IMG/VR virus record: IMGVR_UViG_3300046513_000348 | Location: 124,001 to 188,000 of that record | Source of the DNA: a virus | DNA length: 64,000 nucleotides | Strand: one strand, 5' to 3' | In this document: positions 1 through 64,000 of the stretch, one piece after another | How the letters are laid out: the number at the start of each line of letters is the position of its first letter | Numbering within the stretch: position 1 is the stretch's first letter | Made by a program: the position numbers and the translations under genes | The notes under the pieces: generated by a model | Told to the model about the DNA's origin: nothing | Databases searched by the model: none | The model's input: the letters and a program-made list of their open reading frames with translations, nothing else

Positions 1-2074
1 TACGTGAAACGAAGACGTTTACGAAGCGATGAAGACCTTCCGCAATCGCCCCACTCGTCGGCGATAATGCAATGTGTGCCATCTTCGCCACTCGTTCGTT
101 CATGATTGCTTCGTCCAGCTGATACTGGATCTCGTCCACGATCTGCTGCTGGCTGGTCAGTTGCGCTAATGCATCTTCCTTCCGTGCCAGTTGAGTTTGA
201 AGGGAAAGGATCAGTTGCCACAAGGCCTCCTGGAAACGGCTATACACATAGCCCTTGATGTGATCTTGGTGAACGCCATGTGCACTGAGCATCTTTTCGT
301 GCAGTGCTGCAACACGATTGCTCTGTTGGATCAGGTTCTCGACGTCGGCCAGTTCTTCCGTCAGGCCTTTCAGCTTACGAGTCTGAACGCCCATCTTCTC
401 TTCGATACCAGACATTTCGGTTTCGATGGATTCGAGAGTATCAGCGTCGAGATTCTTTTTGAGCTCGATCTGTTCTTGCGCAGATTCCAAGATCTTCTTC
501 TGCTTGGCGATCTCGACTTGATGCTCGATGTCGCTTTGCATAGTGTAAAGCTCGGCTGCCACACTGCCCGGATATTGTATCAGGCGATTGTTCTGCGTGA
601 TCTCGTTAAAGTAAGCACGAAGGTTCGGAGCGGAACGCATCATGTTGATGACGTTGCGATAGGCGTCAGCATACTCGGTGTATTCCGCCATGTACTTCGA
701 CTCATCGCTGATCCGCTGGACCAGATTGTCCGAATCTTCCTTCAACTGAGCCAATACCGTTTCGGCTTTCTTGATATCGTCTTCCGACGCTTTCGTGGTC
801 CAGGAATGCGAGCATTGCGGGCAAGTGATCGAATCTTTCTGGACGTGATCGCGACGATGCTCGATATCGGCATTTAAACGCGATATGCGGGCCTGTAGGG
901 CCGTGTACTGGCCCGAATGCTGAGTGAGTCGAGCCTGAGCCATCTCGGCCTTCTCGCGCGTATAAACACCGTCGTTGGAAGGCAGGCTAGAAATCTTGTC
1001 GTAGAGCTCGTGATAGATTTCTTTCAGCGTAGCCGCCATCTGGACCGCGTCGAACTCGATCCGGACATTAGGAAGAGCAATGAAGGTCTCTTCATAAGCG
1101 ATGGTTTCCTTAGCCGTGGTTACCTTGGCTTGGAGTTCAGCCAGAGATTCTGTACCGGCCTTCACCAGCATGTCATACTTCTTCTTGACACGGGAGTGCT
1201 CGGTGTACAGGTGCTGCTGCATTTGTTGTGCAGCAGCGATCTCGATCTTGATCACATCACGGCAGTCGAGCAGATCCTGATGGTTATCATGACCCGACGA
1301 AGTAATCAGTTCGGTATTGAGCCGATCGATCTCGTTACCGTAACGATCCAGGTCATGCCAGTTCGATTCCAACACTTGCAATACTTCCGGACCTTTCTTG
1401 GCCTCAGCATTGCGCATGTCGTAGATCTCACCAATCAGGGCCTTGATATCGTAGACTTCGTTGTTCAGGGTCTTGATGACGTTTGCATCTGCCAGCTTGA
1501 TGCGTTCATCCACCAGACGCTTCTGCAAGCGCTTGATTGCGCCCTGTGCGTCACGGTGTGCTTCCTGGAGCTTCTTGTAGATACTCATGGCGTAGGTGAA
1601 GTCGGTATCGGCCAGTCGAACCAGCCAGTAACGACGACGACCAGGACTCATGGTGGTCAGGAGTTCTTTGCCCAATGCCAGAGCACGGATTTCATTGGTG
1701 ATGTGGAAATGCTCTTCGACCAGAGCACGGTACATCTCGATCTTACCGTCACCATTCATCTCCACGCCATCGCACATAAAGCTATGATGAGGCTTCGGCC
1801 CTTCAAATGACGACGACAGTTCGTAGAACTTGCCGTTGTATTGGATGTCGATTTCTTTGCGACCATTGATACCAAAGTCATCTTTATCGGCAGGCAGTGG
1901 CCACATCTCGTTCATGAGGGAGCTCTTACCGCTACCGTTCGTTCCCAGAACCATCTGGAGAATGTACAGCAAATCGGGCGTGTACAGGAAGCGTTTGATT
2001 CCTGCCAGGGACATACGGGTGTAGTTAACGAGCAGCAGTCTCGTGATAACCATCTTGCTTTCGGGATTACTCAT
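1..2074 (-). CDS. SbcC/Rad50-like ATPase (recombination endonuclease subunit, gp46-like), C-terminus cut by window edge
   Basis: The reading frame is open to the window edge, so only the first 691 codons are seen. Residues 44-51 read GTNGSGKS, a Walker A loop near the N-terminus as in SMC/Rad50/SbcC proteins. A CPQC pair at residues 418-421 (about positions 812-823) sits in a long charged, coiled-coil-like stretch and matches the Rad50 zinc hook (CxxC). Members of this family pair with an Mre11/SbcD nuclease to process DNA ends in phage recombination and replication. The ATG at 2072-2074 is chosen because GAGGA lies just upstream. It is divergent from the spike gene by 68 bp. The partner nuclease would be expected to the left of the window. 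Confidence 0.85.
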   Translation of the reverse strand, partial: MSNPESKMVITRLLLVNYTRMSLAGIKRFLYTPDLLYILQMVLGTNGSGKSSLMNEMWPLPADKDDFGINGRKEIDIQYNGKFYELSSSFEGPKPHHSFMCDGVEMNGDGKIEMYRALVEEHFHITNEIRALALGKELLTTMSPGRRRYWLVRLADTDFTYAMSIYKKLQEAHRDAQGAIKRLQKRLVDERIKLADANVIKTLNNEVYDIKALIGEIYDMRNAEAKKGPEVLQVLESNWHDLDRYGNEIDRLNTELITSSGHDNHQDLLDCRDVIKIEIAAAQQMQQHLYTEHSRVKKKYDMLVKAGTESLAELQAKVTTAKETIAYEETFIALPNVRIEFDAVQMAATLKEIYHELYDKISSLPSNDGVYTREKAEMAQARLTQHSGQYTALQARISRLNADIEHRRDHVQKDSITCPQCSHSWTTKASEDDIKKAETVLAQLKEDSDNLVQRISDESKYMAEYTEYADAYRNVINMMRSAPNLRAYFNEITQNNRLIQYPGSVAAELYTMQSDIEHQVEIAKQKKILESAQEQIELKKNLDADTLESIETEMSGIEEKMGVQTRKLKGLTEELADVENLIQQSNRVAALHEKMLSAHGVHQDHIKGYVYSRFQEALWQLILSLQTQLARKEDALAQLTSQQQIVDEIQYQLDEAIMNERVAKMAHIALSPTSGAIAEGLHRFVNVFVSR

Positions 2075-2142
2075 TGCGTCCTCATGGGTGACGTGCACTT
2101 TTACAAATAATACGACTTAGGGATAAAAAATTAGGAACCCAC

Positions 2143-3195
2143 ATGGAAGCCTCAAAGTTTCATTTCTACTCATTCGGCACAGTTGCGGCAAATAAACCGC
2201 GCCGTGGCCCGGATGGACACATCTGTGACCTCGTTGAAGTCTTCCCGAAAGAGAAGTTCACGATGTCGGCAGGCGAAATCACTGACAACGTTGACAAGAT
2301 CGAAGTAAAGGGCAAAGATGCTAGCGGTCAAGATCATCAGGGCGAAATCAAAACCAAGCCCTCTCTCACCTGCAAATGGATCCCCATTGGTGAGCCAAAC
2401 CGAATCACTCCTCCAGACGTCCGACGCGGAGAAGAAGTTATCATCTACCGGTACGCCGACACACAGTTCTACTTCTGGACAACTGCGTTCAACAACCTCC
2501 TCCGAAAGCTAGAGACGGTTGCATGGTGGATCTCTGGTACTGATGATGAAACCGAAAGCGAACGTGGTCCGGATAACGGCTACTTCATCGAACTCTCGTC
2601 GCATGAGAAGCATCTTATCTTCTCCACCAGTAAAAAGAATGGTGAGGTAGTTCGTTACTATCTGCAATTCAATATGGCAGACGGTAACTTCCTTCTCCAG
2701 GATGACCTCGGTCAAACCATTCTGATCGACTCCGTGGCAGGCATCATTGAAGTCACGTCCGAGAACGAGATCATTCACAACACGAAGAAGTACACGATCA
2801 ACACCGACGAGTACATCCTCAACTGCAAGACCTCTGTGGTCAATGCAAGCGAAAGCGCGACCACGAATACGAAAGCATTCACGGTCAATGCAGACGACAG
2901 TTCGACGACTACGACGAAGAACTTCGACGTCACGGCAAGTTCGGGCACCAGCTTCACTACTCCGGATGCGAAGTTCAGCGCCAAGGTCACTATTGCTGGC
3001 CTGCTGACTTGGAGCGGCGGCATGAGCGGTTCTGGCTCCTCTGGCGGCGGAGGCGCTTCGGCAACCATTGCTGGCAAGGTTGCCGTTACTGGCGGAGATG
3101 TTACCGTCAGCGGCGATGTCACGGCAGGCGGTATCAGCCTCAAGGGTCACGTTCACACGGATCCACAGGGCGGCAAGACTGGCGGACCAAGCTAA
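2143..3195 (+). CDS. Baseplate spike / puncture protein (gp5- or gpV-like)
   Basis: A 350-residue protein. The first 200 residues look like a compact beta domain. Residues from about 200 on are repetitive, rich in Thr/Ser/Asn and Val alternation (for example NTKAFTVNADDSSTTTT), as in a triple-stranded beta-helix. There is a Gly-rich stretch near residue 290, and the end reads GHVHTDPQGGKTGGPS. The HxH tip followed by DPQGG..GP is typical of spike tips of contractile-tail baseplates, where the histidines bind iron. Role: membrane-piercing tip of the tail. AGGA precedes the start. It ends at a bidirectional terminator facing an unknown minus-strand gene. Confidence 0.75.
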   Translation: MEASKFHFYSFGTVAANKPRRGPDGHICDLVEVFPKEKFTMSAGEITDNVDKIEVKGKDASGQDHQGEIKTKPSLTCKWIPIGEPNRITPPDVRRGEEVIIYRYADTQFYFWTTAFNNLLRKLETVAWWISGTDDETESERGPDNGYFIELSSHEKHLIFSTSKKNGEVVRYYLQFNMADGNFLLQDDLGQTILIDSVAGIIEVTSENEIIHNTKKYTINTDEYILNCKTSVVNASESATTNTKAFTVNADDSSTTTTKNFDVTASSGTSFTTPDAKFSAKVTIAGLLTWSGGMSGSGSSGGGGASATIAGKVAVTGGDVTVSGDVTAGGISLKGHVHTDPQGGKTGGPS

Positions 3196-3213
3196 ACAAA
3201 AACGAAAGGCATA

Positions 3214-3245
3214 CACATGGAGAGGGCTCGCGCCCTCTCCATGTG
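3214..3245. terminator. Bidirectional hairpin terminator
   Basis: A perfect 14-bp inverted repeat with loop TCGC lies between the convergent ends of the spike gene (3195) and the next gene (stop at 3247). It is flanked by GCATA on the left and TTATG on the right, the layout seen at many other sites in this window. Confidence 0.8.
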
Positions 3246-3246
3246 C

Positions 3247-4518
3247 TTATGTCGTACGGATTTCGATTTGCTCGTCGATGAGCTTCAGGAAGTAACCACC
3301 ACCGTAGCGCCCAGCATCGCCCAGATACAGAGCGTTGTCCAGTGCCACGAGATCGGTAGTGCCAACCGTCTGGTACATGTAGTTGCGTTTGTAGGTATCA
3401 TGGCAGCGCATGACCCATGAGCCCGCTTCTTCCTGAGACCAGTACACCTCATGCTTTCCTTCACCCACTACGAGAGGCCACTTGGGTTCCACGTAATTCA
3501 TGAAGGTATGCGGTACGGTTTGTTCTTCCGGATAAGCCCGCTCGACGACCAGATGCTTGGTATCGACCAGAATCAGGAAGGACTGACTCATGGTGAAGTA
3601 CTGACGCAGGAACTCTTCGTTCTTGAAGGCGTCCACTCGGATCCAGTCTTCGTTGTCGGTCGTGTGACGCGGATCGAAGTCGCCGAAGTCCAAATGGTTC
3701 TTGGATTCGAAGTACCGCTCGAAGAACGGATATTTGCGAGTCTTGAACGTGAGGATCTCGGGACTGCGCAGGAGCAGGTTCTCCGAATCGATCATGACCA
3801 TGTAACCGCCCAGGATCAGAATCGGAGTCTTGCCACACATGTCGCAGTCTTCGAACTTCAGGTTGACCATGTCCACCTGCATCGTCGTTTCGTCTTTCTC
3901 GAACGTCAGATGGTCAGCGGTGATTTCCTGGATTTCCATTTCGCCGAAGGTAGCGAAGGAAAGCAGGCCGATGTAGTTCTGGTTGGACTTCAAACGCGTC
4001 TTGTTGCCGTTGACGATGTAGAAGCCCTTGCTGTCGGCGGCAGTGCGGTGGTAGAAACCATTCACATTGCCCAGTACTTTCTTACGGAACGACAGGTAAT
4101 CGAAACCATCCGGATCGTCTTCGCCAGTGACCACGAGGTGAGGCTTTTGCTCCTCTTCCAGCACGACGCCTTCGCCGACATTGTAGTCGATCGATTGTAC
4201 GTCGTAACCTGCACGGAATGCATCGCGGAAAACTGCGTTGTTGCGGAGAATAACGGGAGCACCATCGACGGTTGGGAGCGACTTGTTGCCGATAGCCGAC
4301 AGATAGTCTGAAATCGTACCACTACCCACCTGGATTTCTGCACCGATATCCCAGAGGTTCAGCGTCATTTCGTCGATCTTCGTCGCATGTTTCAGCACGA
4401 CGTAAATCTGACGGTATTTCGTTAGAAGAGTATTGATAGGATCCGTCGAAATGTCGACTTCTTGCCAGCGTTCGTTGGCACCGGGTTTAACGGCAATTGC
4501 TCGGAGAAAAGTATACAT
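3247..4518 (-). CDS. Unknown 423-residue protein, likely virion- or baseplate-associated
   Basis: I do not recognise this protein. It is mixed alpha/beta with no signal peptide or membrane segment. It has a short Cys pair (CDMCG near residue 228) and many aromatic residues. Codon use is like that of the late structural genes around it. It stands alone on the minus strand, convergent with the spike gene and divergent from a tail-fibre gene, so a structural role is only inferred from position. Confidence 0.8.
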   Translation of the reverse strand: MYTFLRAIAVKPGANERWQEVDISTDPINTLLTKYRQIYVVLKHATKIDEMTLNLWDIGAEIQVGSGTISDYLSAIGNKSLPTVDGAPVILRNNAVFRDAFRAGYDVQSIDYNVGEGVVLEEEQKPHLVVTGEDDPDGFDYLSFRKKVLGNVNGFYHRTAADSKGFYIVNGNKTRLKSNQNYIGLLSFATFGEMEIQEITADHLTFEKDETTMQVDMVNLKFEDCDMCGKTPILILGGYMVMIDSENLLLRSPEILTFKTRKYPFFERYFESKNHLDFGDFDPRHTTDNEDWIRVDAFKNEEFLRQYFTMSQSFLILVDTKHLVVERAYPEEQTVPHTFMNYVEPKWPLVVGEGKHEVYWSQEEAGSWVMRCHDTYKRNYMYQTVGTTDLVALDNALYLGDAGRYGGGYFLKLIDEQIEIRTT

Positions 4519-4530
4519 AAGACCTCGCTT

Positions 4531-4550
4531 CTTGACCCCCTGGGGTCAAG
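4531..4550. promoter_or_regulatory. Palindrome in divergent intergenic region
   Basis: CTTGACCCC-CT-GGGGTCAAG is a perfect 9-bp inverted repeat in the 83-bp spacer between the divergent starts at 4518 (minus) and 4602 (plus). AT-rich sequence follows on the right (AATATTATG and a poly-A/T tract). It could be an operator or a short terminator-like hairpin in a leader. No coding is seen here. Confidence 0.4.
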
Positions 4551-4601
4551 AATATTATGACCTCAAAAATAAAGTTTTATCTTATTTAACGGAGAATATC
4601 C

Positions 4602-6488
4602 ATGGCTGATCCCGTTGTGAGTTACCCGTTTGACCCCACGGGTCAGGCGAGTACCAACAGAATCGTGGGAGAACCGATTAGCGTCCTGCCTCCCGGCGAT
4701 CGTCTTTTTCATTATGCGATGCCCAAGTTCGCGCCGTTCTTCGAAGAAGGACTGGTCGTCAAGCTTCGCGACCTGAGTAACAATGTCATAACATTGACGA
4801 AGGGTGTCGACTTCTACCTCAGTCACAAGTTCATGGATGCGTCTCTCGCTACCATGCACCCGATCTGGGGCTCGATCTCGTTCCTTCGTCGCGACATCGC
4901 TGGTACCCTCATCGTCGACTACAACACGCTCGGCGGTATCTGGACCATCGATTCGGCTACGATCACGGAAATCCTGGTCAACACCATTCGTAATCCGCGC
5001 ATCACGTCGTGGGAACAAGTGGTGGAGCGTCCAGTCGACTTCCCGGTCATCGATCACGTCTGGAATCTGGACGACATGGTCGGCCAGAAAGAGATCCTGG
5101 AAGTCCTGCAAAACTTCTACACCGCATATCTCGTCAGCCTCGATCCGGCATCGGAAGGCGGTGGTGGCGGTATCATCACGGATCACATCAACAACAAGAA
5201 CAATCCGCACCAAGTCACGGCAGCTCAAGTCGGCGCGTACTCCACCATCCAGATGGATACGAAGCTGGGCGAGTATTTGCCGAAGACCGGTACGGCAGTA
5301 GATTCCACCAAGTTCGACGGCATCACCATGGCACAGCTCATGGACAACGTTGCCAATACCAAAGTCCAGAATGCAGTTCATGCCGACAACGTCGATCATG
5401 CTTCTACTGCTGGTACTGCGGACAATGCAAGTAAGCTGGAAAGCAAGTCGCTGGCTGAAATCATGCAAGACGTGGCAACTGCAACGGTGGCTAACGCTAC
5501 CAAGTTCGCAGGCAAGACCTACGCTGAAGCAACTGTTGATATCCTGGCGGGTAAGTCGGCTGACTCGGCTAAACTGGAAGGCAAAACGCTGAACGAGATC
5601 ATCGCACAGCTCCAGCAATCTTCCGGTGACGCTTCTACGCTTTCGGGTAAGACCCTGACGGCGATCATGAATGACGTCAAGACCACCGAAGTCAACCTGG
5701 CACTGCGTTCTGAAAATGCCGACAATTCGAGCCTGCTGGGTGGCAAATCGCTGGGTCAAATCCTCGATGCCGTGGCTGGTACCATTCCTGATCTGGCTCA
5801 CAATTCCGAACGTGTGTATGGCTATACGTTCGACCAGCTGATCGAGAACTTCCTGCAAAACCCTGCCTACGTTGCCAATCTGGATTATCGTATCGATCTG
5901 GTCACGCTGGAAACGGCACCGGTCATCCATACCAACGATGGCGGCAGTCAAGATGCCAACTACCGTTACGTTCGCATCGGCAGCTTCCCGATCCCGACTA
6001 CCCTGGCACTGAATGGTACCGAGGTATTCGATCCGGCGGCGAAGCAACTGTCGGTTTCCATGTCGCTGATGTTCTACTTCGAAGACCATGTTCATACCCT
6101 GCGCGCTCACGCTTCGGTCGTGACGGGTACTCGTACGTTCAACGTGGAGTACTTCTCGGATACGAACCTGGGAACCGATCTGTATCTGGGTATCGATAAC
6201 TCGGATAGCACCATGAAGTCCGAGGACGGCACCAAGACGGCGAAGAATGCAATTCTCTACGCCAAGATCAAGTCCACGGTAATGCCGCGTGCCTACGGTG
6301 CGTTCCTTCCCCTGCAAAACTACTTCGCGTTGGAAGATCCGGATGTGCCTCTGGTCTACGACAGCACCTGCAAAGTCATTAACCCAGTTACCTGGAAAGA
6401 TCCGGCTGGCGCGGCCAGTGGCGATCAAGTGGAGTTCGATCAGGCAGCTGATTCCCTGAACGCTCTCCTGGTAACTCCAGCGGCGTAA
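4602..6488 (+). CDS. Tail fibre / virion protein with LxGKTLxEI repeats
   Basis: A 628-residue protein. The N-terminal ~170 residues resemble that of the next gene. Then comes a Gly-rich break and NNPHQVTAAQVGAYST, a motif common in phage tail fibres. Between about residues 230 and 385 there are at least six copies of a repeat whose core is (F/L)xGKTLxEIMxD (FDGITMAQLM, LESKSLAEIM, FAGKTYAEAT, LEGKTLNEII, LSGKTLTAIM, LGGKSLGQIL), as in an elongated trimeric shaft. The C-terminal ~200 residues look like a beta-rich head. GGAGA precedes the ATG. It forms an operon with the next gene (9 bp apart). Likely a structural fibre; receptor binding is inferred. Confidence 0.75.
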   Translation: MADPVVSYPFDPTGQASTNRIVGEPISVLPPGDRLFHYAMPKFAPFFEEGLVVKLRDLSNNVITLTKGVDFYLSHKFMDASLATMHPIWGSISFLRRDIAGTLIVDYNTLGGIWTIDSATITEILVNTIRNPRITSWEQVVERPVDFPVIDHVWNLDDMVGQKEILEVLQNFYTAYLVSLDPASEGGGGGIITDHINNKNNPHQVTAAQVGAYSTIQMDTKLGEYLPKTGTAVDSTKFDGITMAQLMDNVANTKVQNAVHADNVDHASTAGTADNASKLESKSLAEIMQDVATATVANATKFAGKTYAEATVDILAGKSADSAKLEGKTLNEIIAQLQQSSGDASTLSGKTLTAIMNDVKTTEVNLALRSENADNSSLLGGKSLGQILDAVAGTIPDLAHNSERVYGYTFDQLIENFLQNPAYVANLDYRIDLVTLETAPVIHTNDGGSQDANYRYVRIGSFPIPTTLALNGTEVFDPAAKQLSVSMSLMFYFEDHVHTLRAHASVVTGTRTFNVEYFSDTNLGTDLYLGIDNSDSTMKSEDGTKTAKNAILYAKIKSTVMPRAYGAFLPLQNYFALEDPDVPLVYDSTCKVINPVTWKDPAGAASGDQVEFDQAADSLNALLVTPAA

Positions 6489-6497
6489 AGAGAAATC

Positions 6498-7520
6498 ATG
6501 GCTGATACCAATATCCTCCCACCTTCCCATTCGTTCGATGAGACCGGCGTCTTGCCGGAGAACTACATCGAAAACGAAATGCGTTTCCTTGCGGATCGTA
6601 CTTATCGTGCAGTGGCTCCTCGTTTCGGCGCTTTCTTCATTGAAGGCTTCCGCATTCGCGATGGCAACGGCAACGACATCCCGAAAAGCAAGTACCAGTA
6701 CGCACTGTACAACAACACCTTGTCGGCCAAGTGCGGCAAGGACGTGATTGGCGCTATCGTCATCACTGACCCGACCGTGGTATCGCCCATCTACATGGAC
6801 TATCACTGCGTCGGCGGCCCGTGGGGTGCTTCCAACGAGCGCATCATCGAGATGTTCTACGAGCTGATGAAGGATCGTCCGGTTGCCTGGCCGAACATCC
6901 TCGGTAAGCCGGATGCCTACAAGCCCGCTCACCACTTCCAGGATATCGGCGACCTGTACGGTGCTGAATACTTCGTGGAAGCCCTCGAGCGTCTGACCGA
7001 TGCCATCCTGATGGGTGACTCGGCATCGCACGATGAGATCTGGCGTCGTATGGACGAAATGCGTACTGAGCTCAAAGGCAATATCGACGATCTCAGTAAG
7101 GCACTGAACAAACGTATCGACGACACCGATGCAGCCCTGCGCCAACTCGTTGCCGATACTAAGGCCGACCTGACCCAACAGATCGCCAACCTTCGCAGTG
7201 ACATGAACGCTGCGGACAATGCGATCAACCAGCGTATTACCAATGTGCAAAACACGTTGCAAGGTAACATCGATGCAGTGGCGCGTTCCCTGTCGTCGCA
7301 CGTCAACGATTGGGGCAATCCACACCACACCAGCTACGGTCAAGTGGGTACCTACTCCACGACCGACATCGATGCCAAAGACAAGGCAATCAAGGACTCC
7401 CTCACGAACTATGTGAAGAAGGACACCAACGAGAATCTGTCGCTCAGTATCGCAGGCGGACAGCTCTTTGGTTACGTCAATGGCGTATGGCAGATCATCT
7501 GGCCGGCTCAGTGGTCCTAA
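6498..7520 (+). CDS. Tail fibre-like virion protein with coiled-coil shaft
   Basis: A 340-residue protein. The N-terminal part parallels the preceding fibre gene (pattern ..FAPFFEEG versus ..FGAFFIEG, and a following GGPW/GGIW segment). Residues about 180-270 form a heptad-like coiled coil with repeated ALNKRIDDTDAALRQLV-type segments. GNPHHTSYGQVGTYSTTDID echoes the NPHQVT..QVGAYST motif of its neighbour. The C-terminus (YVNGVWQIIWPAQWS) is short and aromatic. It is probably a fibre or fibre-attachment subunit. It directly precedes the cupin and radical SAM genes, which makes it one possible target of that modification island. Confidence 0.7.
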   Translation: MADTNILPPSHSFDETGVLPENYIENEMRFLADRTYRAVAPRFGAFFIEGFRIRDGNGNDIPKSKYQYALYNNTLSAKCGKDVIGAIVITDPTVVSPIYMDYHCVGGPWGASNERIIEMFYELMKDRPVAWPNILGKPDAYKPAHHFQDIGDLYGAEYFVEALERLTDAILMGDSASHDEIWRRMDEMRTELKGNIDDLSKALNKRIDDTDAALRQLVADTKADLTQQIANLRSDMNAADNAINQRITNVQNTLQGNIDAVARSLSSHVNDWGNPHHTSYGQVGTYSTTDIDAKDKAIKDSLTNYVKKDTNENLSLSIAGGQLFGYVNGVWQIIWPAQWS

Positions 7521-7575
7521 AATAAAAAGCAATACCTCGTGAAGATATGGTGTCCACCATTCTTAGGAGTCTAAC

Positions 7576-8106
7576 ATGAAATCTCAGCAGGCAATCAACG
7601 TACTCGCAGCCCTCAACTCGTTTACGCCAGTGCCAGCGGATTTGATGCTCCTCGAGGTATTGTCTTCGCCATACCCTTATCAACAGGGTATGGTTAAAGC
7701 GATTCTCGAGGGCGGTAAACAGATCACCCTCGAGAGCGCTGAAGAAATGTGGCCGTATGTTCGTAACGGCTGCCTCAAGATTGAGGGCATGGAAAAACTG
7801 AGCCAGAAGCTCTGGGATTTCTGTAACCTCGTCCGCACGGAGCGTGGCCGTTACAAGCCCGTCTCGTGCCACATCTTCAATGCGACTCAAGGTGCTCCCA
7901 GTTTTCCGGATCATACCGATCCGGAAGATGTATACCTCTATGTCGTCGGCGGCGAGAAAACTCTCATCGTCGAGGGTAAAGAGGTCGTACTCAAGGCTGG
8001 CGATTCGCTCTGCATTCCTGCGGGTACGACTCATCGTGCCGTGAATCACAAAGCTTCCTGCATGCTCAGCATCGGCTTTGACAAGTTTATTCTGGAGAAG
8101 CTCTGA
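7576..8106 (+). CDS. JmjC/cupin-fold protein, probable Fe(II)/2-oxoglutarate oxygenase
   Basis: A 176-residue protein. The C-terminal half has the cupin pattern: FPDHTDPEDVYLYVVGGEK, then LKAGDSLCIPAGTTHRAVN. The HTD at residues 113-115 and His153 give an HxD...H triad as used to bind Fe(II) in JmjC-type hydroxylases of the YcfD/ribosomal oxygenase kind; ordinary cupins have other ligands. The N-terminal 90 residues are helical and unrecognised. AGGAG precedes the ATG. The stop codon overlaps the start of the radical SAM gene by 1 nt, so the two are translationally coupled. A role in oxidising a protein or peptide is inferred; a plain metal-binding cupin is the alternative. Confidence 0.7.
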   Translation: MKSQQAINVLAALNSFTPVPADLMLLEVLSSPYPYQQGMVKAILEGGKQITLESAEEMWPYVRNGCLKIEGMEKLSQKLWDFCNLVRTERGRYKPVSCHIFNATQGAPSFPDHTDPEDVYLYVVGGEKTLIVEGKEVVLKAGDSLCIPAGTTHRAVNHKASCMLSIGFDKFILEKL

Positions 8107-9173
8107 TGCACAGAACAGTTTATATCAAGACGACGGAAGCCTGCCAGCTGAATTGCAAGCATTGTTTCACTGGCGGCAATGGTCCTGCTCGTACTTTCCT
8201 CGACATGGACAAGACCGAGCAATGGATCCGTCGTTTCAATAATGCGATTACGCCCCGTGACGAAGTTCACTTCGAACTGCATGGCGGCGAACCTTTCCTG
8301 GCTCCCGTTGACATGCTGAAGCGCTTAACCCGCGCTATCCGTGTCTGGGGTCCTGCATTGCACACGGTCGGCGCCACGACTAACCTCGTGTACAAAATGT
8401 CCGACGAGTTGTTCTGGTTCATCAAGAACGATCTCGACAGCATCGCAACCAGCTGGGACAAGGGTATCCGTTTCGAGAATCCTAAGCAGGAAGATCTGTG
8501 GCGGACGAACTTGAAACGTCTGATTGACGCTGGCATCAAAGTCGTTCTGAACGTCAGCGTGTCTCGCGCGGTTGTCGAGATGGATCAGGAGGAGCTCGTT
8601 AAGTTCCTTCGTGATACCGGTTGCTACAAAGTGCAGTTCGACCGCATCACCCAAAACGGCAATGCCAACAATCACCTGGACCTCTTCCCCAGCAACGCAG
8701 AAATCAACCAGTGGTATCTGCGCATGCATGCAGCAACTGAAAAGCTGAATGCTCGGGAATGGTTCTACAACTCGGCACTGGAAGATGTGTATGCCAAGTT
8801 CGAGAAAGGTAACTCCTGCTCGGGTACTTTTTGCCGTGACTGCGAAGAGACGATTCTCACGCTGAACGCAGACGGTACGATCGGCGGTTGTCCTAACTCG
8901 GCACCAGAAGAATATTTCGGCAACATCGATATGTTGATGCACCAGCTCCATACTGCCCCGAAGCGTATCGACCTGATGACGAAGGAGAAGGTCCGCAACG
9001 ACCACTGCTTCACCTGCCCGGTATTCAGTTACTGCGGCAGCGATTGTCACCGACTTGAATGGGAAGGCGACGTGTGTGCTTCTCCACGTCAGCTAATGCT
9101 CAAGCTTGCCGGTTTGCCGTACGAAGAAGTCAAAATCCCCAGTAAAAAGTTCATTCCTATTAAGGCCGTCTAA
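8106..9173 (+). CDS. Radical SAM/SPASM protein 1
   Basis: A 355-residue protein. Cys13, Cys17 and Cys20 (CQLNCKHC) form the CxxxCxxC motif that binds the SAM [4Fe-4S] cluster, and HGGEPF near residue 60 is the usual glycine-rich SAM-binding strand. The last third has a SPASM-like cysteine set: CSGTFCRDC, GGCPNS, then CFTCPVFSYCGSDC and DVC, giving ligands for extra Fe-S clusters. SPASM enzymes typically modify peptides (sactisynthases, anSME, quinohemoprotein and mycofactocin maturases). It lies between the HxD cupin and the protein with CHxS repeats, 2 bp from the latter, so that protein is the most likely substrate. Substrate assignment is inference. Confidence 0.9.
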   Translation: MHRTVYIKTTEACQLNCKHCFTGGNGPARTFLDMDKTEQWIRRFNNAITPRDEVHFELHGGEPFLAPVDMLKRLTRAIRVWGPALHTVGATTNLVYKMSDELFWFIKNDLDSIATSWDKGIRFENPKQEDLWRTNLKRLIDAGIKVVLNVSVSRAVVEMDQEELVKFLRDTGCYKVQFDRITQNGNANNHLDLFPSNAEINQWYLRMHAATEKLNAREWFYNSALEDVYAKFEKGNSCSGTFCRDCEETILTLNADGTIGGCPNSAPEEYFGNIDMLMHQLHTAPKRIDLMTKEKVRNDHCFTCPVFSYCGSDCHRLEWEGDVCASPRQLMLKLAGLPYEEVKIPSKKFIPIKAV

Positions 9174-9175
9174 TC

Positions 9176-9709
9176 ATGGTTGCAATTTACAAAACCGACA
9201 TGGACCCGTCCGCTCAGGCTTACCTGACGAACGGTGTCAACAACATGGGCGTGTACACGAGTGGCAACGCTCCTCCCAATACGAACACTGGCCGCTTGAC
9301 CAGCTACAACCGCAATCCGCCGGAAAGCTACCCGTCGCGATATCTGAGCGGCGCCGTCAAAGCGCCTCGGCTGAAAGAGCTGATGATCGCTCTGGCTTCG
9401 AACTACTATATGCTGGGTCGTGGCAATTACGGCCTGCGTAATACCGATTCGACCACGAATCGAGAATGGTACACCGGTACCGGTAGCGGTATCTTCGCTC
9501 TGTCCGGCGTGAACAACGGTATCGCCGGTGCTGCAGCCGGTGCTCCACTTCCGGCAGTTCCAAGTCCGATCACCCATGCCCGTGCATCGGACATCTACGG
9601 CTACGGCTGGGCGCAACTGCAAAGCTGTATCAGTACCGTGAGCGTTGACCTGACCGTCTGCCACAGTTCTTGCCACACCTCGTGCCACGGCTCCCGTGGT
9701 CGTCGTTAA
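9176..9709 (+). CDS. Candidate modification substrate with C-terminal Cys-His-x-Ser repeats
   Basis: A 177-residue protein. The body is Asn/Gly/Tyr/Ser-rich and looks like a small structural or leader-like domain, with an Ala/Gly/Pro-rich linker near residue 115-130. The C-terminus carries three consecutive tetrapeptides, CHSS (162-165), CHTS (166-169) and CHGS (170-173), then RGRR. Such Cxxx tandem repeats at the C-terminus are typical of peptides matured by radical SAM/SPASM enzymes, and the upstream neighbour is such an enzyme. Alternatives are a metal-binding tail of a virion protein, or a tail-tip protein whose end is cross-linked. No known family is recognised. Confidence 0.75.
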   Translation: MVAIYKTDMDPSAQAYLTNGVNNMGVYTSGNAPPNTNTGRLTSYNRNPPESYPSRYLSGAVKAPRLKELMIALASNYYMLGRGNYGLRNTDSTTNREWYTGTGSGIFALSGVNNGIAGAAAGAPLPAVPSPITHARASDIYGYGWAQLQSCISTVSVDLTVCHSSCHTSCHGSRGRR

Positions 9710-9730
9710 TAAACACTGAAGGAAACCTCC

Positions 9731-11344
9731 ATGAGCGATAACGAAAACTTTGCATCCAGTACCGAACTGTCGAACATCAGCGAGAAGATCGATTCGATCG
9801 ATTCCGGCACGAATACCTTCGACAGCAATATGCGGCCGGTCGAGCTTCCTGGTTTCCAGGCAGCATTCAATGCAGCAGTCGAGGCGGGTTCTCCGCACAG
9901 CCTGTGCCCGGAAGTCTTGGAACCGATCCCGCACGTCGACATCGACATCGCCGCTACCTATCCGCAGCCCGAGCAGGCAATGATCGAGCGGATCCGCGAA
10001 CCGAATCCCGGCTATGTTCCTACCGGCGAATCGCTGGAAGGCAAGTCGGCTGAAGAAGTCGTCGCTTCCTGGACCGTTCAGTCAGAAACCGATGGTGCCA
10101 TGGAAGTCGGCGAAGGCGTGAAAGAAGTTGCCCAGCGCATCCTCGATGAAACCGGCCTGTCGCCGTCGGAACTGATCGCCAATTCGAGCGTCGCGGACAA
10201 CAATCCGCCGGAAGTTCTTCGTGACGAAGAAGGCAAACCCATCAAAGTCACCATCAGTGTGACGGATCTTTCCGAAGTGATCCACATGCCGGTCCCGGCA
10301 GAAGACACGTCGGACATCAGTGACTTCGAACTGAAGGAAGAAGAAGCGGCGGCAGCATTGGCCATTCGCCAGCAGTTCACCGACAACCTGAATATCGAGC
10401 GCGGTATCGATCTGACTGAACCGCACGTCCTCGACGACGCTTTCGATCCGGAAAATCCCGAGCACATGAAAATGCTCGAAGAAGGCTTGGCCAGCGGCGC
10501 CATTGCCGATGCGAACAAGATCATGGAAAAGCCGGAAATGATCAGCCTGGAAAACGTCCGCGAAACCGTGGTGCCGATTCCGACGGATCTGATCCGCGAG
10601 TTCTTCACGAACAAGGGCCTGTACTACCTGATCGACTATCGCGAGTCCAAGCTCAAGGGCGGTGCTTTCCTGACTTACTTGACCAACCTGAATGTTCCGG
10701 CCGATCTGCGCTTCAGCGCGGTTCTCGAGTACGAAGAGTACGCCGAGCTCATGAAGGCTTACATGGATCAGCGTTCGGTGATCAATTGCCCTCTGCTGCA
10801 CGTCATGGCCGCGGAACTGCTGCTGTTCGCAAAGGGCCTGCCGCACGAGCGTTCGCCGTATGTAACACCGGTGCCGAAAGCTTCGTTCCTCATCCGCTTC
10901 ATCGACGAGAACAAAGAACAGATCGGCAAGTGGCTGCACTTCATCGACTCGACCCAGGTTTTCGCCCTGTCGGCCATCAAAGTCCTGAACGGCTATTATA
11001 AACCGAAGGAGTTCTTCGAGAACATCGATGACAAGGAATACGTCGGCAGCAACATCGCCCAGCTGTATCGCATCCCGGAATTCATCGCGTACTACTTCGC
11101 CCTTGAAGGCGCCGAGTACAAGCTGTCGTACTTCACGCAGCAGTACGAAGAGTACATGTTCAAGAACGAACGCCTGGCCAAGTACTTCCGTTCGCCCCAC
11201 AACTTCTCGGCCCTGATGTTCGAGCACATCGCCCAAGGTACGATCAAAGCCAGTGACATCGGTTACGGCCTGTTCGCCATCGGCGTGTTCGCTCCGGAAG
11301 CAGGTATCGCCGAGTTCGACGCATCGGCCAAAGCGCCGGCATAA
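9731..11344 (+). CDS. Unknown acidic 537-residue protein
   Basis: I do not recognise a family. The first ~250 residues are acidic and probably disordered (many Asp/Glu/Ser/Pro). The rest is helical and aromatic, and no membrane segment is evident. Codon use is strongly biased (CTG, GAA, C-ending codons), as in highly expressed late genes. AAGGAAACC precedes the ATG. It is 9 bp from the next gene, so the two probably act together. Confidence 0.8.
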   Translation: MSDNENFASSTELSNISEKIDSIDSGTNTFDSNMRPVELPGFQAAFNAAVEAGSPHSLCPEVLEPIPHVDIDIAATYPQPEQAMIERIREPNPGYVPTGESLEGKSAEEVVASWTVQSETDGAMEVGEGVKEVAQRILDETGLSPSELIANSSVADNNPPEVLRDEEGKPIKVTISVTDLSEVIHMPVPAEDTSDISDFELKEEEAAAALAIRQQFTDNLNIERGIDLTEPHVLDDAFDPENPEHMKMLEEGLASGAIADANKIMEKPEMISLENVRETVVPIPTDLIREFFTNKGLYYLIDYRESKLKGGAFLTYLTNLNVPADLRFSAVLEYEEYAELMKAYMDQRSVINCPLLHVMAAELLLFAKGLPHERSPYVTPVPKASFLIRFIDENKEQIGKWLHFIDSTQVFALSAIKVLNGYYKPKEFFENIDDKEYVGSNIAQLYRIPEFIAYYFALEGAEYKLSYFTQQYEEYMFKNERLAKYFRSPHNFSALMFEHIAQGTIKASDIGYGLFAIGVFAPEAGIAEFDASAKAPA

Positions 11345-11353
11345 GGAAACGTC

Positions 11354-12418
11354 ATGCTCAATTTGTTCGATCGTGTCTATATGCGGCACGATAACGTCTT
11401 GATCCGTGGTCAAGGCCAGCGCAAGCTGATCATCACGCCCAAGACGAAAGAAACCGCTTACGTCGAAGGAAAGACCTCGCAGATCGAAATCGGTCTGATC
11501 GGTGTCTACGAGAACCTGGCTGAATGCGAAGCGTTCTACGGCGATCGCGATACCATGTGGGCTGTTCTTCGTCAAACCAAGTCGAAGGTCATCATTATCG
11601 CCGACAAGTGGACGTTTGCGGAACTGATCATTCAGTACTGGAAGTCCATCTTCAAGTCGCCGACGGTGGAAAGTCTCTTCGCGTTGTACGAAGTGATGAT
11701 CAACAACGAAAATCTGCACACCATTCGTCCGATGGAAAAGCGCGTCAATCAGTACTCGGCCGATTCTCCGGATGAAGCCATCGTCAAGCTGACGCCTGCC
11801 GCTTTCAAGGAAGTGTTCGACAAGGTGGAAGGGTCGCCTGTCCTGGAAACCCTGGAGCTGAAAGAACTCCCGTTCGAGTACGCTTTGATGGCCTATCTGG
11901 TTGACGAAACGAACCCGACTGCACGGAAGGTCCTCTTTCCGAAGGTCGACAAGATCGTCAAGGACAACATCGTGGCGCAGCTCATTGGCAGTCGTGACGA
12001 GATGCTCTACGAGTCCCACAACTACTACCTGATCGACGGTAAGGAAAACGAAGTCCCGATCACCGATCCGATCGCGTACATGAAGAACCATCCAGCCCTG
12101 TCGTGGGTCCTGGACGATGTCTTCCAGTACGGGCAGGAAGAAGAGATCCTTGCCAAGTACGGCCTGGAAAAGATCAAGCTGTTCATTCGTGTGGTGGGTC
12201 GTATTCTGTTCGAAAACGATCTGATGTTGGTCGCCATCGACTTCATCCGGAACAAGCAGTACGCTGAACTGATCGCGCACGACATCGGCGATCATCGCGG
12301 CAACTACTTCGGCACCCATGCTTATCAGCGCAAGATCAACAGCCTGTTCGTGTCCTACATGTACCAGCTCAAGCGGCTGAACCTGGTGGACCAACTGGCC
12401 CAGTACCAACTGCGTTAA
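11354..12418 (+). CDS. Unknown 354-residue protein
   Basis: A soluble-looking, mainly helical protein with no recognised motif. It is cotranscribed with the acidic 537-residue protein and ends at a terminator 10 bp downstream. That terminator splits the island into two transcription units: fibre-to-here, and the radical SAM/oxygenase run that follows. Confidence 0.8.
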   Translation: MLNLFDRVYMRHDNVLIRGQGQRKLIITPKTKETAYVEGKTSQIEIGLIGVYENLAECEAFYGDRDTMWAVLRQTKSKVIIIADKWTFAELIIQYWKSIFKSPTVESLFALYEVMINNENLHTIRPMEKRVNQYSADSPDEAIVKLTPAAFKEVFDKVEGSPVLETLELKELPFEYALMAYLVDETNPTARKVLFPKVDKIVKDNIVAQLIGSRDEMLYESHNYYLIDGKENEVPITDPIAYMKNHPALSWVLDDVFQYGQEEEILAKYGLEKIKLFIRVVGRILFENDLMLVAIDFIRNKQYAELIAHDIGDHRGNYFGTHAYQRKINSLFVSYMYQLKRLNLVDQLAQYQLR

Positions 12419-12427
12419 AGGCGTAGT

Positions 12428-12454
12428 CCCCAGTCACCCTCACGGGTGACTGGG
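12428..12454. terminator. Hairpin terminator
   Basis: CCCAGTCACCC, loop TCAC, GGGTGACTGGG, followed by TCTTATG. The stem is a perfect 11 bp, between two plus-strand genes. Confidence 0.75.
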
Positions 12455-12525
12455 TCTTATGCTGTCGATTTAAAATCTATTGCTCGCCTTACTTTTTTGA
12501 ACCGAATATCCCTTTAGGAAACTCT

Positions 12526-13620
12526 ATGAATCAGCCATTCAATTCTGACCTGTCTTCTGCTGCAACGATTGCAAATGCAACCGGCTACCATCTGAGCCTG
12601 AGTCTCGAATGGCTGTCGGGATGTCAGTTTAGCTGCAAGGGCTGCCATGTGAACAAGGAGAACGGGGTTCCTTATACTCCTACTCAAGTGAACCATCTGG
12701 CCCGTTGGCTGGAGGATATGAGGTTCAAGGGCGGTTATACGCCAACGATCGTGTTCTTAGCTCCGACAGATTTCCTGGTTGCTGACAACATCGTGAAAAT
12801 CTTAACGAACATTCACGCATATGGGATTCTGGCTCAGTTCAAGCGACTGTCGCTCCAGACGACGTTCCTCAACATGGATCAGGCCGAGACCATCGCCAAG
12901 ATTCTTAAGCTGCGTTATTCGCACATGGAGCTGGAACTGAACTTCATCATCGAGCCAGAGCAGGTGGAGAATGAGAAGTATCTGGACCGAATCAAGGAGA
13001 ACCGCGCCAAGATGCTGGAACTCCTGGACTGGAAGAAACACGTAGCGTCATTCGCAATCATGAACGTCTACGAGTACGACCGGGTTAAGAAGAACAACGT
13101 CAAAAAGATCCTGGCCGATTATCAGGCACTCCACCAGCGTATCAAAGAGAAGTTCGATTCCACAATCGACTTCAATTTCTCCATGACCCGTAACTCCTGG
13201 TGGTCGGGCGAAGACATCAAGGAAGCGGTCCAAAGTGTCAGCCGTATCTTCGATGCTGGCGTAAGCCACGAGATCAACCAGACCATTCGATTCTCCTTCG
13301 GCAAGCTGGAAGACTCGGCTATCGAAAAACACTACAACTGGCATCAGGGAAATCTTTACGTATCGCCCATGATCTATGAGCGGATTGCTTCCTTCGATGA
13401 CCGACTGAAGGTGCCTTACGGCGGTGTGAAAGCAACCGAGGACTTCGAGCTGAAGCTCATGATCGATCAGTATCATTGGTCCGAGAAAGACGTGCCGTGC
13501 AAGGGCTGTAACTATCAGGCTTCCTGCGTGGATCGAAACGTCCTGACCTTCATGAAAATGAACGACATCAAAGAGTGCATCATCGCAAAGAAAGCACTCG
13601 ACGCCATTAACGTAATCTAA
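12526..13620 (+). CDS. Radical SAM protein 2
   Basis: A 364-residue protein. Cys33, Cys37 and Cys40 (CQFSCKGC) give the SAM-cluster motif after an N-terminal extension. The C-terminus has VPCKGCNYQASCVDR, with a later Cys in KECIIAKK, a reduced SPASM/twitch-like cysteine set. The expected central barrel is present, but the Gly-rich strand is replaced by TIVFLAPTDFL. TAGGAAACTC precedes the ATG. It starts the second part of the island, 12 bp before another radical SAM gene. The two differ clearly in sequence, so they are not recent duplicates. Confidence 0.85.
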   Translation: MNQPFNSDLSSAATIANATGYHLSLSLEWLSGCQFSCKGCHVNKENGVPYTPTQVNHLARWLEDMRFKGGYTPTIVFLAPTDFLVADNIVKILTNIHAYGILAQFKRLSLQTTFLNMDQAETIAKILKLRYSHMELELNFIIEPEQVENEKYLDRIKENRAKMLELLDWKKHVASFAIMNVYEYDRVKKNNVKKILADYQALHQRIKEKFDSTIDFNFSMTRNSWWSGEDIKEAVQSVSRIFDAGVSHEINQTIRFSFGKLEDSAIEKHYNWHQGNLYVSPMIYERIASFDDRLKVPYGGVKATEDFELKLMIDQYHWSEKDVPCKGCNYQASCVDRNVLTFMKMNDIKECIIAKKALDAINVI

Positions 13621-13632
13621 ACCGAGAATATC

Positions 13633-14664
13633 ATGAACCAAGAAGGCTTCCTGCAAAACGTCCTGGCAAGCAAGCTGCCTGAATCCTCAGAGATCGAACA
13701 TCATCTGTTCGAGTTCTGCAACCTGAACTGCTCCTTCTGCGGTCAGGATCACAAATCCACCGTGGGCATGGATTCGATCATCGATAAGGCATATCAGACC
13801 GTCGACTTCATCATGCGTTCGCCGTTAAAAATGCACACCATCAACGTGATGGGCGGCGAGATCTTCAACGACGGCATTGGCGTCGATGTCTTCCTCCAGT
13901 ACTTCGAGTTCTACGAGATCATCCGTAAAGCTTGTGCGGACCTGAAGGTTGACTTCCAGATCAACTGGGTGACGAACCTGGTGTTCAAGGAGAACCGCGA
14001 GATGGTCGATCTCCTGATGGAGAAGACTTCGATGCATTCCCGCATCTCGACGTCTTACGACTTCGCTGGTCGTGGGTTGAACCTGAACAAGAAGATGTTG
14101 TTCGAGTACAACCTGCTGTATTACAAGAAGTACATCGGTGTGGTTGGTTTCGTTCTGACCGCTCCTGCCATCCGTAAGCTGATCGCTAACAAGGATCGCT
14201 TCTTCCGCGACATTCTCTACGGCAACTATCCGTTGTACTTCGACTGGTATGTGCCGGAGAAGACTGCTGAGAAGATGATGCCGTCTGAGCAGGAGACACT
14301 CGATGGACTCCTCTTCATCGCCGACAACTATCCGGAAGTCGAACCAGTCAAGAGCCTCTTGCAGAACAAAGAAAACAAGATGACTTGCTACTCGCTGAAC
14401 AAGACCACCATCTTGCCAGACGGGAAGGAAGTCAAGTGCCGTTACATGGAATACGACAAGTCGGATTTCCAGAACGACATCGACTACAGTTCGAACGCCA
14501 ACATCATCACGGCGCATATCGAACGTCACGACTGCATGTCCTGTGAATGGTACGAGAAGTGCCAGTTCCGCTGCTTCGTAAACGCAGACTGGGGCAAACT
14601 CGAACGCCTCCCGGAATGCCTGTTCAAAACCTTTTTCGAAAAGACGAAACATCTCCATGGATAA
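13633..14664 (+). CDS. Radical SAM/SPASM protein 3
   Basis: A 343-residue protein. Cys29, Cys33 and Cys36 (CNLNCSFC) form the SAM-cluster motif and NVMGGEIF is the Gly-rich strand. A C-terminal auxiliary-cluster region reads CYSLNKTTILPDGKEVKCRY, then HDCMSCEWYEKCQFRC and PEC, a good SPASM pattern. The start follows CGAGAATATC. The end overlaps the next, membrane-protein gene by 8 nt. Confidence 0.88.
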   Translation: MNQEGFLQNVLASKLPESSEIEHHLFEFCNLNCSFCGQDHKSTVGMDSIIDKAYQTVDFIMRSPLKMHTINVMGGEIFNDGIGVDVFLQYFEFYEIIRKACADLKVDFQINWVTNLVFKENREMVDLLMEKTSMHSRISTSYDFAGRGLNLNKKMLFEYNLLYYKKYIGVVGFVLTAPAIRKLIANKDRFFRDILYGNYPLYFDWYVPEKTAEKMMPSEQETLDGLLFIADNYPEVEPVKSLLQNKENKMTCYSLNKTTILPDGKEVKCRYMEYDKSDFQNDIDYSSNANIITAHIERHDCMSCEWYEKCQFRCFVNADWGKLERLPECLFKTFFEKTKHLHG

Positions 14665-15022
14665 GAATCAAATGCTGTCTTTCCTGGCCTACCTGGTTTT
14701 GTATTTCCTTTACAAAGCCATCGTGGGCTTTATCAAAGGCATCTGGAAGTCGGCGAATTGGACGAGATATATTCCTCGGTCCGGCCGGAAGCTCTTCAGT
14801 CGAGCACTTCCGATCCTGCTGCTGTTCGTGGTGGTCAATGTGGTCTTTCATCTGGCCGCCAATCCGAAAGACATGTTCGCTTACTATTCGATGGTTTGCT
14901 TCATGCTCTCTTTCGCCTGGCTTTGGACGATCGATGAATACGATCTCTCGATCAAAGACATCTTCAGCATGGTGACCTTCGGCATCGGCTGCATTCTCCT
15001 CCATCTTCATCCTCTGTTCTAA
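14657..15022 (+). CDS. Small membrane protein, three or four predicted segments
   Basis: A 121-residue protein. Hydrophobic segments are at about 8-26, 50-66, 78-92 and 103-118, separated by a basic loop (KSANWTRYIPRSGRK). No family is recognised. Its 8-nt overlap with radical SAM gene 3 suggests coupled expression. It might anchor or export an island product, but nothing in the sequence proves that. Confidence 0.75.
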   Translation: MDKNQMLSFLAYLVLYFLYKAIVGFIKGIWKSANWTRYIPRSGRKLFSRALPILLLFVVVNVVFHLAANPKDMFAYYSMVCFMLSFAWLWTIDEYDLSIKDIFSMVTFGIGCILLHLHPLF

Positions 15023-15029
15023 ATACAAA

Positions 15030-15521
15030 ATGGTCAAGCTCACTATCATCGTCGCACGCGCCTTGAATGGCGTCATCGGTAACGGCAACAAACTCCCGTG
15101 GAACATCCCGGAAGACATGAAACACTTCAGGACCTACACCAAGGGCAAGCCGGTCATCATGGGCCGTCTGACTCACGAGTCGATCGGCATGGTCCTGCCT
15201 GGCCGCATGAACATCATCGTGTCGCGCAATCCCGACTATCGCGTCGAAGGCGCGGTCGTGGTCAATTCCCTGCCAGCTGCACTGGAACTCGTGCACGAAC
15301 TGCCGGAAGCCGTTCTGATCGGCGGCATGCAATTGTACGAATATGCGCTCAATGAAGATCTGGTCGACAAGTGCGTAGTCACCCAACTCGAAGATGCCTA
15401 CTCGGGCGATGCGTTCTTCCCGGCTCTCGACGAAACCAAGTGGGAGCCTGTCATGAGTCAGCAGAGCTTCCCGAGCTGCGGCTTCACCATCATCGATTAT
15501 CGGCGGCGTAAAGCGTCATGA
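15030..15521 (+). CDS. folA: Dihydrofolate reductase
   Basis: A 163-residue protein of usual DHFR length. It begins MVKLTIIVARALNGVIGNGNKLPW, with the IGxxxxLPW signature, an acidic residue in IPEDMKHF at the folate site, GKPVIMGRLTHESIG, and LIGGMQLYEYAL for NADPH binding. It reduces dihydrofolate to tetrahydrofolate, supporting phage thymidylate synthesis. The stop codon overlaps the start of the next tiny gene (ATGA). It seems an ordinary metabolic gene embedded in the island. Confidence 0.93.
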   Translation: MVKLTIIVARALNGVIGNGNKLPWNIPEDMKHFRTYTKGKPVIMGRLTHESIGMVLPGRMNIIVSRNPDYRVEGAVVVNSLPAALELVHELPEAVLIGGMQLYEYALNEDLVDKCVVTQLEDAYSGDAFFPALDETKWEPVMSQQSFPSCGFTIIDYRRRKAS

Positions 15522-15658
15522 AAAATTGCGATCCGAACGTGTTGTTCGTTCTGGTGCCGTGGGCCTTCATCATTTTGGTCGTAGGCCTTTACGGTTGCTT
15601 CATTTTCCATGCAAGGAAAGAAAGAAAACGCTATGAGCGCTCCTGCTTTAATCATTAA
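15518..15658 (+). CDS. 46-residue single-pass membrane protein
   Basis: The ATG overlaps the folA stop (ATGA) and the frame closes at 15656-15658 inside the next gene. It encodes MKNCDPNV, one hydrophobic helix (VLFVLVPWAFIILVVGLYG), then a basic tail (HARKERKRYERS), so it is inside-positive. Overlaps on both sides fit a coupled small phage gene. The function is unknown. Confidence 0.6.
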   Translation: MKNCDPNVLFVLVPWAFIILVVGLYGCFIFHARKERKRYERSCFNH

Positions 15659-16718
15659 GCCAACAGAAGCGTGTAACTTCAAGTGCACCTTCTGTTCGAG
15701 CACCGACATCCAGGGCGATTCCCCGAACCTGGATCTCGAGTACATCCGACAATACCTGCAGGCTTTCCCCAGCTGCCCGACGATCATCATTAATGGCGGC
15801 GATCCGCTCATGATGAAGCCGGAGTACTACTGGAAGATCATCCACATGCTGGACGAGATGGGTCTCGCAACCACCCTGTCGTTCACCACCAATCTCTGGG
15901 CTTTCTACAAGAAGCCGGAAATGTGGGAGAACCTGTTCCTGAGTCCGCGTGTAGGTGTCGCTACTTCGTTCCAGTACGGCAATGCTCGCCTCAAGGGCGA
16001 CCTGACCCCGTACACGGAAGAAGAGTTCTGGGCTGTTTCCGATCTGTTCTTGAAGCGCATCGGCTATCGTCCCGAGTTCATCGCCGTCATCACCAAGGAA
16101 AACGAAGACACGGTTATCAAGACCGTGGAACTGGCCAAGAAGATGGGCGTGGTCTGCAAAGTAAACTACGCCATGGCTTCTGGTCCAACGACAGAGTTCA
16201 AGGGCATCAAGATCGGTAATGCCGACAGCACCTACGTGTTGGCCGACATCTATCAGAAGTACATCGAGATCTACGAAGCGGGCCTGGCCGAGTGGGAACA
16301 CAACACCAAGGTCATGATGACGCGGCTGATCGGCGGCTTCTCGATCTGCCCGCAAGCACGTAACTGTGACCAGCATATCCGTGCCTTGCAACCCGGCGGC
16401 AAGTACTACAGCTGCGGTGCATTTGGTGACGACGGCCTGTATCCAATTGACTTCCAAACCGAAGTGATTAAGAACAAAGGGAAGTTCGTCGAGATGCCTC
16501 TCCAATGGCAACCGGAACTGCAAAGCCTGAAGACGGCCTGTTTCGAATGTCCGATGTTCGAAATCTGCAACGGCTGCCGTAAGACGACTCATGACCTGAA
16601 GCGTCTGGGCCTGGTGGAAACCCATTGCGCCAAGATGAAAACCCTGGCTCCAAAGATCATCGATATCAACGGCCTGACCGGTAAGGTCGAACCCACTCCG
16701 TATGTGAAGGAGAACTAA
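15633..16718 (+). CDS. Radical SAM/SPASM protein 4
   Basis: A 361-residue protein from the ATG at 15633, chosen for the AAGGAAAG upstream; an in-frame ATG at 15609 would add eight residues. Cys14, Cys18 and Cys21 (CNFKCTFC) bind the SAM cluster and IIINGGDPLM is the Gly-rich strand. The C-terminal cysteines (CPQARNC, YYSCGAFGDDG, then CFECPMFEICNGCRK and HC) form a SPASM pattern. It is followed without a gap by an unknown gene. Confidence 0.9.
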   Translation: MSAPALIIKPTEACNFKCTFCSSTDIQGDSPNLDLEYIRQYLQAFPSCPTIIINGGDPLMMKPEYYWKIIHMLDEMGLATTLSFTTNLWAFYKKPEMWENLFLSPRVGVATSFQYGNARLKGDLTPYTEEEFWAVSDLFLKRIGYRPEFIAVITKENEDTVIKTVELAKKMGVVCKVNYAMASGPTTEFKGIKIGNADSTYVLADIYQKYIEIYEAGLAEWEHNTKVMMTRLIGGFSICPQARNCDQHIRALQPGGKYYSCGAFGDDGLYPIDFQTEVIKNKGKFVEMPLQWQPELQSLKTACFECPMFEICNGCRKTTHDLKRLGLVETHCAKMKTLAPKIIDINGLTGKVEPTPYVKEN

Positions 16719-17426
16719 ATGCATGATCCAGTCGTGCAGTTCTTCAAGGACAACATAGCGAGGCTTGATCCGCTGTGTTGTAACTTCTCTTTCGTCAACG
16801 GAAGGGCGGAAGAAATAATTTACAACATCGATGGCAAATATCCTGAGATTTATCGCGCCATGTTTGACGCGGTAATGGAGGACCATTTCCCGGATATCGA
16901 AAGGGAACGAATCGAAGCGGTTAGTTTCCAGCAAGCAGATGGCGGACTGTATCAGGAAGACAAGTTCCTGGTCTCTGTCGACAATGCCAAGATGGACTGC
17001 TTCCTCTATCCCGAACTGAACTGCTTTAATCCGTTCCTGTTTTACGGCATCAATTCGGGCGTCGATACGAAGAATCGCTCCTGTAAGTTTTATGACCTGG
17101 ATACTACGGCATACACTTGCATGGAATGGCCGTCGTTCATCCAGCTGTTCGACAAGTACGGTGCCGGTGTCGGCATTAAGCCCGATATCGTAGGGATCTA
17201 CTTCCTGTCTCACGAATACCAAAAGGTAATCGATTGGGTAGGACTGCCTGATCCGGTTCCTGCTGAACTCAAGGATGTGATCCTGCCCAAGGCTAGCATC
17301 CACAACTTCGGCCTGACGTTCAACATCAAGACGAAAGAAATGGTCAAGCTGAGTTACTTCTTCTACAACGACCAATATCGTGAAGACGTCATGCCGTATC
17401 TGAAGGAAAGAAATGAAACCGTTTAA
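16719..17426 (+). CDS. Unknown 235-residue protein of the modification island
   Basis: No recognised family. A GGAGAACTAA site just before the ATG overlaps the previous stop. A CC pair lies near residue 20 and further cysteines are scattered. The fold appears globular alpha/beta. It overlaps the following 2OG-oxygenase gene by 14 nt. It could be a partner, carrier or recognition subunit of the enzymes on either side; this is inferred from position only. Confidence 0.7.
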   Translation: MHDPVVQFFKDNIARLDPLCCNFSFVNGRAEEIIYNIDGKYPEIYRAMFDAVMEDHFPDIERERIEAVSFQQADGGLYQEDKFLVSVDNAKMDCFLYPELNCFNPFLFYGINSGVDTKNRSCKFYDLDTTAYTCMEWPSFIQLFDKYGAGVGIKPDIVGIYFLSHEYQKVIDWVGLPDPVPAELKDVILPKASIHNFGLTFNIKTKEMVKLSYFFYNDQYREDVMPYLKERNETV

Positions 17427-18018
17427 TTCGGCCGAAATGATTGGTGACTATCTTGGCAAGGGTGGTTACCATTTCAATGCGGAAGCAGTACTGAAGGATT
17501 TCGATTACAAGTGCTTCCTTCCGCGCAACCGTGCTTACGGCGAGCATGAAACACTGAACTCGGCCATCAAGCTGAATTCGTACAGCCTGTACCAAATCAA
17601 CCAAATCCGCGATCTGACGCACCGCATCAGTACGGAGTACTTGTCGGACTTCCGCCACCACATCTTCTATCACGACTTCTACGATATCGTTTACCCGACG
17701 TCGAAGAACTGGCATTACGATATCGAAGACATCCTGGACTGGAAGGGCTACAACGCTGTCCTGAACTGCTACTTCGAAGACACGTCGCCTGAAAACGACG
17801 ACATCGCGGTAACGTTCACGCCGTATGACGATGCCATCGTCGACACGCAGAAGCAGCGGGATTCCGACCTGATCTACGTGAAGAAGAACGACATCGTCCT
17901 GATCAACCAGACCCGTCGTTTCCTGCATCGCGTGACCGATGATCACCAGCGCCGTCCTATCCTGATGTTCGCCATCTCGTTTATGGACTTCCCCGCCGAC
18001 CTACCGTTACCAGGCTAA
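17413..18018 (+). CDS. Fe(II)/2-oxoglutarate oxygenase-like protein A
   Basis: A 201-residue protein. His101-Tyr-Asp103 and the distal His172 (FLHRV) with Arg181 (QRRPILMFA) give the HxD...H...R layout of prolyl-4-hydroxylase-type dioxygenases. The N-terminus has YLGKGGYHFNA, a motif shared with the two paralogues at 19518 and 20114. It is probably soluble, and hydroxylation of a peptide or protein side chain is the family-level expectation. GGAAAG precedes the ATG. It sits between an unknown gene and radical SAM gene 5. Confidence 0.8.
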   Translation: MKPFNSAEMIGDYLGKGGYHFNAEAVLKDFDYKCFLPRNRAYGEHETLNSAIKLNSYSLYQINQIRDLTHRISTEYLSDFRHHIFYHDFYDIVYPTSKNWHYDIEDILDWKGYNAVLNCYFEDTSPENDDIAVTFTPYDDAIVDTQKQRDSDLIYVKKNDIVLINQTRRFLHRVTDDHQRRPILMFAISFMDFPADLPLPG

Positions 18019-18022
18019 AATC

Positions 18023-18958
18023 ATGAAAGATAGCAAAGTCATCAACCTGTCGGTTAACCCGACTTACTTCTGTAATTTCCGTTGTGGCTTTTGCTATCTG
18101 ACGGAGGAACAACTTTCCGATCAGAAACGACTGGGCTTGGACGTCCTGAAACAACGCATCGAAGAAATCCGCGAGGCCGGTTACGAGATCGGCCATGTGG
18201 ACCTGTACGGCGGCGAGGTGCTCTTGCTGCCTTACGAATATCTGTTGGCTGCCAAGGTACTCATGCGAGTCGAAGGTGCGCAGGACATCGAGATCATCAC
18301 CAACCTGTCGACTTATCGTCAAGAGATCCTCGATGACCAACGCTTCGGTATCTCGGTAAGCTACGACTTCGAGCATCGACAGCAGGCCGATCATGTTTGG
18401 AAGAACATGATGAAGATGACCCGTCCCTTCACGGTTCTGACTCTGGGTATTCCGGAACTCCTGAAGAAGGATCCCATCGAATGCATCGAACAGCTGAACC
18501 TGCTGTCGAACTGCCATCACTGGGAGATCAAACCTTACAGCACGAATCAGGCGAACCAACTGCCTTTCAAGTATTCGGACTACGAAGCCTTCATCCAGAA
18601 GGTGATCGATTACCCGAATAAGAACTTCGAGTTCCTCAACGAGGTGGCTCTGAAGATGGCCCACTACGGTGACGCCAATCCTTATTCGGACGACCACGTC
18701 TACATTACGCCGAGTGGCAAATTCGGTGTTCTGGAATTCGACAAGAACGACAACGAGTATTTCCTGGAGCTCGACTCCTTCGGCAACTACCTGGACTGGA
18801 CCTTGCTTGAGAAATCGCGCGTTCTGTCCAATGCATTCTGCGGCTCCTGCAACTACAACGGTCGCTGTATCTCGGAGCACCTGCGTGAGGTCAAGTCCCT
18901 CGACGACAGCTGTAACGGGTTCCACAATCTGATACAGTGGTACGAGAAGAAACTATGA
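18023..18958 (+). CDS. Radical SAM protein 5
   Basis: A 311-residue protein. Cys17, Cys21 and Cys24 (CNFRCGFC) form the SAM-cluster motif and DLYGGEVLLL the Gly-rich strand. The C-terminus has FCGSCNYNGRCISEHL...SCNGF, a short auxiliary cysteine set. The final codons overlap the next oxygenase by 4 nt (ATGA). Confidence 0.88.
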   Translation: MKDSKVINLSVNPTYFCNFRCGFCYLTEEQLSDQKRLGLDVLKQRIEEIREAGYEIGHVDLYGGEVLLLPYEYLLAAKVLMRVEGAQDIEIITNLSTYRQEILDDQRFGISVSYDFEHRQQADHVWKNMMKMTRPFTVLTLGIPELLKKDPIECIEQLNLLSNCHHWEIKPYSTNQANQLPFKYSDYEAFIQKVIDYPNKNFEFLNEVALKMAHYGDANPYSDDHVYITPSGKFGVLEFDKNDNEYFLELDSFGNYLDWTLLEKSRVLSNAFCGSCNYNGRCISEHLREVKSLDDSCNGFHNLIQWYEKKL

Positions 18959-19521
18959 CTCAACTTTCTGTTGACGAACCCTGGCATACGCCAGTCGGTA
19001 AATGGAACTACGCCCAGCGAATCGGCCATCTTCAGCTGCTGGATGAGGTAATGCAGAATCCCGACATCATGAAGGATGTGAAGGTCGGGTCTCTGCGTAT
19101 CTCGGATCGCCGGGAACAGTTCCCCAACTTTTACAACTTCATCGATACCGAACTGACCGCAGCATTCAGGCAGTATCTGTTCGACTGTTACAAACACACT
19201 CCGACGGAAGTAACATGGTCAGCATGGGTTCATGTCTGCCTGCATGGCCAAGGTCTTGTGCCTCATTACCACATGGGCGATGAGCATCTGACCTCGATTG
19301 TCTATCTGACGGAGTCGAAAGCGAATTTGGTTCTTCGGGATCCTCGCGCCAACATGGTTCGCAATTGGCCCCAAGAAATCCTGAAGGATCATTACAAAGA
19401 TTACGAAATTCATCCAAGAGTCGGTGACTTCGTTATGTTCCCAACCTTTATCGACCATTACGTAATGGCGACTGAACCGGACTTCCGTGTATCGGTTGCC
19501 ATTGACTGGTGTTTTAAATGA
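18955..19521 (+). CDS. Putative 2OG-Fe(II) oxygenase B (different subfamily)
   Basis: A 188-residue protein from the ATG overlapping the previous stop. An in-frame ATG 18 nt upstream is possible but less likely. The pattern VPHYHMGDEHLTSIVYL, LRDPRAN, GDFVMFPTFIDHYVMATE and FRVSVAIDW follows the phage-type putative 2OG-Fe(II) oxygenase layout (metal His/His or His/Asp, a dP strand, an FP..xxH strand and a final Arg). Candidate ligands are His104/His106, His168 and Arg178. It lacks the KGFxxFNA N-terminal motif of the other three. Confidence 0.72.
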   Translation: MTQLSVDEPWHTPVGKWNYAQRIGHLQLLDEVMQNPDIMKDVKVGSLRISDRREQFPNFYNFIDTELTAAFRQYLFDCYKHTPTEVTWSAWVHVCLHGQGLVPHYHMGDEHLTSIVYLTESKANLVLRDPRANMVRNWPQEILKDHYKDYEIHPRVGDFVMFPTFIDHYVMATEPDFRVSVAIDWCFK

Positions 19522-20117
19522 CAACTCTTAACTCAAGCGCATTCCTCGCTGACTTCCTTACCAAAGGTTTCCACTGCTTCAATGCGGCGGACTTTTTACA
19601 ACTGTGCCCGATCGAGAAGTTCCAGACCGTCACCGTCAAGCACGCCGACAACTGCTTTCATGCGGAAGGCCATGAATTTCATAACGAGATCATGACGTCG
19701 GCAATCAAGGGCCTGATGTCGATCCTGACTGGCAGTGTCTTGTACGAGTTCGATGCTTCGCTGGCATTCGACTTCTTCGCCGATAAGCCGAACGATCATG
19801 TCGTGAAGTTCCACAGCGATGCACAGTACGCGATGCCTGGACAGAATGCCACGATTAATTGCTTCTTCGACGACACTGATGAGACCACGGGCGGCCGTTT
19901 CGATATGTCGCCTTACCGTGAAGACATCTTCGGCAAGAGCGACGATGTTCCTGGAATGGCCTCGGTCTATCCGAAGATGTACGACATCATCATCTTCAAT
20001 CAGAATCGGAATTTCCTGCATAAGGTGACATCGGCAAATTCGCGGCGCCGGATGATCTCCTTCGCCTGCACTTTCCATGACATCAACCCACTTCATCCGA
20101 ACTGGGTGCCAGCATGA
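19518..20117 (+). CDS. Fe(II)/2-oxoglutarate oxygenase-like protein C
   Basis: A 199-residue paralogue of proteins A and D. FLTKGFHCFNA lies at residues 13-23, His99-Ser-Asp101 is the metal motif, then TGGRFDM, and FLHKV (His168) and RRRMISFA (Arg177) complete the triad and the co-substrate anchor. Its ends overlap both neighbours by 4 nt, giving tight coupling. Confidence 0.82.
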   Translation: MTTLNSSAFLADFLTKGFHCFNAADFLQLCPIEKFQTVTVKHADNCFHAEGHEFHNEIMTSAIKGLMSILTGSVLYEFDASLAFDFFADKPNDHVVKFHSDAQYAMPGQNATINCFFDDTDETTGGRFDMSPYREDIFGKSDDVPGMASVYPKMYDIIIFNQNRNFLHKVTSANSRRRMISFACTFHDINPLHPNWVPA

Positions 20118-20689
20118 TCGACGTCGGCGAGTTTATTACTGAATATCTGACCAAAGGCTTCTTCCGCTTCAATGCGCACGAGGTCCTTAGCAGCTTCGAT
20201 TTGCGGGCTTTTGGGAAGATCAAGAAAACGGACACAACTTTCTACACGAAGCACCCGAAAGAGCGTTACAAGGGCTATACGGACCTGCAAGAGGCACTCC
20301 TGAAGCAACTTTCGCGCGACCTGTCGGAAATGTACTTCCACGAACTCAACCATGAGCTTCGTTTCAATGACATGTGGTCGTCGGCCAATCCGAATACCTA
20401 CGAATGGCACAACGATACCCTCCGCTGCTGGCCTGGTTTCAACAGTAGCGTGAACTGCTACTTCGACAGCACGGATCTCGAGACCGGCGGTTCGCTGCAA
20501 TTGCATCCGAACATCTATGCTGAGATCGAGGACGACTCGCGGGACATCAGCGAGGTCTATCCGCAGCAGTTCGATGTGATCGTGATTAACCAGAACTCCA
20601 ACTGGATGCATCGCGTTCTTCACACCGAACGTCCTCGTCGCATGGTGGCATTCGCAGGAGCATTCTTCGATTTCAATCCGGTGATCTAA
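20114..20689 (+). CDS. Fe(II)/2-oxoglutarate oxygenase-like protein D
   Basis: A 191-residue protein, closest to protein C. YLTKGFFRFNA is at residues 11-21, His99-Asn-Asp101 binds metal, TGGSLQL follows, His166 is in WMHRV and Arg175 in RRMVAFA. The same spacing of ligands in C and D (99, 101, about 167, about 176) shows tandem duplication. It is followed immediately by an unknown 152-residue gene. Confidence 0.82.
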   Translation: MIDVGEFITEYLTKGFFRFNAHEVLSSFDLRAFGKIKKTDTTFYTKHPKERYKGYTDLQEALLKQLSRDLSEMYFHELNHELRFNDMWSSANPNTYEWHNDTLRCWPGFNSSVNCYFDSTDLETGGSLQLHPNIYAEIEDDSRDISEVYPQQFDVIVINQNSNWMHRVLHTERPRRMVAFAGAFFDFNPVI

Positions 20690-21148
20690 ATGAAACAGCC
20701 TGAACAAAAAGAATGGAAGATGTGGCAGCAGGTTTACAATAGCCTGGTAACTGACCACAGCGACGATCGCAAATACCATAAGCTCGAGTATTCATCCGAG
20801 AAAGTGGAGAATGCGTTCTTCTACCTGAACGAGAAAGCAGACTACGGCATTTACCCTGCCAAGAGCCGCATCATCGCAATCATCTACGCCACCATGCTGG
20901 AAAAGGTGTATGGCGAGGACTTCTACGAGGTTCTCAATGATCCCGACCTGCTGTACGGCCAGGATGATTTCTTCGTGCCATATCTGGAAGACATGGACAC
21001 GTACGATGCGATCATCGAACGCCTCAAGACTATGCCGGATTGGTTGGAGATGGGCTGGGCACCCAAGACTGTCGAGTACTTCTATTTGGAGTGCACGCAG
21101 AAGGGCGTCGAGTCGATTAACGGCAACAACATGACGGACGTCAAATAA
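20690..21148 (+). CDS. Unknown 152-residue protein closing the modification island
   Basis: No recognised family. It is acidic and aromatic, mostly helical (YDAIIERLKTMPDWLEMGW). The ATG directly follows the stop of oxygenase D. It is the last gene before a strong terminator, so it probably belongs to the same transcript. Confidence 0.7.
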   Translation: MKQPEQKEWKMWQQVYNSLVTDHSDDRKYHKLEYSSEKVENAFFYLNEKADYGIYPAKSRIIAIIYATMLEKVYGEDFYEVLNDPDLLYGQDDFFVPYLEDMDTYDAIIERLKTMPDWLEMGWAPKTVEYFYLECTQKGVESINGNNMTDVK

Positions 21149-21158
21149 CGAAAGTATA

Positions 21159-21190
21159 CATACATGGATGGCGCAAGCCATCCATGTATG
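21159..21190. terminator. Hairpin terminator ending the island
   Basis: A perfect 14-bp stem with a GCAA (GNRA) loop: CATACATGGATGGC / GCCATCCATGTATG. It lies 10 bp after the last island gene. Confidence 0.8.
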
Positions 21191-21230
21191 GTGTATGTCT
21201 GCAAAGATCATGTGTTACGGAGGACTAAAA

Positions 21231-22214
21231 ATGCACGAACCTTTTTTCATTGGAAGACGAAAGAAAATGAGTATCGATTTATTCGGTACTCTTCCCGTTC
21301 CCCTTTCGATCTTCGCTTCTTCGATTGGCGATGGCTTTCTGCACATTTACGGCGGTCAAAAAGGTAACAATACCTACAATGCTTCTTATTTTTATCAAAA
21401 CCTACTGACCAAGCAATGGGGCACAGGTGCTACAACGTCACCTGCCAACTATTTTGCCAGCGGCTTTTATATCAATCGCCCAACGGAGGGGAAGCGCTTT
21501 TATACGGAAGGCGGCTGGAATATTGGCTCTGGCGTAAATGGGGCTAGTTGGTGGTTCGGTGCGACCGGGGCCACCAGTGGCGGTTCTGGCAATGCTTATA
21601 CGACTGGTGATACTCCTTACCGTACGGAAAAGAAGATGCTCTGTCCGGATAACGAAAATGTGTACATGGTCGCCGGTTATGACGGCACGAATACGATATC
21701 GAAGTTTTCGAAGTTTCAGTTCTCAACTGGTCTTCATACGGTTCTGGCACCAGTTCCTAAAGCAGTGAACGGTCACACTGTCGGCTGGTATAACGGAAAG
21801 CTTTACTGTGCGGCGGGTTACAGTAGCCAAGCTCCTGCAGGCGACACCACGGCAGTTTATCAATACGATCCTGGCGCCAATACCTGGAAGAAGATCACAG
21901 ATGCTCCAGCTGCTACTTCATGGACAGGCGGGTGTATCTACAAGAACCTTCTTGTTCTTCCGATGACGACTAATGTTTCAAACGGAAGCTTCTTCAACAT
22001 CGCAATCTATAATCTTGACACTGGAGTCTGGCGTGTCAAGAGCTCGGGATTAGTTGCGCACGTCGGAGCAGAATACGTCCCTGATCCACTCATAAACAAA
22101 GGCGTTTTCATTCTGGGAGGTATCCAAGGCAACTACGTCGGCGGTACTAACTGGGAAGCTAATGCTCGCTTCAACACGCAATATCTCATCAACGAAGATT
22201 GGCTGTATTACTAA
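21231..22214 (+). CDS. Kelch-like beta-propeller protein
   Basis: A 327-residue protein from the ATG at 21231, which has CGGAGGA eight bases upstream; upstream in-frame ATGs lack this. Kelch-type blades are visible: HIYGGQKGN, MVAGYDGTNTISKFSKF, LYCAAGYSS with VYQYDPGANTWKKITDAP, and FILGGIQGNY with a final QYLINEDWLYY. It is rich in Gly, Asn, Ser and Trp, with no signal peptide. Codon use is more A/T-rich than the genes on either side. In a phage this may be a virion surface or host-interaction protein; the function is unproven. Confidence 0.7.
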   Translation: MHEPFFIGRRKKMSIDLFGTLPVPLSIFASSIGDGFLHIYGGQKGNNTYNASYFYQNLLTKQWGTGATTSPANYFASGFYINRPTEGKRFYTEGGWNIGSGVNGASWWFGATGATSGGSGNAYTTGDTPYRTEKKMLCPDNENVYMVAGYDGTNTISKFSKFQFSTGLHTVLAPVPKAVNGHTVGWYNGKLYCAAGYSSQAPAGDTTAVYQYDPGANTWKKITDAPAATSWTGGCIYKNLLVLPMTTNVSNGSFFNIAIYNLDTGVWRVKSSGLVAHVGAEYVPDPLINKGVFILGGIQGNYVGGTNWEANARFNTQYLINEDWLYY

Positions 22215-22225
22215 GGAGTTTCACC

Positions 22226-23023
22226 ATGAGTTTCGATCCCATCTATACCTCTGGTATTCAGAAGGCCATTAATGAGAAGGCCAAACAGCGGCTGACCTGC
22301 GATGGTGCATTCGGTGCCAAATCGGTTGCCGCCCTCAAGGTCTTCCAGGGACAGTGCAGTCTGCCGCAAACCGGCATCTACGATACTGCCACCCAAGCGC
22401 AACTGGATCCGTTCATCAAGCAGAAGTTCCTGACCTTCGATTCGATCAAGAAGGCGGCTGCCGAACTGAGCCTGACGCCTGCTCACATCCGTACCGTGTG
22501 CGATGTCGAATCCAACGGTGCTGGTTTCCTGCCAGATGGTCGCGTCAAGATCTTGTTCGAACGTCACCATTTCCTGGCTTCTCTGAAGAAGCGCCTGCCT
22601 GCTGCGAAAGTAGCACAGCTGCAAAAGGACAACCCGGATATCATCAGCGAAACTCCGGGCGGTTACGTCGGTAACGAAGGCGAATACCCACGCTTCCTGC
22701 GCGCTTGCGCCATCGATCTGTACTCGGCTTACTATGCTACGTCGTTCGGTCTTTTCCAGATCATGGGCTTTAACTACGAGTTCGCCGGTTACAACGACAT
22801 CAACGTCTTCGTGACCGACATGAAGCTCTCGGAAACTTATCAGCTGATGGCGTTCGTGAACTTCAACAAGACCTACCGTAAGGGCATTCTCTGGACTGCT
22901 CTGAAAGCACAGGCGTGGGATGACTACGCTCTGGCTTACAACGGTTCGAACTACAAGAAGAATTTGTACGACACGAAGCTGGGTAACAGTTTCACGAAGT
23001 TCAGTAAAAACATCTTCGCCTAA
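22226..23023 (+). CDS. Endolysin: peptidoglycan-binding domain plus N-acetylmuramidase
   Basis: A 265-residue protein from the ATG at 22226 (AAGGAG upstream). Residues 1-65 match a PG_binding_1-type domain (DGAFGAKSVAALKVFQ). Residues from about 70 match the DUF3380 N-acetylmuramidase: VESNGAGFLPDGRVKILFERHHF (candidate catalytic Glu95), NPDIIS, and SFGLFQIMGFNY. No signal peptide, so a holin is needed for release. It is convergent with the minus-strand block that holds the spanins and holin candidate. Confidence 0.9.
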   Translation: MSFDPIYTSGIQKAINEKAKQRLTCDGAFGAKSVAALKVFQGQCSLPQTGIYDTATQAQLDPFIKQKFLTFDSIKKAAAELSLTPAHIRTVCDVESNGAGFLPDGRVKILFERHHFLASLKKRLPAAKVAQLQKDNPDIISETPGGYVGNEGEYPRFLRACAIDLYSAYYATSFGLFQIMGFNYEFAGYNDINVFVTDMKLSETYQLMAFVNFNKTYRKGILWTALKAQAWDDYALAYNGSNYKKNLYDTKLGNSFTKFSKNIFA

Positions 23024-23033
23024 TAGGCAGACA

Positions 23034-23071
23034 TACACATACTCCTAGCCTCACGGCTAGGAGTATGTGTA
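23034..23071. terminator. Bidirectional hairpin terminator
   Basis: A 17-bp perfect stem with loop TCAC between the convergent endolysin gene and the 95-residue gene. Confidence 0.82.
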
Positions 23072-23078
23072 CTTATGC

Positions 23079-23366
23079 TTACGCTGGGTAACTCGCCGAT
23101 ACTCGGATCTTCACGTTCGAGTGTTCGTCGAAGACGTGAAAACCTTTGCGCAACTTGCCAGCATTGGCCCAGCAGTGCTCAATGATCGTTCCATCCGGCA
23201 ACAGTACATCGTAATGCGTCTTGATGTAGTTGTTGCCATTCCAGATGCGCCATTCATCATAGCTGTAGCCATGCTTGAAACGACCAGATGCTTCGAAGTC
23301 TTCTACCTTCTTGGCATCCAACTCCCGTTTGAGAGTTAAGTTTTCACTGAGGGCCGATGAGGACAT
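23079..23366 (-). CDS. Unknown 95-residue protein
   Basis: A small soluble protein with YDEWRIWNGNNYIKTHYDV and no family I recognise. Its ATG overlaps the previous stop (TAATG), so it is coupled to the 130-residue gene. It ends at the bidirectional terminator. Confidence 0.7.
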   Translation of the reverse strand: MSSSALSENLTLKRELDAKKVEDFEASGRFKHGYSYDEWRIWNGNNYIKTHYDVLLPDGTIIEHCWANAGKLRKGFHVFDEHSNVKIRVSASYPA

Positions 23367-23758
23367 TATTCACCCATGAAGATTGCTTTGGTCATGACCT
23401 TAGCTTTCGATGGATCGATGGCTTCGGCCAGACGGGCGGTTTCTTGCTGCTGGATGAACTGATGTGCCATGTACAGATCGAAACGCTTGATCTGCTCCTT
23501 AGCTTGCGCTCGAGTCATCCCCTTTTGCGCCATCAGCTGTCTGATCATCGTCTCCTTCGGTGGACGACCCGGCTGCGCCTTTACCACTTCCAGCGCCATC
23601 CGCAGCTTTTCCTTCATTTCCGGCGTCGTCTTTTCCGCCGCCGGCGCCGCTGCCGTCGCTTCCGCCAGCTGCTGGATCATCGCTGCCCGTTGCGCCGTCA
23701 TCTGGTTTTCCACCGCCTTGTCCATCTGCGCCTGCAGCGGGGTCTTGTTGTTGTTCAT
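23366..23758 (-). CDS. 130-residue protein overlapping the previous gene out of frame
   Basis: The start chosen is the ATG at 23756-23758, which has GGAG nine bases upstream; the open frame extends further up to 23935. It encodes MNNNKTPLQ..., an Ala/Gln/Glu helical region, then PPKETMIRQLMAQKGMTRAQAKEQIKRFDLYMAHQF and a C-terminal tail. Its first 260 nt lie inside the 335-residue gene in another frame. There its third codon positions are almost all G, as expected when another frame constrains the DNA. After that gene stops (23499) its codon use becomes normal. No family is recognised. A frameshift fusion is the alternative. Confidence 0.6.
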   Translation of the reverse strand: MNNNKTPLQAQMDKAVENQMTAQRAAMIQQLAEATAAAPAAEKTTPEMKEKLRMALEVVKAQPGRPPKETMIRQLMAQKGMTRAQAKEQIKRFDLYMAHQFIQQQETARLAEAIDPSKAKVMTKAIFMGE

Positions 23759-24506
23759 CGTCGTTTGCTCCTGGGCCATTGCCCTTGTTAAGTTCGGCGT
23801 CAGCTGCAACGCCGGGTTGACCGGAACCAGGTTCTTCGTAGGAAGACAGCGGTTCCTTAGTGTTTGGAAGAAGGAAGACATCCTCGTACAGACGGCTGAT
23901 CTTGGCCTTCGTTTCCTCGTTTTGTTGTCCTTCACTACCGTCGATCATTTCCGCAACGGCGAATGGCAGGGAAGGGAGTTCTTTGTCGCTCGGCCACTTC
24001 TCGAGGTCGATCTTGACCCATTCGAAATAGAGTTCGCCCGGCTTCGGGAAGCAGTCCACTTCCCAGTTCAGATCGCTGCCTTCGATCGGGAAGACATAAC
24101 GGTCCTTCAGCATGCCTTTGTTGGCGAAGTACTTGAAGACGTTGAACTGGTCGACGCTCGACTGTTCCGACGTTTCAGCCGAATGGCCTTTACCGCCCAC
24201 GTCCAACTTGGAGGTGAGGATGTACTGGATCGCAGCGCCAGGTTCACGCAGGTTGGTCACCTTGCGAACACGGATGGAGCCGGAACCAGCGTTTTCGTCG
24301 GTCTTCGGGATCTTGACGGACCATTGCTCTTGACGCTCGGCGCCGCTTGCACGTTCCAGGAACTTGAAGTCCGAAACACGAGCGTAGATGACGCGTTCGA
24401 TTTCAGCCGAAGTACGGCCACTGGTGTCTTCTGCTTCGTTCGAGATGAGACCACGCATTTCGCGTTGTTGCATCAGACCAGCGATGAGGGTATTGCCACC
24501 AAACAT
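23499..24506 (-). CDS. CYTH-like domain protein with Gly/Asp-rich disordered tail (tentative)
   Basis: A 335-residue protein. The first ~210 residues contain SAEIERVIYARV, GSIRVRKV, YILTSK, KDRYVFPIEGSDLNWEVDCF and YFEWVKIDLE, an order of charged strands like CYTH/triphosphate tunnel proteins. I cannot confirm this without a profile search. Residues from about 240 are a low-complexity Gly/Asp/Ala/Ser tail, similar in composition to the tail of the portal candidate at 29247-32240. AGGAGA precedes the ATG. The tail DNA also encodes the start of a second protein. Confidence 0.65.
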   Translation of the reverse strand: MFGGNTLIAGLMQQREMRGLISNEAEDTSGRTSAEIERVIYARVSDFKFLERASGAERQEQWSVKIPKTDENAGSGSIRVRKVTNLREPGAAIQYILTSKLDVGGKGHSAETSEQSSVDQFNVFKYFANKGMLKDRYVFPIEGSDLNWEVDCFPKPGELYFEWVKIDLEKWPSDKELPSLPFAVAEMIDGSEGQQNEETKAKISRLYEDVFLLPNTKEPLSSYEEPGSGQPGVAADAELNKGNGPGANDDEQQQDPAAGADGQGGGKPDDGATGSDDPAAGGSDGSGAGGGKDDAGNEGKAADGAGSGKGAAGSSTEGDDDQTADGAKGDDSSAS

Positions 24507-24519
24507 AATGCTCTCCTGT

Positions 24520-24813
24520 TTACGCGGGCACCAGGATCTTCAGGATCTCGACGATAGTCGACATGAAGACCTTCAGCACCTCTGATTCCGGGAGCGGAAT
24601 CTTCAGAATGAAAGAAAGGAAATAAGTGCCGAAGAGAAGGAACATCAGGACGATCATGGAGATGAACGACCAGCGTACAAACGGGCTCTGGAGACGGCCC
24701 ATTACCTTCTTATCAGCTTCGTCGGGATCGAGTGCATGGTCAACTTTATCCAGGATGTTGTCCATTGCATTCGGTGACGCCTGTTCTACAGGTGTCTCTT
24801 GGTTTGGATTCAT
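24520..24813 (-). CDS. Small membrane protein, holin candidate
   Basis: A 97-residue protein. The N-terminal 45 residues are hydrophilic and acidic. One strong hydrophobic stretch lies at about 49-71 (FISMIVLMFLLFGTYFLSFIL), with a second amphipathic segment near the C-terminus. It overlaps the o-spanin gene by 4 nt (ATGA). Its size, topology and position behind the spanins suggest a holin or lysis regulator; this is inferred. Confidence 0.6.
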   Translation of the reverse strand: MNPNQETPVEQASPNAMDNILDKVDHALDPDEADKKVMGRLQSPFVRWSFISMIVLMFLLFGTYFLSFILKIPLPESEVLKVFMSTIVEILKILVPA

Positions 24814-25145
24814 TTCGTGTTCCCTGCCTTCTTGTTCAGATCGTCGATCTTTTCCTGGAGGTCGACTTTCGATTTACGAAGACCTGCTTTGTCTGCCATG
24901 TGTTTACCGATCACCTTGAGCAAGTCATTGGTGTAATCGACCCACATGGTTTCCTTAGCATCCCAGGGCATCGACGAGTAAGCCTGGGCAGTAACGGGAG
25001 GAGCGCCAACGTCGTAGTCCTGCAACTGTGCGTCGCTAGGAGTGAACGCCGTATAGCGATCCCGGTATTGTGGTTGCTGGGTTCCGCAGCCTGCCATGAG
25101 GGTGACGAGAACGGCAGCTACCAGTGGTTTAAGGCCGTGTTTCAT
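24810..25145 (-). CDS. o-spanin (Rz1-like outer-membrane lipoprotein)
   Basis: A 111-residue protein from the ATG at 25143-25145. MKHGLKPLVAAVLVTLMAGC is a lipoprotein signal peptide with lipobox LMAGC. The mature part ends in a charged helix (KSKVDLQEKIDDLNKK). It overlaps the i-spanin gene by 17 nt, as usual for Rz/Rz1 pairs. It fuses outer and inner membranes at the end of lysis, together with the i-spanin. Confidence 0.75.
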   Translation of the reverse strand: MKHGLKPLVAAVLVTLMAGCGTQQPQYRDRYTAFTPSDAQLQDYDVGAPPVTAQAYSSMPWDAKETMWVDYTNDLLKVIGKHMADKAGLRKSKVDLQEKIDDLNKKAGNTK

Positions 25146-25593
25146 TTGTCGCCTGCGATTTGCAAATGGCGTTATTCGGCTGGATAAAGCAATAGTTATC
25201 CCAGACACTCGTCATGCGTGCCTCAGACTTCATGCGCGCTTTCTCTTCAGGAGTCGCTTCCGACTTATCGATAGCAATCTCCTTCTGCTTCAGAGCATTT
25301 CGCGTGTCCCTTACTTTTTTATCCAGAGCTTCCTTTTGCTGGTCGGACATGGCCTGTCCCAGGAGCATTGACGCTTGTCCCACTTTAACCAACTCAAGGT
25401 CGTGTTGTAGCGAAGTGTTTGCCTCTTTCAGAGTGGCATTAGCCGACGTGGTTTCCTTCACTTCCGTAAAGAGATACCAGGTCGACCCTGCCAAGCCGAG
25501 GAAGACAACTGCAAGGACCGTGAGAGCCACGATCTTCACAATCGCCAACGGTTTAGCGGCAACGGCTTCGACTACGTCAGTTGTCATAGTCAT
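25129..25593 (-). CDS. i-spanin (Rz-like inner-membrane protein)
   Basis: A 154-residue protein from the ATG at 25591-25593; the open frame extends further, but this start has GAGAG upstream. A single membrane helix (IVKIVALTVLAVVFLGLAGSTWYLF) near residues 18-42 is followed by a long charged coiled coil, the standard Rz layout. It overlaps the RuvC gene upstream and the o-spanin downstream. Confidence 0.75.
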   Translation of the reverse strand: MTMTTDVVEAVAAKPLAIVKIVALTVLAVVFLGLAGSTWYLFTEVKETTSANATLKEANTSLQHDLELVKVGQASMLLGQAMSDQQKEALDKKVRDTRNALKQKEIAIDKSEATPEEKARMKSEARMTSVWDNYCFIQPNNAICKSQATNETRP

Positions 25594-26164
25594 GATGAAG
25601 CTCTCGCTTGAGTGAGCAGTAACCGACCGCAATCGAGTCAACTGCATTGTTGTCCATGGTGTCGATATTTCCTATCAGAACATCCATGATCTCGGGTATA
25701 TTTTTAATGGCTTCAGTCATGGCATGCTTATCGCCAGACGTACCTTTGACACCCACTGCCTTCTTGATGCTAGAAGGATCAATTTTTTCAAGAGCAAGAT
25801 ACGGATCGTAGTCGTGCACTTCCTGCTCGATCATGAACAGGCATTCGGCCAGAGGAATCACTGCGCCTGGCCGAGCGATATTGATGAATGGGTGTTCTGA
25901 TGCAATCTTGAGTGGTCGCTCTGTCCGGAGCATGTCCTTGAGGAACTGCCGGAAGGCGAACAGTTTGAGGTATCGTTGGTTCTGGTATTCCGAATGGTTC
26001 GAACGACGGCTCAAGCGTTCGAGGTTCAAACACTGGGCCGATACACGCGCGATCTTTTTATTCGGAACGTCATAACTAATGACTGAGACACCGGGGAACG
26101 AAGTCCCCGGGTCTATGCCAATGAATTTGACTATACCTTTCCCATCGCTGGGAATGCGCAGCAT
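25577..26164 (-). CDS. RuvC-like Holliday junction resolvase
   Basis: A 195-residue protein. IGIDPGTSFPGVSVISYD is the first catalytic Asp strand of the RNase H-fold RuvC family. EHPFIN supplies a Glu, DPSSIKKAVGVKGTSGDKHAM is the SxxKxAxxG.GxAxK-type segment, and DNNAVDSIAVGYC carries the last acidic pair. It resolves branched DNA before packaging. It starts 3 bp after the previous stop. Confidence 0.85.
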   Translation of the reverse strand: MLRIPSDGKGIVKFIGIDPGTSFPGVSVISYDVPNKKIARVSAQCLNLERLSRRSNHSEYQNQRYLKLFAFRQFLKDMLRTERPLKIASEHPFINIARPGAVIPLAECLFMIEQEVHDYDPYLALEKIDPSSIKKAVGVKGTSGDKHAMTEAIKNIPEIMDVLIGNIDTMDNNAVDSIAVGYCSLKRELHHDYDN

Positions 26165-26167
26165 GGC

Positions 26168-27022
26168 TTAGGTATTGACGCCTTCGAGCTTGAACAGCGG
26201 CTCGGAGATACCCAGTTCCAGCTGGTCCGACAGATCCTGGTTGATGTAGTCCAGGGCGTACAGTGCCTGGATGAACGAAGCGATCTGAACGCCGATGGCT
26301 TCCCAGAACGCGAAGGTGCCGTTCTGACCAGGAGCGTTGATCTGTTTCATTGCGCCGGTGCACAGCGCGACTTCGGTCACGATGGCTTTGCCGGTGGCGC
26401 CCTTGATGATCTCGGATGCCTTGCGGATCTCGGCGATGTCGAAGTCGTCCAGCGGCAGCGTGATGATGGTCGAAGCGATGACCGACATGCCAGCCAGCAG
26501 GTTGGTGCCCGAGTCGGACAGGTCGACCGGTTGCGGGTTCAGGTTCGATTCATCCGGAGTGAACTCTTCGACCGTGGACGAACCGTCCGGCAGCGTACGC
26601 TTCAGGAACAGGTCGGTGTCCGAAGTCGAGAAGTCGACACGCTTCAGGTAGTAAGCCCAGTAAGTCACGCCGTTGTACTGCTTCTGCACGCGCATGGCGT
26701 AGCGAGTACGGCGTTCCGGCGGCAGGTCGTTGTCCAGAGGACGCAGCGAGAACGGCATGTGATCGAACAGAGCCGCATCGGTGGTCTTGTGCTGATGGAT
26801 TGCCACTTCGGCCGAACCGTCGGCGCCCAGCTGCATGCCCATGCCACCGCGGCCGATAGCCAGGTAGGACAGGGTCGGGTAAACGCCAGCTGCCGGGTAT
26901 TCACGCGACAGGACGTTGAACTTTTCGTTCAGGGTGGTGTATGGCAGGAATTTGTGTTGGCCACCTCGCACCATTGCCGATTGCAATTTCGAGAAGTAGG
27001 CACTGCGGACTACGTGTTCCAT
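26168..27022 (-). CDS. Putative structural protein, 284 residues
   Basis: No family is recognised. Codon bias is extreme (mostly C/G third positions), as in the capsid gene, so it is probably made in high amounts. The fold looks beta-rich in the first 150 residues and helical at the end. AGGTT precedes the ATG. It is flanked by the 726-residue structural-type protein and RuvC. Confidence 0.75.
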   Translation of the reverse strand: MEHVVRSAYFSKLQSAMVRGGQHKFLPYTTLNEKFNVLSREYPAAGVYPTLSYLAIGRGGMGMQLGADGSAEVAIHQHKTTDAALFDHMPFSLRPLDNDLPPERRTRYAMRVQKQYNGVTYWAYYLKRVDFSTSDTDLFLKRTLPDGSSTVEEFTPDESNLNPQPVDLSDSGTNLLAGMSVIASTIITLPLDDFDIAEIRKASEIIKGATGKAIVTEVALCTGAMKQINAPGQNGTFAFWEAIGVQIASFIQALYALDYINQDLSDQLELGISEPLFKLEGVNT

Positions 27023-27054
27023 GAGTTTAACCTGTTATGTTAATTAGGAGGGAT

Positions 27055-29235
27055 TTATTCAAACAATGATGCTTTTTGTTGTGCCGTCATGGCCATGAAG
27101 AAGTTCATGCCCAGGATGGGTTTGAGTCCAGTACCCGAGACGTCTGGCTTATTGACCAAACGTACTTCGATACGACTCATCGGGAAACGATGTTTAAAGA
27201 AGTGTCCACGAGACGGAGTATTCGGCCCGATGCTCAGGTCCATGTAGTGACGAGTCACAGCACGGGACTTGCGGTCAAGAACATCCGAGAAGATGTTGAT
27301 TGGAAGATTCTCGAGGTTGCGAGCCGACACATACTGGTTGAATGCGCGATGGTCGCCGACACGCATGTACTTGTGGCCCACGGCCGATACCTTCTGATCA
27401 CCCACACGAACACTTGGCATGTCCGTCATGATGGTTTCTTCGTCCGCCATCTTGGTGACCACCTGGATCGTGTAACTGGACAGATCCTTCAGTGCACTGG
27501 CCATTGCCTTCTGGATGTTGCGCAGACTCGGCGCAGTCGTCAGCGTCTTACCGATAGCAGCATTCACAATGGTTGCGTAGAGCGTTTCGAACTCACCGCG
27601 ATCCAGATCCTCGAAGTTCAGGTTACGGCTAAAGAGCCATTCCTTGAACGTCATGTCCGCTGGTTCCAGTCGGATGTATTCGTCCGCCCAGTAACGCTCG
27701 ATCAGCTTGAACACTTCGCCGCGTTCATGCATGCCTTCTTGGTAAGCCACCAAGTTGCGTTGCAGGTTCGCCGACTTCTGGATCTGAATCGTCTTCTGGT
27801 AGAAGGCGTCGATCGAGATCATGTCCTCGACTTCACGAACGTAAGTCTTAGCCGTGTTCCAGCTGAAGTCACTCACGTAATTCATGTCCGCCACGGAACG
27901 AATGTCGTCGTCACTCGGAAGAGGATAACGCTGCACTCGTTGGGCACCCATGAGGGGAATGTACCACGGATCAATGTCGTTTGATTTGAACAGGCAGTAC
28001 ACAGCCAGTACGTAGGCGTCCCTGACCGTCAGAATGATACGTTCTGCTGTCTTCGGGTTAGGAACGTTCAGGATCGCCGTGTAGCGGCCTTTAGCTGCGT
28101 AGTAGAGCCAGTGTGCCACCTGGATGTCTTCGAGCTTGTACGACTGGGCTGCCGAGTAGTCAATCATGGACGATTCGAGCAGTTTAGTTTGCACCACGTT
28201 GGACGGACTGTCACGAAGGAACTGTTCGATCTCTCCAGCCGCATAGGCGATCTCGTCGGAGTTGTCCGGAGCTTCCGGAACTTGCTTGGCCAGGAAGTTC
28301 ACCATGTTCACGTATTCAGGTGCACCAGCACTCGGAACAGGCGTCATGTTGGACCGCTTGAAAGTCACGGCCGGGTAAATGTTTTCAGTCTGATCCAGCG
28401 TGTCGTGGCGCATGGTGTACGAAGCGATCGGCAAGGAGCGCTTGGTCATCAGGGCATCGACCAGTTTATCGAGCGTATCGTTCTGGCCGGGATTGCGTTG
28501 GTAATACCGGATGTTCCGGTAGAAGTGCATCGCTTGATCCAGGTTCATGAACTTGTGGTACTTGCCCAAGTTACTGTGCGAGCTCAGATACTCGCGGACG
28601 TAGAAGCTGTGTGCTTCAATCGTCTTATGTTTCTTGAGGCGACTCAGCAGAATCGCCGGCACCAGGTTCATGTAGTACATCGACAGGACTACGTTGTAGT
28701 ACAAAGAGTCCGAGATTGTATACTGCCAGTTGTAGTAACGGCTGAAATAAATATCGGTCCACTTCTGGAGCTCTTCCACCAAGGTGTACTCGTTGCTCTC
28801 AACCAAGTTTTCCGGATACCCTAGTATTTTATGGTCAGGGGCGGCTATAGCAGTCGCCTTATCAACCGGATACAGTATCCCGAGAATCACGTCTTCTTGA
28901 CCAGGGTACTTTGCGAGCAGCTCGTCGTACTGACGGGTGCCGAACTGGTAGTCTCGCGCTGTGTTTCTGTGTCGGAGGAGATTGGTTTTGTTGAACTCAA
29001 TCTCTTCGAGGTTATCTGATGAGGTAACCATCATGACGGTATCGGTCGGGTGATACTCTCCGGCCAAGTTCATGTAGTATTTCCACGTCTCCGGTTTTTC
29101 GAGATCGGTTTCGTATTCAAGGAATTGGAACAGTCGATCATTCGTGCGTTGTGCCACGTACTCGGACTTAACCACAAGGGTCTGAGCCAGTGTCATGACG
29201 CTATTCAGATAGACTTTAAATGAATTATCGCTCAC
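27055..29235 (-). CDS. Large unknown protein, probably virion-associated (726 residues)
   Basis: It starts with GTG at 29233-29235; the next in-frame ATG is 13 codons downstream. Tyr-rich and helical in the first 450 residues, with a beta-rich C-terminus ending GTGLKPILGMNFFMAMTAQQKASLFE. No known motif. Its start lies only 11 bp from the divergent start of the portal candidate, so they may share regulation. A neck, head or tail structural role is inferred from size and neighbours. Confidence 0.75.
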   Translation of the reverse strand: MSDNSFKVYLNSVMTLAQTLVVKSEYVAQRTNDRLFQFLEYETDLEKPETWKYYMNLAGEYHPTDTVMMVTSSDNLEEIEFNKTNLLRHRNTARDYQFGTRQYDELLAKYPGQEDVILGILYPVDKATAIAAPDHKILGYPENLVESNEYTLVEELQKWTDIYFSRYYNWQYTISDSLYYNVVLSMYYMNLVPAILLSRLKKHKTIEAHSFYVREYLSSHSNLGKYHKFMNLDQAMHFYRNIRYYQRNPGQNDTLDKLVDALMTKRSLPIASYTMRHDTLDQTENIYPAVTFKRSNMTPVPSAGAPEYVNMVNFLAKQVPEAPDNSDEIAYAAGEIEQFLRDSPSNVVQTKLLESSMIDYSAAQSYKLEDIQVAHWLYYAAKGRYTAILNVPNPKTAERIILTVRDAYVLAVYCLFKSNDIDPWYIPLMGAQRVQRYPLPSDDDIRSVADMNYVSDFSWNTAKTYVREVEDMISIDAFYQKTIQIQKSANLQRNLVAYQEGMHERGEVFKLIERYWADEYIRLEPADMTFKEWLFSRNLNFEDLDRGEFETLYATIVNAAIGKTLTTAPSLRNIQKAMASALKDLSSYTIQVVTKMADEETIMTDMPSVRVGDQKVSAVGHKYMRVGDHRAFNQYVSARNLENLPINIFSDVLDRKSRAVTRHYMDLSIGPNTPSRGHFFKHRFPMSRIEVRLVNKPDVSGTGLKPILGMNFFMAMTAQQKASLFE

Positions 29236-29246
29236 GGTAGGTGTCC

Positions 29247-32240
29247 ATGTCCAGCGTTAAAATTGTTGAAAACATTAATCAGGTCACAAATGGCCGAAGG
29301 GTGCCAGTCCTGGAGTTCGTTCGCCAGTACAAACCCCTCGCCGCTGCGGTCAGCAAGGCTACGCCTGGCACGGACCGTGTGACCCGTGATGCCGCAGGGA
29401 ATCGCAAGATCAGCTCGCCTGATGCTGCGTCCATGATCAGCATCCATCGAAATATCAGCCGTCGAAATAAAGACGCAAAGATGACCTTCCAGATGTTGCC
29501 AGACTTGAAGCTGGCGATGGAAATGGTCGTTTCGCTCATCATGTCCCCGAAGGACATGTTCAGTGACGAAGTTATTATTCTGTCGGACGCAATGGATCTG
29601 CTGCCTGCCTCGATGATGCAGTCGATGCTCCAAGTCACGACCGATTACTATCGCAAGAATTACGACCTGTCGGAATTCCTCCAACACATGCTCACTGAAA
29701 CGCTCGGCTACCAAGGCGCTTTGCCGGTAGTGATCATTCCAGAGAACGCACTGGACGACGTAATCAATAACTACAACGCCAATCTGTCGCTCGAATCCTT
29801 CCGGAGTGAATTCGACGTAGAGCGTAATATCCCCCACCCCATCGAGCTTCTGGGCGTACCAGACTATCTGTCCGGGCAAACTAATAAAAACACAGCAGGC
29901 GGAAGCCGCATCAAGTTCGGTTCCCGTGTCAGTTTCGACCTGCAGTCGTTCGAGCAAGTTCGTGGCGGTAGCCGGACCAAACCTTCGACGCAGACGGCAC
30001 ACATCGGCCTGTCCAAGCTCCTCGTCTCGAACGAAAGCGAAGCGGCCAAGGGCGAATGGAAATTCAAAGGCATTACGGCTGCTACCGAAGCACCCGAACT
30101 CAATGCCGATGAAATGATTTACGTCACCGACAACATCGCAGCTCTGAAGCTTCCGACCCTGCGTACTGCCTCGCTGGAATCTCGCGTCGGTCATGTTCTG
30201 AACAAGAAGGGCTACAACAAACTGCAAGCATCGCTGGAATCGATGCAAGAATCGTTCAAGAAGAAGATGGCCGACAAACAGAAAGCCGAAGGTCGTACGC
30301 CGACTGACGCTGAAGTCGAATCCCTCATCTTCAAGAATCGTCGTTTCGCACATACGCCGGTTGCATCGCTGCGCAACAACGCACAGCTGAAGCGTAACTC
30401 GATCGGCGAAGCCATGATCAAGATCCTCGATACGGCCTGCTTCATTCCCGTGTCCGTGGAAGGCGATCCGACCCGTAAGCTGGGCGGCTTCATCATGCTG
30501 GACGAGGACGGTAATCCGCTCTCGACCTACAACGCTGATCCGGATGAGATCGTTGACCTGTCGACCTATGCGCAAGGTGGCGGTAACTTCATCAGCAGCA
30601 TGAACGATCGCTCCGATTCGATCATGAACGGCAAGAAGGCCAATGAAGTCCCGAACTACATGGTCAAGAAGTTCTTCACTCGTGCATTCGCCGAGATGGT
30701 CGAGAAGGATCTGATCGACCGCGTGAAGAACGGCCAGTACGACAACGGCGTACAGCTCGGTAGCAACGAAGACTTCTACTGGCTGATGCTCACTCGCTGC
30801 ATGAAGGGTCAACGTACCCAGCTGCTGTGGGTTCCGGAAGAGTTCCTGGTGTATTTCGCCATGGACTACGACGAACTGGGCTTCGGTAAGTCGCTACTCG
30901 ACGACATCCGCAACATCACCAGCATGCGTATCATGCTGATGGTCGCAGGTATCCAAGCGTCGCTTCGTAACTCGATCGGCCGTACCAAGGTCACGATTAA
31001 GCTGGACGAAGAAGACCAGGATGCAGGTAAGACCATCGAAGACATCCAGGACGAAATCCTGAAGTCCCGAATGAATCCGATCCCGTTCGGCATCAACAAC
31101 GTGGCGGATATCTCGAAGTACATGCAGCGTTCGTGCTACGAGTTCGAGATCTCGGGCAGTTCGGCTTTGCCGGACATGCAGGTGTCCTTCGACCAATACA
31201 ACACGCAGTATCCGAAACCGGATGAAGATCTGCAGAATCAGCTGAAGGATCTGTCGATCCAGCACTTCGGCCTGACTCGCGACATGATCGATGCTGCCGA
31301 AGGCGTGGAATTCGCTATCCAGGCTGCAACCAATAACCTGATGACCATGAAGCGCGTCATGCGCTGGCAACGCAAGGTCGTCCCTCAGGCTTCGGAATTC
31401 ATCCGCAAGATCTCCCTGAACAGTGAATCGCAGCTGAACAATCTGCGCGACATCATTCAGAACAACTTCAAGAACTTGCAAGTTGAAAAGGTCAAGCGTT
31501 ACTTCGGTATCGAAGACGAAGCCCTGATGCAAGATGAAGACTTCAAACGCCTCGTGACCGAGCAGTGCCTGAACGCTTTCATCAACAACCTCTACATCGA
31601 GCTCCCATCGCCTGCGGCAAGCACGCTGGAAGCACAGAAGCAGATGTTCGAAGATGCGGCCGAGTTCTACAAGTCGGCACTCGAGTACATCGTCAACGAA
31701 TCGTTCTTCGATACGTCGATCCAAGGCGAAGGCCTGTCGGACCACGTCGACATGATCAAGAACATCCTGCTGTCGCACTACATGCGCGACTACATGGCCA
31801 AGAACGGTATCCTGCCAGAACTGGCAGAGCTCACCACGATCGGCGAAGACGGCAAGACCGGTATGAATGTCATGGACTCCTTGGAGAAACACATCAAGGC
31901 TCTGGGCATGAGTACCGAGAACTTCTTTGCCCGCTTCAAAGATTTCGCCATTAAGCAGACTGCTCTCATGCAGGCTGTTCCAGACGGTAGCACCAGTGGT
32001 GAAACCGAAACCGGTGGTGGTGGCGGTGGTTCGGATGGCGGCTCCGGCGGAGGCGATGACTTCGGCGGTGGTGGCGATGACGATCTGTTCGGTGGTGGCG
32101 GCGGCCTCGACGATGATCCATTGGCTGGTGGCGATGGTGCTGAAGGCGGTTCGGGTGATGATCTGGATGCTGAACCTAACGGCGCCGCTGGTCCCGACGC
32201 TCCATCGGGCGGTTCCAAGTCGGACGACGCACCTGAGTAA
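29247..32240 (+). CDS. Putative portal vertex protein (997 residues)
   Basis: It has the features of large-phage portals: an N-terminal helical wing (LKLAMEMVVSLIMSPKDMF), a mid-protein QLLWVPEEFLVYFAMDYDELGFGKSLLDDIRNI segment like the portal VP..v.Yf...d..G.GkSll..ar pattern, and a long helical C-terminal stretch. The last ~80 residues are Gly/Asp-rich and disordered. ATG at 29247 is preferred over GTG at 29241. It would form the DNA gate at the capsid vertex. Another internal virion protein is possible. Confidence 0.55.
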   Translation: MSSVKIVENINQVTNGRRVPVLEFVRQYKPLAAAVSKATPGTDRVTRDAAGNRKISSPDAASMISIHRNISRRNKDAKMTFQMLPDLKLAMEMVVSLIMSPKDMFSDEVIILSDAMDLLPASMMQSMLQVTTDYYRKNYDLSEFLQHMLTETLGYQGALPVVIIPENALDDVINNYNANLSLESFRSEFDVERNIPHPIELLGVPDYLSGQTNKNTAGGSRIKFGSRVSFDLQSFEQVRGGSRTKPSTQTAHIGLSKLLVSNESEAAKGEWKFKGITAATEAPELNADEMIYVTDNIAALKLPTLRTASLESRVGHVLNKKGYNKLQASLESMQESFKKKMADKQKAEGRTPTDAEVESLIFKNRRFAHTPVASLRNNAQLKRNSIGEAMIKILDTACFIPVSVEGDPTRKLGGFIMLDEDGNPLSTYNADPDEIVDLSTYAQGGGNFISSMNDRSDSIMNGKKANEVPNYMVKKFFTRAFAEMVEKDLIDRVKNGQYDNGVQLGSNEDFYWLMLTRCMKGQRTQLLWVPEEFLVYFAMDYDELGFGKSLLDDIRNITSMRIMLMVAGIQASLRNSIGRTKVTIKLDEEDQDAGKTIEDIQDEILKSRMNPIPFGINNVADISKYMQRSCYEFEISGSSALPDMQVSFDQYNTQYPKPDEDLQNQLKDLSIQHFGLTRDMIDAAEGVEFAIQAATNNLMTMKRVMRWQRKVVPQASEFIRKISLNSESQLNNLRDIIQNNFKNLQVEKVKRYFGIEDEALMQDEDFKRLVTEQCLNAFINNLYIELPSPAASTLEAQKQMFEDAAEFYKSALEYIVNESFFDTSIQGEGLSDHVDMIKNILLSHYMRDYMAKNGILPELAELTTIGEDGKTGMNVMDSLEKHIKALGMSTENFFARFKDFAIKQTALMQAVPDGSTSGETETGGGGGGSDGGSGGGDDFGGGGDDDLFGGGGGLDDDPLAGGDGAEGGSGDDLDAEPNGAAGPDAPSGGSKSDDAPE

Positions 32241-32260
32241 ATAAAAAACGAAAGCATACT

Positions 32261-32288
32261 CCTACTCCTGCCTTTCGGCAGGAGTAGG
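32261..32288. terminator. Bidirectional hairpin terminator
   Basis: A 12-bp perfect stem with loop TTTC, flanked by GCATA and TTATGC, between the convergent genes at 29247-32240 and 32303-33121. Confidence 0.82.
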
Positions 32289-32302
32289 TTTTATGCCGTC
32301 TA

Positions 32303-33121
32303 TTAGCCAGGGAATGCGGAAGTGGGTGGAGCAAAGTTACCACGAGCTCGTGCTACACCTTTCGTATATCGAACTTCATCGAAGTACAAATCTTTCGATT
32401 GAAGTGTCAAGGTGTAATTGTTACCGAGGTCCAGCTGACTGCTATATTGCGCACCGGTCCAATTAGGATTCGGAATCGAGAACTGACGAACGCCATTGAG
32501 GTAGCCTTCGAAGTTCTTTTTTCGCATCTGGAACAGCAGATGGACCATTCGCGTAGTCGATAGCTGATCCCAGTAATTAACGCCTGTAGTTAAGTACGTA
32601 TTCCACCATGCGGTCGGAGAGACGCCAGACAGACCTTGCATGGTGTAACATAGTGTCTTGTTCGGATCGATGTAGAAGTAAAACGACATCGGACGACCAC
32701 TCGTAAAACCAGATGGCGGATAACCAGCCGTCGGGAAGGACGTAGTGAGGTCAGCAGAATAACGATCCGTTGCAAGTGGATTGAGTGCCGTCATTGCGGC
32801 ATTCTTTTTAGCGACATAGAACTCGAGAGTAAAGTCGTCATTATGGTTATTGATGTTGGGTTTCGTCGGATTACAGAAGGCGACAGCGGTCGCAGCTGCT
32901 GAAACATCGACGGCCGTGGAGCCATAGGCGACGACGGCATTAACGAATTTTGCCGAAGAATAAATTCCAGCCGAAGCCGAGTTGCCGGTAACTTCAGCGA
33001 CACCGATCGAGGCCGTGCCAGCACCCGCCTGTTGGCCAGGTGTGCCGTCCCAATGGAGAAGAAGCGAAGCTGGCGAAGAATTGTTGTAATTCTTCTGCGT
33101 TATTAGTGCTGTTTCAAGCAT
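32303..33121 (-). CDS. Concanavalin A/LamG-like lectin-fold protein
   Basis: A 272-residue beta-rich protein. The DDFTLEFYV strand in the middle and the final LYFDEVRYTKGVARARGNFAPPTSAFPG match the phage version of the LamG/ConA fold (DEvRxTkGvARY..F.PPt..F). It has no signal peptide. Such proteins decorate capsids or fibres and bind glycans. Codon use is less biased than in the capsid genes. GGGGCAC precedes the ATG. Confidence 0.75.
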   Translation of the reverse strand: MLETALITQKNYNNSSPASLLLHWDGTPGQQAGAGTASIGVAEVTGNSASAGIYSSAKFVNAVVAYGSTAVDVSAAATAVAFCNPTKPNINNHNDDFTLEFYVAKKNAAMTALNPLATDRYSADLTTSFPTAGYPPSGFTSGRPMSFYFYIDPNKTLCYTMQGLSGVSPTAWWNTYLTTGVNYWDQLSTTRMVHLLFQMRKKNFEGYLNGVRQFSIPNPNWTGAQYSSQLDLGNNYTLTLQSKDLYFDEVRYTKGVARARGNFAPPTSAFPG

Positions 33122-33190
33122 ATGTGCCCCGTTAGTATTTTTGAACCACAGTATCTGCCCTCATCAGCAAAGCAAAAAAAAATAAGACAT

Positions 33191-33216
33191 ACTGGATGGG
33201 CTCGCGCCCATCCAGT
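33191..33216. terminator. Hairpin terminator
   Basis: An 11-bp perfect stem ACTGGATGGGC with loop TCGC. The minus strand continues into a T-rich run (complement of the A-rich tract at 33174-33185). It lies between ligA (ending 33225) and the lectin gene start. Confidence 0.78.
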
Positions 33217-33224
33217 GTCATGTG

Positions 33225-35288
<2,064 letters not shown>

Positions 35289-35306
35289 TTAGGGGTGAGT
35301 CACATG

Positions 35307-35318
35307 AATGATATATTC
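35307..35318 (-). promoter_or_regulatory. Candidate phage promoter motif GAATATATCATT
   Basis: On the minus strand GAATATATCATT lies 28 bp before the ligA ATG. The same 12-mer occurs at 53833-53844 and a 10/12 copy at 41869-41880, each upstream of the first gene of a minus-strand block. This pattern suggests a promoter, but three copies are few. Confidence 0.4.
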
Positions 35319-35349
35319 GTGAAAAAATTATGCGGCATAAAGGAATACC

Positions 35350-35375
35350 ACGACTACGCCTTCTGGCGTAGTCGT
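35350..35375. terminator. Hairpin terminator
   Basis: An 11-bp stem ACGACTACGCC / GGCGTAGTCGT with loop TTCT, 12 bp after the stop of the 171-residue gene (35388) in its direction of transcription. Confidence 0.75.
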
Positions 35376-35387
35376 AGATCCGGCGTA

Positions 35388-35903
35388 TTACACCGTCGGC
35401 GTTTCAGCCTTCGGCAGGGCGCTGTAGCCCATTTGCAGGACGCGGTGGAAGCGTTCCAGGTCGCGGAAGCCGGCGACCAGCAGTGCTTCTTCGTTCGTCG
35501 TTTCATGGACTTGCTTGTCGCGATTGGCGACGATCACTTCCATGACTTCGTCCAGCTTTTCGATCATGCTCGGGAACTTGTTCAGGAATTCCGGCTCGGT
35601 CTCGTAGTCGATGACAGTGCGGGAAGCGATGATCAGGTCGGTCAGACGATTGATCGAGCGGTCCAGGAACTGCAGGCGCATCTGGATTTCGGCGCCGGCT
35701 GGCGGCTGGCCCGGCAGCGGGGCGATCTTCGATTGCAAGGCCTTGGCCATTTCTTGCATTTGCACGAAGCGCAGGTCGACGGCTTCTTCCAGGGTCTGGA
35801 TATAGACCGGCAGGACTGCTTTCACGTCGGCGACGGTGGTCTTCTTTTTGATGATCGGCTGCGGCTTAGCGGCGGACAGATCGATGAGGCTGCTTTGAGT
35901 CAT
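35388..35903 (-). CDS. Unknown 171-residue helical protein
   Basis: Start at 35903 (AGGAG upstream); the open frame extends further. It is helical throughout, with Gln/Leu-rich amphipathic stretches and a short Pro/Gly linker (PLPGQPPAGAE). Codon bias is strong (highly expressed type). It overlaps the upstream 100-residue gene by 38 nt. A scaffold or virion component is possible but not shown. Confidence 0.75.
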   Translation of the reverse strand: MTQSSLIDLSAAKPQPIIKKKTTVADVKAVLPVYIQTLEEAVDLRFVQMQEMAKALQSKIAPLPGQPPAGAEIQMRLQFLDRSINRLTDLIIASRTVIDYETEPEFLNKFPSMIEKLDEVMEVIVANRDKQVHETTNEEALLVAGFRDLERFHRVLQMGYSALPKAETPTV

Positions 35904-36168
35904 TCTGAGGCTCCTGTTGCTTTTGAAAGTGTCGCATTCTCTTGATGAGTTTGCGGTTGAAACGTCCGAGTACGGCTGCCCAGTGTTCATTGGGAACCAT
36001 CTCGAACATTAAACGTGTCGCTTGAGCATGCTGATGCAATGCCGCTGCGACGGTGGGTGCTTCGTGAAATGGAAAGCGTCGGAGGATCGTGTGTTCCTGA
36101 TCCGAATTGTGAATCTGCTTGAGAGTCACATCCAGATCAGGAATGCCTCCAATAAGGCCGCGCTTCAT
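35866..36168 (-). CDS. Unknown 100-residue basic protein
   Basis: It starts 3 nt after the previous stop with no clear ribosome site, so coupled translation is likely. His- and Arg-rich, ending in QKQQEPQNDSKQPHRSVRR. No family is recognised. The 38-nt overlap with the next gene and its short length leave some doubt. Confidence 0.55.
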   Translation of the reverse strand: MKRGLIGGIPDLDVTLKQIHNSDQEHTILRRFPFHEAPTVAAALHQHAQATRLMFEMVPNEHWAAVLGRFNRKLIKRMRHFQKQQEPQNDSKQPHRSVRR

Positions 36169-36171
36169 GGC

Positions 36172-36909
36172 TTAGTGGAACACCGGCTTGTCGTCGGCTT
36201 CAGCCGGCTTGACTTCGTCGGCGATCAGCTTGGTGCCTTCTTCCAGACGCTTGTTGTGGAACGGGATGTCGACCAGCAGGAACTCGATGATCGAGTCGCG
36301 AATGCGGTTGACGATGAAGGTCTTCATGTAGCCTGTGCGCCTCGATACGGCGCCCCATTCTTGTGCCAAGCTCTGGAGATGCTCGGTCAGTTCGAACGAA
36401 CTGCGCGGCGGCAGCTTTTTATTCGGAATGACGACGTTGATGTCTTCGTAGATCGTGTCGACGTAACGATGGCGGTACGATTCCAGATTGAATTGAATCA
36501 TATCGATGTTCCAGCGCTCGACTTCTTCCGGCATCATCGACTCGAAGTAGTACATGAAGTTCGACACCGACAGAACGACCACCTGACGGATACGACGCAG
36601 CTCGGCGTTGATCATCTTGTCCGTGGGGTACTTCGGATCAGTGGTCTCGCCTTCGGCCGTCAGGTAGGCCTGACTCAGGAAACCCTTGAACTGCATTTCG
36701 GCCATTTTAGCCATGCGCTGAGCGCTCTTCGGACCTTGGGCCAGCAGGGTAGCGTTGTAGCGGCTACCGCCTTCCTTGTTCTGATCGTAGATGCGTTTCT
36801 GCCAGTAGAAGTTCTGGCGGATTTGCTCGAGGCCGAACAAAGCCTTTTCTTCGAGCGTACCGTTGGCTGGGTACGGATCGTGGTTGTCGAGATCGGGAGG
36901 ACCAAACAT
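36172..36909 (-). CDS. Unknown 245-residue protein, probably virion-related
   Basis: Helical, with strong late-gene codon bias. The N-terminus (MFGPPDLDNHDPYP) is Pro/Asp-rich. No recognised motif. It lies in a run of five tightly packed minus-strand genes. Confidence 0.75.
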   Translation of the reverse strand: MFGPPDLDNHDPYPANGTLEEKALFGLEQIRQNFYWQKRIYDQNKEGGSRYNATLLAQGPKSAQRMAKMAEMQFKGFLSQAYLTAEGETTDPKYPTDKMINAELRRIRQVVVLSVSNFMYYFESMMPEEVERWNIDMIQFNLESYRHRYVDTIYEDINVVIPNKKLPPRSSFELTEHLQSLAQEWGAVSRRTGYMKTFIVNRIRDSIIEFLLVDIPFHNKRLEEGTKLIADEVKPAEADDKPVFH

Positions 36910-36918
36910 GTTCGTTCC

Positions 36919-37269
36919 TTAAAAATAGTTTTCAAAAGGGAATTCGTGCATCGGATGGGATTCAACCTGGACGGCCTTTTCCTTGATGAATGCAACTTGA
37001 CCATCCGGCAGAACAATGTGTTCATTCGAATCGTAGACGGCGATGTGGAAGCCGTACTCACGCAGAAGAACAAAGCTCTGAATCGCACCCATCAGAAGTT
37101 CAGGCGATTCGAAAGCGTAATGGTGCGGTGCGCCGCAGCGGAGCCCTTCGCACATGTCTTGCGGCTCCTTCAGGTAGACCATTGCATCAGATGCGAAACG
37201 GCCTGGCCCTGCATTGTGGGTGAAGGGACCCTGACCCGAGACCGGATGTTCAATCCGGAAGACCTTCAT
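36919..37269 (-). CDS. Unknown 116-residue protein
   Basis: The ATG at 37267-37269 is chosen because it overlaps the upstream stop as ATGA. The longer open frame to 37407 would start inside the previous gene with an Arg-rich shadow sequence. It begins MKVFRIEHPVSGQGPFTHN and ends MHEFPFENYF. The family is not recognised. Confidence 0.7.
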   Translation of the reverse strand: MKVFRIEHPVSGQGPFTHNAGPGRFASDAMVYLKEPQDMCEGLRCGAPHHYAFESPELLMGAIQSFVLLREYGFHIAVYDSNEHIVLPDGQVAFIKEKAVQVESHPMHEFPFENYF

Positions 37270-37802
37270 GAGTTCAAAGCTCGTTTCGATCTTCTTGGGT
37301 TTTGTTGCACCTGCATTGTGTTGCTGGGATCTTGCAGCTGCCTGGCGGCGGAGACGACCTCGGAGTCCACGCATAGCTGCTCGGCGTTCAGCACGATTTC
37401 CTTCCATGTTTTCAAATCCTCACTTAAGATGAAGCAAAGCGGAAGTTGCGCAAGGCGCATCTTGGCGTCGTGTAACGGAACATAAATGTCCGAGTACACA
37501 AACTGCACGTTCTTCCCATTCACTTCGAGCACAGACGACAACAGGTGATAGACCTGGATCTTTTCCTGCGGTTTGCCGTGCATGTTCGCCAGGGCGTAAC
37601 GGTTCTGAGAAATCAACTGATGGCGGGCCAACAGTGCGTTCATCATGATGACGCGGTTATCATCGTCGCCGTGTCGCCGGGCTACTTCGTTGTATAAATC
37701 CTGCAAGAGCTGGTGGCCCCAGTCATAAATGCCAAATGGCAAGCAGGCGATGCTTTGTTGAAATGGACTGATGTCCAGTAGTTGAACTGTTTTGTTTGTC
37801 AT
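37266..37802 (-). CDS. Unknown 178-residue protein
   Basis: A globular protein with no recognised motif. It starts after a hairpin spacer and is the first gene of the packed run that ends at 35388. The last ~25 residues are Gln/Arg/Lys-rich. Confidence 0.7.
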   Translation of the reverse strand: MTNKTVQLLDISPFQQSIACLPFGIYDWGHQLLQDLYNEVARRHGDDDNRVIMMNALLARHQLISQNRYALANMHGKPQEKIQVYHLLSSVLEVNGKNVQFVYSDIYVPLHDAKMRLAQLPLCFILSEDLKTWKEIVLNAEQLCVDSEVVSAARQLQDPSNTMQVQQNPRRSKRALNS

Positions 37803-37817
37803 GTCAGTCCGCTCCGA

Positions 37818-37843
37818 AATGAGGAGACACAGGCCTCCTCATT
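37818..37843. terminator. Weak hairpin terminator
   Basis: A 9-bp stem AATGAGGAG / CTCCTCATT with an 8-nt loop between the exonuclease stop (37858) and the next start (37802). Confidence 0.5.
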
Positions 37844-37857
37844 ATTCCTTTCAGTTG

Positions 37858-39096
37858 TTAATTTTTATCGTTTTTCTCCCCGTCGAGGCGAACTTGGGTA
37901 ACGTTCAGTTCCGCTTGGGGAACGATCACGTTATTGTAGTGTTCGAGTTGCATCTCTTCGTTCTGTTTGAAACGGAACTCTTCACGCATGCGAATGTTCC
38001 CGCCGGTTTGCAGGAGATGTTCCACGACCAGATACTCGTAGTAGCCGAGATGATGCCAGATCGCAACAGCGTCCCATGCAGCGTTATGCTGTTTGGCATC
38101 TTTGAGTCGGGTCGGATAGCCGTCGACGTAATCGATGTGGAATTGGAACTTCTTCATGCAACCGATACGGACACCCATGCCCAAGTGCAGCAGAGGGGCG
38201 ATGTAGCCGACATCGGTGGGGAAATCGACGTGGACAACAACATCGTCGCAGCCCTTCGTGCATTCGTGACCGATGACGAATTGCAGGAAGTTCTGGAAAG
38301 TATCGTTCTTGGCAGCCAGATCCCAGACAGTGGTACCCGGAGGAACGTCGAGCAGAACGCTGTTGACGTTTTGCTGGATCCATTCGTTCTTGGTTTTCTC
38401 TGCTTCGCGCGAATCGAATGCATAGTAAACCTTGCCTTCCTTGGACACAATGCCCAAGGAGATGAGTGAACGCGTTTCGTCGTCGAACTCGCAGTCAGCG
38501 AACAGATGGACCGTCGTGATTGCCGTCTTTGGACGAATGACTTCACCATCGACACCGAGATACGCCCAGCCCACGATCTTTCTCACTTCGTGAGGCATGA
38601 AGTAGCGCTCGCGCTCGATGTCGTCCCGACCGAATTTGACGCGACCTTTAGCCGTCAGATCGCCCAGGAGATGAGCACCGCGCAACAGTTCCAGGAAAAC
38701 AATCTCGGTTCTCGTACCACCGCCTTCGAAAGACATTTCGTGTTTGACGAACATCCCTTCAGCTGGAGTAGGACGACCTTCGAAACAGACGACGATCGGA
38801 GTGTCGGTCGGCGGCCAGTAATCGAGGATGACTTCTTTCGGGTTCGCATTGGAACGAATGACCGCCCAGTCCTTCTGCATTTCTTCATGCTGCATGACGT
38901 TCATCGGCGTCTTGCCCATGAGATACAAACCGTATGTCACGCCGTGGAATTCTTCGGGCGGAAACACGACCGGATGTTTCTGTTCCAATGTGAAGACGGG
39001 CTTCCGGTCACGTTGTGGATCAGAGATCTTCAGCACGAAGTCGGGATGCGGTACTCCCGACATTTGTTTGAATGCCTGTAATGCATTTTTCAACAT
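37858..39096 (-). CDS. DEDDh 3'-5' exonuclease with extra N-terminal domain
   Basis: 412 residues from the ATG at 39096. The N-terminal ~190 residues are unrecognised. HLFADCEFDDETRSLISLGIV (Asp201, Glu203) is exonuclease motif I. CDDVVVHVDFPTDV gives a motif II Asp, and AKQHNAAWDAVAIW supplies the His and Asp of motif III. This is the RNase T/DnaQ fold, close in style to small phage exonucleases. It may act on DNA or RNA; the substrate cannot be told. The weakly matched spacing between motifs II and III leaves some doubt. Confidence 0.65.
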   Translation of the reverse strand: MLKNALQAFKQMSGVPHPDFVLKISDPQRDRKPVFTLEQKHPVVFPPEEFHGVTYGLYLMGKTPMNVMQHEEMQKDWAVIRSNANPKEVILDYWPPTDTPIVVCFEGRPTPAEGMFVKHEMSFEGGGTRTEIVFLELLRGAHLLGDLTAKGRVKFGRDDIERERYFMPHEVRKIVGWAYLGVDGEVIRPKTAITTVHLFADCEFDDETRSLISLGIVSKEGKVYYAFDSREAEKTKNEWIQQNVNSVLLDVPPGTTVWDLAAKNDTFQNFLQFVIGHECTKGCDDVVVHVDFPTDVGYIAPLLHLGMGVRIGCMKKFQFHIDYVDGYPTRLKDAKQHNAAWDAVAIWHHLGYYEYLVVEHLLQTGGNIRMREEFRFKQNEEMQLEHYNNVIVPQAELNVTQVRLDGEKNDKN

Positions 39097-39127
39097 TGTA
39101 AAAAATCCCCAAGTAATAAAAATAAAA

Positions 39128-39153
39128 GCAGAGGTGGGTTTCCCCACCCCTGC
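39128..39153 (-). terminator. Hairpin terminator
   Basis: An 11-bp stem around loop TTTC. The single A/C mismatch on the plus strand is a G-U pair in minus-strand RNA, and an A-rich plus tract (T-rich on minus) follows. It ends the 39161-40618 gene. Confidence 0.75.
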
Positions 39154-39160
39154 CGCCTTC

Positions 39161-40618
39161 TTACTGCTGTTCTGCTGCTTCCTGCAGGCTGTCGAGAATC
39201 TCAGCGACGTCTTCTTCGGTGAGATAACCGTAGTCGTGCAGGTTCTGTACCAGGTCGCCCCAGTAAACAGTCGGCTCGTATTCGGCCTTTCCCGAGATCT
39301 GCACGTTGGGCATACCGAACTGGCGATAATCGATCAGGTAATCGATTTCGGTGTCGTTGAAGTTACCCTGCTTTTCCTTGTCGACCAGATCGACGTCTTC
39401 ATCACGGATGACACCGTCGGCCCACATTGCACGACAGGTGCCTTCCGGATTGCAGCCAGCGCCGTTCAGGAAGTCGAGCATTTCCTGACGCTCCTGGCCT
39501 TCGCGGAAGGTCAGCAGGAAGATGCGGTGGCCGTTCTTCTGGAGTGCCTTCAGCACGCCGATGGCATACGGCGATTCAGGTCCGATGTTCGGACGCTGGT
39601 TCTCGACGATAGTGCCGTCGAACGACACGAGGAAAACAGCCGGCTCGTTATCGTCGGCAGCCAGGTCGGCTTCTTCAGCGCCTTCCAGACCGCTCAGTTC
39701 CTGGATTGCAGCAGCACGGCCGAGGTTTTCGAATTCCTCGCCGAAGTGCAGCTTGACCCAGTCGAACAGGTGCATGTCCGTCTTGCCTTCCTTGACCGCG
39801 GCCGAGTGGTATGCCTGGGCTTCGGCCTTCTTGAAGGTGACCATGGCTTCGACATATTCGTCGTCCGGCAGGGCGTCGATGCCTTCCAGATCATGCAGTG
39901 CCTTCATGTGCACGCCCTGGACTTCGGTCATCCACTGGTCGAACGAAGCGGTGTCGACATGTTCCCACTTCTTGTACAGTTCTTCCAGTTTGTCGCGGTT
40001 CTCCTCGATGGTGTTGCGAACCAGCTGGCGACCTGCACGAGTGGTCAGTGGGATGTCTTTCAGCTGCACGCGCGGCTTCTCGACTTCCGGCTCGATAGGA
40101 TCGACGTTGTCGGTCCAGTTGACCATGTCGTAGTCCCACTTCTTCAGGACATTCGTTTCGGCAAATTCCTGATTGGTCACGATGGTCAGGCGCCCGGCCA
40201 GTGTGTTATGGGCGAACAGGTCCGGATTCGACAGCAAGGTCATGCGGAGCACCGGCAGATCCGGGTTTTCCTTGAACTGGTCGTCGATGAATGCCTGCAG
40301 GTCGCCGAAGATCACTTCGAGGACTTGCTGATTCAAGGCGATCATGACGCCGAAGCGTTCGGTTGCGGTATCGTGACCACCTTTCATGCCGACGTAGGTG
40401 ATGGCGTTGTTCTCGACCAGGTAGAACTCTCTCGGCTGGTTTTCACCGAACAGGCGCTTCAGGTCGGACTGGCGGAATGCCGCCAGAATGTGGCGCTGGC
40501 TGTATTCGGGTTCCTGGATCAGCAGGGAGATGTGTTGCTGGATCTTGATGTGTTGATCCAGTGCTGCGGCCGGGCACATGACCTTGGCGCGGGCGAGGAC
40601 GACGGGTTGGTTGTTCAT
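39161..40618 (-). CDS. 485-residue protein with HAD-like domain lacking the nucleophile
   Basis: Residues about 325-420 read FLVSFDGTIVENQRPNIGPESPYAIGVLKALQKNGHRIFLLTFREG, clearly the HAD fold family whose motif I is normally DFDGTIVE. Here Ser332 replaces the nucleophile Asp, while Asp334 is kept. The downstream CRAMWADGV and FNDTEIDYLIDYR segments complete the domain. The N-terminal 320 residues are unrecognised and acidic. Codon bias is strong, so it may be an abundant, non-catalytic protein. It is part of a three-gene run with the next two genes. Confidence 0.7.
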   Translation of the reverse strand: MNNQPVVLARAKVMCPAAALDQHIKIQQHISLLIQEPEYSQRHILAAFRQSDLKRLFGENQPREFYLVENNAITYVGMKGGHDTATERFGVMIALNQQVLEVIFGDLQAFIDDQFKENPDLPVLRMTLLSNPDLFAHNTLAGRLTIVTNQEFAETNVLKKWDYDMVNWTDNVDPIEPEVEKPRVQLKDIPLTTRAGRQLVRNTIEENRDKLEELYKKWEHVDTASFDQWMTEVQGVHMKALHDLEGIDALPDDEYVEAMVTFKKAEAQAYHSAAVKEGKTDMHLFDWVKLHFGEEFENLGRAAAIQELSGLEGAEEADLAADDNEPAVFLVSFDGTIVENQRPNIGPESPYAIGVLKALQKNGHRIFLLTFREGQERQEMLDFLNGAGCNPEGTCRAMWADGVIRDEDVDLVDKEKQGNFNDTEIDYLIDYRQFGMPNVQISGKAEYEPTVYWGDLVQNLHDYGYLTEEDVAEILDSLQEAAEQQ

Positions 40619-40621
40619 GCT

Positions 40622-41368
40622 TTATACCTCTTCGTTATATTTGGCAAAGTTGACTTGCAACGGGGGATAGTGATTTTGGGAATGGTAGAACATTGTGACC
40701 GCATTCCAAGCGGGACGGAAACGCGCGATTGCTTTCGGATCGAATCGCTGGAACTGCACTTGGTAGTGCAGCGTAGTCGTCTCGTCTTCGAGACCAATGC
40801 TGCGCCGCTTGATGTCGACTTCATCGGTTACCGTGACGAGGATCATGCCCATCACGTTACCGTAAGCGACCATCCAGGCCGCCTGGTCTTCGTTCAGATG
40901 CTGCAATGGTTGCTGCATGTGCATCTTGACGACTTCTGCCATGTCGGCGAAGCATGGGTAGAAGTGTTGCGGATACTGCTCCTGTTCTTCAGGCGTCAGC
41001 GATTGACGGCCGGTACCAGGATCTGCGCCGATGTAACGGAAGAAGAAGTCCGGGTCATCCATCGCCATCATGCTGATGGTTTGGAATTCAACGAACTGGT
41101 CTTCCGGATGAAGCCACTTCAGATCGGTACCGAAGTCCGGTCCCAGTACCGATTCAGGCTCAGGGAGCCCAACCGCAAACGGTACTTTCTTCTGAAGTTC
41201 TTCGACAACCTTCGGATTACTCAGGTCGAGTTCGGTAACAATTGCCGGATCGACAGGTCCGGTCTTTCCATGGACGTTTCCGTTGCGATGAACGTGACGT
41301 TCGAAATCGTTTTGCTTTCCCCACAAGCGTTGGAAAAGTTTGCTCAGTAATGCGGTGAGCTTTTTCAT
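40622..41368 (-). CDS. Unknown 248-residue protein
   Basis: A basic N-terminus (KKLTALLSKLFQRLWGKQ) is followed by an acidic globular part. No family is recognised. It overlaps the upstream membrane-anchored gene by 4 nt and ends 4 nt before the HAD-like gene. Confidence 0.7.
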   Translation of the reverse strand: MKKLTALLSKLFQRLWGKQNDFERHVHRNGNVHGKTGPVDPAIVTELDLSNPKVVEELQKKVPFAVGLPEPESVLGPDFGTDLKWLHPEDQFVEFQTISMMAMDDPDFFFRYIGADPGTGRQSLTPEEQEQYPQHFYPCFADMAEVVKMHMQQPLQHLNEDQAAWMVAYGNVMGMILVTVTDEVDIKRRSIGLEDETTTLHYQVQFQRFDPKAIARFRPAWNAVTMFYHSQNHYPPLQVNFAKYNEEV

Positions 41369-41775
41369 GCAGTATTCCTTTTCAGATACTTTTTGATGTT
41401 GTCCGGCAGATCGTAAATGAATTGACCATTCTTGATCCCGGTGATGTGGATATTGCTGTCATGACACAGCGCGAACAAATCCCAATAATTGTTCGCCCAA
41501 TTGTAGAAGACTGTCTCCAGAGCTTTCTGCGCTTCAATGAGCGCTTCTCGTCCTTCCGACGGCGGACGAAGCTCTGCCAGTTTTTCAGTCAGAAGCTTCT
41601 CGAGCTCGGTAGCCGATTCACGACGTTTCGCATTGTCGCGATCGATCCGAGATTGAACCTGCTTTCTTTTTTCCCTGTCGCTTTTAGATCCTCGGATAGA
41701 ACGAACTATCAGCCAGATCGACCCTACCCCTACGGTCGCAAAGCAAAAACTAACTGCATAATGCAGGTTGGACAT
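41365..41775 (-). CDS. 136-residue single-pass membrane protein
   Basis: One N-terminal hydrophobic helix (YAVSFCFATVGVGSIWLIV), then a basic stop-transfer segment and a charged coiled coil, then a small globular tail. It is the first gene of a minus-strand run. AGAGGAAGAG precedes the ATG. Confidence 0.72.
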   Translation of the reverse strand: MSNLHYAVSFCFATVGVGSIWLIVRSIRGSKSDREKRKQVQSRIDRDNAKRRESATELEKLLTEKLAELRPPSEGREALIEAQKALETVFYNWANNYWDLFALCHDSNIHITGIKNGQFIYDLPDNIKKYLKRNTA

Positions 41776-41868
41776 CTCTTCCTCTTATTTAGTCTCGTAT
41801 TGTAAAAATGGCTACCATTGGGCATGGAAAAACCTTGATGACCTAACATTGGGACTGAAGGTCATAAA

Positions 41869-41880
41869 GATGATATATTG
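41869..41880 (-). promoter_or_regulatory. Candidate promoter motif CAATATATCATC
   Basis: A 10/12 match to the motif at 35307 and 53833. It lies 94 bp upstream of the 41775 start, in the divergent spacer 41776-41913. The spacer also has an ATGACCT...AGGTCAT inverted repeat (about 41838-41865). Confidence 0.35.
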
Positions 41881-41913
41881 ATGTAAATTTATACGTGACG
41901 AGAGCCTGATCGT

Positions 41914-43026
41914 ATGTCATGTAACAATAAACTGGACCTTACGGCTATGAAACTCACCAAACTTTCAGCAGCACTCAACAACCTGGTAGGCTGGGCCCGC
42001 GCTGGCTTCAATGCCCACAATACTCGCATTGTTGCGATGGAACAAAATAAACCGAACATCATCTTCGGTAACTTTGCGGCCGATACGACGGAACAAAACA
42101 GCCTGATGAATTCGGCGCCGACGCAACAGGACATTTTCAACACCTGGTACCGCTTCAGCCATTCTTCCGGTATGCTCTTCCCTGCCGACGTGAATGAGGT
42201 CAATTCGTGGGCCTATGATTCGGGCACCAACTCAATTACCAATACTACCAATAGCGGAAGTTTCATCGGTGTGGTGTCGAAAGAAGTCTACGACAGTTAT
42301 AACCTTACGATGAAATTGTCTTCTGTCGATGTGGACGACGATGTTATCGGTGTTCTGTTGGCCTGGTACAAGGATCCTTCGACAGGGCGAGAATACACAA
42401 TCACGGCATTGCGCTCGCCTGGTGGTTTCCAGCCGCTTTACGCCGTGGTCTACAACTACAATCAGGGAGCCCCGGGCGGTCAGAAAACTCTGTTCGATGG
42501 CAACTCCAAAGTCACTTGGGGTAACGGTGCTTCTGGTGCTTTGGATATCACTGCGGCAGGTTACCAAGGCAATACACCAGGCTGGGGCGGACTTGCAGCC
42601 CAGTACGGCACGGACGGCAGTGTTCGAATCCGTGTCGAACGTACCGGTGACATCATCAAAGTCAAGACCTCACAGTTCGCAACGCCCGGTGTGTTGGATG
42701 AGAATACCCTGGCCACGATCGACCTTTCGAAAGACCCTGATCTGGAAAAGTTCCGTGGACCTTCTTCCTACGGAATGGTTGCGATCTCGCAGATGAATAG
42801 CAAGTGGTCCGTGGTCGACTTCTCGAACGCAAAAGACGGTATTTACAACCTGACAACTGGCGAGGTTTGGACGAATGTTAATGGCAGCTGGTCCGTCAGC
42901 AGCGATTACAGCCTCGCCAAGCTCGGCAACAATGTCATCATGATCAACCCGACTACCGGGAAGTTGTTCATGATGTACACGCCAAGCAAGATCGTGCAGT
43001 ACAATGGTACCCTTCTTCCCAAGTAA
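41914..43026 (+). CDS. Fibre-like or surface protein with lectin-type beta domain
   Basis: 370 residues. A short N-terminal helix (MKLTKLSAALNNLVGWARAGFNAHNTRI) looks like a virion-attachment segment. A beta-sandwich region follows (GVLLAWYKDPSTGREYTITALRSPGGF), like thrombospondin C-type/ConA folds, then a GTDGSVRIRVERTGD strand and a repetitive C-terminal tail. It stands alone between two minus-strand blocks. Receptor binding is possible but not shown. Confidence 0.65.
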   Translation: MSCNNKLDLTAMKLTKLSAALNNLVGWARAGFNAHNTRIVAMEQNKPNIIFGNFAADTTEQNSLMNSAPTQQDIFNTWYRFSHSSGMLFPADVNEVNSWAYDSGTNSITNTTNSGSFIGVVSKEVYDSYNLTMKLSSVDVDDDVIGVLLAWYKDPSTGREYTITALRSPGGFQPLYAVVYNYNQGAPGGQKTLFDGNSKVTWGNGASGALDITAAGYQGNTPGWGGLAAQYGTDGSVRIRVERTGDIIKVKTSQFATPGVLDENTLATIDLSKDPDLEKFRGPSSYGMVAISQMNSKWSVVDFSNAKDGIYNLTTGEVWTNVNGSWSVSSDYSLAKLGNNVIMINPTTGKLFMMYTPSKIVQYNGTLLPK

Positions 43027-43037
43027 ATAGCATAAAG

Positions 43038-43073
43038 CATATACCACCTGGCCGTGAGGCCAGGTGGTATATG
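43038..43073. terminator. Bidirectional hairpin terminator
   Basis: A perfect 16-bp stem CATATACCACCTGGCC with loop GTGA between the convergent fibre-like gene and nrdB. Confidence 0.82.
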
Positions 43074-43086
43074 TCGGTATCGATTA

Positions 43087-44226
43087 TTAGTCGAGGGTCA
43101 GGTCCCACTTGCGGCCTTTGTCGTCACGTTGGACGGCATTGACCATGTACGAAGTACCAGGAGCTTCTTGCGGCGATGCTTGGGTCGAACCCAAGTTCAC
43201 GCGCTTGTTCATGTACGACAGCGGGTTTTCGTAAATGAGTGGGAAACTCACGTCGGTTTCCACGCCTAGGAAAGAAGCGATGTCCGTACCACCGAAGTAC
43301 GCGAAGTTCTTCAGTGCTTGCGGTGGAGCACCAGGCAGCTCGAAACCATCGGTGAACGAAACGTTGACCCAGTGTTCTTCCGAATACATGGTGTCGTTGA
43401 TCAACTGCACGATGACGTGACGGTTGTTCTTGAACGCTTCGCGGCCACGATCGGTCGCCAGCAGGTCACGGATGACATACTTGCCGTACGGTACGTGGAT
43501 CTCGATTTCGTCCTGTGCGATACGCTGGACGGCATCGCCGATCGGTTGGAAGATGTTCAGGTTGCAGATCGCGAAGGTCGTTGCGAACGACGGCATGAAC
43601 TGGCCGCGCTCCATGCACAGCAGTGCGATGAAGTACAGGAACATGTGATCGAAGATGTCGTAGCGTTCCTTGTCGGTCAGCGGGTAGATATCCGGACGAG
43701 CCTGGTACAGAGCCCAGCGGTGTGCGCTGATGAAAGCCTGCTCGAAGACCTTGCCGACAATGCTGATGCGATCGATCGAGTTCATGTCGGCTTTGAACTC
43801 TTCCAGTGCCGACATCGGATCGTCGAACGACTGGCGAACGATTTCCGAATAGGTCAGGGCGTGGATCGACTCATTGTCCGAAATGCGCTGGTAGCCCGTG
43901 AAGATTTCACTGGACGACACGATGCACGACGTGATGCCGGCGATGGTGGATGCGGCAGTGCTGTCGGTTTGCCACTGATAGGCCAGGGCCTGACGCATGC
44001 TTACCGCATAAGGACGCAGCTCGGGATCGGCAAATTCGACCTTGCACTGTTCAAATACGAATTCGAATTCCGTCCAATCCTGTCCGCGCAGCTTGCGGTA
44101 CAGGCCGGTTTGGTCTGGGTATTGCTGAGTAATGGAATCGACCAGACCACGAGCCTGGCCAAGAATGATCGGAGTTTTTTCATAGTCCGTCTTACCGGAG
44201 TTGAAGATTACGGGATTGATGGTCAT
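43087..44226 (-). CDS. nrdB: Ribonucleotide reductase class I beta subunit
   Basis: 379 residues. Ligands are seen in order: Asp in QWQTDSTAAS, Glu and His with the radical Tyr in NESIHALTYSEIV (ExxHxxxY), Glu in CMERGQFMPSFATTF, and Glu/His in AQDEIEIHV. The last reads DEIEIH where most NrdB have DExxH without the extra residue, an oddity to check. It houses the diiron-tyrosyl radical that is passed to NrdA. It follows nrdA by 62 bp on the same strand. Confidence 0.9.
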   Translation of the reverse strand: MTINPVIFNSGKTDYEKTPIILGQARGLVDSITQQYPDQTGLYRKLRGQDWTEFEFVFEQCKVEFADPELRPYAVSMRQALAYQWQTDSTAASTIAGITSCIVSSSEIFTGYQRISDNESIHALTYSEIVRQSFDDPMSALEEFKADMNSIDRISIVGKVFEQAFISAHRWALYQARPDIYPLTDKERYDIFDHMFLYFIALLCMERGQFMPSFATTFAICNLNIFQPIGDAVQRIAQDEIEIHVPYGKYVIRDLLATDRGREAFKNNRHVIVQLINDTMYSEEHWVNVSFTDGFELPGAPPQALKNFAYFGGTDIASFLGVETDVSFPLIYENPLSYMNKRVNLGSTQASPQEAPGTSYMVNAVQRDDKGRKWDLTLD

Positions 44227-44288
44227 TTCATTTCAATCGAGAAGGGGTTAAACGGGAGACTACAGAATAGTCCCCCGCCCATTTCTTT

Positions 44289-47200
44289 TTACGACGAGCA
44301 GCCTTCGCAGACTTCGCGTTCGTTTTCGTCTTCGAAGACGATGCCCAGGGCAGCCATTTCGTCAACGAGTTCAGCCTGACCATCGTGAACGACATTGGCT
44401 TCCGAAGGCACGAGGTCTTCCGGAGAAGGCAGAACGCTCAGGACCATGCCAGCTTCATCAGCCAGTGCAGCCCAGTCATGACCAGAGGCCACGATCTGTT
44501 CTTGCAGACCGGCGATGCCTTCGGCGAAGTCCACGATGGAACCTGCGAAGAATTCCTTGGCCAGCGCATCTTCATACGCTTTCCGGAACGCATCGCTGAA
44601 CACCTGCCAGGCGTAGTCGTGTGCCGATTTCGAGATCTTCATCGCATCGTCCGTTTCCGGCATCAGGATGTTGACGTAGTAGCGGGTTTTGACGCCTTTC
44701 TTCACACGGTCGATCTCGGCGTCCAGCAGATCCGACGAACGAATCACCACGCGATTGGTGAAGTCCATGTACCAGTCGGCCGAAACCGTCTGATCGCAGA
44801 ACTTCTGAGCCAGCGCGTACACACTGTTCTGATCCAGCAGGCTGAGCTGCCACATCGACTGATACTCGTAGGCCGGATCGTCACCATACGGAGCTGCCCA
44901 ACGCAGAACGTTGTTGGCATCCGTCTTGATCATGATCGGCTTGCGGATGCCGTAGATGCTGTTCGTTGCACCCAGAGCCTTCGAAGACGATTCGCCCGGC
45001 ATGAAGTTGATCAGGCAGCTGTGTGCGAGACCGCCATTGGCGATGATGCGCTGACGCTGTTCTTCATGGTCGTACTGGTAGACGAAGTCCGCCAGCTTGT
45101 CGACTTCCTTGCGGTAGGTCTGGAGTGGAGTCCAGCCTTCAGGCCACTTGGTACGGTTGATCCACGGCGCCAGGCCGCGTTCCTTCGAGATCTCGAGAGA
45201 AGCCTCGATCGCGTAGTACAGGTGGCGCTCGAACACACGGTGCAGTTCTTCCAGGCCGGCTTTCTCGTTGAACTTCAGACGCTTACGCGCCATGTGGGTT
45301 GCCAGACCCATCATGCCAACGCCGGCGTTCATGCGAGCCTTGGCGGTTACACCCATGTGAGCCAGGATGTAATCGTTTTCCATGATGCAGTAGTCGATCA
45401 TCTTGTACGCGTAGTACATGACGTCGCGATACTCGTCTTCGCTGATTTCGTCGGTGACGTTGATCGAGGCGAGCGAGCACAGCGCAACTTCCGGTTCCTT
45501 CTTGACGCTGATGACGTTCGACACCGTGAGGGTACCATCGGTCTCGGTCCAGAACTTGTTGCCGACCTTGACGGTTTGAGCAACCCATTTCTGACCAGCG
45601 ATCGGCTTGAGGACATCGGATGCCTTGAGGCCGAAACGGATCACCTTACCGTTCGTATCGGTTGCTTCGAAGATGGCGTGGCCAACTTCTTCGCTCGACT
45701 GCAGATCTTTCATTGCGTCGCGGCCTTCGTACGGCATGGTCGGTTCCGACACTTCCAGGCACTGGCCGGTAACGATGCCGTTGAACATCGCTTTGTGACG
45801 TTTCGGTTCGTTGAAGCAGTAGGTCGAGTTCTCGACGCCCAGGTCTTCGATGTCCAGGATACGAGCATTGATCGGCGTGGTCGGATCATTGATCTCGAAG
45901 AAGTCGGCGAGGAACATGCCTTTCTTCAGTTCGTGGGTACGAACTTCCTTCTCGATACCACCTGGGCCGATGATGTACCACTTGTGGTACAACGTGCAGT
46001 CCAGATAACCCTTGCCGTGGTTGACGTAGACGCGAACCAGCTTCTCGCAGTCCGAGGTCTTACGCACGGTAACGCCCGACCATTCGAAACCGTTCCAGAT
46101 TTCGACGTAGCGGTCTTGATAGACCGAGATAGCTTCGGCACCTTTACGGGTGTGGATAAGCGTTCCTGGAGCCACACACAGGTTCGAGCTGTGGATCGCA
46201 TCGATGAACGGCGTATTGCGGTTCATCTCGTCGATCGAGGCGGCATAGATCGTGCCGGTCGACAGACCTTGGGTCAGTGCGAACAGCAGCAGTTCGCGAG
46301 CATCGAAGTAGACCTTCTCGAAGTTCTCGTCTGCTTCCAGGCGGGTGTAGATTTCGGCGAACTTGTGGATGTCACCGCTATAGAACGCTTCGTGCAGTTC
46401 AGGAGCAGTGTAGCAGTTCCATGCGAACACCATCTCTTCGTTCGCTGCTTTCATGGTCAGGAAACGATTCGACATGAATGCATAGTGCGCATCACGGTTG
46501 CGTTTGGTCTCGACGGCGCGGGTATCGCGCAGGCCGAAAATCATGCGTGCTTCCGGATCGTACAGGTTGGCGTAGAAGGTACCGGCGCCACCACGACCAC
46601 CTTGCAGGTTGGCACGGATGTTCTTGCCGAACACGTCGATGTATGGTTTCTTGCCGCGGTGCAGGAAGCGGCCCTTCTGGACGGCGTCACCGATCGAACG
46701 GCACATGATGTTCAGACCGATACCAGCGGACTGGGTAGTCATCATGTACGTGATGTGGTCAGCAGCTGCCAGCGAGAAGCGATCATCGCCGGCGGCGATC
46801 AGGCAGCACGATGCAAAGCCGCGGTGATAGGTACCCAGGTTGTTGTAGTTCGGAGTCGGCGCCGACAGACGCTTCTTCGCGAAGTGGTTGTACATGCGAG
46901 CAACGTGCTCGAGACGGCTGCGCTTGCCCGGTTCGCTTTCCCAGGTCGGAGTCTGCGGGGATTCCGGGTGCGTTTCGAAGATGGTCATCGCCATGCGCAT
47001 GTAGACGAACTGCATCGTTTCGAATTCGAGCTTTTCGGCGAAGTCCTGGAGCGAGTACTTCAGGCGAACCTGCTCGAGTGCGAAGTGCGGAACGACCAGA
47101 TCCTGGTCATGATCGATGATGTCTTCGAGTGCAGCCCACTCGTATTCGCTGTAGTTCAGCGGACGCATCAGTTTCTTTTCGGCCAGACGACGCTGTACTT

Positions 47201-47495
47201 CACGGATCGTCGGGATCTGCTTGCTGCCGAAGATTTCGATGCGGATGAGGACTGCCATCAGCTTACCGGCCAGCAGATAGTGAGTCCAGGTCTCGCGCTT
47301 CAGGAACTTGTCGATGAGGCTCGACATGAGTTCTTGAACAGTGCATTCGGATGGCAGCTCAGCGATGGTCTCCTGAGCGATTTCGGACCAGTCCTTGATC
47401 TTGATCTTGCCCACGGTGTCCTGCACCCAATGGTTCAGTTTCTTGGCGTCGAATGGTTCGCGCTCGCCATTAAGTTGAATAACGGTTTCGATCAT
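44289..47495 (-). CDS. nrdA: Ribonucleotide reductase class I alpha subunit containing an intein
   Basis: 1068 codons; about 929 residues remain after intein removal. An ATP-cone-like N-terminus is followed by RGFASCCLIAAGDD (first redox Cys). The active-site Cys motif NLC..LEVSEPT is split by an intein at Cys440. EPEVALCSLASIN holds the second Cys, KTRYYVN is the Tyr pair, and the C-terminal CEGCSS is the shuttle pair. It reduces ribonucleotides to deoxyribonucleotides. Between SEPTMPYEG and EPEVALC there are about 70 more residues than in typical NrdA, a second unexplained insert. It forms an operon with glutaredoxin (upstream) and nrdB (downstream). Confidence 0.95.
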   Translation of the reverse strand: MIETVIQLNGEREPFDAKKLNHWVQDTVGKIKIKDWSEIAQETIAELPSECTVQELMSSLIDKFLKRETWTHYLLAGKLMAVLIRIEIFGSKQIPTIREVQRRLAEKKLMRPLNYSEYEWAALEDIIDHDQDLVVPHFALEQVRLKYSLQDFAEKLEFETMQFVYMRMAMTIFETHPESPQTPTWESEPGKRSRLEHVARMYNHFAKKRLSAPTPNYNNLGTYHRGFASCCLIAAGDDRFSLAAADHITYMMTTQSAGIGLNIMCRSIGDAVQKGRFLHRGKKPYIDVFGKNIRANLQGGRGGAGTFYANLYDPEARMIFGLRDTRAVETKRNRDAHYAFMSNRFLTMKAANEEMVFAWNCYTAPELHEAFYSGDIHKFAEIYTRLEADENFEKVYFDARELLLFALTQGLSTGTIYAASIDEMNRNTPFIDAIHSSNLCVAPGTLIHTRKGAEAISVYQDRYVEIWNGFEWSGVTVRKTSDCEKLVRVYVNHGKGYLDCTLYHKWYIIGPGGIEKEVRTHELKKGMFLADFFEINDPTTPINARILDIEDLGVENSTYCFNEPKRHKAMFNGIVTGQCLEVSEPTMPYEGRDAMKDLQSSEEVGHAIFEATDTNGKVIRFGLKASDVLKPIAGQKWVAQTVKVGNKFWTETDGTLTVSNVISVKKEPEVALCSLASINVTDEISEDEYRDVMYYAYKMIDYCIMENDYILAHMGVTAKARMNAGVGMMGLATHMARKRLKFNEKAGLEELHRVFERHLYYAIEASLEISKERGLAPWINRTKWPEGWTPLQTYRKEVDKLADFVYQYDHEEQRQRIIANGGLAHSCLINFMPGESSSKALGATNSIYGIRKPIMIKTDANNVLRWAAPYGDDPAYEYQSMWQLSLLDQNSVYALAQKFCDQTVSADWYMDFTNRVVIRSSDLLDAEIDRVKKGVKTRYYVNILMPETDDAMKISKSAHDYAWQVFSDAFRKAYEDALAKEFFAGSIVDFAEGIAGLQEQIVASGHDWAALADEAGMVLSVLPSPEDLVPSEANVVHDGQAELVDEMAALGIVFEDENEREVCEGCSS
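45762..46178 (-). other. Mini-intein within nrdA (139 residues)
   Basis: It begins with Cys (CVAPGTLIHTRKG, block A), has block B as CTLYHKWY (TxxH), and ends TYCFNEPKRHKAMFNGIVTGQ before the extein Cys. Splicing would restore SSNL-CLEVSEPT, the NrdA catalytic-cysteine motif; the +1 extein residue is the thiyl-radical Cys itself. The last two residues are Gly-Gln instead of the usual His-Asn. No homing endonuclease domain is present. The call is from motif reading; splicing itself is inferred. Confidence 0.85.
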
Positions 47496-47512
47496 TTTAA
47501 AGTTTCCGGTGG

Positions 47513-47761
47513 TTAAGCAGGTACGGCGACACGGGCCTGCAGGATCTTGTTGAAGTTGGTGGGCGTGAAACCCATCATCCAGTTTCCGTTGTCGTTAATC
47601 ACGGGGAGTTGGCGCATCCCTTGTGCATGGATGTCGGCCACGGCTTCCGGCGTTTCGTGGAGATTGATCTCCTTGAATTCAACACCTTTGATCTTCAGCG
47701 CGCGCTTCAGATTGACGCAGTTTGGGCAGGTGTTGTTGCTATAAACGACGAGGGCTTCCAT
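47513..47761 (-). CDS. Glutaredoxin / NrdH-like redoxin
   Basis: 82 residues. A CPNC redox motif near residue 12 in VVYSNNTCPNCVNLKRAL, a cis-Pro strand RQLPVI and a GFTP end match the NrdH/glutaredoxin fold. It probably recycles the C-terminal Cys pair of NrdA, whose gene starts 18 bp downstream. GGAGT precedes the ATG. Confidence 0.9.
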   Translation of the reverse strand: MEALVVYSNNTCPNCVNLKRALKIKGVEFKEINLHETPEAVADIHAQGMRQLPVINDNGNWMMGFTPTNFNKILQARVAVPA

Positions 47762-47849
47762 TTTTGAGTACTCCGTGATTAAACGCCAGTTGATCAGGCA
47801 AATTGGTAAAATTTAACAGATTCGAAATTCGGGAACATAAGGTGCAGCT

Positions 47850-47877
47850 CTCCAGACGACTCGAAGTTCGTCTGGAG
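47850..47877. repeat. Inverted repeat in intergenic leader
   Basis: CTCCAGACGA / TCGTCTGGAG, a 10-bp perfect stem with an 8-nt loop, in the 253-bp spacer 47762-48014, upstream of the glutaredoxin gene on its strand. It may be a terminator or leader hairpin. No gene is seen in this spacer. Confidence 0.5.
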
Positions 47878-47910
47878 TACGCATTTTAGAAATGGGTTTT
47901 CTCTCTCTGT

Positions 47911-47923
47911 CCAGAGTATAGAT
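47911..47923 (-). promoter_or_regulatory. Candidate promoter motif ATCTATACTCTGG
   Basis: Minus-strand ATCTATACTCTGG lies 150 bp upstream of the glutaredoxin-nrdA-nrdB operon. An almost identical ATCTATACTTTGG is found upstream of the capsid gene at 56246-56258. TATACT resembles a -10 box. Two copies only. Confidence 0.35.
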
Positions 47924-47943
47924 GAGCCGACAAAAATAAATAG

Positions 47944-47967
47944 TCAGAGTGGCTTTCGCCACTCTGA
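47944..47967. terminator. Hairpin terminator
   Basis: A 10-bp stem TCAGAGTGGC / GCCACTCTGA with loop TTTC, followed on the minus strand by a T-rich run. It ends the 48015-48647 gene. Confidence 0.75.
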
Positions 47968-48014
47968 TACTATTGTTTTTGCTCTCTGGAAATGTTTTCC
48001 CCCTAAGGGATTTT

Positions 48015-48647
48015 TCAGCAATACCGCTTGTAGTAGTAACCTGGCTTGGTGTACGGAGTCAAAATCGACATCTCGATCACCAATTCGGTTCCTTCTTTAT
48101 CTTCAGGATCATCCAGCCTCAGGTCACGGAGGGACTCCATGATGCCCTGCACGGTGCGGCCCACGAAATAAAGCGGCAAACAACCACTCTTCTTAGTCTG
48201 TACGCCGATCTGGAAGAAGTTGCGAGGACATTTCGGATCGCTCGAATCGAAGTGGGTACCATGCATCTTGTAAAACAGCTGTTTCAGGATGTCGATTGCC
48301 TTGTACAGATTCGGATCTGCAATGTGCACAGGAAGATGCACCGTCTTGCAGTAGAGAATCGCTCCGTGTTCCAGAGCATGACTGCGAATCTTGGGGCCAG
48401 CGACATCGATATCTTCGACGAGTTCCGACATGACCGCGAAGGCAATCTTCACAGCGTCGAGGTCTTCCTTACGGAAACTCTTGCCCCAGTGATCGAACTG
48501 GTACTTCAGGATTGCTTTGGTGAAATAGCTTTGGAACATTCGGGCGAGGAAGGACCGATAGAAGCTCTTGAAACATCCCCAGATTGCCCAGAGAAGGAAA
48601 CACAGCAGGGTGACTTCGATCATGTCATGTACTTTAGCGGCAAACAT
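48015..48647 (-). CDS. Unknown 210-residue membrane-anchored protein
   Basis: One hydrophobic segment near residues 10-26 (IEVTLLCFLLWAIWGCF), then a soluble His/Cys-containing region. No family is recognised. It stands alone between two terminators. Confidence 0.7.
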   Translation of the reverse strand: MFAAKVHDMIEVTLLCFLLWAIWGCFKSFYRSFLARMFQSYFTKAILKYQFDHWGKSFRKEDLDAVKIAFAVMSELVEDIDVAGPKIRSHALEHGAILYCKTVHLPVHIADPNLYKAIDILKQLFYKMHGTHFDSSDPKCPRNFFQIGVQTKKSGCLPLYFVGRTVQGIMESLRDLRLDDPEDKEGTELVIEMSILTPYTKPGYYYKRYC

Positions 48648-48687
48648 TGCAATCTTTCTTATCGTTAAGCAAAAAAAATAAAGAGAC

Positions 48688-48715
48688 AGAGATGATGGGT
48701 TTCCCCATCATCTCT
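48688..48715. terminator. Hairpin terminator
   Basis: A 12-bp stem AGAGATGATGGG / CCCATCATCTCT with loop TTTC. A long plus-strand A-run (T-run on minus) lies just after it in the minus direction. It ends the 48732-50879 gene. Confidence 0.8.
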
Positions 48716-48731
48716 ACTCACGTAACGGTCG

Positions 48732-50879
48732 TTACTTGATCACACGCAGCAGCACGGCCTTCTCGTTCAGGAAGGAACGCGATGCTTCGATCACGCGCAG
48801 GTCCGAGGTCTGGATGAAGAAGCGGCCGTAGTCATCGGCGCCTTTCGTCAGCAGTTCTTGGGCCAGGTCGTGGAAGAACGGATTGGCTTCCGGCAGGATC
48901 TGCGATGCAACGTCCGGGACCATGTCGATGTCGAGATTGAACCCGACTTCGTTGATGTACATGATCTTGGTCGGCATTGCCACCACGAACGGCTTGATGC
49001 CAGTCGGGCTTTCCGGCAGCTGGGTCATCACGTAGATCTCGGCTTCCGTATCGGTGTTCATCAGGTTGCGGAGTTCGCGTTCCTGATGGGTGCTGATCGC
49101 ATCGCGATAAGCTTCACCGTACTGCGAAGTGATCAGGGCGAAGAGTTCCAGCCAGTCTTCGGTGAACGAACCGACGCGCAGTGCCGGGATCGACAGGTTC
49201 TGACGCAGCATGCGGTTGACCGAAGTCGTCAGGTAACGATCCAGTTGCAGGAAGAGTTCCTTGCGGATCTTCTTCGAGTACAGACGCAGCTTCTCAGCCA
49301 TCTTGGTGAAGGTCGAGATGCTACGCAGCTCTTCCAGCAGGCCGGCTTCTTCGTCCGTCGTGATGAACGGTTCGATGATGCTCGACTTGCCGACTGCGAT
49401 TTCAACGGGATGGTACTTTTCGCCGTTGGGTTGCTGGCGCTCGATGCCGAAGCGACGGATATTCATGCGGAGCATGACTTCCTTCAAGCCGTATGCCAGG
49501 TACTGGTGTTCGCTGAAGTCCACACGGTTGTGGTAAGTCACCGACTGATCCGAACCTTCGACATTGAAGTCTTCGGACGGATTGATCAGTGCCGTGTGCA
49601 GGTCGTTCAGGCGCTTGCCGACACCGCCGTCTTCGAAACGGCTGAAGTCACGCGGCGAGTTGCCGAACGCCATCGATGCGTGGTCGTAGTAGTTCACGAT
49701 ACTGCCCTTGTTGACAACACGCGGGACGACGGTACCGGCGGTCAGGTCCATCTCGTAGAACAGATCCTGCGTGTGGTTGAAGACGAACGGATGCGGGTGT
49801 TTGGCGCTCGGGACCCATGCATCCAGATTTTCGAACGCTTGCAGCGTCGGGTTGTTGGTGTCCGCCAACTGGCTGCGAACATCGATATCGTTGTTTTCCA
49901 TGCGATTTCCTTGGTTGGAACCTGCTGCATTTTCACGCTCGAGAGCGTCGGTGATGTCGGAGTCACGGCTCGAACCCGGCAGACGCTGGATACGAGCGGG
50001 ACGTGCTGGAGCTTCTTCGTCACGACGACGAGTCTGGGTGCTCGGCAGCGAATCGGCGTAGCGGTCGTTCATGCGGCTGCCACGATCGCTGGCACCGTCA
50101 CGACGATCTTCGTCACGGTCTTCACGTTCATTGCGGTTGCTGCTGCCAGAATGATCTTCGAAGCGGTCGGACTGGTCCGTATTACCGAAACGATTCTCAC
50201 GGGTTTGCACGGAACGCTGAGGCGAACCATGAACACCGCCACGCACTGCACCGCGCTCCCAGCGATCACGACGGCTGTTGCCGCCACGACCACCACGATC
50301 GCCGCGATCGCTGCCGACATTGGCGCGGCCACCGCGATCACGATCGTCGTAACGTTCATCACGGTCGCGGTCACGACCACCACGGCCACCGGAAGGCAGG
50401 CGATTGCCATTGCGACGATATGCATCCACCGCTGCACGATACTTCTCGAACAGACGCACTGCACGCTCGATGTCGCGGTCTTGGCTACGGCCGACGAAAT
50501 CCATCAGATCCGGATAATCTTCGGTCATGTAAGCGATGTGCAGTGTGATGACGTCTTCGACGACAGGGATGACTGCGTCACGAACGTCGCGGAACTTGCC
50601 TTCGGTCACGCCGATGTCCACGATGTCAGCGATCATGCCGATCAGGTCTTCGAAGTCGCGATTCTTGTAGTCGCGATCCGACATCAGGTTGTAGTAGAAA
50701 GTACGCAGCTCGTTGTCACGAGCGCGCTCCTGGATGGTATCGATTGCGTTGTAAACGATATCGTCCATGCGATCGTCAATCTCACGGATCGCGTGACTGA
50801 AGCTCACGGGCAGTCGATCGTTACGGAGATTGACGTCATGACCTTCGAGCCGGTCTGCGCTAAAGGGGAGTCGTGCCAT
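48732..50879 (-). CDS. 715-residue protein with central Arg/Gly/Asp-rich disordered region
   Basis: The helical N-terminal domain (1-150) is followed by a long RGG/RD-rich segment (about 155-320; repeats such as GGRGGRDRDRDERYDDRDRGGR), then a globular domain of ~370 residues. RGG tracts bind nucleic acid or drive condensates in other proteins. Here they may link two structural domains. It forms an operon with the two upstream genes. No family is recognised for either globular part. Confidence 0.72.
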   Translation of the reverse strand: MARLPFSADRLEGHDVNLRNDRLPVSFSHAIREIDDRMDDIVYNAIDTIQERARDNELRTFYYNLMSDRDYKNRDFEDLIGMIADIVDIGVTEGKFRDVRDAVIPVVEDVITLHIAYMTEDYPDLMDFVGRSQDRDIERAVRLFEKYRAAVDAYRRNGNRLPSGGRGGRDRDRDERYDDRDRGGRANVGSDRGDRGGRGGNSRRDRWERGAVRGGVHGSPQRSVQTRENRFGNTDQSDRFEDHSGSSNRNEREDRDEDRRDGASDRGSRMNDRYADSLPSTQTRRRDEEAPARPARIQRLPGSSRDSDITDALERENAAGSNQGNRMENNDIDVRSQLADTNNPTLQAFENLDAWVPSAKHPHPFVFNHTQDLFYEMDLTAGTVVPRVVNKGSIVNYYDHASMAFGNSPRDFSRFEDGGVGKRLNDLHTALINPSEDFNVEGSDQSVTYHNRVDFSEHQYLAYGLKEVMLRMNIRRFGIERQQPNGEKYHPVEIAVGKSSIIEPFITTDEEAGLLEELRSISTFTKMAEKLRLYSKKIRKELFLQLDRYLTTSVNRMLRQNLSIPALRVGSFTEDWLELFALITSQYGEAYRDAISTHQERELRNLMNTDTEAEIYVMTQLPESPTGIKPFVVAMPTKIMYINEVGFNLDIDMVPDVASQILPEANPFFHDLAQELLTKGADDYGRFFIQTSDLRVIEASRSFLNEKAVLLRVIK

Positions 50880-50885
50880 TTTGTA

Positions 50886-52574
50886 TTACCGCCTTTTGAA
50901 TTTTTCGTTGGTATGTTGGAGAAGCGGAGCGAATTCCGGCGGTTCCATCGTAATGAAGTCCGGCGTGATCGTTCCATAGACGTTTAGTCGCGTCCTGCCT
51001 GTCGGGGTTTTCTTCTGGATGTTCAGATAACCACCGATCGGTGCGATAGATGCATCCAGGACTTTGGACGAACCCTGAGAATTGCTATCGCGCCTTGCCC
51101 CTTTACTGCTGCTGCTGGTTTGTGGAACCAAGAGCGTGGTCAACTTGAATGCCATGTTATCGCCAGGGATGGCGATGGACGAGACACCAGGACGACCATT
51201 AGTGATCTTGAAGATCGGGCCAGGTTTGAGTTTCTTTTTGAAGATCTCCTCGATCGTCTTCCGCGTCAGTGGCCGTTTCGGGTCCGTCAGCGAACGACGA
51301 TATGCCGTATGGATGGCAAAGTTTGTCTCTACGATTGCATGGGTGATGTCGTAAAGGACGTAGTTCAGGACACTCAGTTCCTTGCCATACATACTGCTGA
51401 TCCGGTCAGAGTCCTGCAGGATCCAGGAGTTGCAATACTTCATCACATGCACGAAGAAATCGTACGTGCTCGTGACGTCAATGCCAATGGACTTCAGCTT
51501 TTGCTGCGTAATCAGGTCCATGTACTGGTCGATTGACTTGAAGTGGTCACGCACTTTATCGTGCAGAAGCCCTTCATTCATATCACCCGTCCAGAGAATG
51601 TGGCCCATCAAGACTTTCCACAACCAGAGATTGTCGATGTCTCGCAGGATCATCCGCTTAGGGAAGTGATCGACCAGATAGAAGAATGCCCCAACGAGGC
51701 TTTCCACTTGCTGGGTAAACTGATTACGAGGGATGGCCACTTTGATGCGGCTACGTACCCAGTCCATGCGCGGGTTACTGCTGGGTTGTACCCCACGCGA
51801 TTCGCAAATCACCCAGTCTTCAGTAGGATACAGATCCATTTCCATGGAGTCGTCCCCAAAGTGAGGAGTGACGCCATAGTACCGCTTGAATGTTTCCGTG
51901 ACACCATACTTGCAGAACAGGTAGTGCGCCAGCGACGTTTCCATCTTAATTGTCGGCTGGAGCGCCTTCATGTCTGCCGTCTTGTTGTAGATATTCGACC
52001 AGACCACTTGGGTCGAACGGTTACGACCATCGACCTGGAAGACGTAGTCCAGGCGACGGAAGATCAACTTGATGCACAGCAATTGTGCAAAGACATTGTC
52101 GTCATCGGGGGAGATAACGATGTCCTGCAGAATCGGACTGATCGCAAAACGCGAACCTGCGATCGTGATCAAGCCGCCCTTCGTGACGAAAGGCAGATAG
52201 ATGAACCGGGAAGGCAAGTCCTCGAACTTGTTGCTGCCCGGCTCTTTGAAACGGAAGAAAAACTTCACCAGGAACACATCCGAGCGGGCTACGTCGAATG
52301 CGGTCTTGGGAGCTTTCTTGAGTTTGGTCTCGACCCGTTTCGTGGTCTTCGTGGGAGAACGCTTGCGCGCACCCTCACGATATTCTTCAGGCGGAGTACA
52401 TCGTTCATACCCAGCATACACCAGGCAATCTGGAAACTCTCGCGAGATGCTCTTCCAGACCTGATCGATGAACTTGAGCGCCGAAGGGATATGCTTGGTT
52501 GCGATACCACTCGCAATCGCATCGTTGAACTTGCCAACGAGGCGACTCCGGAGCTCAGCGAAAGTTGGATCCAT
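50886..52574 (-). CDS. Unknown 562-residue protein, structural or polymerase-like
   Basis: Basic, with a Lys/Arg/Thr-rich patch near residue 70-90. A segment KGGLITIAGSRFAISPILQDIVIS is faintly like the beta-subunit GG.f.InG.eRvi..Q pattern of multisubunit RNA polymerases; I do not consider that sufficient for a call. GGAGAAG precedes the ATG. It sits 6 bp from the RGG protein and may function with it. Confidence 0.65.
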   Translation of the reverse strand: MDPTFAELRSRLVGKFNDAIASGIATKHIPSALKFIDQVWKSISREFPDCLVYAGYERCTPPEEYREGARKRSPTKTTKRVETKLKKAPKTAFDVARSDVFLVKFFFRFKEPGSNKFEDLPSRFIYLPFVTKGGLITIAGSRFAISPILQDIVISPDDDNVFAQLLCIKLIFRRLDYVFQVDGRNRSTQVVWSNIYNKTADMKALQPTIKMETSLAHYLFCKYGVTETFKRYYGVTPHFGDDSMEMDLYPTEDWVICESRGVQPSSNPRMDWVRSRIKVAIPRNQFTQQVESLVGAFFYLVDHFPKRMILRDIDNLWLWKVLMGHILWTGDMNEGLLHDKVRDHFKSIDQYMDLITQQKLKSIGIDVTSTYDFFVHVMKYCNSWILQDSDRISSMYGKELSVLNYVLYDITHAIVETNFAIHTAYRRSLTDPKRPLTRKTIEEIFKKKLKPGPIFKITNGRPGVSSIAIPGDNMAFKLTTLLVPQTSSSSKGARRDSNSQGSSKVLDASIAPIGGYLNIQKKTPTGRTRLNVYGTITPDFITMEPPEFAPLLQHTNEKFKRR

Positions 52575-52592
52575 TAACTTCTCCGCTAAGTG

Positions 52593-53741
52593 TTATTTTG
52601 AAAAGAGGCCTTTAAGTGCTACGAATGCTGCTCCTGCACCAATGATCAGGCCTGGAATGAACTTCACGAACTCTGACGTATCTTTCCGCACAGTCGAACG
52701 ACCTTCGTAGAAATCTCTAATCCTCATTTGCTCGAGTTTGGCCTCGTGTTCTTCACGAGCGAAGCGTTGTTGTTGCTCGACCTCATACAGCCGATGCTTA
52801 CGCTCTTTTTCCTCAAGCTCCCTTTGCAGCGCACCATTCTGTCGTTCAAGCTCAAGCTTTTCCAAATCCTGGCTCGACTTCGTCAATGTTGTCTCTGCGG
52901 AAATTTTTCTTGTTTCTAGATCAAGTTCCTTTAATTCTAGACTCGCTTCTATCTCTCTTTCAGGAGAATTACGCGCTTCTGCAAACGTTGTAAAAAGCCA
53001 ACCAAGCTTGTCAATTTCCTCTGCTGGCGTAAAGTCGATGAAGTCCCTGAGGTCTGCTCGGGGATTATCCATCAGGCCGCGATATGCGGTATAAACGCCA
53101 TCTGGTTTTAGACCATTCTTGATTGGATCGATTCTTACTACTTTTCCCATCATTCGAATGTAGCGTGCACCGATCGTTTCTTTGTTGTCAACAATGAATA
53201 CGCCTAGACCGCCCTCAGTTACAGTTCGGACACTCTTCGGAGTATGGCTCATCGCTTCTAACGAAAACGGATGAAGTGGTATATTATCCTGTTTTGTCGA
53301 TAAGATAATATCTAGTTCAGTTAGATAGATCGTTCCGCCTTGGTGATTTATATCGCCTGCTGAAATACGATAATCGAACTTTAGCGTTACTCCATGCGCT
53401 TGATCTCGATAAGTCTCTAAGAACAGCTTCTTGAACGCCCTCAAGTCGCTACTCTCAATTCCTTCATGACTTAACAAGCGATCTCTAACGGATGCCTTGA
53501 GATTATCGGTCAGGTTGAGTTCTTGCCTGATGATAAAGTCTTGACGATGTCGATCGGACCTTGGCTGTAGGTCATAGATGACTCCGTTACGCGTCCCCAT
53601 CCTTATTGTTCTGCCTGAATAATTCAGGAACTTCGTGTGGATGGATAGATCGCAATGCTCGTGCACCGAATACTGGTGAGCTGGTGATTCAATTAGCGGT
53701 ACCGAAATAACGGCCGCTAGTTTCCCCCTTTCAGCTTCCAT
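52593..53741 (-). CDS. 382-residue protein with coiled coil and C-terminal membrane helix
   Basis: A beta-rich N-terminal half is followed by a long charged coiled coil (about 270-345) and a final hydrophobic helix (FIPGLIIGAGAAFVALKGLF). Codon use differs from its neighbours: AGG, AGA, CTA and ATA codons are common here and nearly absent from the capsid gene, suggesting later acquisition. A candidate promoter lies 92 bp upstream. The function is unknown. Confidence 0.75.
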   Translation of the reverse strand: MEAERGKLAAVISVPLIESPAHQYSVHEHCDLSIHTKFLNYSGRTIRMGTRNGVIYDLQPRSDRHRQDFIIRQELNLTDNLKASVRDRLLSHEGIESSDLRAFKKLFLETYRDQAHGVTLKFDYRISAGDINHQGGTIYLTELDIILSTKQDNIPLHPFSLEAMSHTPKSVRTVTEGGLGVFIVDNKETIGARYIRMMGKVVRIDPIKNGLKPDGVYTAYRGLMDNPRADLRDFIDFTPAEEIDKLGWLFTTFAEARNSPEREIEASLELKELDLETRKISAETTLTKSSQDLEKLELERQNGALQRELEEKERKHRLYEVEQQQRFAREEHEAKLEQMRIRDFYEGRSTVRKDTSEFVKFIPGLIIGAGAAFVALKGLFSK

Positions 53742-53832
53742 GTGCAGTTCGTCCTACGTTATTGATTCTTAACATCTTATTCGACCCTACCTTTTTACAG
53801 CTGAGTCTCCTTAGCCCTGGGAACTTCAAGCT

Positions 53833-53844
53833 AATGATATATTC
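53833..53844 (-). promoter_or_regulatory. Candidate phage promoter motif GAATATATCATT
   Basis: Identical over 12 bases to the site upstream of ligA. It lies in the 206-bp spacer 53742-53947, just after the capsid-gene terminator. Confidence 0.4.
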
Positions 53845-53870
53845 TTAAAAATAAATAGACAGCATAAACC

Positions 53871-53900
53871 CTCTCTCCTACCCTTGCGGGTAGGAGAGAG
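53871..53900. terminator. Hairpin terminator after capsid gene
   Basis: A 13-bp perfect stem CTCTCTCCTACCC / GGGTAGGAGAGAG with loop TTGC, then a T-rich stretch on the minus strand. Confidence 0.82.
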
Positions 53901-53947
53901 GAGTCTGCCTTTAGTTAGGCTTAGCTAGGTCACGAAGACGAAGCTAA

Positions 53948-56167
53948 TTACGGCGCCGGCGCCGGCTCGGTCGTGTTCTCGATCGAGAGCACGGCCTTCT
54001 GGGTCAGGGCCTGCTGCAGGTTCTTCACGGTCACCACGCCCAGGATCGGGGTCAGCGGGATGTGACGGAACGACGGGTGAACGATCAGTTCACGCGAGTG
54101 GCTGCCACGGCTCAGGTTCAGAGCGGCGACGACTTCCGGCTTGTTGATCATCATGCCGTGATCCAGAGGGTGCGGAACACCCGGGTTGGCCGACGGGTAG
54201 CCCAGGGCGATGAAGATCTTGTCGTAGACGCGGCGGTCCGGGGTCGAAGCTTTCTCGTAGGAGAAGTCCGGGCCCATGGTGCGGGTGTCGCCGTTGATCT
54301 TCAGGTACTGGGTCAGCACCATGTCGGTACCGAGCTTGACGACCGGCAGGGCGGCTTCCGTGCCTTCCAGCAGGTTCGCCGCAGCTTGCCAGTTCGACTT
54401 CTGCCACAGCTTGTAGGCCACGATGGTGCAGGTGTCGGTCAGGATCGAGGTGATGTCGTCGTAGCGCTGATGCTGCGCGGTCGTGGTAACTTCCGCGGCC
54501 AGGTCCAGTTCGACTTCTTCCAGGACCGGCTCGACCAGGTAGGACGAGATGCCCATGATTTCCGGCTGACGGCCGACGATGTCCGAACGCTTGCTGTACT
54601 GGCGCAGGCTTTCGACTTCGCTCAGCAGCTGGGTCACGGCCAGGTTCGACTGGCGAACCTTGCACAGGTACGACAGCGCAGCAGCGTGCAGCGCGTCTTG
54701 TGCATCGCCGTTGGTGATCGGACGCTGCACGGACAGCGGCGAACCCAGCGACACGCCGTACACCTGGCGGTAGGTGTTGAAGTCAGCCAGCTGGCCCAGT
54801 TCACGCAGCGAGCTGTTGACCTTACGTGCGTCGATGTCGACGCCGATGATCTTGGCAGTTGCGAACAGCTCGACCATCGCGGCATTGCCGGCGGCCGACA
54901 GGTCGACCGGCTGGCCCAGGGCGTTCTTCACGGTGTTGGCGAAGACGGAACCGGTGATGATCTCGTAGGACGAATCCTGCAGGTTGATGTCGCCGTTGAT
55001 CTTGAAGGTCAGCCATGCGGTCGAAGCGTTGTCGCCCTGGAAGGCGGTCAGCAGTTCGGACACGCCGCCGTTGAACAGCGAGGTGTTCTTGCCGATGGTT
55101 GCAGCGTCGGTATTGAACGCCAGGTCCATACGACGGGTCAGACCCTGCTGGCCTTCGACGAACTGGTTCATCGGGCTGTTGCGGGTGTCGATACGGACGA
55201 CTTCCTTCTTCGTACCGTCGGCGTTCTGGAACTGGATGTACACGCCGGTCAGGACAGCACCCGGGTCCAGTGCGTCGGTCTGGTCCAGCACGCCCTTGGC
55301 CAGCTGCGCGTCGGTTTGTGCCAGGCGGAACAGCGAAGCGCGGTAGTTCACCTTCAGCGGTGCGGTCTGCACGCCGGTGCCGTCTTCGAGGGTCACGGCG
55401 TACGGCGCCACCAGGGCCGGGTCGACGAACGCATCCTTGGTCTGCTCGCGGACGATCGGGACGATCTTCAGCGTGTCGTTCTTCAGGATGGTGTGGTCGA
55501 TTTCAGCGTTGACGATGTTGCGACGGTTGAAGTCGGTCAGGCGCTTTTCCAGCTCGTGACGGACCTGGTCGTGCACGGAAATCAGCGGGATTTCCATTTC
55601 GATCGCGTACTGGTCCGGCGACAGGTTGACGGTCTTGTAGAACATCTCGCCGAACTTGTTCTGGGTGGCGGTAGCCAGCGCGAACGCAGCGGTGAAGTTC
55701 AGGGTTTCGTCGTTCGGCTTGGTGTCGTACGCTTCCAGCGACTTCTGGCCCAGCTTGGTCGGATCGACGCCGCTGTGGTCCGGAATGAACACGTCGAACG
55801 GGCCGCTCGACTTGTGCTGGTTCTTGTTGCCCTGGCGCAGGATGTGCGCTTTCGGGTTCATTGCCGAAGCCAGCGCGAAGCGGACGGCTTCCTGCTGCTG
55901 CGGGGTGATGTCGCTGGTGCCGGCTTTCGGGTGGATGCGGGTGAACGACTCGATCGACACTTGCAGGGTGTCCAGCATGCCGGCGGCGTCGTCTTCCTGG
56001 CCTTGGGTGAACGACTCGTTCGAGATCAGGACCATGCCCAGATCCGAGTTCGGCGTCAGGCTGCCTTCGGTGCGCAGCTGTGCGACCAGGTTGAATGCCG
56101 CATTGGCGACGTTTTGTGCTTCGACGTCAGCGCGCTTGGTGTACTTCGATTTGGAAACAAAAGCCAT
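53948..56167 (-). CDS. Putative major capsid protein (739 residues)
   Basis: The start at 56167 has AGAGGTAATAACC upstream; the open frame extends to 56209. Extreme codon bias (almost only C/G-ending codons) marks it as the most highly expressed gene here. The sequence looks like a large-phage capsid subunit: a processed-type N-terminus (MAFVSKSKYTKRADVEAQNVANAAF), alternating beta and helical domains, and no enzyme motif. It is bounded by a dedicated promoter-like site and a strong terminator. A sheath or other abundant virion protein is the alternative. Confidence 0.62.
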   Translation of the reverse strand: MAFVSKSKYTKRADVEAQNVANAAFNLVAQLRTEGSLTPNSDLGMVLISNESFTQGQEDDAAGMLDTLQVSIESFTRIHPKAGTSDITPQQQEAVRFALASAMNPKAHILRQGNKNQHKSSGPFDVFIPDHSGVDPTKLGQKSLEAYDTKPNDETLNFTAAFALATATQNKFGEMFYKTVNLSPDQYAIEMEIPLISVHDQVRHELEKRLTDFNRRNIVNAEIDHTILKNDTLKIVPIVREQTKDAFVDPALVAPYAVTLEDGTGVQTAPLKVNYRASLFRLAQTDAQLAKGVLDQTDALDPGAVLTGVYIQFQNADGTKKEVVRIDTRNSPMNQFVEGQQGLTRRMDLAFNTDAATIGKNTSLFNGGVSELLTAFQGDNASTAWLTFKINGDINLQDSSYEIITGSVFANTVKNALGQPVDLSAAGNAAMVELFATAKIIGVDIDARKVNSSLRELGQLADFNTYRQVYGVSLGSPLSVQRPITNGDAQDALHAAALSYLCKVRQSNLAVTQLLSEVESLRQYSKRSDIVGRQPEIMGISSYLVEPVLEEVELDLAAEVTTTAQHQRYDDITSILTDTCTIVAYKLWQKSNWQAAANLLEGTEAALPVVKLGTDMVLTQYLKINGDTRTMGPDFSYEKASTPDRRVYDKIFIALGYPSANPGVPHPLDHGMMINKPEVVAALNLSRGSHSRELIVHPSFRHIPLTPILGVVTVKNLQQALTQKAVLSIENTTEPAPAP

Positions 56168-56245
56168 GGTTATTACCTCTTTATTCCTAGGAAAAAGGTG
56201 ATGGGACAAAATCTAACTCAAAACCGGTTTTGATGGCAAATACCA

Positions 56246-56258
56246 CCAAAGTATAGAT
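56246..56258 (-). promoter_or_regulatory. Candidate promoter motif ATCTATACTTTGG
   Basis: It lies 79 bp before the capsid start on the minus strand and matches the site at 47911-47923 in 12 of 13 bases. Confidence 0.4.
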
Positions 56259-56271
56259 TCAAGTTCGAAAC

Positions 56272-56907
56272 TTATTTCAGGCGCGACAATTCGATCAGAT
56301 ACCAATCGAACCAGCAGGTCTGATGCACGACGTTGAGGTCGTAATACGATTGCAGCTTCTCTACGATGCTTCGCAGAATCGAAAGACGCAGTTCAGGATG
56401 GCGGTTGAGAATCACCGGCGAAAGGATTCCTTGGTTGAGGGCCACTACAACCAATTTGTCCGATGCCGAATAAACGCTATAAGATTGATGAAGATCGATC
56501 TTGTTTGCGGGTGCTTCCTTGAATGGGTCCAGGATGTACTGGTTCACCATCTTGGCTGCGTATTCTTTGTTGTCGCCCAGTTTGCTGATCTGGTTCCTGA
56601 CATATACATCAGTATCGGACTTGATCTCCGACTGTCCAGCGCCTTCTGGGAAGTACCAGCTGTAACCGATCGAGCGCGTGCTGCGCTCATTGAAGTCGCC
56701 AGGCTTTGGCATGTTGCCGCCATTCCAGAGAATGGACAAACCGTTGTGCGAGAACTTGTCGATAGCCACCAGTTGTTCCTGAGTGAACCATTGACGCATC
56801 TTCGAGAAGTTGACGAGATCTTCGATTTGGCCCTTACGAGCCAGCGTACGATAGACCCAGTCGGGGATCACATGGACTTGATCCCCCGGCATACTCTTTA
56901 AGAACAT
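56272..56907 (-). CDS. Unknown 211-residue protein
   Basis: A soluble mixed fold with no recognised motif. It is divergent from the helicase gene by 96 bp and precedes the capsid gene. Codon use is ordinary. Confidence 0.75.
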   Translation of the reverse strand: MFLKSMPGDQVHVIPDWVYRTLARKGQIEDLVNFSKMRQWFTQEQLVAIDKFSHNGLSILWNGGNMPKPGDFNERSTRSIGYSWYFPEGAGQSEIKSDTDVYVRNQISKLGDNKEYAAKMVNQYILDPFKEAPANKIDLHQSYSVYSASDKLVVVALNQGILSPVILNRHPELRLSILRSIVEKLQSYYDLNVVHQTCWFDWYLIELSRLK

Positions 56908-57003
56908 AACCGTGTCCTATCTGGGTTGAAAATAAAATATAAAACTTAGCGGCTCTTATTTGAACAATTCACCGAACCCGACCAACAACAAGTAGGTCTC
57001 AAA

Positions 57004-58527
57004 ATGACCCCAAGACTTCTTCTTCTTAAGATCATCACTCTCTTGCATCTCGAATCGCAAATTGCGGGCGAAAATGCAAAGTCAGTCGATTTGGCAACGG
57101 AACTTCTCGCGACCGTCAAAATCCCTGAGGCCGACGTAGGTCTCATAGATAGTGAGCGCGAGATTATTGGAGCGCTCTACAACATATGTCGCAAACTGGC
57201 AAACGCCCCTGCTGGCGATGAGCCTGATAAATCGGACCTGCTTCAAGAGGTTCGTCTGCACTGCTCGACCGAGATCGACCTGTTCGAATCATTCAAGGAA
57301 GGTGTCATCCTCGAGTTGTCGCAAGAAGGTCTGAAAAAGCGCGTTGGCGTGATTCGAAAGGACCTGAAAGAATACCTGAACTTCGAAGCAACGAAGAAGC
57401 GTCTGTTCGATGCAGCACATACCCTTCGTTTCAAGAGCAACACGATCGAAGACATCTCGACTTATATCCGCGAGTTGTCGACTGATCTGGAGTCGTCTGT
57501 TACCAAGTCGTCCAAGAAGGACTCGGCCATTCTCGGCGAGATCAACATGGACGATAAGGAATCTGTCGTCAAGGCAGCTACTGCTGTTTCCAATGAGCAA
57601 TCCGGTGTTGGCAAACTGAAGTATCACCTTCAGGATCTGAACGACATGTTGAACGGAGGTCAGCGCCGTGGTGAATTCGTCTTGGCGTCGGCTCTGCCGC
57701 ACAACAACAAGTCGGGTTTCTCCCTGGACATCTTTGCTGGCATTGCCGTATATAACGAGCCGTATCTGTTCGATGTGACCAAGAAGCCCATGCTGCTTCG
57801 TATCTCGTTCGAAGATGACGTCGAGATGAACTTCAACCACCTCTACAAGCACTTCTGGGAACAGGAGCATGGCGAGGTGGCAATCATGACTGGCAAGTCG
57901 ACCGACGAGATTGCTCAGTACGTCATGGACAAGATGACGGTCAACGGTTGGCACGTCAGGATGATCAAGGTCGATCCATCGCTCTGGACTATCTTCGATC
58001 TGTTTGCTTATGTTCGTGATCTGGAAGCTGAAGGTTACGAGATCGCAATGTGCATGCTGGACTACATGCGTAAGATGCCTACTACGGGTTGCGTACAGGG
58101 CGTTGCAGGCGCTGACATCCGTGACATGGCCCGTCGTTGCCGTAACTTCTTCAACGCTCGTAAAACGGCTTTCTACACCCCGCACCAGATCTCGACTCAG
58201 GCAAAGGAAATCCAACGTTCTGTCCCGAAAGACTTCGTCAAGATGCTTCCGGGTGGTGGTTACTACGACGGCTGTAAGTCCCTGGATGCCGAAGCAGACA
58301 TCGAGATCTTCCAGCACATCGAGAAACAGAACGGGTTCAGTTATCTGACCCTGCACCGTGGCAAACACCGCGGTGCTCCTGTTCTGTCTGAAGACCAGAA
58401 GTACCTCGTCTACCAATTCCACGACATCGGTGGTATCCCTCCGGACATCGGTAAGGATCGCACTGGTCTTCGTAAGGTAGGCGGTAAGCCTGCTGGTCAA
58501 GCGGACGCTGACTTCGACTGGATGTAA
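57004..58527 (+). CDS. DnaB-like replicative helicase with variant P-loop
   Basis: 507 residues. The N-terminal ~170 residues are helical. GGQRRGEFVLASALPHNNKSGFSLDIFAGIAVY is the RecA-core entry, with PHNNKS at 232-237 where DnaB proteins have GxGKS/T. LRISFEDD and AMCMLDYMRKM give the later motifs, and an HRGKHRG arginine-finger-like segment lies near the end. It probably unwinds DNA at the fork. The missing glycines in the P-loop are unusual. It ends at a bidirectional terminator. Confidence 0.72.
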   Translation: MTPRLLLLKIITLLHLESQIAGENAKSVDLATELLATVKIPEADVGLIDSEREIIGALYNICRKLANAPAGDEPDKSDLLQEVRLHCSTEIDLFESFKEGVILELSQEGLKKRVGVIRKDLKEYLNFEATKKRLFDAAHTLRFKSNTIEDISTYIRELSTDLESSVTKSSKKDSAILGEINMDDKESVVKAATAVSNEQSGVGKLKYHLQDLNDMLNGGQRRGEFVLASALPHNNKSGFSLDIFAGIAVYNEPYLFDVTKKPMLLRISFEDDVEMNFNHLYKHFWEQEHGEVAIMTGKSTDEIAQYVMDKMTVNGWHVRMIKVDPSLWTIFDLFAYVRDLEAEGYEIAMCMLDYMRKMPTTGCVQGVAGADIRDMARRCRNFFNARKTAFYTPHQISTQAKEIQRSVPKDFVKMLPGGGYYDGCKSLDAEADIEIFQHIEKQNGFSYLTLHRGKHRGAPVLSEDQKYLVYQFHDIGGIPPDIGKDRTGLRKVGGKPAGQADADFDWM

Positions 58528-58550
58528 ACAAGCAAAAAAAAAATAAGAGT

Positions 58551-58574
58551 CTCCTACCCCGCAAGGGGTAGGAG
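58551..58574. terminator. Bidirectional hairpin terminator
   Basis: A 10-bp stem CTCCTACCCC / GGGGTAGGAG with a GCAA loop. A plus-strand A-run lies on the left (T-run for minus-strand transcripts). It sits between the convergent helicase and 117-residue genes. Confidence 0.8.
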
Positions 58575-58583
58575 TTCTCTGCC

Positions 58584-58937
58584 CTATGCTGTCTTCTTAG
58601 GACGATTCAACCAATGCTTCTTGCAGTACTTTCCTTGTTCTCGAGCAACAAGATCGCAGAAAGACCTGGTGAGGCGATACCCCTCTTTATCATCCAGCCA
58701 CTTGGTCTCGATGACGCCCTCACCGATGAACTTGTGCAGGATAGGCGGGAACATACACAGATTGTTTCCACTTACCCCGAAATGCCCTGCGATTTCGAGC
58801 ATGGTCTGCCATACTTCGCGATTGTTGTTCAGGAAACGAAGCAACTTAATCTCGTCATAGGAAGTTTGGTCTTGGAAGACCATTGGGGTGAAGATGGCTG
58901 TTGCCAACTCCACCCGCTGGCTCATAGCCGCAGCCAT
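58584..58937 (-). CDS. Small winged-helix-like protein 1 (117 residues)
   Basis: It has the small winged-helix pattern: a helix (TMLEIAGHFGVSGNNLCMFPPILHKFIGEGVIETKWL) followed by a YRLT wing strand and a basic tail. It begins right at the previous stop. It may bind DNA; no partner is known. The ATG 12 bases downstream is an alternative start. Confidence 0.65.
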   Translation of the reverse strand: MAAAMSQRVELATAIFTPMVFQDQTSYDEIKLLRFLNNNREVWQTMLEIAGHFGVSGNNLCMFPPILHKFIGEGVIETKWLDDKEGYRLTRSFCDLVAREQGKYCKKHWLNRPKKTA

Positions 58938-60296
58938 TTACACATCCAGGCCGTAGAACTTGGCGTTCCGCAGGAACTGCTGGGCACGCTCAGTGCCGAA
59001 GACGATGCCGTGAGATTCGAAGGTCGGCTTGACGCCAGGATTGCGCTCAGCGTAGGCCAGGAAGTCGTTCGCTGCTTGAGCGATGGTTCGGACATCGTCA
59101 ACATTCAGCGACTGTCCGAACACAGCGATACTCACGCTCAAGACGGCAGGATCCGGCTGGAAGTCATCGCCCAGATCCGTACTTTCCATGAGTTTTCCGC
59201 GCGCCGTATCTTCCCCGGAGGAACCGGTTTGTCCTTGGGAAATTTTCCCATCGTTTCCCGAACGCTGATTGTCACGCAACGACATCGGAGTATCGACAGT
59301 GCTGCGGCCTTGGCTGTCCGACTGGCCCGGCGTATTACTGCGACCGGTCGTATCGCCTTGCATCATTGCCGAAGCAGTGCCGCGGGAATCAACCATGTCC
59401 TTGTTCAGTTCACGACCGGTTTCCTGACGATACTGATCGGCTGCCTGTCCAGTACGGCGTTCATTCGTCCCGCCTTCGTCACGACGGTCCTGCTGGCCAC
59501 GCGGTTGCTGTTCGGAAGAGCCTTGTTTGTCACCCTGCTTGACATTTTCCATCAGCTGACGGAACGGCATGGTCACGACGTACAGGTCACCATTCGATGC
59601 CGGGATCTTGTCGATGACGCCGCGTTGTTGCAGGTCCTTGGACAATGCCATGAACAGGGAAGCCCGATCGCCGCGAACATCGAACTTGTTCGAGATGGTA
59701 TCGAAGTTGACGCCCTGAGCGTTCTGATCGTAGATAGCACGCACGAGATTGACTTCTTCGTCCATGGAGCTGACTTCGCCGCCGACCACGTTCTTGGCCA
59801 GTTCCATGTTTTCCTTCGTGCTGATCTTCTCTACATGCTCTTCGAACTTACTGCGGGTCGTTTTGTTCTGGTCCTTGTTACCAGTCTGGTCCGATGCTTT
59901 TTGGATCGAGCCCTGGTTGGTTGCGTCTTGACGATTACCTTTGTCCATGTCGTTCTCCTTCGTTTCGTTGTTGGCTGCCTTGAGGTCCGGATTGTATTCA
60001 CGCATCAATTCGATCATGTCCGGCGTGAAGCGGATGCGATCGATCGAACCGAACTCGTACTTGTCGATGATGCCGTTCGTCTGCAGCATGTCGATGCCCG
60101 ACGAGATCATCTCAGTGTCGAAGCCTTGATTCTGGAAGTGTTGAGAAAGCTCCTTGTAACTGACGCTACCGCACTCCAGGATTTCCTTGCCGTATTTCAC
60201 GACAGTGGCCGGTAGTAAGTGAGTGTCTTCGGTTGCGAGAGCGCTGGCAAGAGCACAGATCTGAGGGTCTTGTTTATTGAGTGAGTTTTTATTCAT
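58938..60296 (-). CDS. Winged-helix-like protein 2 with long disordered linker (452 residues)
   Basis: Two wHTH-like modules: residues ~40-90 (YKELSQHFQNQGFDTEMISSGIDMLQTNGIIDKY) and ~185-245 (FDTISNKFDVRGDRASLFMALSKDLQQRGVIDKI), joined and followed by Gln/Gly/Asp/Arg-rich low-complexity sequence (~250-370). A globular C-terminal ~80 residues follows. Possibly a regulatory or DNA-organising protein. AAGGAAGACG precedes the ATG. Confidence 0.65.
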   Translation of the reverse strand: MNKNSLNKQDPQICALASALATEDTHLLPATVVKYGKEILECGSVSYKELSQHFQNQGFDTEMISSGIDMLQTNGIIDKYEFGSIDRIRFTPDMIELMREYNPDLKAANNETKENDMDKGNRQDATNQGSIQKASDQTGNKDQNKTTRSKFEEHVEKISTKENMELAKNVVGGEVSSMDEEVNLVRAIYDQNAQGVNFDTISNKFDVRGDRASLFMALSKDLQQRGVIDKIPASNGDLYVVTMPFRQLMENVKQGDKQGSSEQQPRGQQDRRDEGGTNERRTGQAADQYRQETGRELNKDMVDSRGTASAMMQGDTTGRSNTPGQSDSQGRSTVDTPMSLRDNQRSGNDGKISQGQTGSSGEDTARGKLMESTDLGDDFQPDPAVLSVSIAVFGQSLNVDDVRTIAQAANDFLAYAERNPGVKPTFESHGIVFGTERAQQFLRNAKFYGLDV

Positions 60297-60343
60297 CGTC
60301 TTCCTTTATTAAAAAGTGGTTTTGTACTCTCTCAGGACTTCTT

Positions 60344-60865
60344 TTAAAACAACCGCAGTTCGCGGAGTTTCTTGAGAAGCTCTTCGGCCTCTTCTTTTTC
60401 CAAAGGAACCGGCCCAACTTTGAAGTTCGTTATATCGGGCAGGTTTCGTACGACAGTTGAAGTCGTCTTATAAAAATCGATCAGCTTCTCAATTGGGACT
60501 TCATAGCCCTTTATCTTTACCGTTATTTCCAGAAGAGACTCTAACGATTCGAAAGGGACACTGAAGTACTCGTAGAAGGGCGTCGTGATGCGATAAGTCG
60601 CCGGTCTGATACTGGCCTCAGCGGCCTGCTCGACTATACCTTGCATAATGAGACTTTCGACTGCCCTCTGGATCTTCTCGGCTTCGCTGCGACTGGGACC
60701 AAAAATTCTATCGGTCAGATCGCGAACCGATTGAGGTTCGTTTGCTTCCCGATAGAGAATCTGAACCACGATCATTTCAGCATTCCATTTCATGCCGAAA
60801 GTACCGTGGCGGGCCGCTCGCTTAAAACCAGTGGACTGTTGGGAACCTGGTTCGATCGCGTTCAT
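60344..60865 (-). CDS. Winged-helix-like protein 3 (173 residues)
   Basis: A helical module with VRDLTDRIFGPSRSEAEKIQRAVESLIMQGIVEQA and a YRITTP wing, then a second region ending in a charged helix (EKEEAEELLKKLRELRLF). It overlaps the upstream gene by 4 nt. It is similar in style to its neighbours but not identical. Confidence 0.62.
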   Translation of the reverse strand: MNAIEPGSQQSTGFKRAARHGTFGMKWNAEMIVVQILYREANEPQSVRDLTDRIFGPSRSEAEKIQRAVESLIMQGIVEQAAEASIRPATYRITTPFYEYFSVPFESLESLLEITVKIKGYEVPIEKLIDFYKTTSTVVRNLPDITNFKVGPVPLEKEEAEELLKKLRELRLF

Positions 60866-61254
60866 GGCATCTCAACGAACGGCGTTTCCTTCACTTCTTC
60901 CACCAGCGCCCTCATGTCTTCCGTCAGTTGATAGCCCTTGCCCTTGACGCTCGAGATCACGCCTTCGCCGACCAATTCGAGCATCAGGCGGGTGATGAGT
61001 TCGTACGGCGTGAAGACCTTGTTCTCGCGCATGCGCTTGAGAATCAGGTTTTCGGAAACCGGTTTCTGCGATTTGTGAATCAGATTCACGACGAACTGCG
61101 AAGCCGTGAAGTCGGACCATTTGACTTCTGCGGTTTCGTTCAGGAGAACCTTCTTCGGGTTCTCATGGGCGTATTCCATTTTGAGCCACGCGCGTTCAGC
61201 GATACGCTTGATACGGTTGAAGGAACGTGCTTCGCGATCAATTTTGCCCCACAT
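60862..61254 (-). CDS. Winged-helix-like protein 4 (130 residues)
   Basis: The start at 61254 has AAGGAG upstream; the open frame extends to 61290. The C-terminal half has the pattern SENLILKRMRENKVFTPYELITRLMLELVGEGVISSV then YQLTEDM, a winged-helix fold. The basic N-terminus may bind DNA. Confidence 0.65.
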   Translation of the reverse strand: MWGKIDREARSFNRIKRIAERAWLKMEYAHENPKKVLLNETAEVKWSDFTASQFVVNLIHKSQKPVSENLILKRMRENKVFTPYELITRLMLELVGEGVISSVKGKGYQLTEDMRALVEEVKETPFVEMP

Positions 61255-61325
61255 TTTGAAACTCCTTATGACATTGTAAAAGTACTTCACTGCGGTAATA
61301 TGTGTCTGAAAATAAACAGCATAAG

Positions 61326-61356
61326 ACCAGACCTGGGCTTATCGCCCAGGTCTGGT
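61326..61356. terminator. Hairpin terminator
   Basis: A 13-bp perfect stem ACCAGACCTGGGC with a 5-nt loop, flanked by GCATAAG on the left. It separates wHTH genes 4 and 5 and ends the latter on the minus strand. Confidence 0.8.
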
Positions 61357-61364
61357 TTCTGACG

Positions 61365-61688
61365 TCAATAGACGGGTACTTTGTTCCGCACCATCATGTC
61401 GATGATGACTCGAGTGTGGTAGCGGGACGATGCTTCGTTGTAGAGACGCTTGTGGTTAATGGCATAAACACGGCGCTTTACCAAATAGTCAGGGAGTGTT
61501 ACGTCCCGTACTTTCAGGTAACCTTTCCGAACGAGACCGTCCAGAATACTGACGACCTCACTCGAATTGATTTTTGTTTTGGACTTGAGAAGGACGTCAG
61601 ACGAAGTCATTTCGACCCCGTACGGCAGCAGAACAATTTCCACTACCAGCTGTTCCAATTCCGATAGTTGGTTTTTATCCGGTAACAT
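61365..61688 (-). CDS. Winged-helix-like protein 5 (107 residues)
   Basis: SSDVLLKSKTKINSSEVVSILDGLVRKGYLKVRDV, with a YAINHKRL strand, gives the same small winged-helix pattern. No ribosome site is clear. It stands alone between two terminators. Confidence 0.6.
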   Translation of the reverse strand: MLPDKNQLSELEQLVVEIVLLPYGVEMTSSDVLLKSKTKINSSEVVSILDGLVRKGYLKVRDVTLPDYLVKRRVYAINHKRLYNEASSRYHTRVIIDMMVRNKVPVY

Positions 61689-61799
61689 TTTTGTTTAACG
61701 ATTGGAAGGTTTTTTAAAATGCATGGTTAATGCATGACTTGGCTTTTCTCTCTCAGAGCTACCACCATAAAATTTCTCTGCGGCAACTAAAAAAAAAAT

Positions 61800-61822
61800 C
61801 CTACTCCGAGTTATGGAGTAGG
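61800..61822 (-). terminator. Hairpin terminator
   Basis: An 8-bp stem CCTACTCC / GGAGTAGG with a 7-nt loop and a nine-base T-run on the minus strand. It ends the 56-residue gene. The rest of the 143-bp spacer 61689-61831 shows no gene. Confidence 0.75.
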
Positions 61823-61831
61823 GCTGTAGGC

Positions 61832-62002
61832 CTATGCCTTTTTCTTTCGGTCAGATTTCACGGGAGGTTTGGTTTCATACTTCTCCGCGTCTTCCATGAG
61901 TTTCCGAGCTTCACCTGTGGTCATGTTATTCTTCCGAGCAATCTCTTCGCTGTGAGCGGCTGCTCTGAAAAGGCGTTTCTGTTTCTCAGTGTATGGGGGC
62001 AT
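61832..62002 (-). CDS. 56-residue small basic protein
   Basis: The start at 62002 has AAGGAGG upstream. MPPYTEKQKRLFRAAAHSEEIARKNNMT and a Lys-rich end give a small helical basic protein, a little like DUF3008-type phage proteins (MPxxSxxQxRLF). The HNH gene runs 17 nt into it. Confidence 0.6.
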   Translation of the reverse strand: MPPYTEKQKRLFRAAAHSEEIARKNNMTTGEARKLMEDAEKYETKPPVKSDRKKKA

Positions 62003-62780
62003 TTCGAACCTCCTTATCACGGTCAATAATACCTAACGCTATTGCGTCAAGAATACCTAGTCCTCTTTCGATCCGTAGATGAAGAGTCCTTCGTTTGATA
62101 TTGAACTTTCGAGCACATTGAGGAACGCTAAGAAGCTCACCTGCCACGTCGTATAACCTTATCGCCGGTTTCGTCAAAGCTCTCTCGATACTCCATCCCT
62201 TATTTACGCGTTCGAGAACCAGCTGCGGATTCTGATTGTATTTTCTTGCCAACTGAGAAACCGTTAGACTTTCGCCTTTGTACTCGATCACGCGATTATT
62301 TCTACGGTTGTTCTGCTGCTCTTCTTCAGTCGCCCAACGGCAATTATTCGGTTCGTAATTTCCGTCTGGATTCTTCCGGTCCAGTGTATGGCGTGGAGTG
62401 GGCTTTGACCCCATGTCTTTGAAGAACTCTTCAAACGAATTTCGCCACCTCTTACAGACCTTAATACCCCGCCCACCGTAAGCACTATAGCCAATGGTCT
62501 TAGGATTCAAGCAACGGTTCTTCATATTGACCCAGGACGAATATTCCGAGCTTTTTATCTGTCCGTGGATGAACTTGGCATCGCTCGTTCTTTCTTTCTG
62601 GAGACAGCCGCAGCTTTGAGTTATGCCGCCTTTGAGACGATACGTTGGTACGAAAACGGGATTACCGCATTCGCATTTGCATAGCCAGTATGCCTTTTCG
62701 TTTTTAATTTCCTTGAACTCAATGACGGTCAGGCGGCCAAACTTTTCACCTACCAACTCCGCCCGTTTGTTAAACGTCAT
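61986..62780 (-). CDS. Free-standing HNH homing endonuclease
   Basis: 264 residues. A Zn-binding CKCECG...SCGCL segment (residues ~34-60) is followed by GIKVCKRWRNSFEEFFKDMG and HTLDRKNPDGNYEPNNCRWAT, the hallmark of the phage HNH family, and then helix-turn-helix modules typical of the DNA-binding C-terminus (LTVSQLARKY, LSVPQCARKF). Codon use is AT-richer than its neighbours. It is likely a mobile gene; the target cannot be told. Confidence 0.88.
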   Translation of the reverse strand: MTFNKRAELVGEKFGRLTVIEFKEIKNEKAYWLCKCECGNPVFVPTYRLKGGITQSCGCLQKERTSDAKFIHGQIKSSEYSSWVNMKNRCLNPKTIGYSAYGGRGIKVCKRWRNSFEEFFKDMGSKPTPRHTLDRKNPDGNYEPNNCRWATEEEQQNNRRNNRVIEYKGESLTVSQLARKYNQNPQLVLERVNKGWSIERALTKPAIRLYDVAGELLSVPQCARKFNIKRRTLHLRIERGLGILDAIALGIIDRDKEVRNAPIH

Positions 62781-62830
62781 TTTACTTTCCCTTCCAATAA
62801 GGCATGATACCCTCCGACCAAAAAGAAAAA

Positions 62831-62854
62831 CCCCAGTCTCCGAAGAGACCGGGG
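62831..62854 (-). terminator. UUCG-loop terminator
   Basis: On the minus strand a 10-bp stem (one G-U) closes a UUCG tetraloop, followed by TTTTTCTTTT. It lies 10 bp after the stop at 62865. Confidence 0.85.
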
Positions 62855-62864
62855 AGCTTAGGAC

Positions 62865-63209
62865 TTAGCGATTCCCGCCGCGTCCACCGCTATTACCACC
62901 ACCACGATTACCGCCTCCGCGGTTACCGCCATCGTTACCGCCGCGATTACCTCCACGGCGAGTTTCTTCGTTACGGTTACCGGACTGACGGCTGTCTCGA
63001 CCCCTCACGGAATCTTCCATGTTTTTACCGCGGTTGTGCACCGTGTCTTCCACATCTTCACCGCGAGTGTGGATAAAGTCGGCGACACCGTCGCGCACCC
63101 TGCCCACTGCTCTCCCGATGCCGCCGAAGATACCGCCATTGTCACCACCGTTGTCACCATTGTCACGGCGACCATCATCACGATTGTCGTTGTTGGTATT
63201 ACGAGCCAT
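62865..63209 (-). CDS. RGG-rich low-complexity protein (114 residues)
   Basis: A short N-terminal Asn/Asp/Gly/Arg-rich part, a central amphipathic segment (IFGGIGRAVGRVRDGVADFIHTRGEDVEDTVHNRG) and a C-terminal GGNRGG repeat tail. CGGAGG precedes the ATG. Similar in composition to the linker of the 715-residue protein at 48732-50879. RGG tails bind RNA or DNA in other systems; here this is inferred. Confidence 0.7.
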   Translation of the reverse strand: MARNTNNDNRDDGRRDNGDNGGDNGGIFGGIGRAVGRVRDGVADFIHTRGEDVEDTVHNRGKNMEDSVRGRDSRQSGNRNEETRRGGNRGGNDGGNRGGGNRGGGNSGGRGGNR

Positions 63210-63292
63210 TTTAAACCTCCGTAGGTAGTTTGTGAAAATCTCCCCAGGACTCCCTTGTAATGGCTAAACTAAAACGACATAAAGGCCGAGAC

Positions 63293-63318
63293 TACCTAGT
63301 GGCGCGAGCCACTAGGTA
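63293..63318. terminator. Bidirectional-type hairpin terminator
   Basis: An 11-bp perfect stem TACCTAGTGGC / GCCACTAGGTA with a GCGA loop, after the stop of the 99-residue gene on the minus strand. Confidence 0.78.
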
Positions 63319-63328
63319 TCGTCACGTT

Positions 63329-63628
63329 TTATTGGGTACTGAGTGCCTGAATGCCAAATCGAGCCGACTGCCATGGATACGGCTCGAGGTTCACCTTATG
63401 CTCGATGCACAGGGTGTTCGCGAGTTCAGTGGCGTCGCGTTCGAAGTCCCTGTCGTCGACATGCTTCACATCGCCGTTCTGGAAGCGGAGGAACACCGAA
63501 TAGAACTCGGTATCTTTATCTGCACCCATCACCTGCGTTTCCACAGTACGCTTCTTCCCTGCTTCTTCGGGTTCGACCCATTTGGCAGGGAGGACTTGAA
63601 TCGAAACTACTGTACCTTTGTTGCTCAT
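63329..63628 (-). CDS. Unknown 99-residue protein
   Basis: A small beta-rich protein (TEFYSVFLRFQNGDVKHVDDRDFERDATELANTLC). AAGGTAACAAT precedes the ATG. No family is recognised. Confidence 0.7.
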   Translation of the reverse strand: MSNKGTVVSIQVLPAKWVEPEEAGKKRTVETQVMGADKDTEFYSVFLRFQNGDVKHVDDRDFERDATELANTLCIEHKVNLEPYPWQSARFGIQALSTQ

Positions 63629-63647
63629 ATTGTTACCTTGTAAAAGC

Positions 63648-63669
63648 GGCCAGATCCGAAGACCCGGCC
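63648..63669 (-). terminator. UUCG-loop terminator
   Basis: In minus-strand RNA a 9-bp stem with two G-U pairs encloses UUCG, followed by GCTTTTAC. It ends the H1-like gene. Confidence 0.82.
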
Positions 63670-63682
63670 TTATGGTTGCTGA

Positions 63683-64000
63683 TTATTTCTTGCTTGCTGC
63701 TTTGCTGGTCGAACGCTTTGCCGGTGCTTTGACGGTCGTAACTTCAGCCTTCTTCGCCGCCGGTTTTTTGGCCGCCGTGGTTTTCACAGCAGCCGCTGCA
63801 CGCGGTTTGCGGGCAGGCGCTTTCGGCTGGCTGGTCTTTGCACGATGTGCATCGAGGCCTGCTTGCATGTGCTTCGTGGTGGCCGGAACGGCGACTTCGT
63901 CCGGTTCGAACTTCACGTACTGGCCGATCAGGCGTTCCAGGAAGTCGTCGGAAAGACCCAGGGCTTGTGCCGTGTAGTAGGTCTTGCTGAAGCGGTGATC
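63683..64000 (-). CDS. Protein with histone-H1-like Lys/Ala/Pro tail, N-terminus outside window
   Basis: The frame is open to the right edge and 105 codons are seen. The visible upstream part (SKTYYTAQALGLSDDFLERLIGQYVKFEP) is followed by an Ala/Lys/Pro-rich tail (KAPARKPRAAAAVKTTAAKK...KRSTSKAASKK), like histone H1 or bacterial HU-tail domains. It may condense phage DNA. The start is not in this window. Confidence 0.65.
   Translation of the reverse strand, partial: DHRFSKTYYTAQALGLSDDFLERLIGQYVKFEPDEVAVPATTKHMQAGLDAHRAKTSQPKAPARKPRAAAAVKTTAAKKPAAKKAEVTTVKAPAKRSTSKAASKK

Follow-up and report, generated by a model that had tools for sequence, protein, structure and literature searches.

What do the radical SAM and oxygenase-like enzymes encoded between positions 7576 and 21148 of the window (the whole 64,000-nucleotide stretch of viral DNA analysed here) act upon? 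The original prediction was that a phage would use them to make a protein or peptide that is modified in several steps and that perhaps sits on the phage's own fibre or is secreted.

Radical SAM, cupin and oxygenase-like proteins

All genes of the island were found on the plus strand, with the coordinates and overlaps that had been claimed. The cupin and rSAM_A genes overlap by 1 nt, further overlaps cover 8 nt (14657-14664) and 14 nt (17413-17426), and the genes starting at 18955, 19518 and 20114 show a 4-nt overlap each. Promoter-like sites were not in excess (8, versus 12.2 expected from shuffles).

Five radical SAM genes had been announced on the basis of their CxxxCxxC motif. We found one such motif per protein and a match to Pfam Radical_SAM (PF04055) in 5 of 5, with E values from 4e-13 to 4e-4, the gathering score being reached by rSAM_D and rSAM_E alone, while rSAM_A (28.2 vs 29.5), rSAM_B and rSAM_C stayed below it. 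Alignments of each family (33-83 sequences) showed 100% conservation of the three cluster cysteines in all five, and 98-100% conservation of at least four C-terminal SPASM/twitch cysteines in each. Because of this conservation of cluster and C-terminal cysteines, the alignments indicate that the five are real radical SAM proteins. rSAM_A (8106-9173; E 2.6e-6), which carries SPASM-type cysteines, has 11 conserved Cys across 83 sequences and was the only one to score above the cut-off of the NCBIfam SPASM model TIGR04085 (29.8 vs 27). The pattern CxxC(x5)C...C was invariant in rSAM_A, in the SPASM-like rSAM_C (13633-14664; E 4e-4) and in rSAM_D (15633-16718; radical SAM/SPASM; E 4e-13), the most conserved enzyme, with 50-78% identity across phages and bacteria. 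The twitch-like rSAM_B (12526-13620; E 1.5e-4) and rSAM_E (18023-18958; E 7e-11) have four C-terminal Cys, and 7 Cys were 100% conserved in each (n=35 and 33 sequences, respectively). A viperin-type (pVip) defence function was considered and rejected, the partial superfamily matches reaching 18-39 bits, below the NCBIfam cut-off of 180.

The predicted HxD cupin (7576-8106) was confirmed by a match to PF07883 (E 9e-14) and by the invariance of H99, H113, D115 and H153 in 61 sequences; its metal site is probably of the Fe(II) type. As to the four proteins described as 2OG-oxygenase-like, the HxD...H...R set was present in OG1, OG3 and OG4, whereas OG2 contains HxH...H...R in a PF13759 domain. 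OG1 (17413-18018; HYD...H...R) had no Pfam match but could be aligned to OG3/OG4 by profile (hhalign, 98.8-99.0%). OG2 (18955-19521) matched PF13759 above cut-off, and H104, H106, H168 and R178 were invariant (n=18); as HxH replaces HxD, its metal set is uncertain. OG3 (19518-20117; HSD...H...R) and OG4 (20114-20689) matched PF13640 below cut-off (E 0.004 and 1e-4, respectively), and H99, D101, H166 and R175 were invariant in OG4 (n=15).

A small protein with a near-invariant C-terminal tail

Between the rSAM_A gene and the remaining enzymes sits an ORF (9176-9709; phrog_35144) encoding a protein of 177 aa (PREC), which is a strong candidate for the substrate of the cassette. Its core tail, CHSSCHTSCHGSRGRR (9659-9706), lies at the extreme C-terminus, immediately before the stop codon, and is conserved in the substrate family, where the last 16 residues (CHxSCHxSCHGSRGRR) almost never vary. 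In Burkholderia phages the C-terminal 19 residues are identical to those of the window and the body is about 38% identical; 9-10 of the 57 nucleotides of the tail region differ, every change being silent. The general pattern of the tail is CHxxCHxxC(H/N)xxRxRR. In 40 diverse members the first Cys-His, one Ser and the last Arg were invariant too, though they lie outside the search pattern. Among the matched tails of loci found with rSAM_D, C-H, C-H, C and R.RR were present in 66 of 66, and the third H in 65. Variants were CHNSRSRR in Atu_ph07 (whose gp170 has the C-terminal peptide DFCHSSCHASCHNSRSRR), CHSSRSRR in Phosso and CHSARGRR in DT01.

The body varies in length from about 120 to 320 aa across the family; the corresponding protein of Burkholderia phage FLC6 or Ralstonia phage RSF1 has roughly 186 aa in all. 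It was modelled with a pLDDT >90 over most of its length, yet the model had no fold match in the PDB at E <0.1, and the hits of a structure search in a viral library were confined to apparent members of the family, among them Atu_ph07 gp170, and three proteins of Myoviridae ctijX18. The substrate has no family in NCBIfam, Pfam or PADLOC, and its body no homology to a known fibre protein. A tblastn search with the 23-aa tail peptide, subject to the limits of short queries, gave no match.

Occurrence in phages and in Bacteriovoracales

Relatives in IMG/VR were found with the DNA pattern of the tail and by rSAM_D alignment; a single-protein look-up of rSAM_A there gave no match. rSAM_D is encoded on 350 IMG/VR contigs, and the best 80 of these, retrieved without use of the tail motif, served as rSAM_D loci. 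A protein with the tail motif was nearby in 66 of the 80, and variants of it in 4 more; rSAM_C was present in 74. In a collection of 50,697 phage records, which does not contain phage RP12, the substrate, rSAM_A and rSAM_D were encoded by the same 7 records, including Atu_ph07, Phosso and DT01. The gene order of the cassette is fixed across loci. The original prediction had named the lack of a fixed gene set in other phages as a finding that would speak against it; the set proved to be fixed in hundreds of virus contigs.

Several further proteins belong to the cassette. U537 (9731-11344), in which phrog_20767 matches a shared domain of the C-terminal ~230 aa, was present in 81 of 96 motif loci; its AF2 model has a pLDDT of 90 yet no PDB fold match at E <0.1. 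U354 (11354-12418; phrog_36207) was detected by profile in 66 of the 80 rSAM_D loci, and U152 (20690-21148; phrog_20737) in 46 of them as well as in bacterial loci. U235 (16719-17426; no Pfam match) is an occasional member (6/80). The original prediction mentioned neither the substrate-like ORF (9176-9709) nor the partner proteins (9731-11344, 11354-12418 and 20690-21148).

A dihydrofolate reductase (15030-15521; PF00186, E 7e-47) and a small membrane-protein-like ORF (14657-15022; weak UPF0060 match) inside the island were likewise absent from it. The latter is not a core gene (1/96 motif loci). The former, elsewhere confined to the Burkholderia/Ralstonia phage group, is a lineage-specific passenger or accessory; a role as tailoring reductase was set aside, since it is a canonical DHFR of one phage group only.

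Virion or tail-fibre genes often lie directly upstream of the cassette. The two tail-fibre genes announced ahead of the island indeed match virion structural, tail and tail-fibre PHROGs. fib628 (4602-6488; phrog_13857, tail protein, and phrog_2163, virion structural) keeps its position in FLC6, SURPRISE13 and DT01. fib340 (6498-7520; phrog_2163, E 1e-69), the virion structural gene directly upstream, was present in 31 of the 80 rSAM_D loci and upstream in 26 of 65 loci, and a tail-fibre-type C-terminal domain was found in 10 of 10 other upstream ORFs scanned. In Atu_ph07 the substrate, gp170, is the product of the first gene of the cluster CDS 170-215, which, in the available part of the published description, is rich in virion proteins identified by mass spectrometry (PMC6102473). 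Of the 131 virion proteins of Atu_ph07, the available text does not name gp170 itself as one that was detected. The same text gives exactly 46 genes for each of the three named clusters, and their edges may therefore be arbitrary.

The cassette was also found on chromosomes of Bacteriovoracales. The description of the island as phage-borne thus holds for hundreds of virus contigs, but not in the sense of phage-only, as these predatory bacteria carry it too. One of their substrates (L255) ends in CHSSHSSHSSHSSRGRR. A protein with an S74 domain, a chaperone of the phage-fibre type, adjoins the cassette in 10 of 10 Bacteriovoracales loci with enough flank, and its pilin-type (minor-pilin-like) N-terminus was confirmed in 8 of them. 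The G2like partner also adjoins the cassette in these 10 loci. Among 129 genomes, G2like was present in 15, rSAM_D in 13 and both in 11 (P 4e-11, phylogeny being ignored). Three genomes have the G2like locus yet lack the cassette, and carry a different radical SAM cluster and another, Cys-rich tail protein. In phages this Cys-rich tail protein is fused to Peptidase_S74, and the S74 cut site corresponds to the end of the free version. Profile comparison of the CHxS and Cys-rich types gave a probability of 1.5%, that is, no homology, and we therefore regard the latter as an analogue rather than a relative.

Proposed role of the cassette

In large phages and in a few predatory bacteria, a fixed enzyme set thus surrounds a small protein with a near-invariant tail, which is therefore probably the chemically remodelled tip of a surface fibre. 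The reading that we favour, and consider reasonably probable, is that the genes form a dedicated cassette for post-translational maturation, whose product, a fibre-associated protein with a remodelled C-terminal tail, is displayed whole on or next to the fibre. The body of the substrate would fold and dock, the tail remaining flexible, and the three CHx[S/N/A] units followed by R[G/S/A]RR would be the target of a cupin, of four to seven enzymes of the radical SAM type and of one to three 2OG oxygenases, with U537, U354 and U152 assisting as partner proteins. The chemistry may comprise thioether or C-C crosslinks and hydroxylation. The finished protein would stay uncut and be displayed on the tail fibre or tail tip of phages and, in Bacteriovoracales, beside the pilus-like fibre with its S74 chaperone; the modified tail may help to contact or cross the Gram-negative envelope. 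Modification of the tail, the chemistry involved and a role in entry are inferences. Display on the fibre is likely, and the fibre-gene neighbourhood can also mirror late-gene transcription instead of function. The original proposal of a multi-step modified protein, perhaps on the phage's own fibre, is in this respect well supported as a prediction by an identifiable substrate, a fixed gene set, and fibre neighbours in phages and bacteria.

An unlikely alternative is a phage-borne RiPP, in which the modified tail would be cut from a leader-like body and freed as a bioactive peptide (an antibiotic, a siderophore-like chelator or a signal). The enzyme types and the combination of a C-terminal core with a variable body recall long-leader RiPPs. 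In proteusins, for example polytheonamide, a long body precedes a C-terminal core, and a single chain is modified by a 2OG-type hydroxylase together with several radical SAM enzymes. rSAM_A and rSAM_D weakly match the peptide maturases DynA, PapB, DarE and HxsC. DynA, DarE, PapB, YhhB and GrrM, which share the radical SAM and SPASM architecture, were the best NCBIfam superfamily matches, but the scores (20-47 bits vs cut-offs of 300-650) place the enzymes outside these families. The His-Xaa-Ser system (Hxs; HxsABCD) likewise combines several maturases of the radical SAM type with His-x-Ser repeats at the C-terminus; the present cassette differs by its extra cysteines, its RGRR end, its cupin and its 2OG enzymes. 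The HxsA model TIGR03979 did not match the window and gave 16 bits for L255 (cut-off 121.65), and the maturase models HxsC (31.7 vs 267.9) and HxsB (21.5 vs 370) also remained below cut-off. Contrary to what is expected of proteusins, neither Pfam nor conserved gene content pointed to a leader-removing protease or an exporter in the window or its relatives, and no ABC exporter or immunity gene was recognised in the cassette; the body has no known fold, and the genes are linked to fibre genes in phages and bacteria alike. Because, in addition, the tail is carried by a body with a well-folded model and has no conserved cleavage site or motif ahead of it, the secreted product of the original prediction is unsupported.

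It is rather improbable that the tail protein is an accessory, namely a Cys/His metal carrier or docking protein, and that the enzymes modify the adjacent tail fibre. CHxSCHxSCH is a plausible set of metal ligands, and a fibre gene lies directly upstream, but the tail is invariant up to the terminal Arg-Arg-COOH, which is more than a metal carrier needs, and in the sister system the Cys-rich tail itself precedes the S74 fibre chaperone within one covalent chain. Auxiliary metabolic genes, which would serve the metabolism of Fe-S, cofactors or nucleotides and have the small protein as a bystander, as might be suggested by the DHFR and by the available text on a T4-like marine TARA virus, whose 12 radical SAM genes were interpreted around Fe-S metabolism (PMC5332604), are very improbable: they are largely refuted by the linkage with the tail protein, which is nearly obligate in bacteria and in phages that are unrelated, the enzymes are of the SPASM type, and the DHFR is limited to one phage group.

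Other reports, as far as their available text goes, list radical SAM genes in FLC6 (PMC8066314) and S13 (PMC11898562), which have the same enzymes as the window, and eight such genes in a structural cluster of 332-Vera (PMC12390700). Like the TARA virus report, these texts describe enzymes only, with no substrate, fixed cassette or bacterial counterpart. No described system of this sort was found in the libraries and literature searched, and no paper was found that assigns a substrate to the enzymes or connects one with the tail motif. Among predatory bacteria, Bdellovibrio has surface proteins that resemble phage tail fibres and come with S74 chaperones, the MAT fibres, for which the available text reports no radical SAM maturation (PMC10769870); in the Bacteriovoracales cassette loci, in contrast, the S74 domain is borne by a minor-pilin-like protein.

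The tail recurs in FLC6/RSF1-like jumbo phages, Atu_ph07-like giant phages, smaller aquatic phages and Bacteriovoracales, which suggests that a problem common to them has been solved in one general way. More tentatively, though we think it quite possible, phages and predatory bacteria would have in common a new kind of entry device in which a fibre or pilus protein has its C-terminal tip forged by one and the same multi-enzyme radical chemistry (the CHxS-RGRR type and the sister Cys-rich, S74-fused type), and this crosslinked or metal-loaded point would bind or breach the Gram-negative envelope. The exact substrate and residues are now defined for mass spectrometry in the cultured phages FLC6, FLC8, S13, RSF1, RSL2, DT01, Atu_ph07 and Phosso. 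If the proposal is true, it would be, to our knowledge, the first case of radical SAM chemistry being used to make parts of a virion. It would account for the 12-14 kb that some phages spend on such a large set of enzymes, probably with new peptide chemistry, and would tie the surface apparatus of predatory bacteria to the fibres of phages.

Conserved enzymes of the island and a putative substrate

A substrate-like protein whose C-terminal tail is invariant was inseparable from a set of radical SAM, 2OG and cupin enzymes, in a fibre-gene setting, in both phages and bacteria. The window covers bases 124001-188000 of a virus record 218,660 bases long. The features named in the original prediction were all found in place in the window, on a single strand and with overlaps of 1-14 nt. 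Its five CxxxCxxC proteins are indeed radical SAM proteins (Pfam E 4e-13 to 4e-4, cluster cysteines conserved): rSAM_A (8106..9173), rSAM_B (12526..13620), rSAM_C (13633..14664), rSAM_D (15633..16718) and rSAM_E (18023..18958), the first three scoring below the Pfam gathering score. In alignments of 33-83 relatives, the three cluster cysteines were 100% conserved in each family and a C-terminal SPASM/twitch cysteine set 98-100%. The cupin (7576..8106) retained four metal-type ligands. Of the four 2OG-oxygenase-like proteins, OG1 (17413), OG3 (19518) and OG4 (20114) retained H-x-D...H...R, and OG2 (18955) has H-x-H in place of H-x-D. As had been proposed, the two genes preceding the island match virion structural, tail and tail-fibre families. 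Immediately past the island lie a Kelch-repeat protein (21168-22214) and then a peptidoglycan-hydrolase-like ORF (22199-23023). Strong hairpins occur at 23034-23071 (+, 17 pairs) and 21159-21190 (-, 14 pairs); the former, just past ORF 22199-23023, may be a transcription terminator.

A 177-aa ORF (9176-9709), starting two bases past rSAM_A, had been overlooked in the original prediction. It matched no Pfam or NCBIfam family, and its sole PHROG match is of unknown function. Its C-terminus is LTVCHSSCHTSCHGSRGRR, followed by the stop codon. Compared with the proteins of Burkholderia phages SURPRISE13 and FLC6, its last 19 residues were identical and its body about 38% identical. The tail region showed 9-10 nucleotide differences, all silent, indicating that conservation acts at the protein level. 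The body was folded in a structure model (mean pLDDT 86), and confidence was low in the tail, where the final blocks averaged 68 and 54; the model of the partner protein U537 (9731..11344) was also folded (pLDDT 90). Neither model resembled solved structures. In a viral structure library, Myoviridae sp. ctijX18 contributed three matches to the substrate fold, all of them large proteins of 504-660 aa (A0A8S5USJ8, A0A8S5USJ7 and A0A8S5USV2). We consider it very probable that ORF 9176-9709 is the substrate of the cassette enzymes.

Distribution and fibre setting in phages

Searching IMG/VR with a degenerate DNA pattern that encodes CHxxCHG[S]RG[R] gave 92 stretches. Nearly all matches examined there were in frame, at the extreme end of a protein, with the stop codon next. 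Residues outside the pattern (first Cys-His pair, one Ser, last Arg, stop) were equally constant. In bacterial genomes the majority of matches were random and mid-frame, providing a natural negative control, and the genuine ones included MAGs of Bacteriovoracaceae and Halobacteriovoraceae. A motif-independent search by rSAM_D alignment alone gave 350 virus contigs, and the best 80 loci were analysed. A protein with CHxxCHxxC(H/N)xxRxRR at its end was present in 66 of these best 80, with variants in four more; in at least one of the others, the substrate lay beyond the flank examined. rSAM_A, rSAM_D and the substrate all occurred in exactly the same seven of 50,697 phage records. The tails of DT01, Phosso and Atu_ph07 diverged and kept the same plan (CHTSCHTSCHSARGRR, CHTSCHASCHSSRSRR, CHSSCHASCHNSRSRR). 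In other variants, CHSSCHYSCHSSCHGDGPGNGGGV replaced the RGRR end, a further Cys-His pair lay upstream, or the tail had two units (L203:7611-8183; L169:6497-7180; L156:6672-7184).

The neighbourhood search suggested in the original prediction uncovered a fixed gene set in other phages, usually in the order cupin, rSAM_A, substrate, U537, U354 (11354..12418), rSAM_C, (2OG), rSAM_D, rSAM_E, (rSAM_B, one to three), U152 (20690..21148), 2OG. The best 80 rSAM_D loci contained rSAM_C (74), rSAM_A (73), OG2-type 2OG (71), rSAM_E (66), U354 (66), U537 (64), cupin (54) and U152 (46), counts that are probably lower bounds because contig ends cut many loci. DHFR, a small membrane protein and U235 (16719..17426) were occasional members outside the core set. 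The DHFR of the island (15030-15521) is canonical and lies away from its usual nucleotide-gene setting; Burkholderia relatives have two copies. Phages of loci L023, L024, L031, L038 and L207 carry two short substrates in tandem (124-138 aa), and several also have rSAM_B-type genes in arrays of as many as five.

A virion protein of the fib340 type (6498..7520 in the window) was the immediate upstream gene in 26 of 65 loci. At other loci, the large upstream ORFs had one and the same tail-fibre-type C-terminal domain (phrog_22593 / phrog_19602) in 10 of 10 scanned. In Atu_ph07 the substrate is gp170. According to its published virion proteome, most proteins identified by mass spectrometry come from gene clusters 31-76, 170-215 and 284-329 (PMC6102473), and gene numbering matches, gp215 being the major head protein in both publication and database record. 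This suggests that gp170 is in the virion but does not prove it, since all three clusters, as published there, span 46 genes.

Bacteriovoracales cassettes and a sister system

rSAM_D was found in 13 of 129 genomes of the order Bacteriovoracales. One chromosomal cassette, on a 4.15-Mb contig, had S2, EF-Ts, pyrH, frr and uppS-like genes nearby (identified by eye from translations); others adjoined ribosomal protein S20 or a cbb3-type oxidase. In a tree of rSAM_D, the 91 phage sequences all grouped in one clade (support 0.92) separate from the bacterial ones, which rules out recent prophage carriage. Bacterial tails kept the frame with a variable middle (CHSSCHSSCHGSRGRR, CHSACHDNCHSSRGRR, CHGNFPPPCHGSRGRR, CHTNVPTPPPCHASRGRR, CHSNHCSHSNHGSRGRR, CHSSHSSHSSHSSRGRR). 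Two bacterial cassettes include a B12-binding-type radical SAM protein (L230:13568-15280; L233:572-2311), perhaps an additional C-methylation step.

An S74-domain protein, assigned by relation to two Pfam-confirmed copies (Peptidase_S74, PF13884), adjoined the cassette in all 10 bacterial loci with enough flank; eight of the 10 combined a type IV pilin-like N-terminus with an SDxxxK motif. Bacteriovoracales have pilin/tail-fibre chimeras, minor type IV pilin-like proteins with a terminal phage-fibre S74 chaperone domain (L230:9628-10920, L232:9655-10692, L247:13576-14706, others). Next to the S74-domain protein lies G2like, a partner protein of about 195 aa, present in 15 of the 129 genomes, including 11 of the 13 rSAM_D carriers (hypergeometric P 4e-11, uncorrected for kinship).

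In three G2like genomes without rSAM_D, a different radical SAM group and a small Cys-rich protein adjoined G2like. This protein starts with MACSG/MSCSG and ends in CICNxDCxCNxVCxCHNDCGCHY, CICNSDCxCNxVCxCHNDCGCNY or similar (L257:6806-7315, L258:12365-12928, L260:9386-9838; phage loci L261-L265). The type occurred within radical SAM clusters of five IMG/VR contigs, running straight into an S74-like domain in four; PF13884 was passed by all three tested. S74 domains self-cleave at the SDxxxK serine (PMC10769870). In the fused proteins this serine immediately follows ...CGCNY, at the stop-codon position of the free-standing versions; S74 processing is therefore predicted to leave a fibre-like protein with the Cys-rich tail as its mature C-terminus. 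When their profiles were compared, the two substrate bodies showed no homology, so the sister system is an analogy. It is a telling one, in which two distinct putative tail-making systems alternate at one fibre locus.

Proposed working of the cassette

Within the open literature covered, four papers (PMC8066314, PMC11898562, PMC12390700, PMC5332604) list the enzymes for single phages, and their accessible text names no substrate or conserved cassette. Viperin-type defence was rejected, as was membership of the Hxs family, scores staying below its curated cut-offs. Neither the protease nor the exporter typical of secreted RiPPs was recognised in the island (by Pfam) or in the gene content of relatives. 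The cassette resembles a RiPP-type maturation system in its working, with a protein tail as target. U537, U354 or U152 might act by presenting the tail to the modifying enzymes. The radical SAM/SPASM enzymes would crosslink or rearrange the Cys, His and Ser residues in CHxS units, and the 2OG enzymes, perhaps also the cupin, would hydroxylate side chains. Display of the substrate protein on the fibre appears rather likely. The modified protein would remain whole and form or decorate a fibre tip acting at the Gram-negative envelope.
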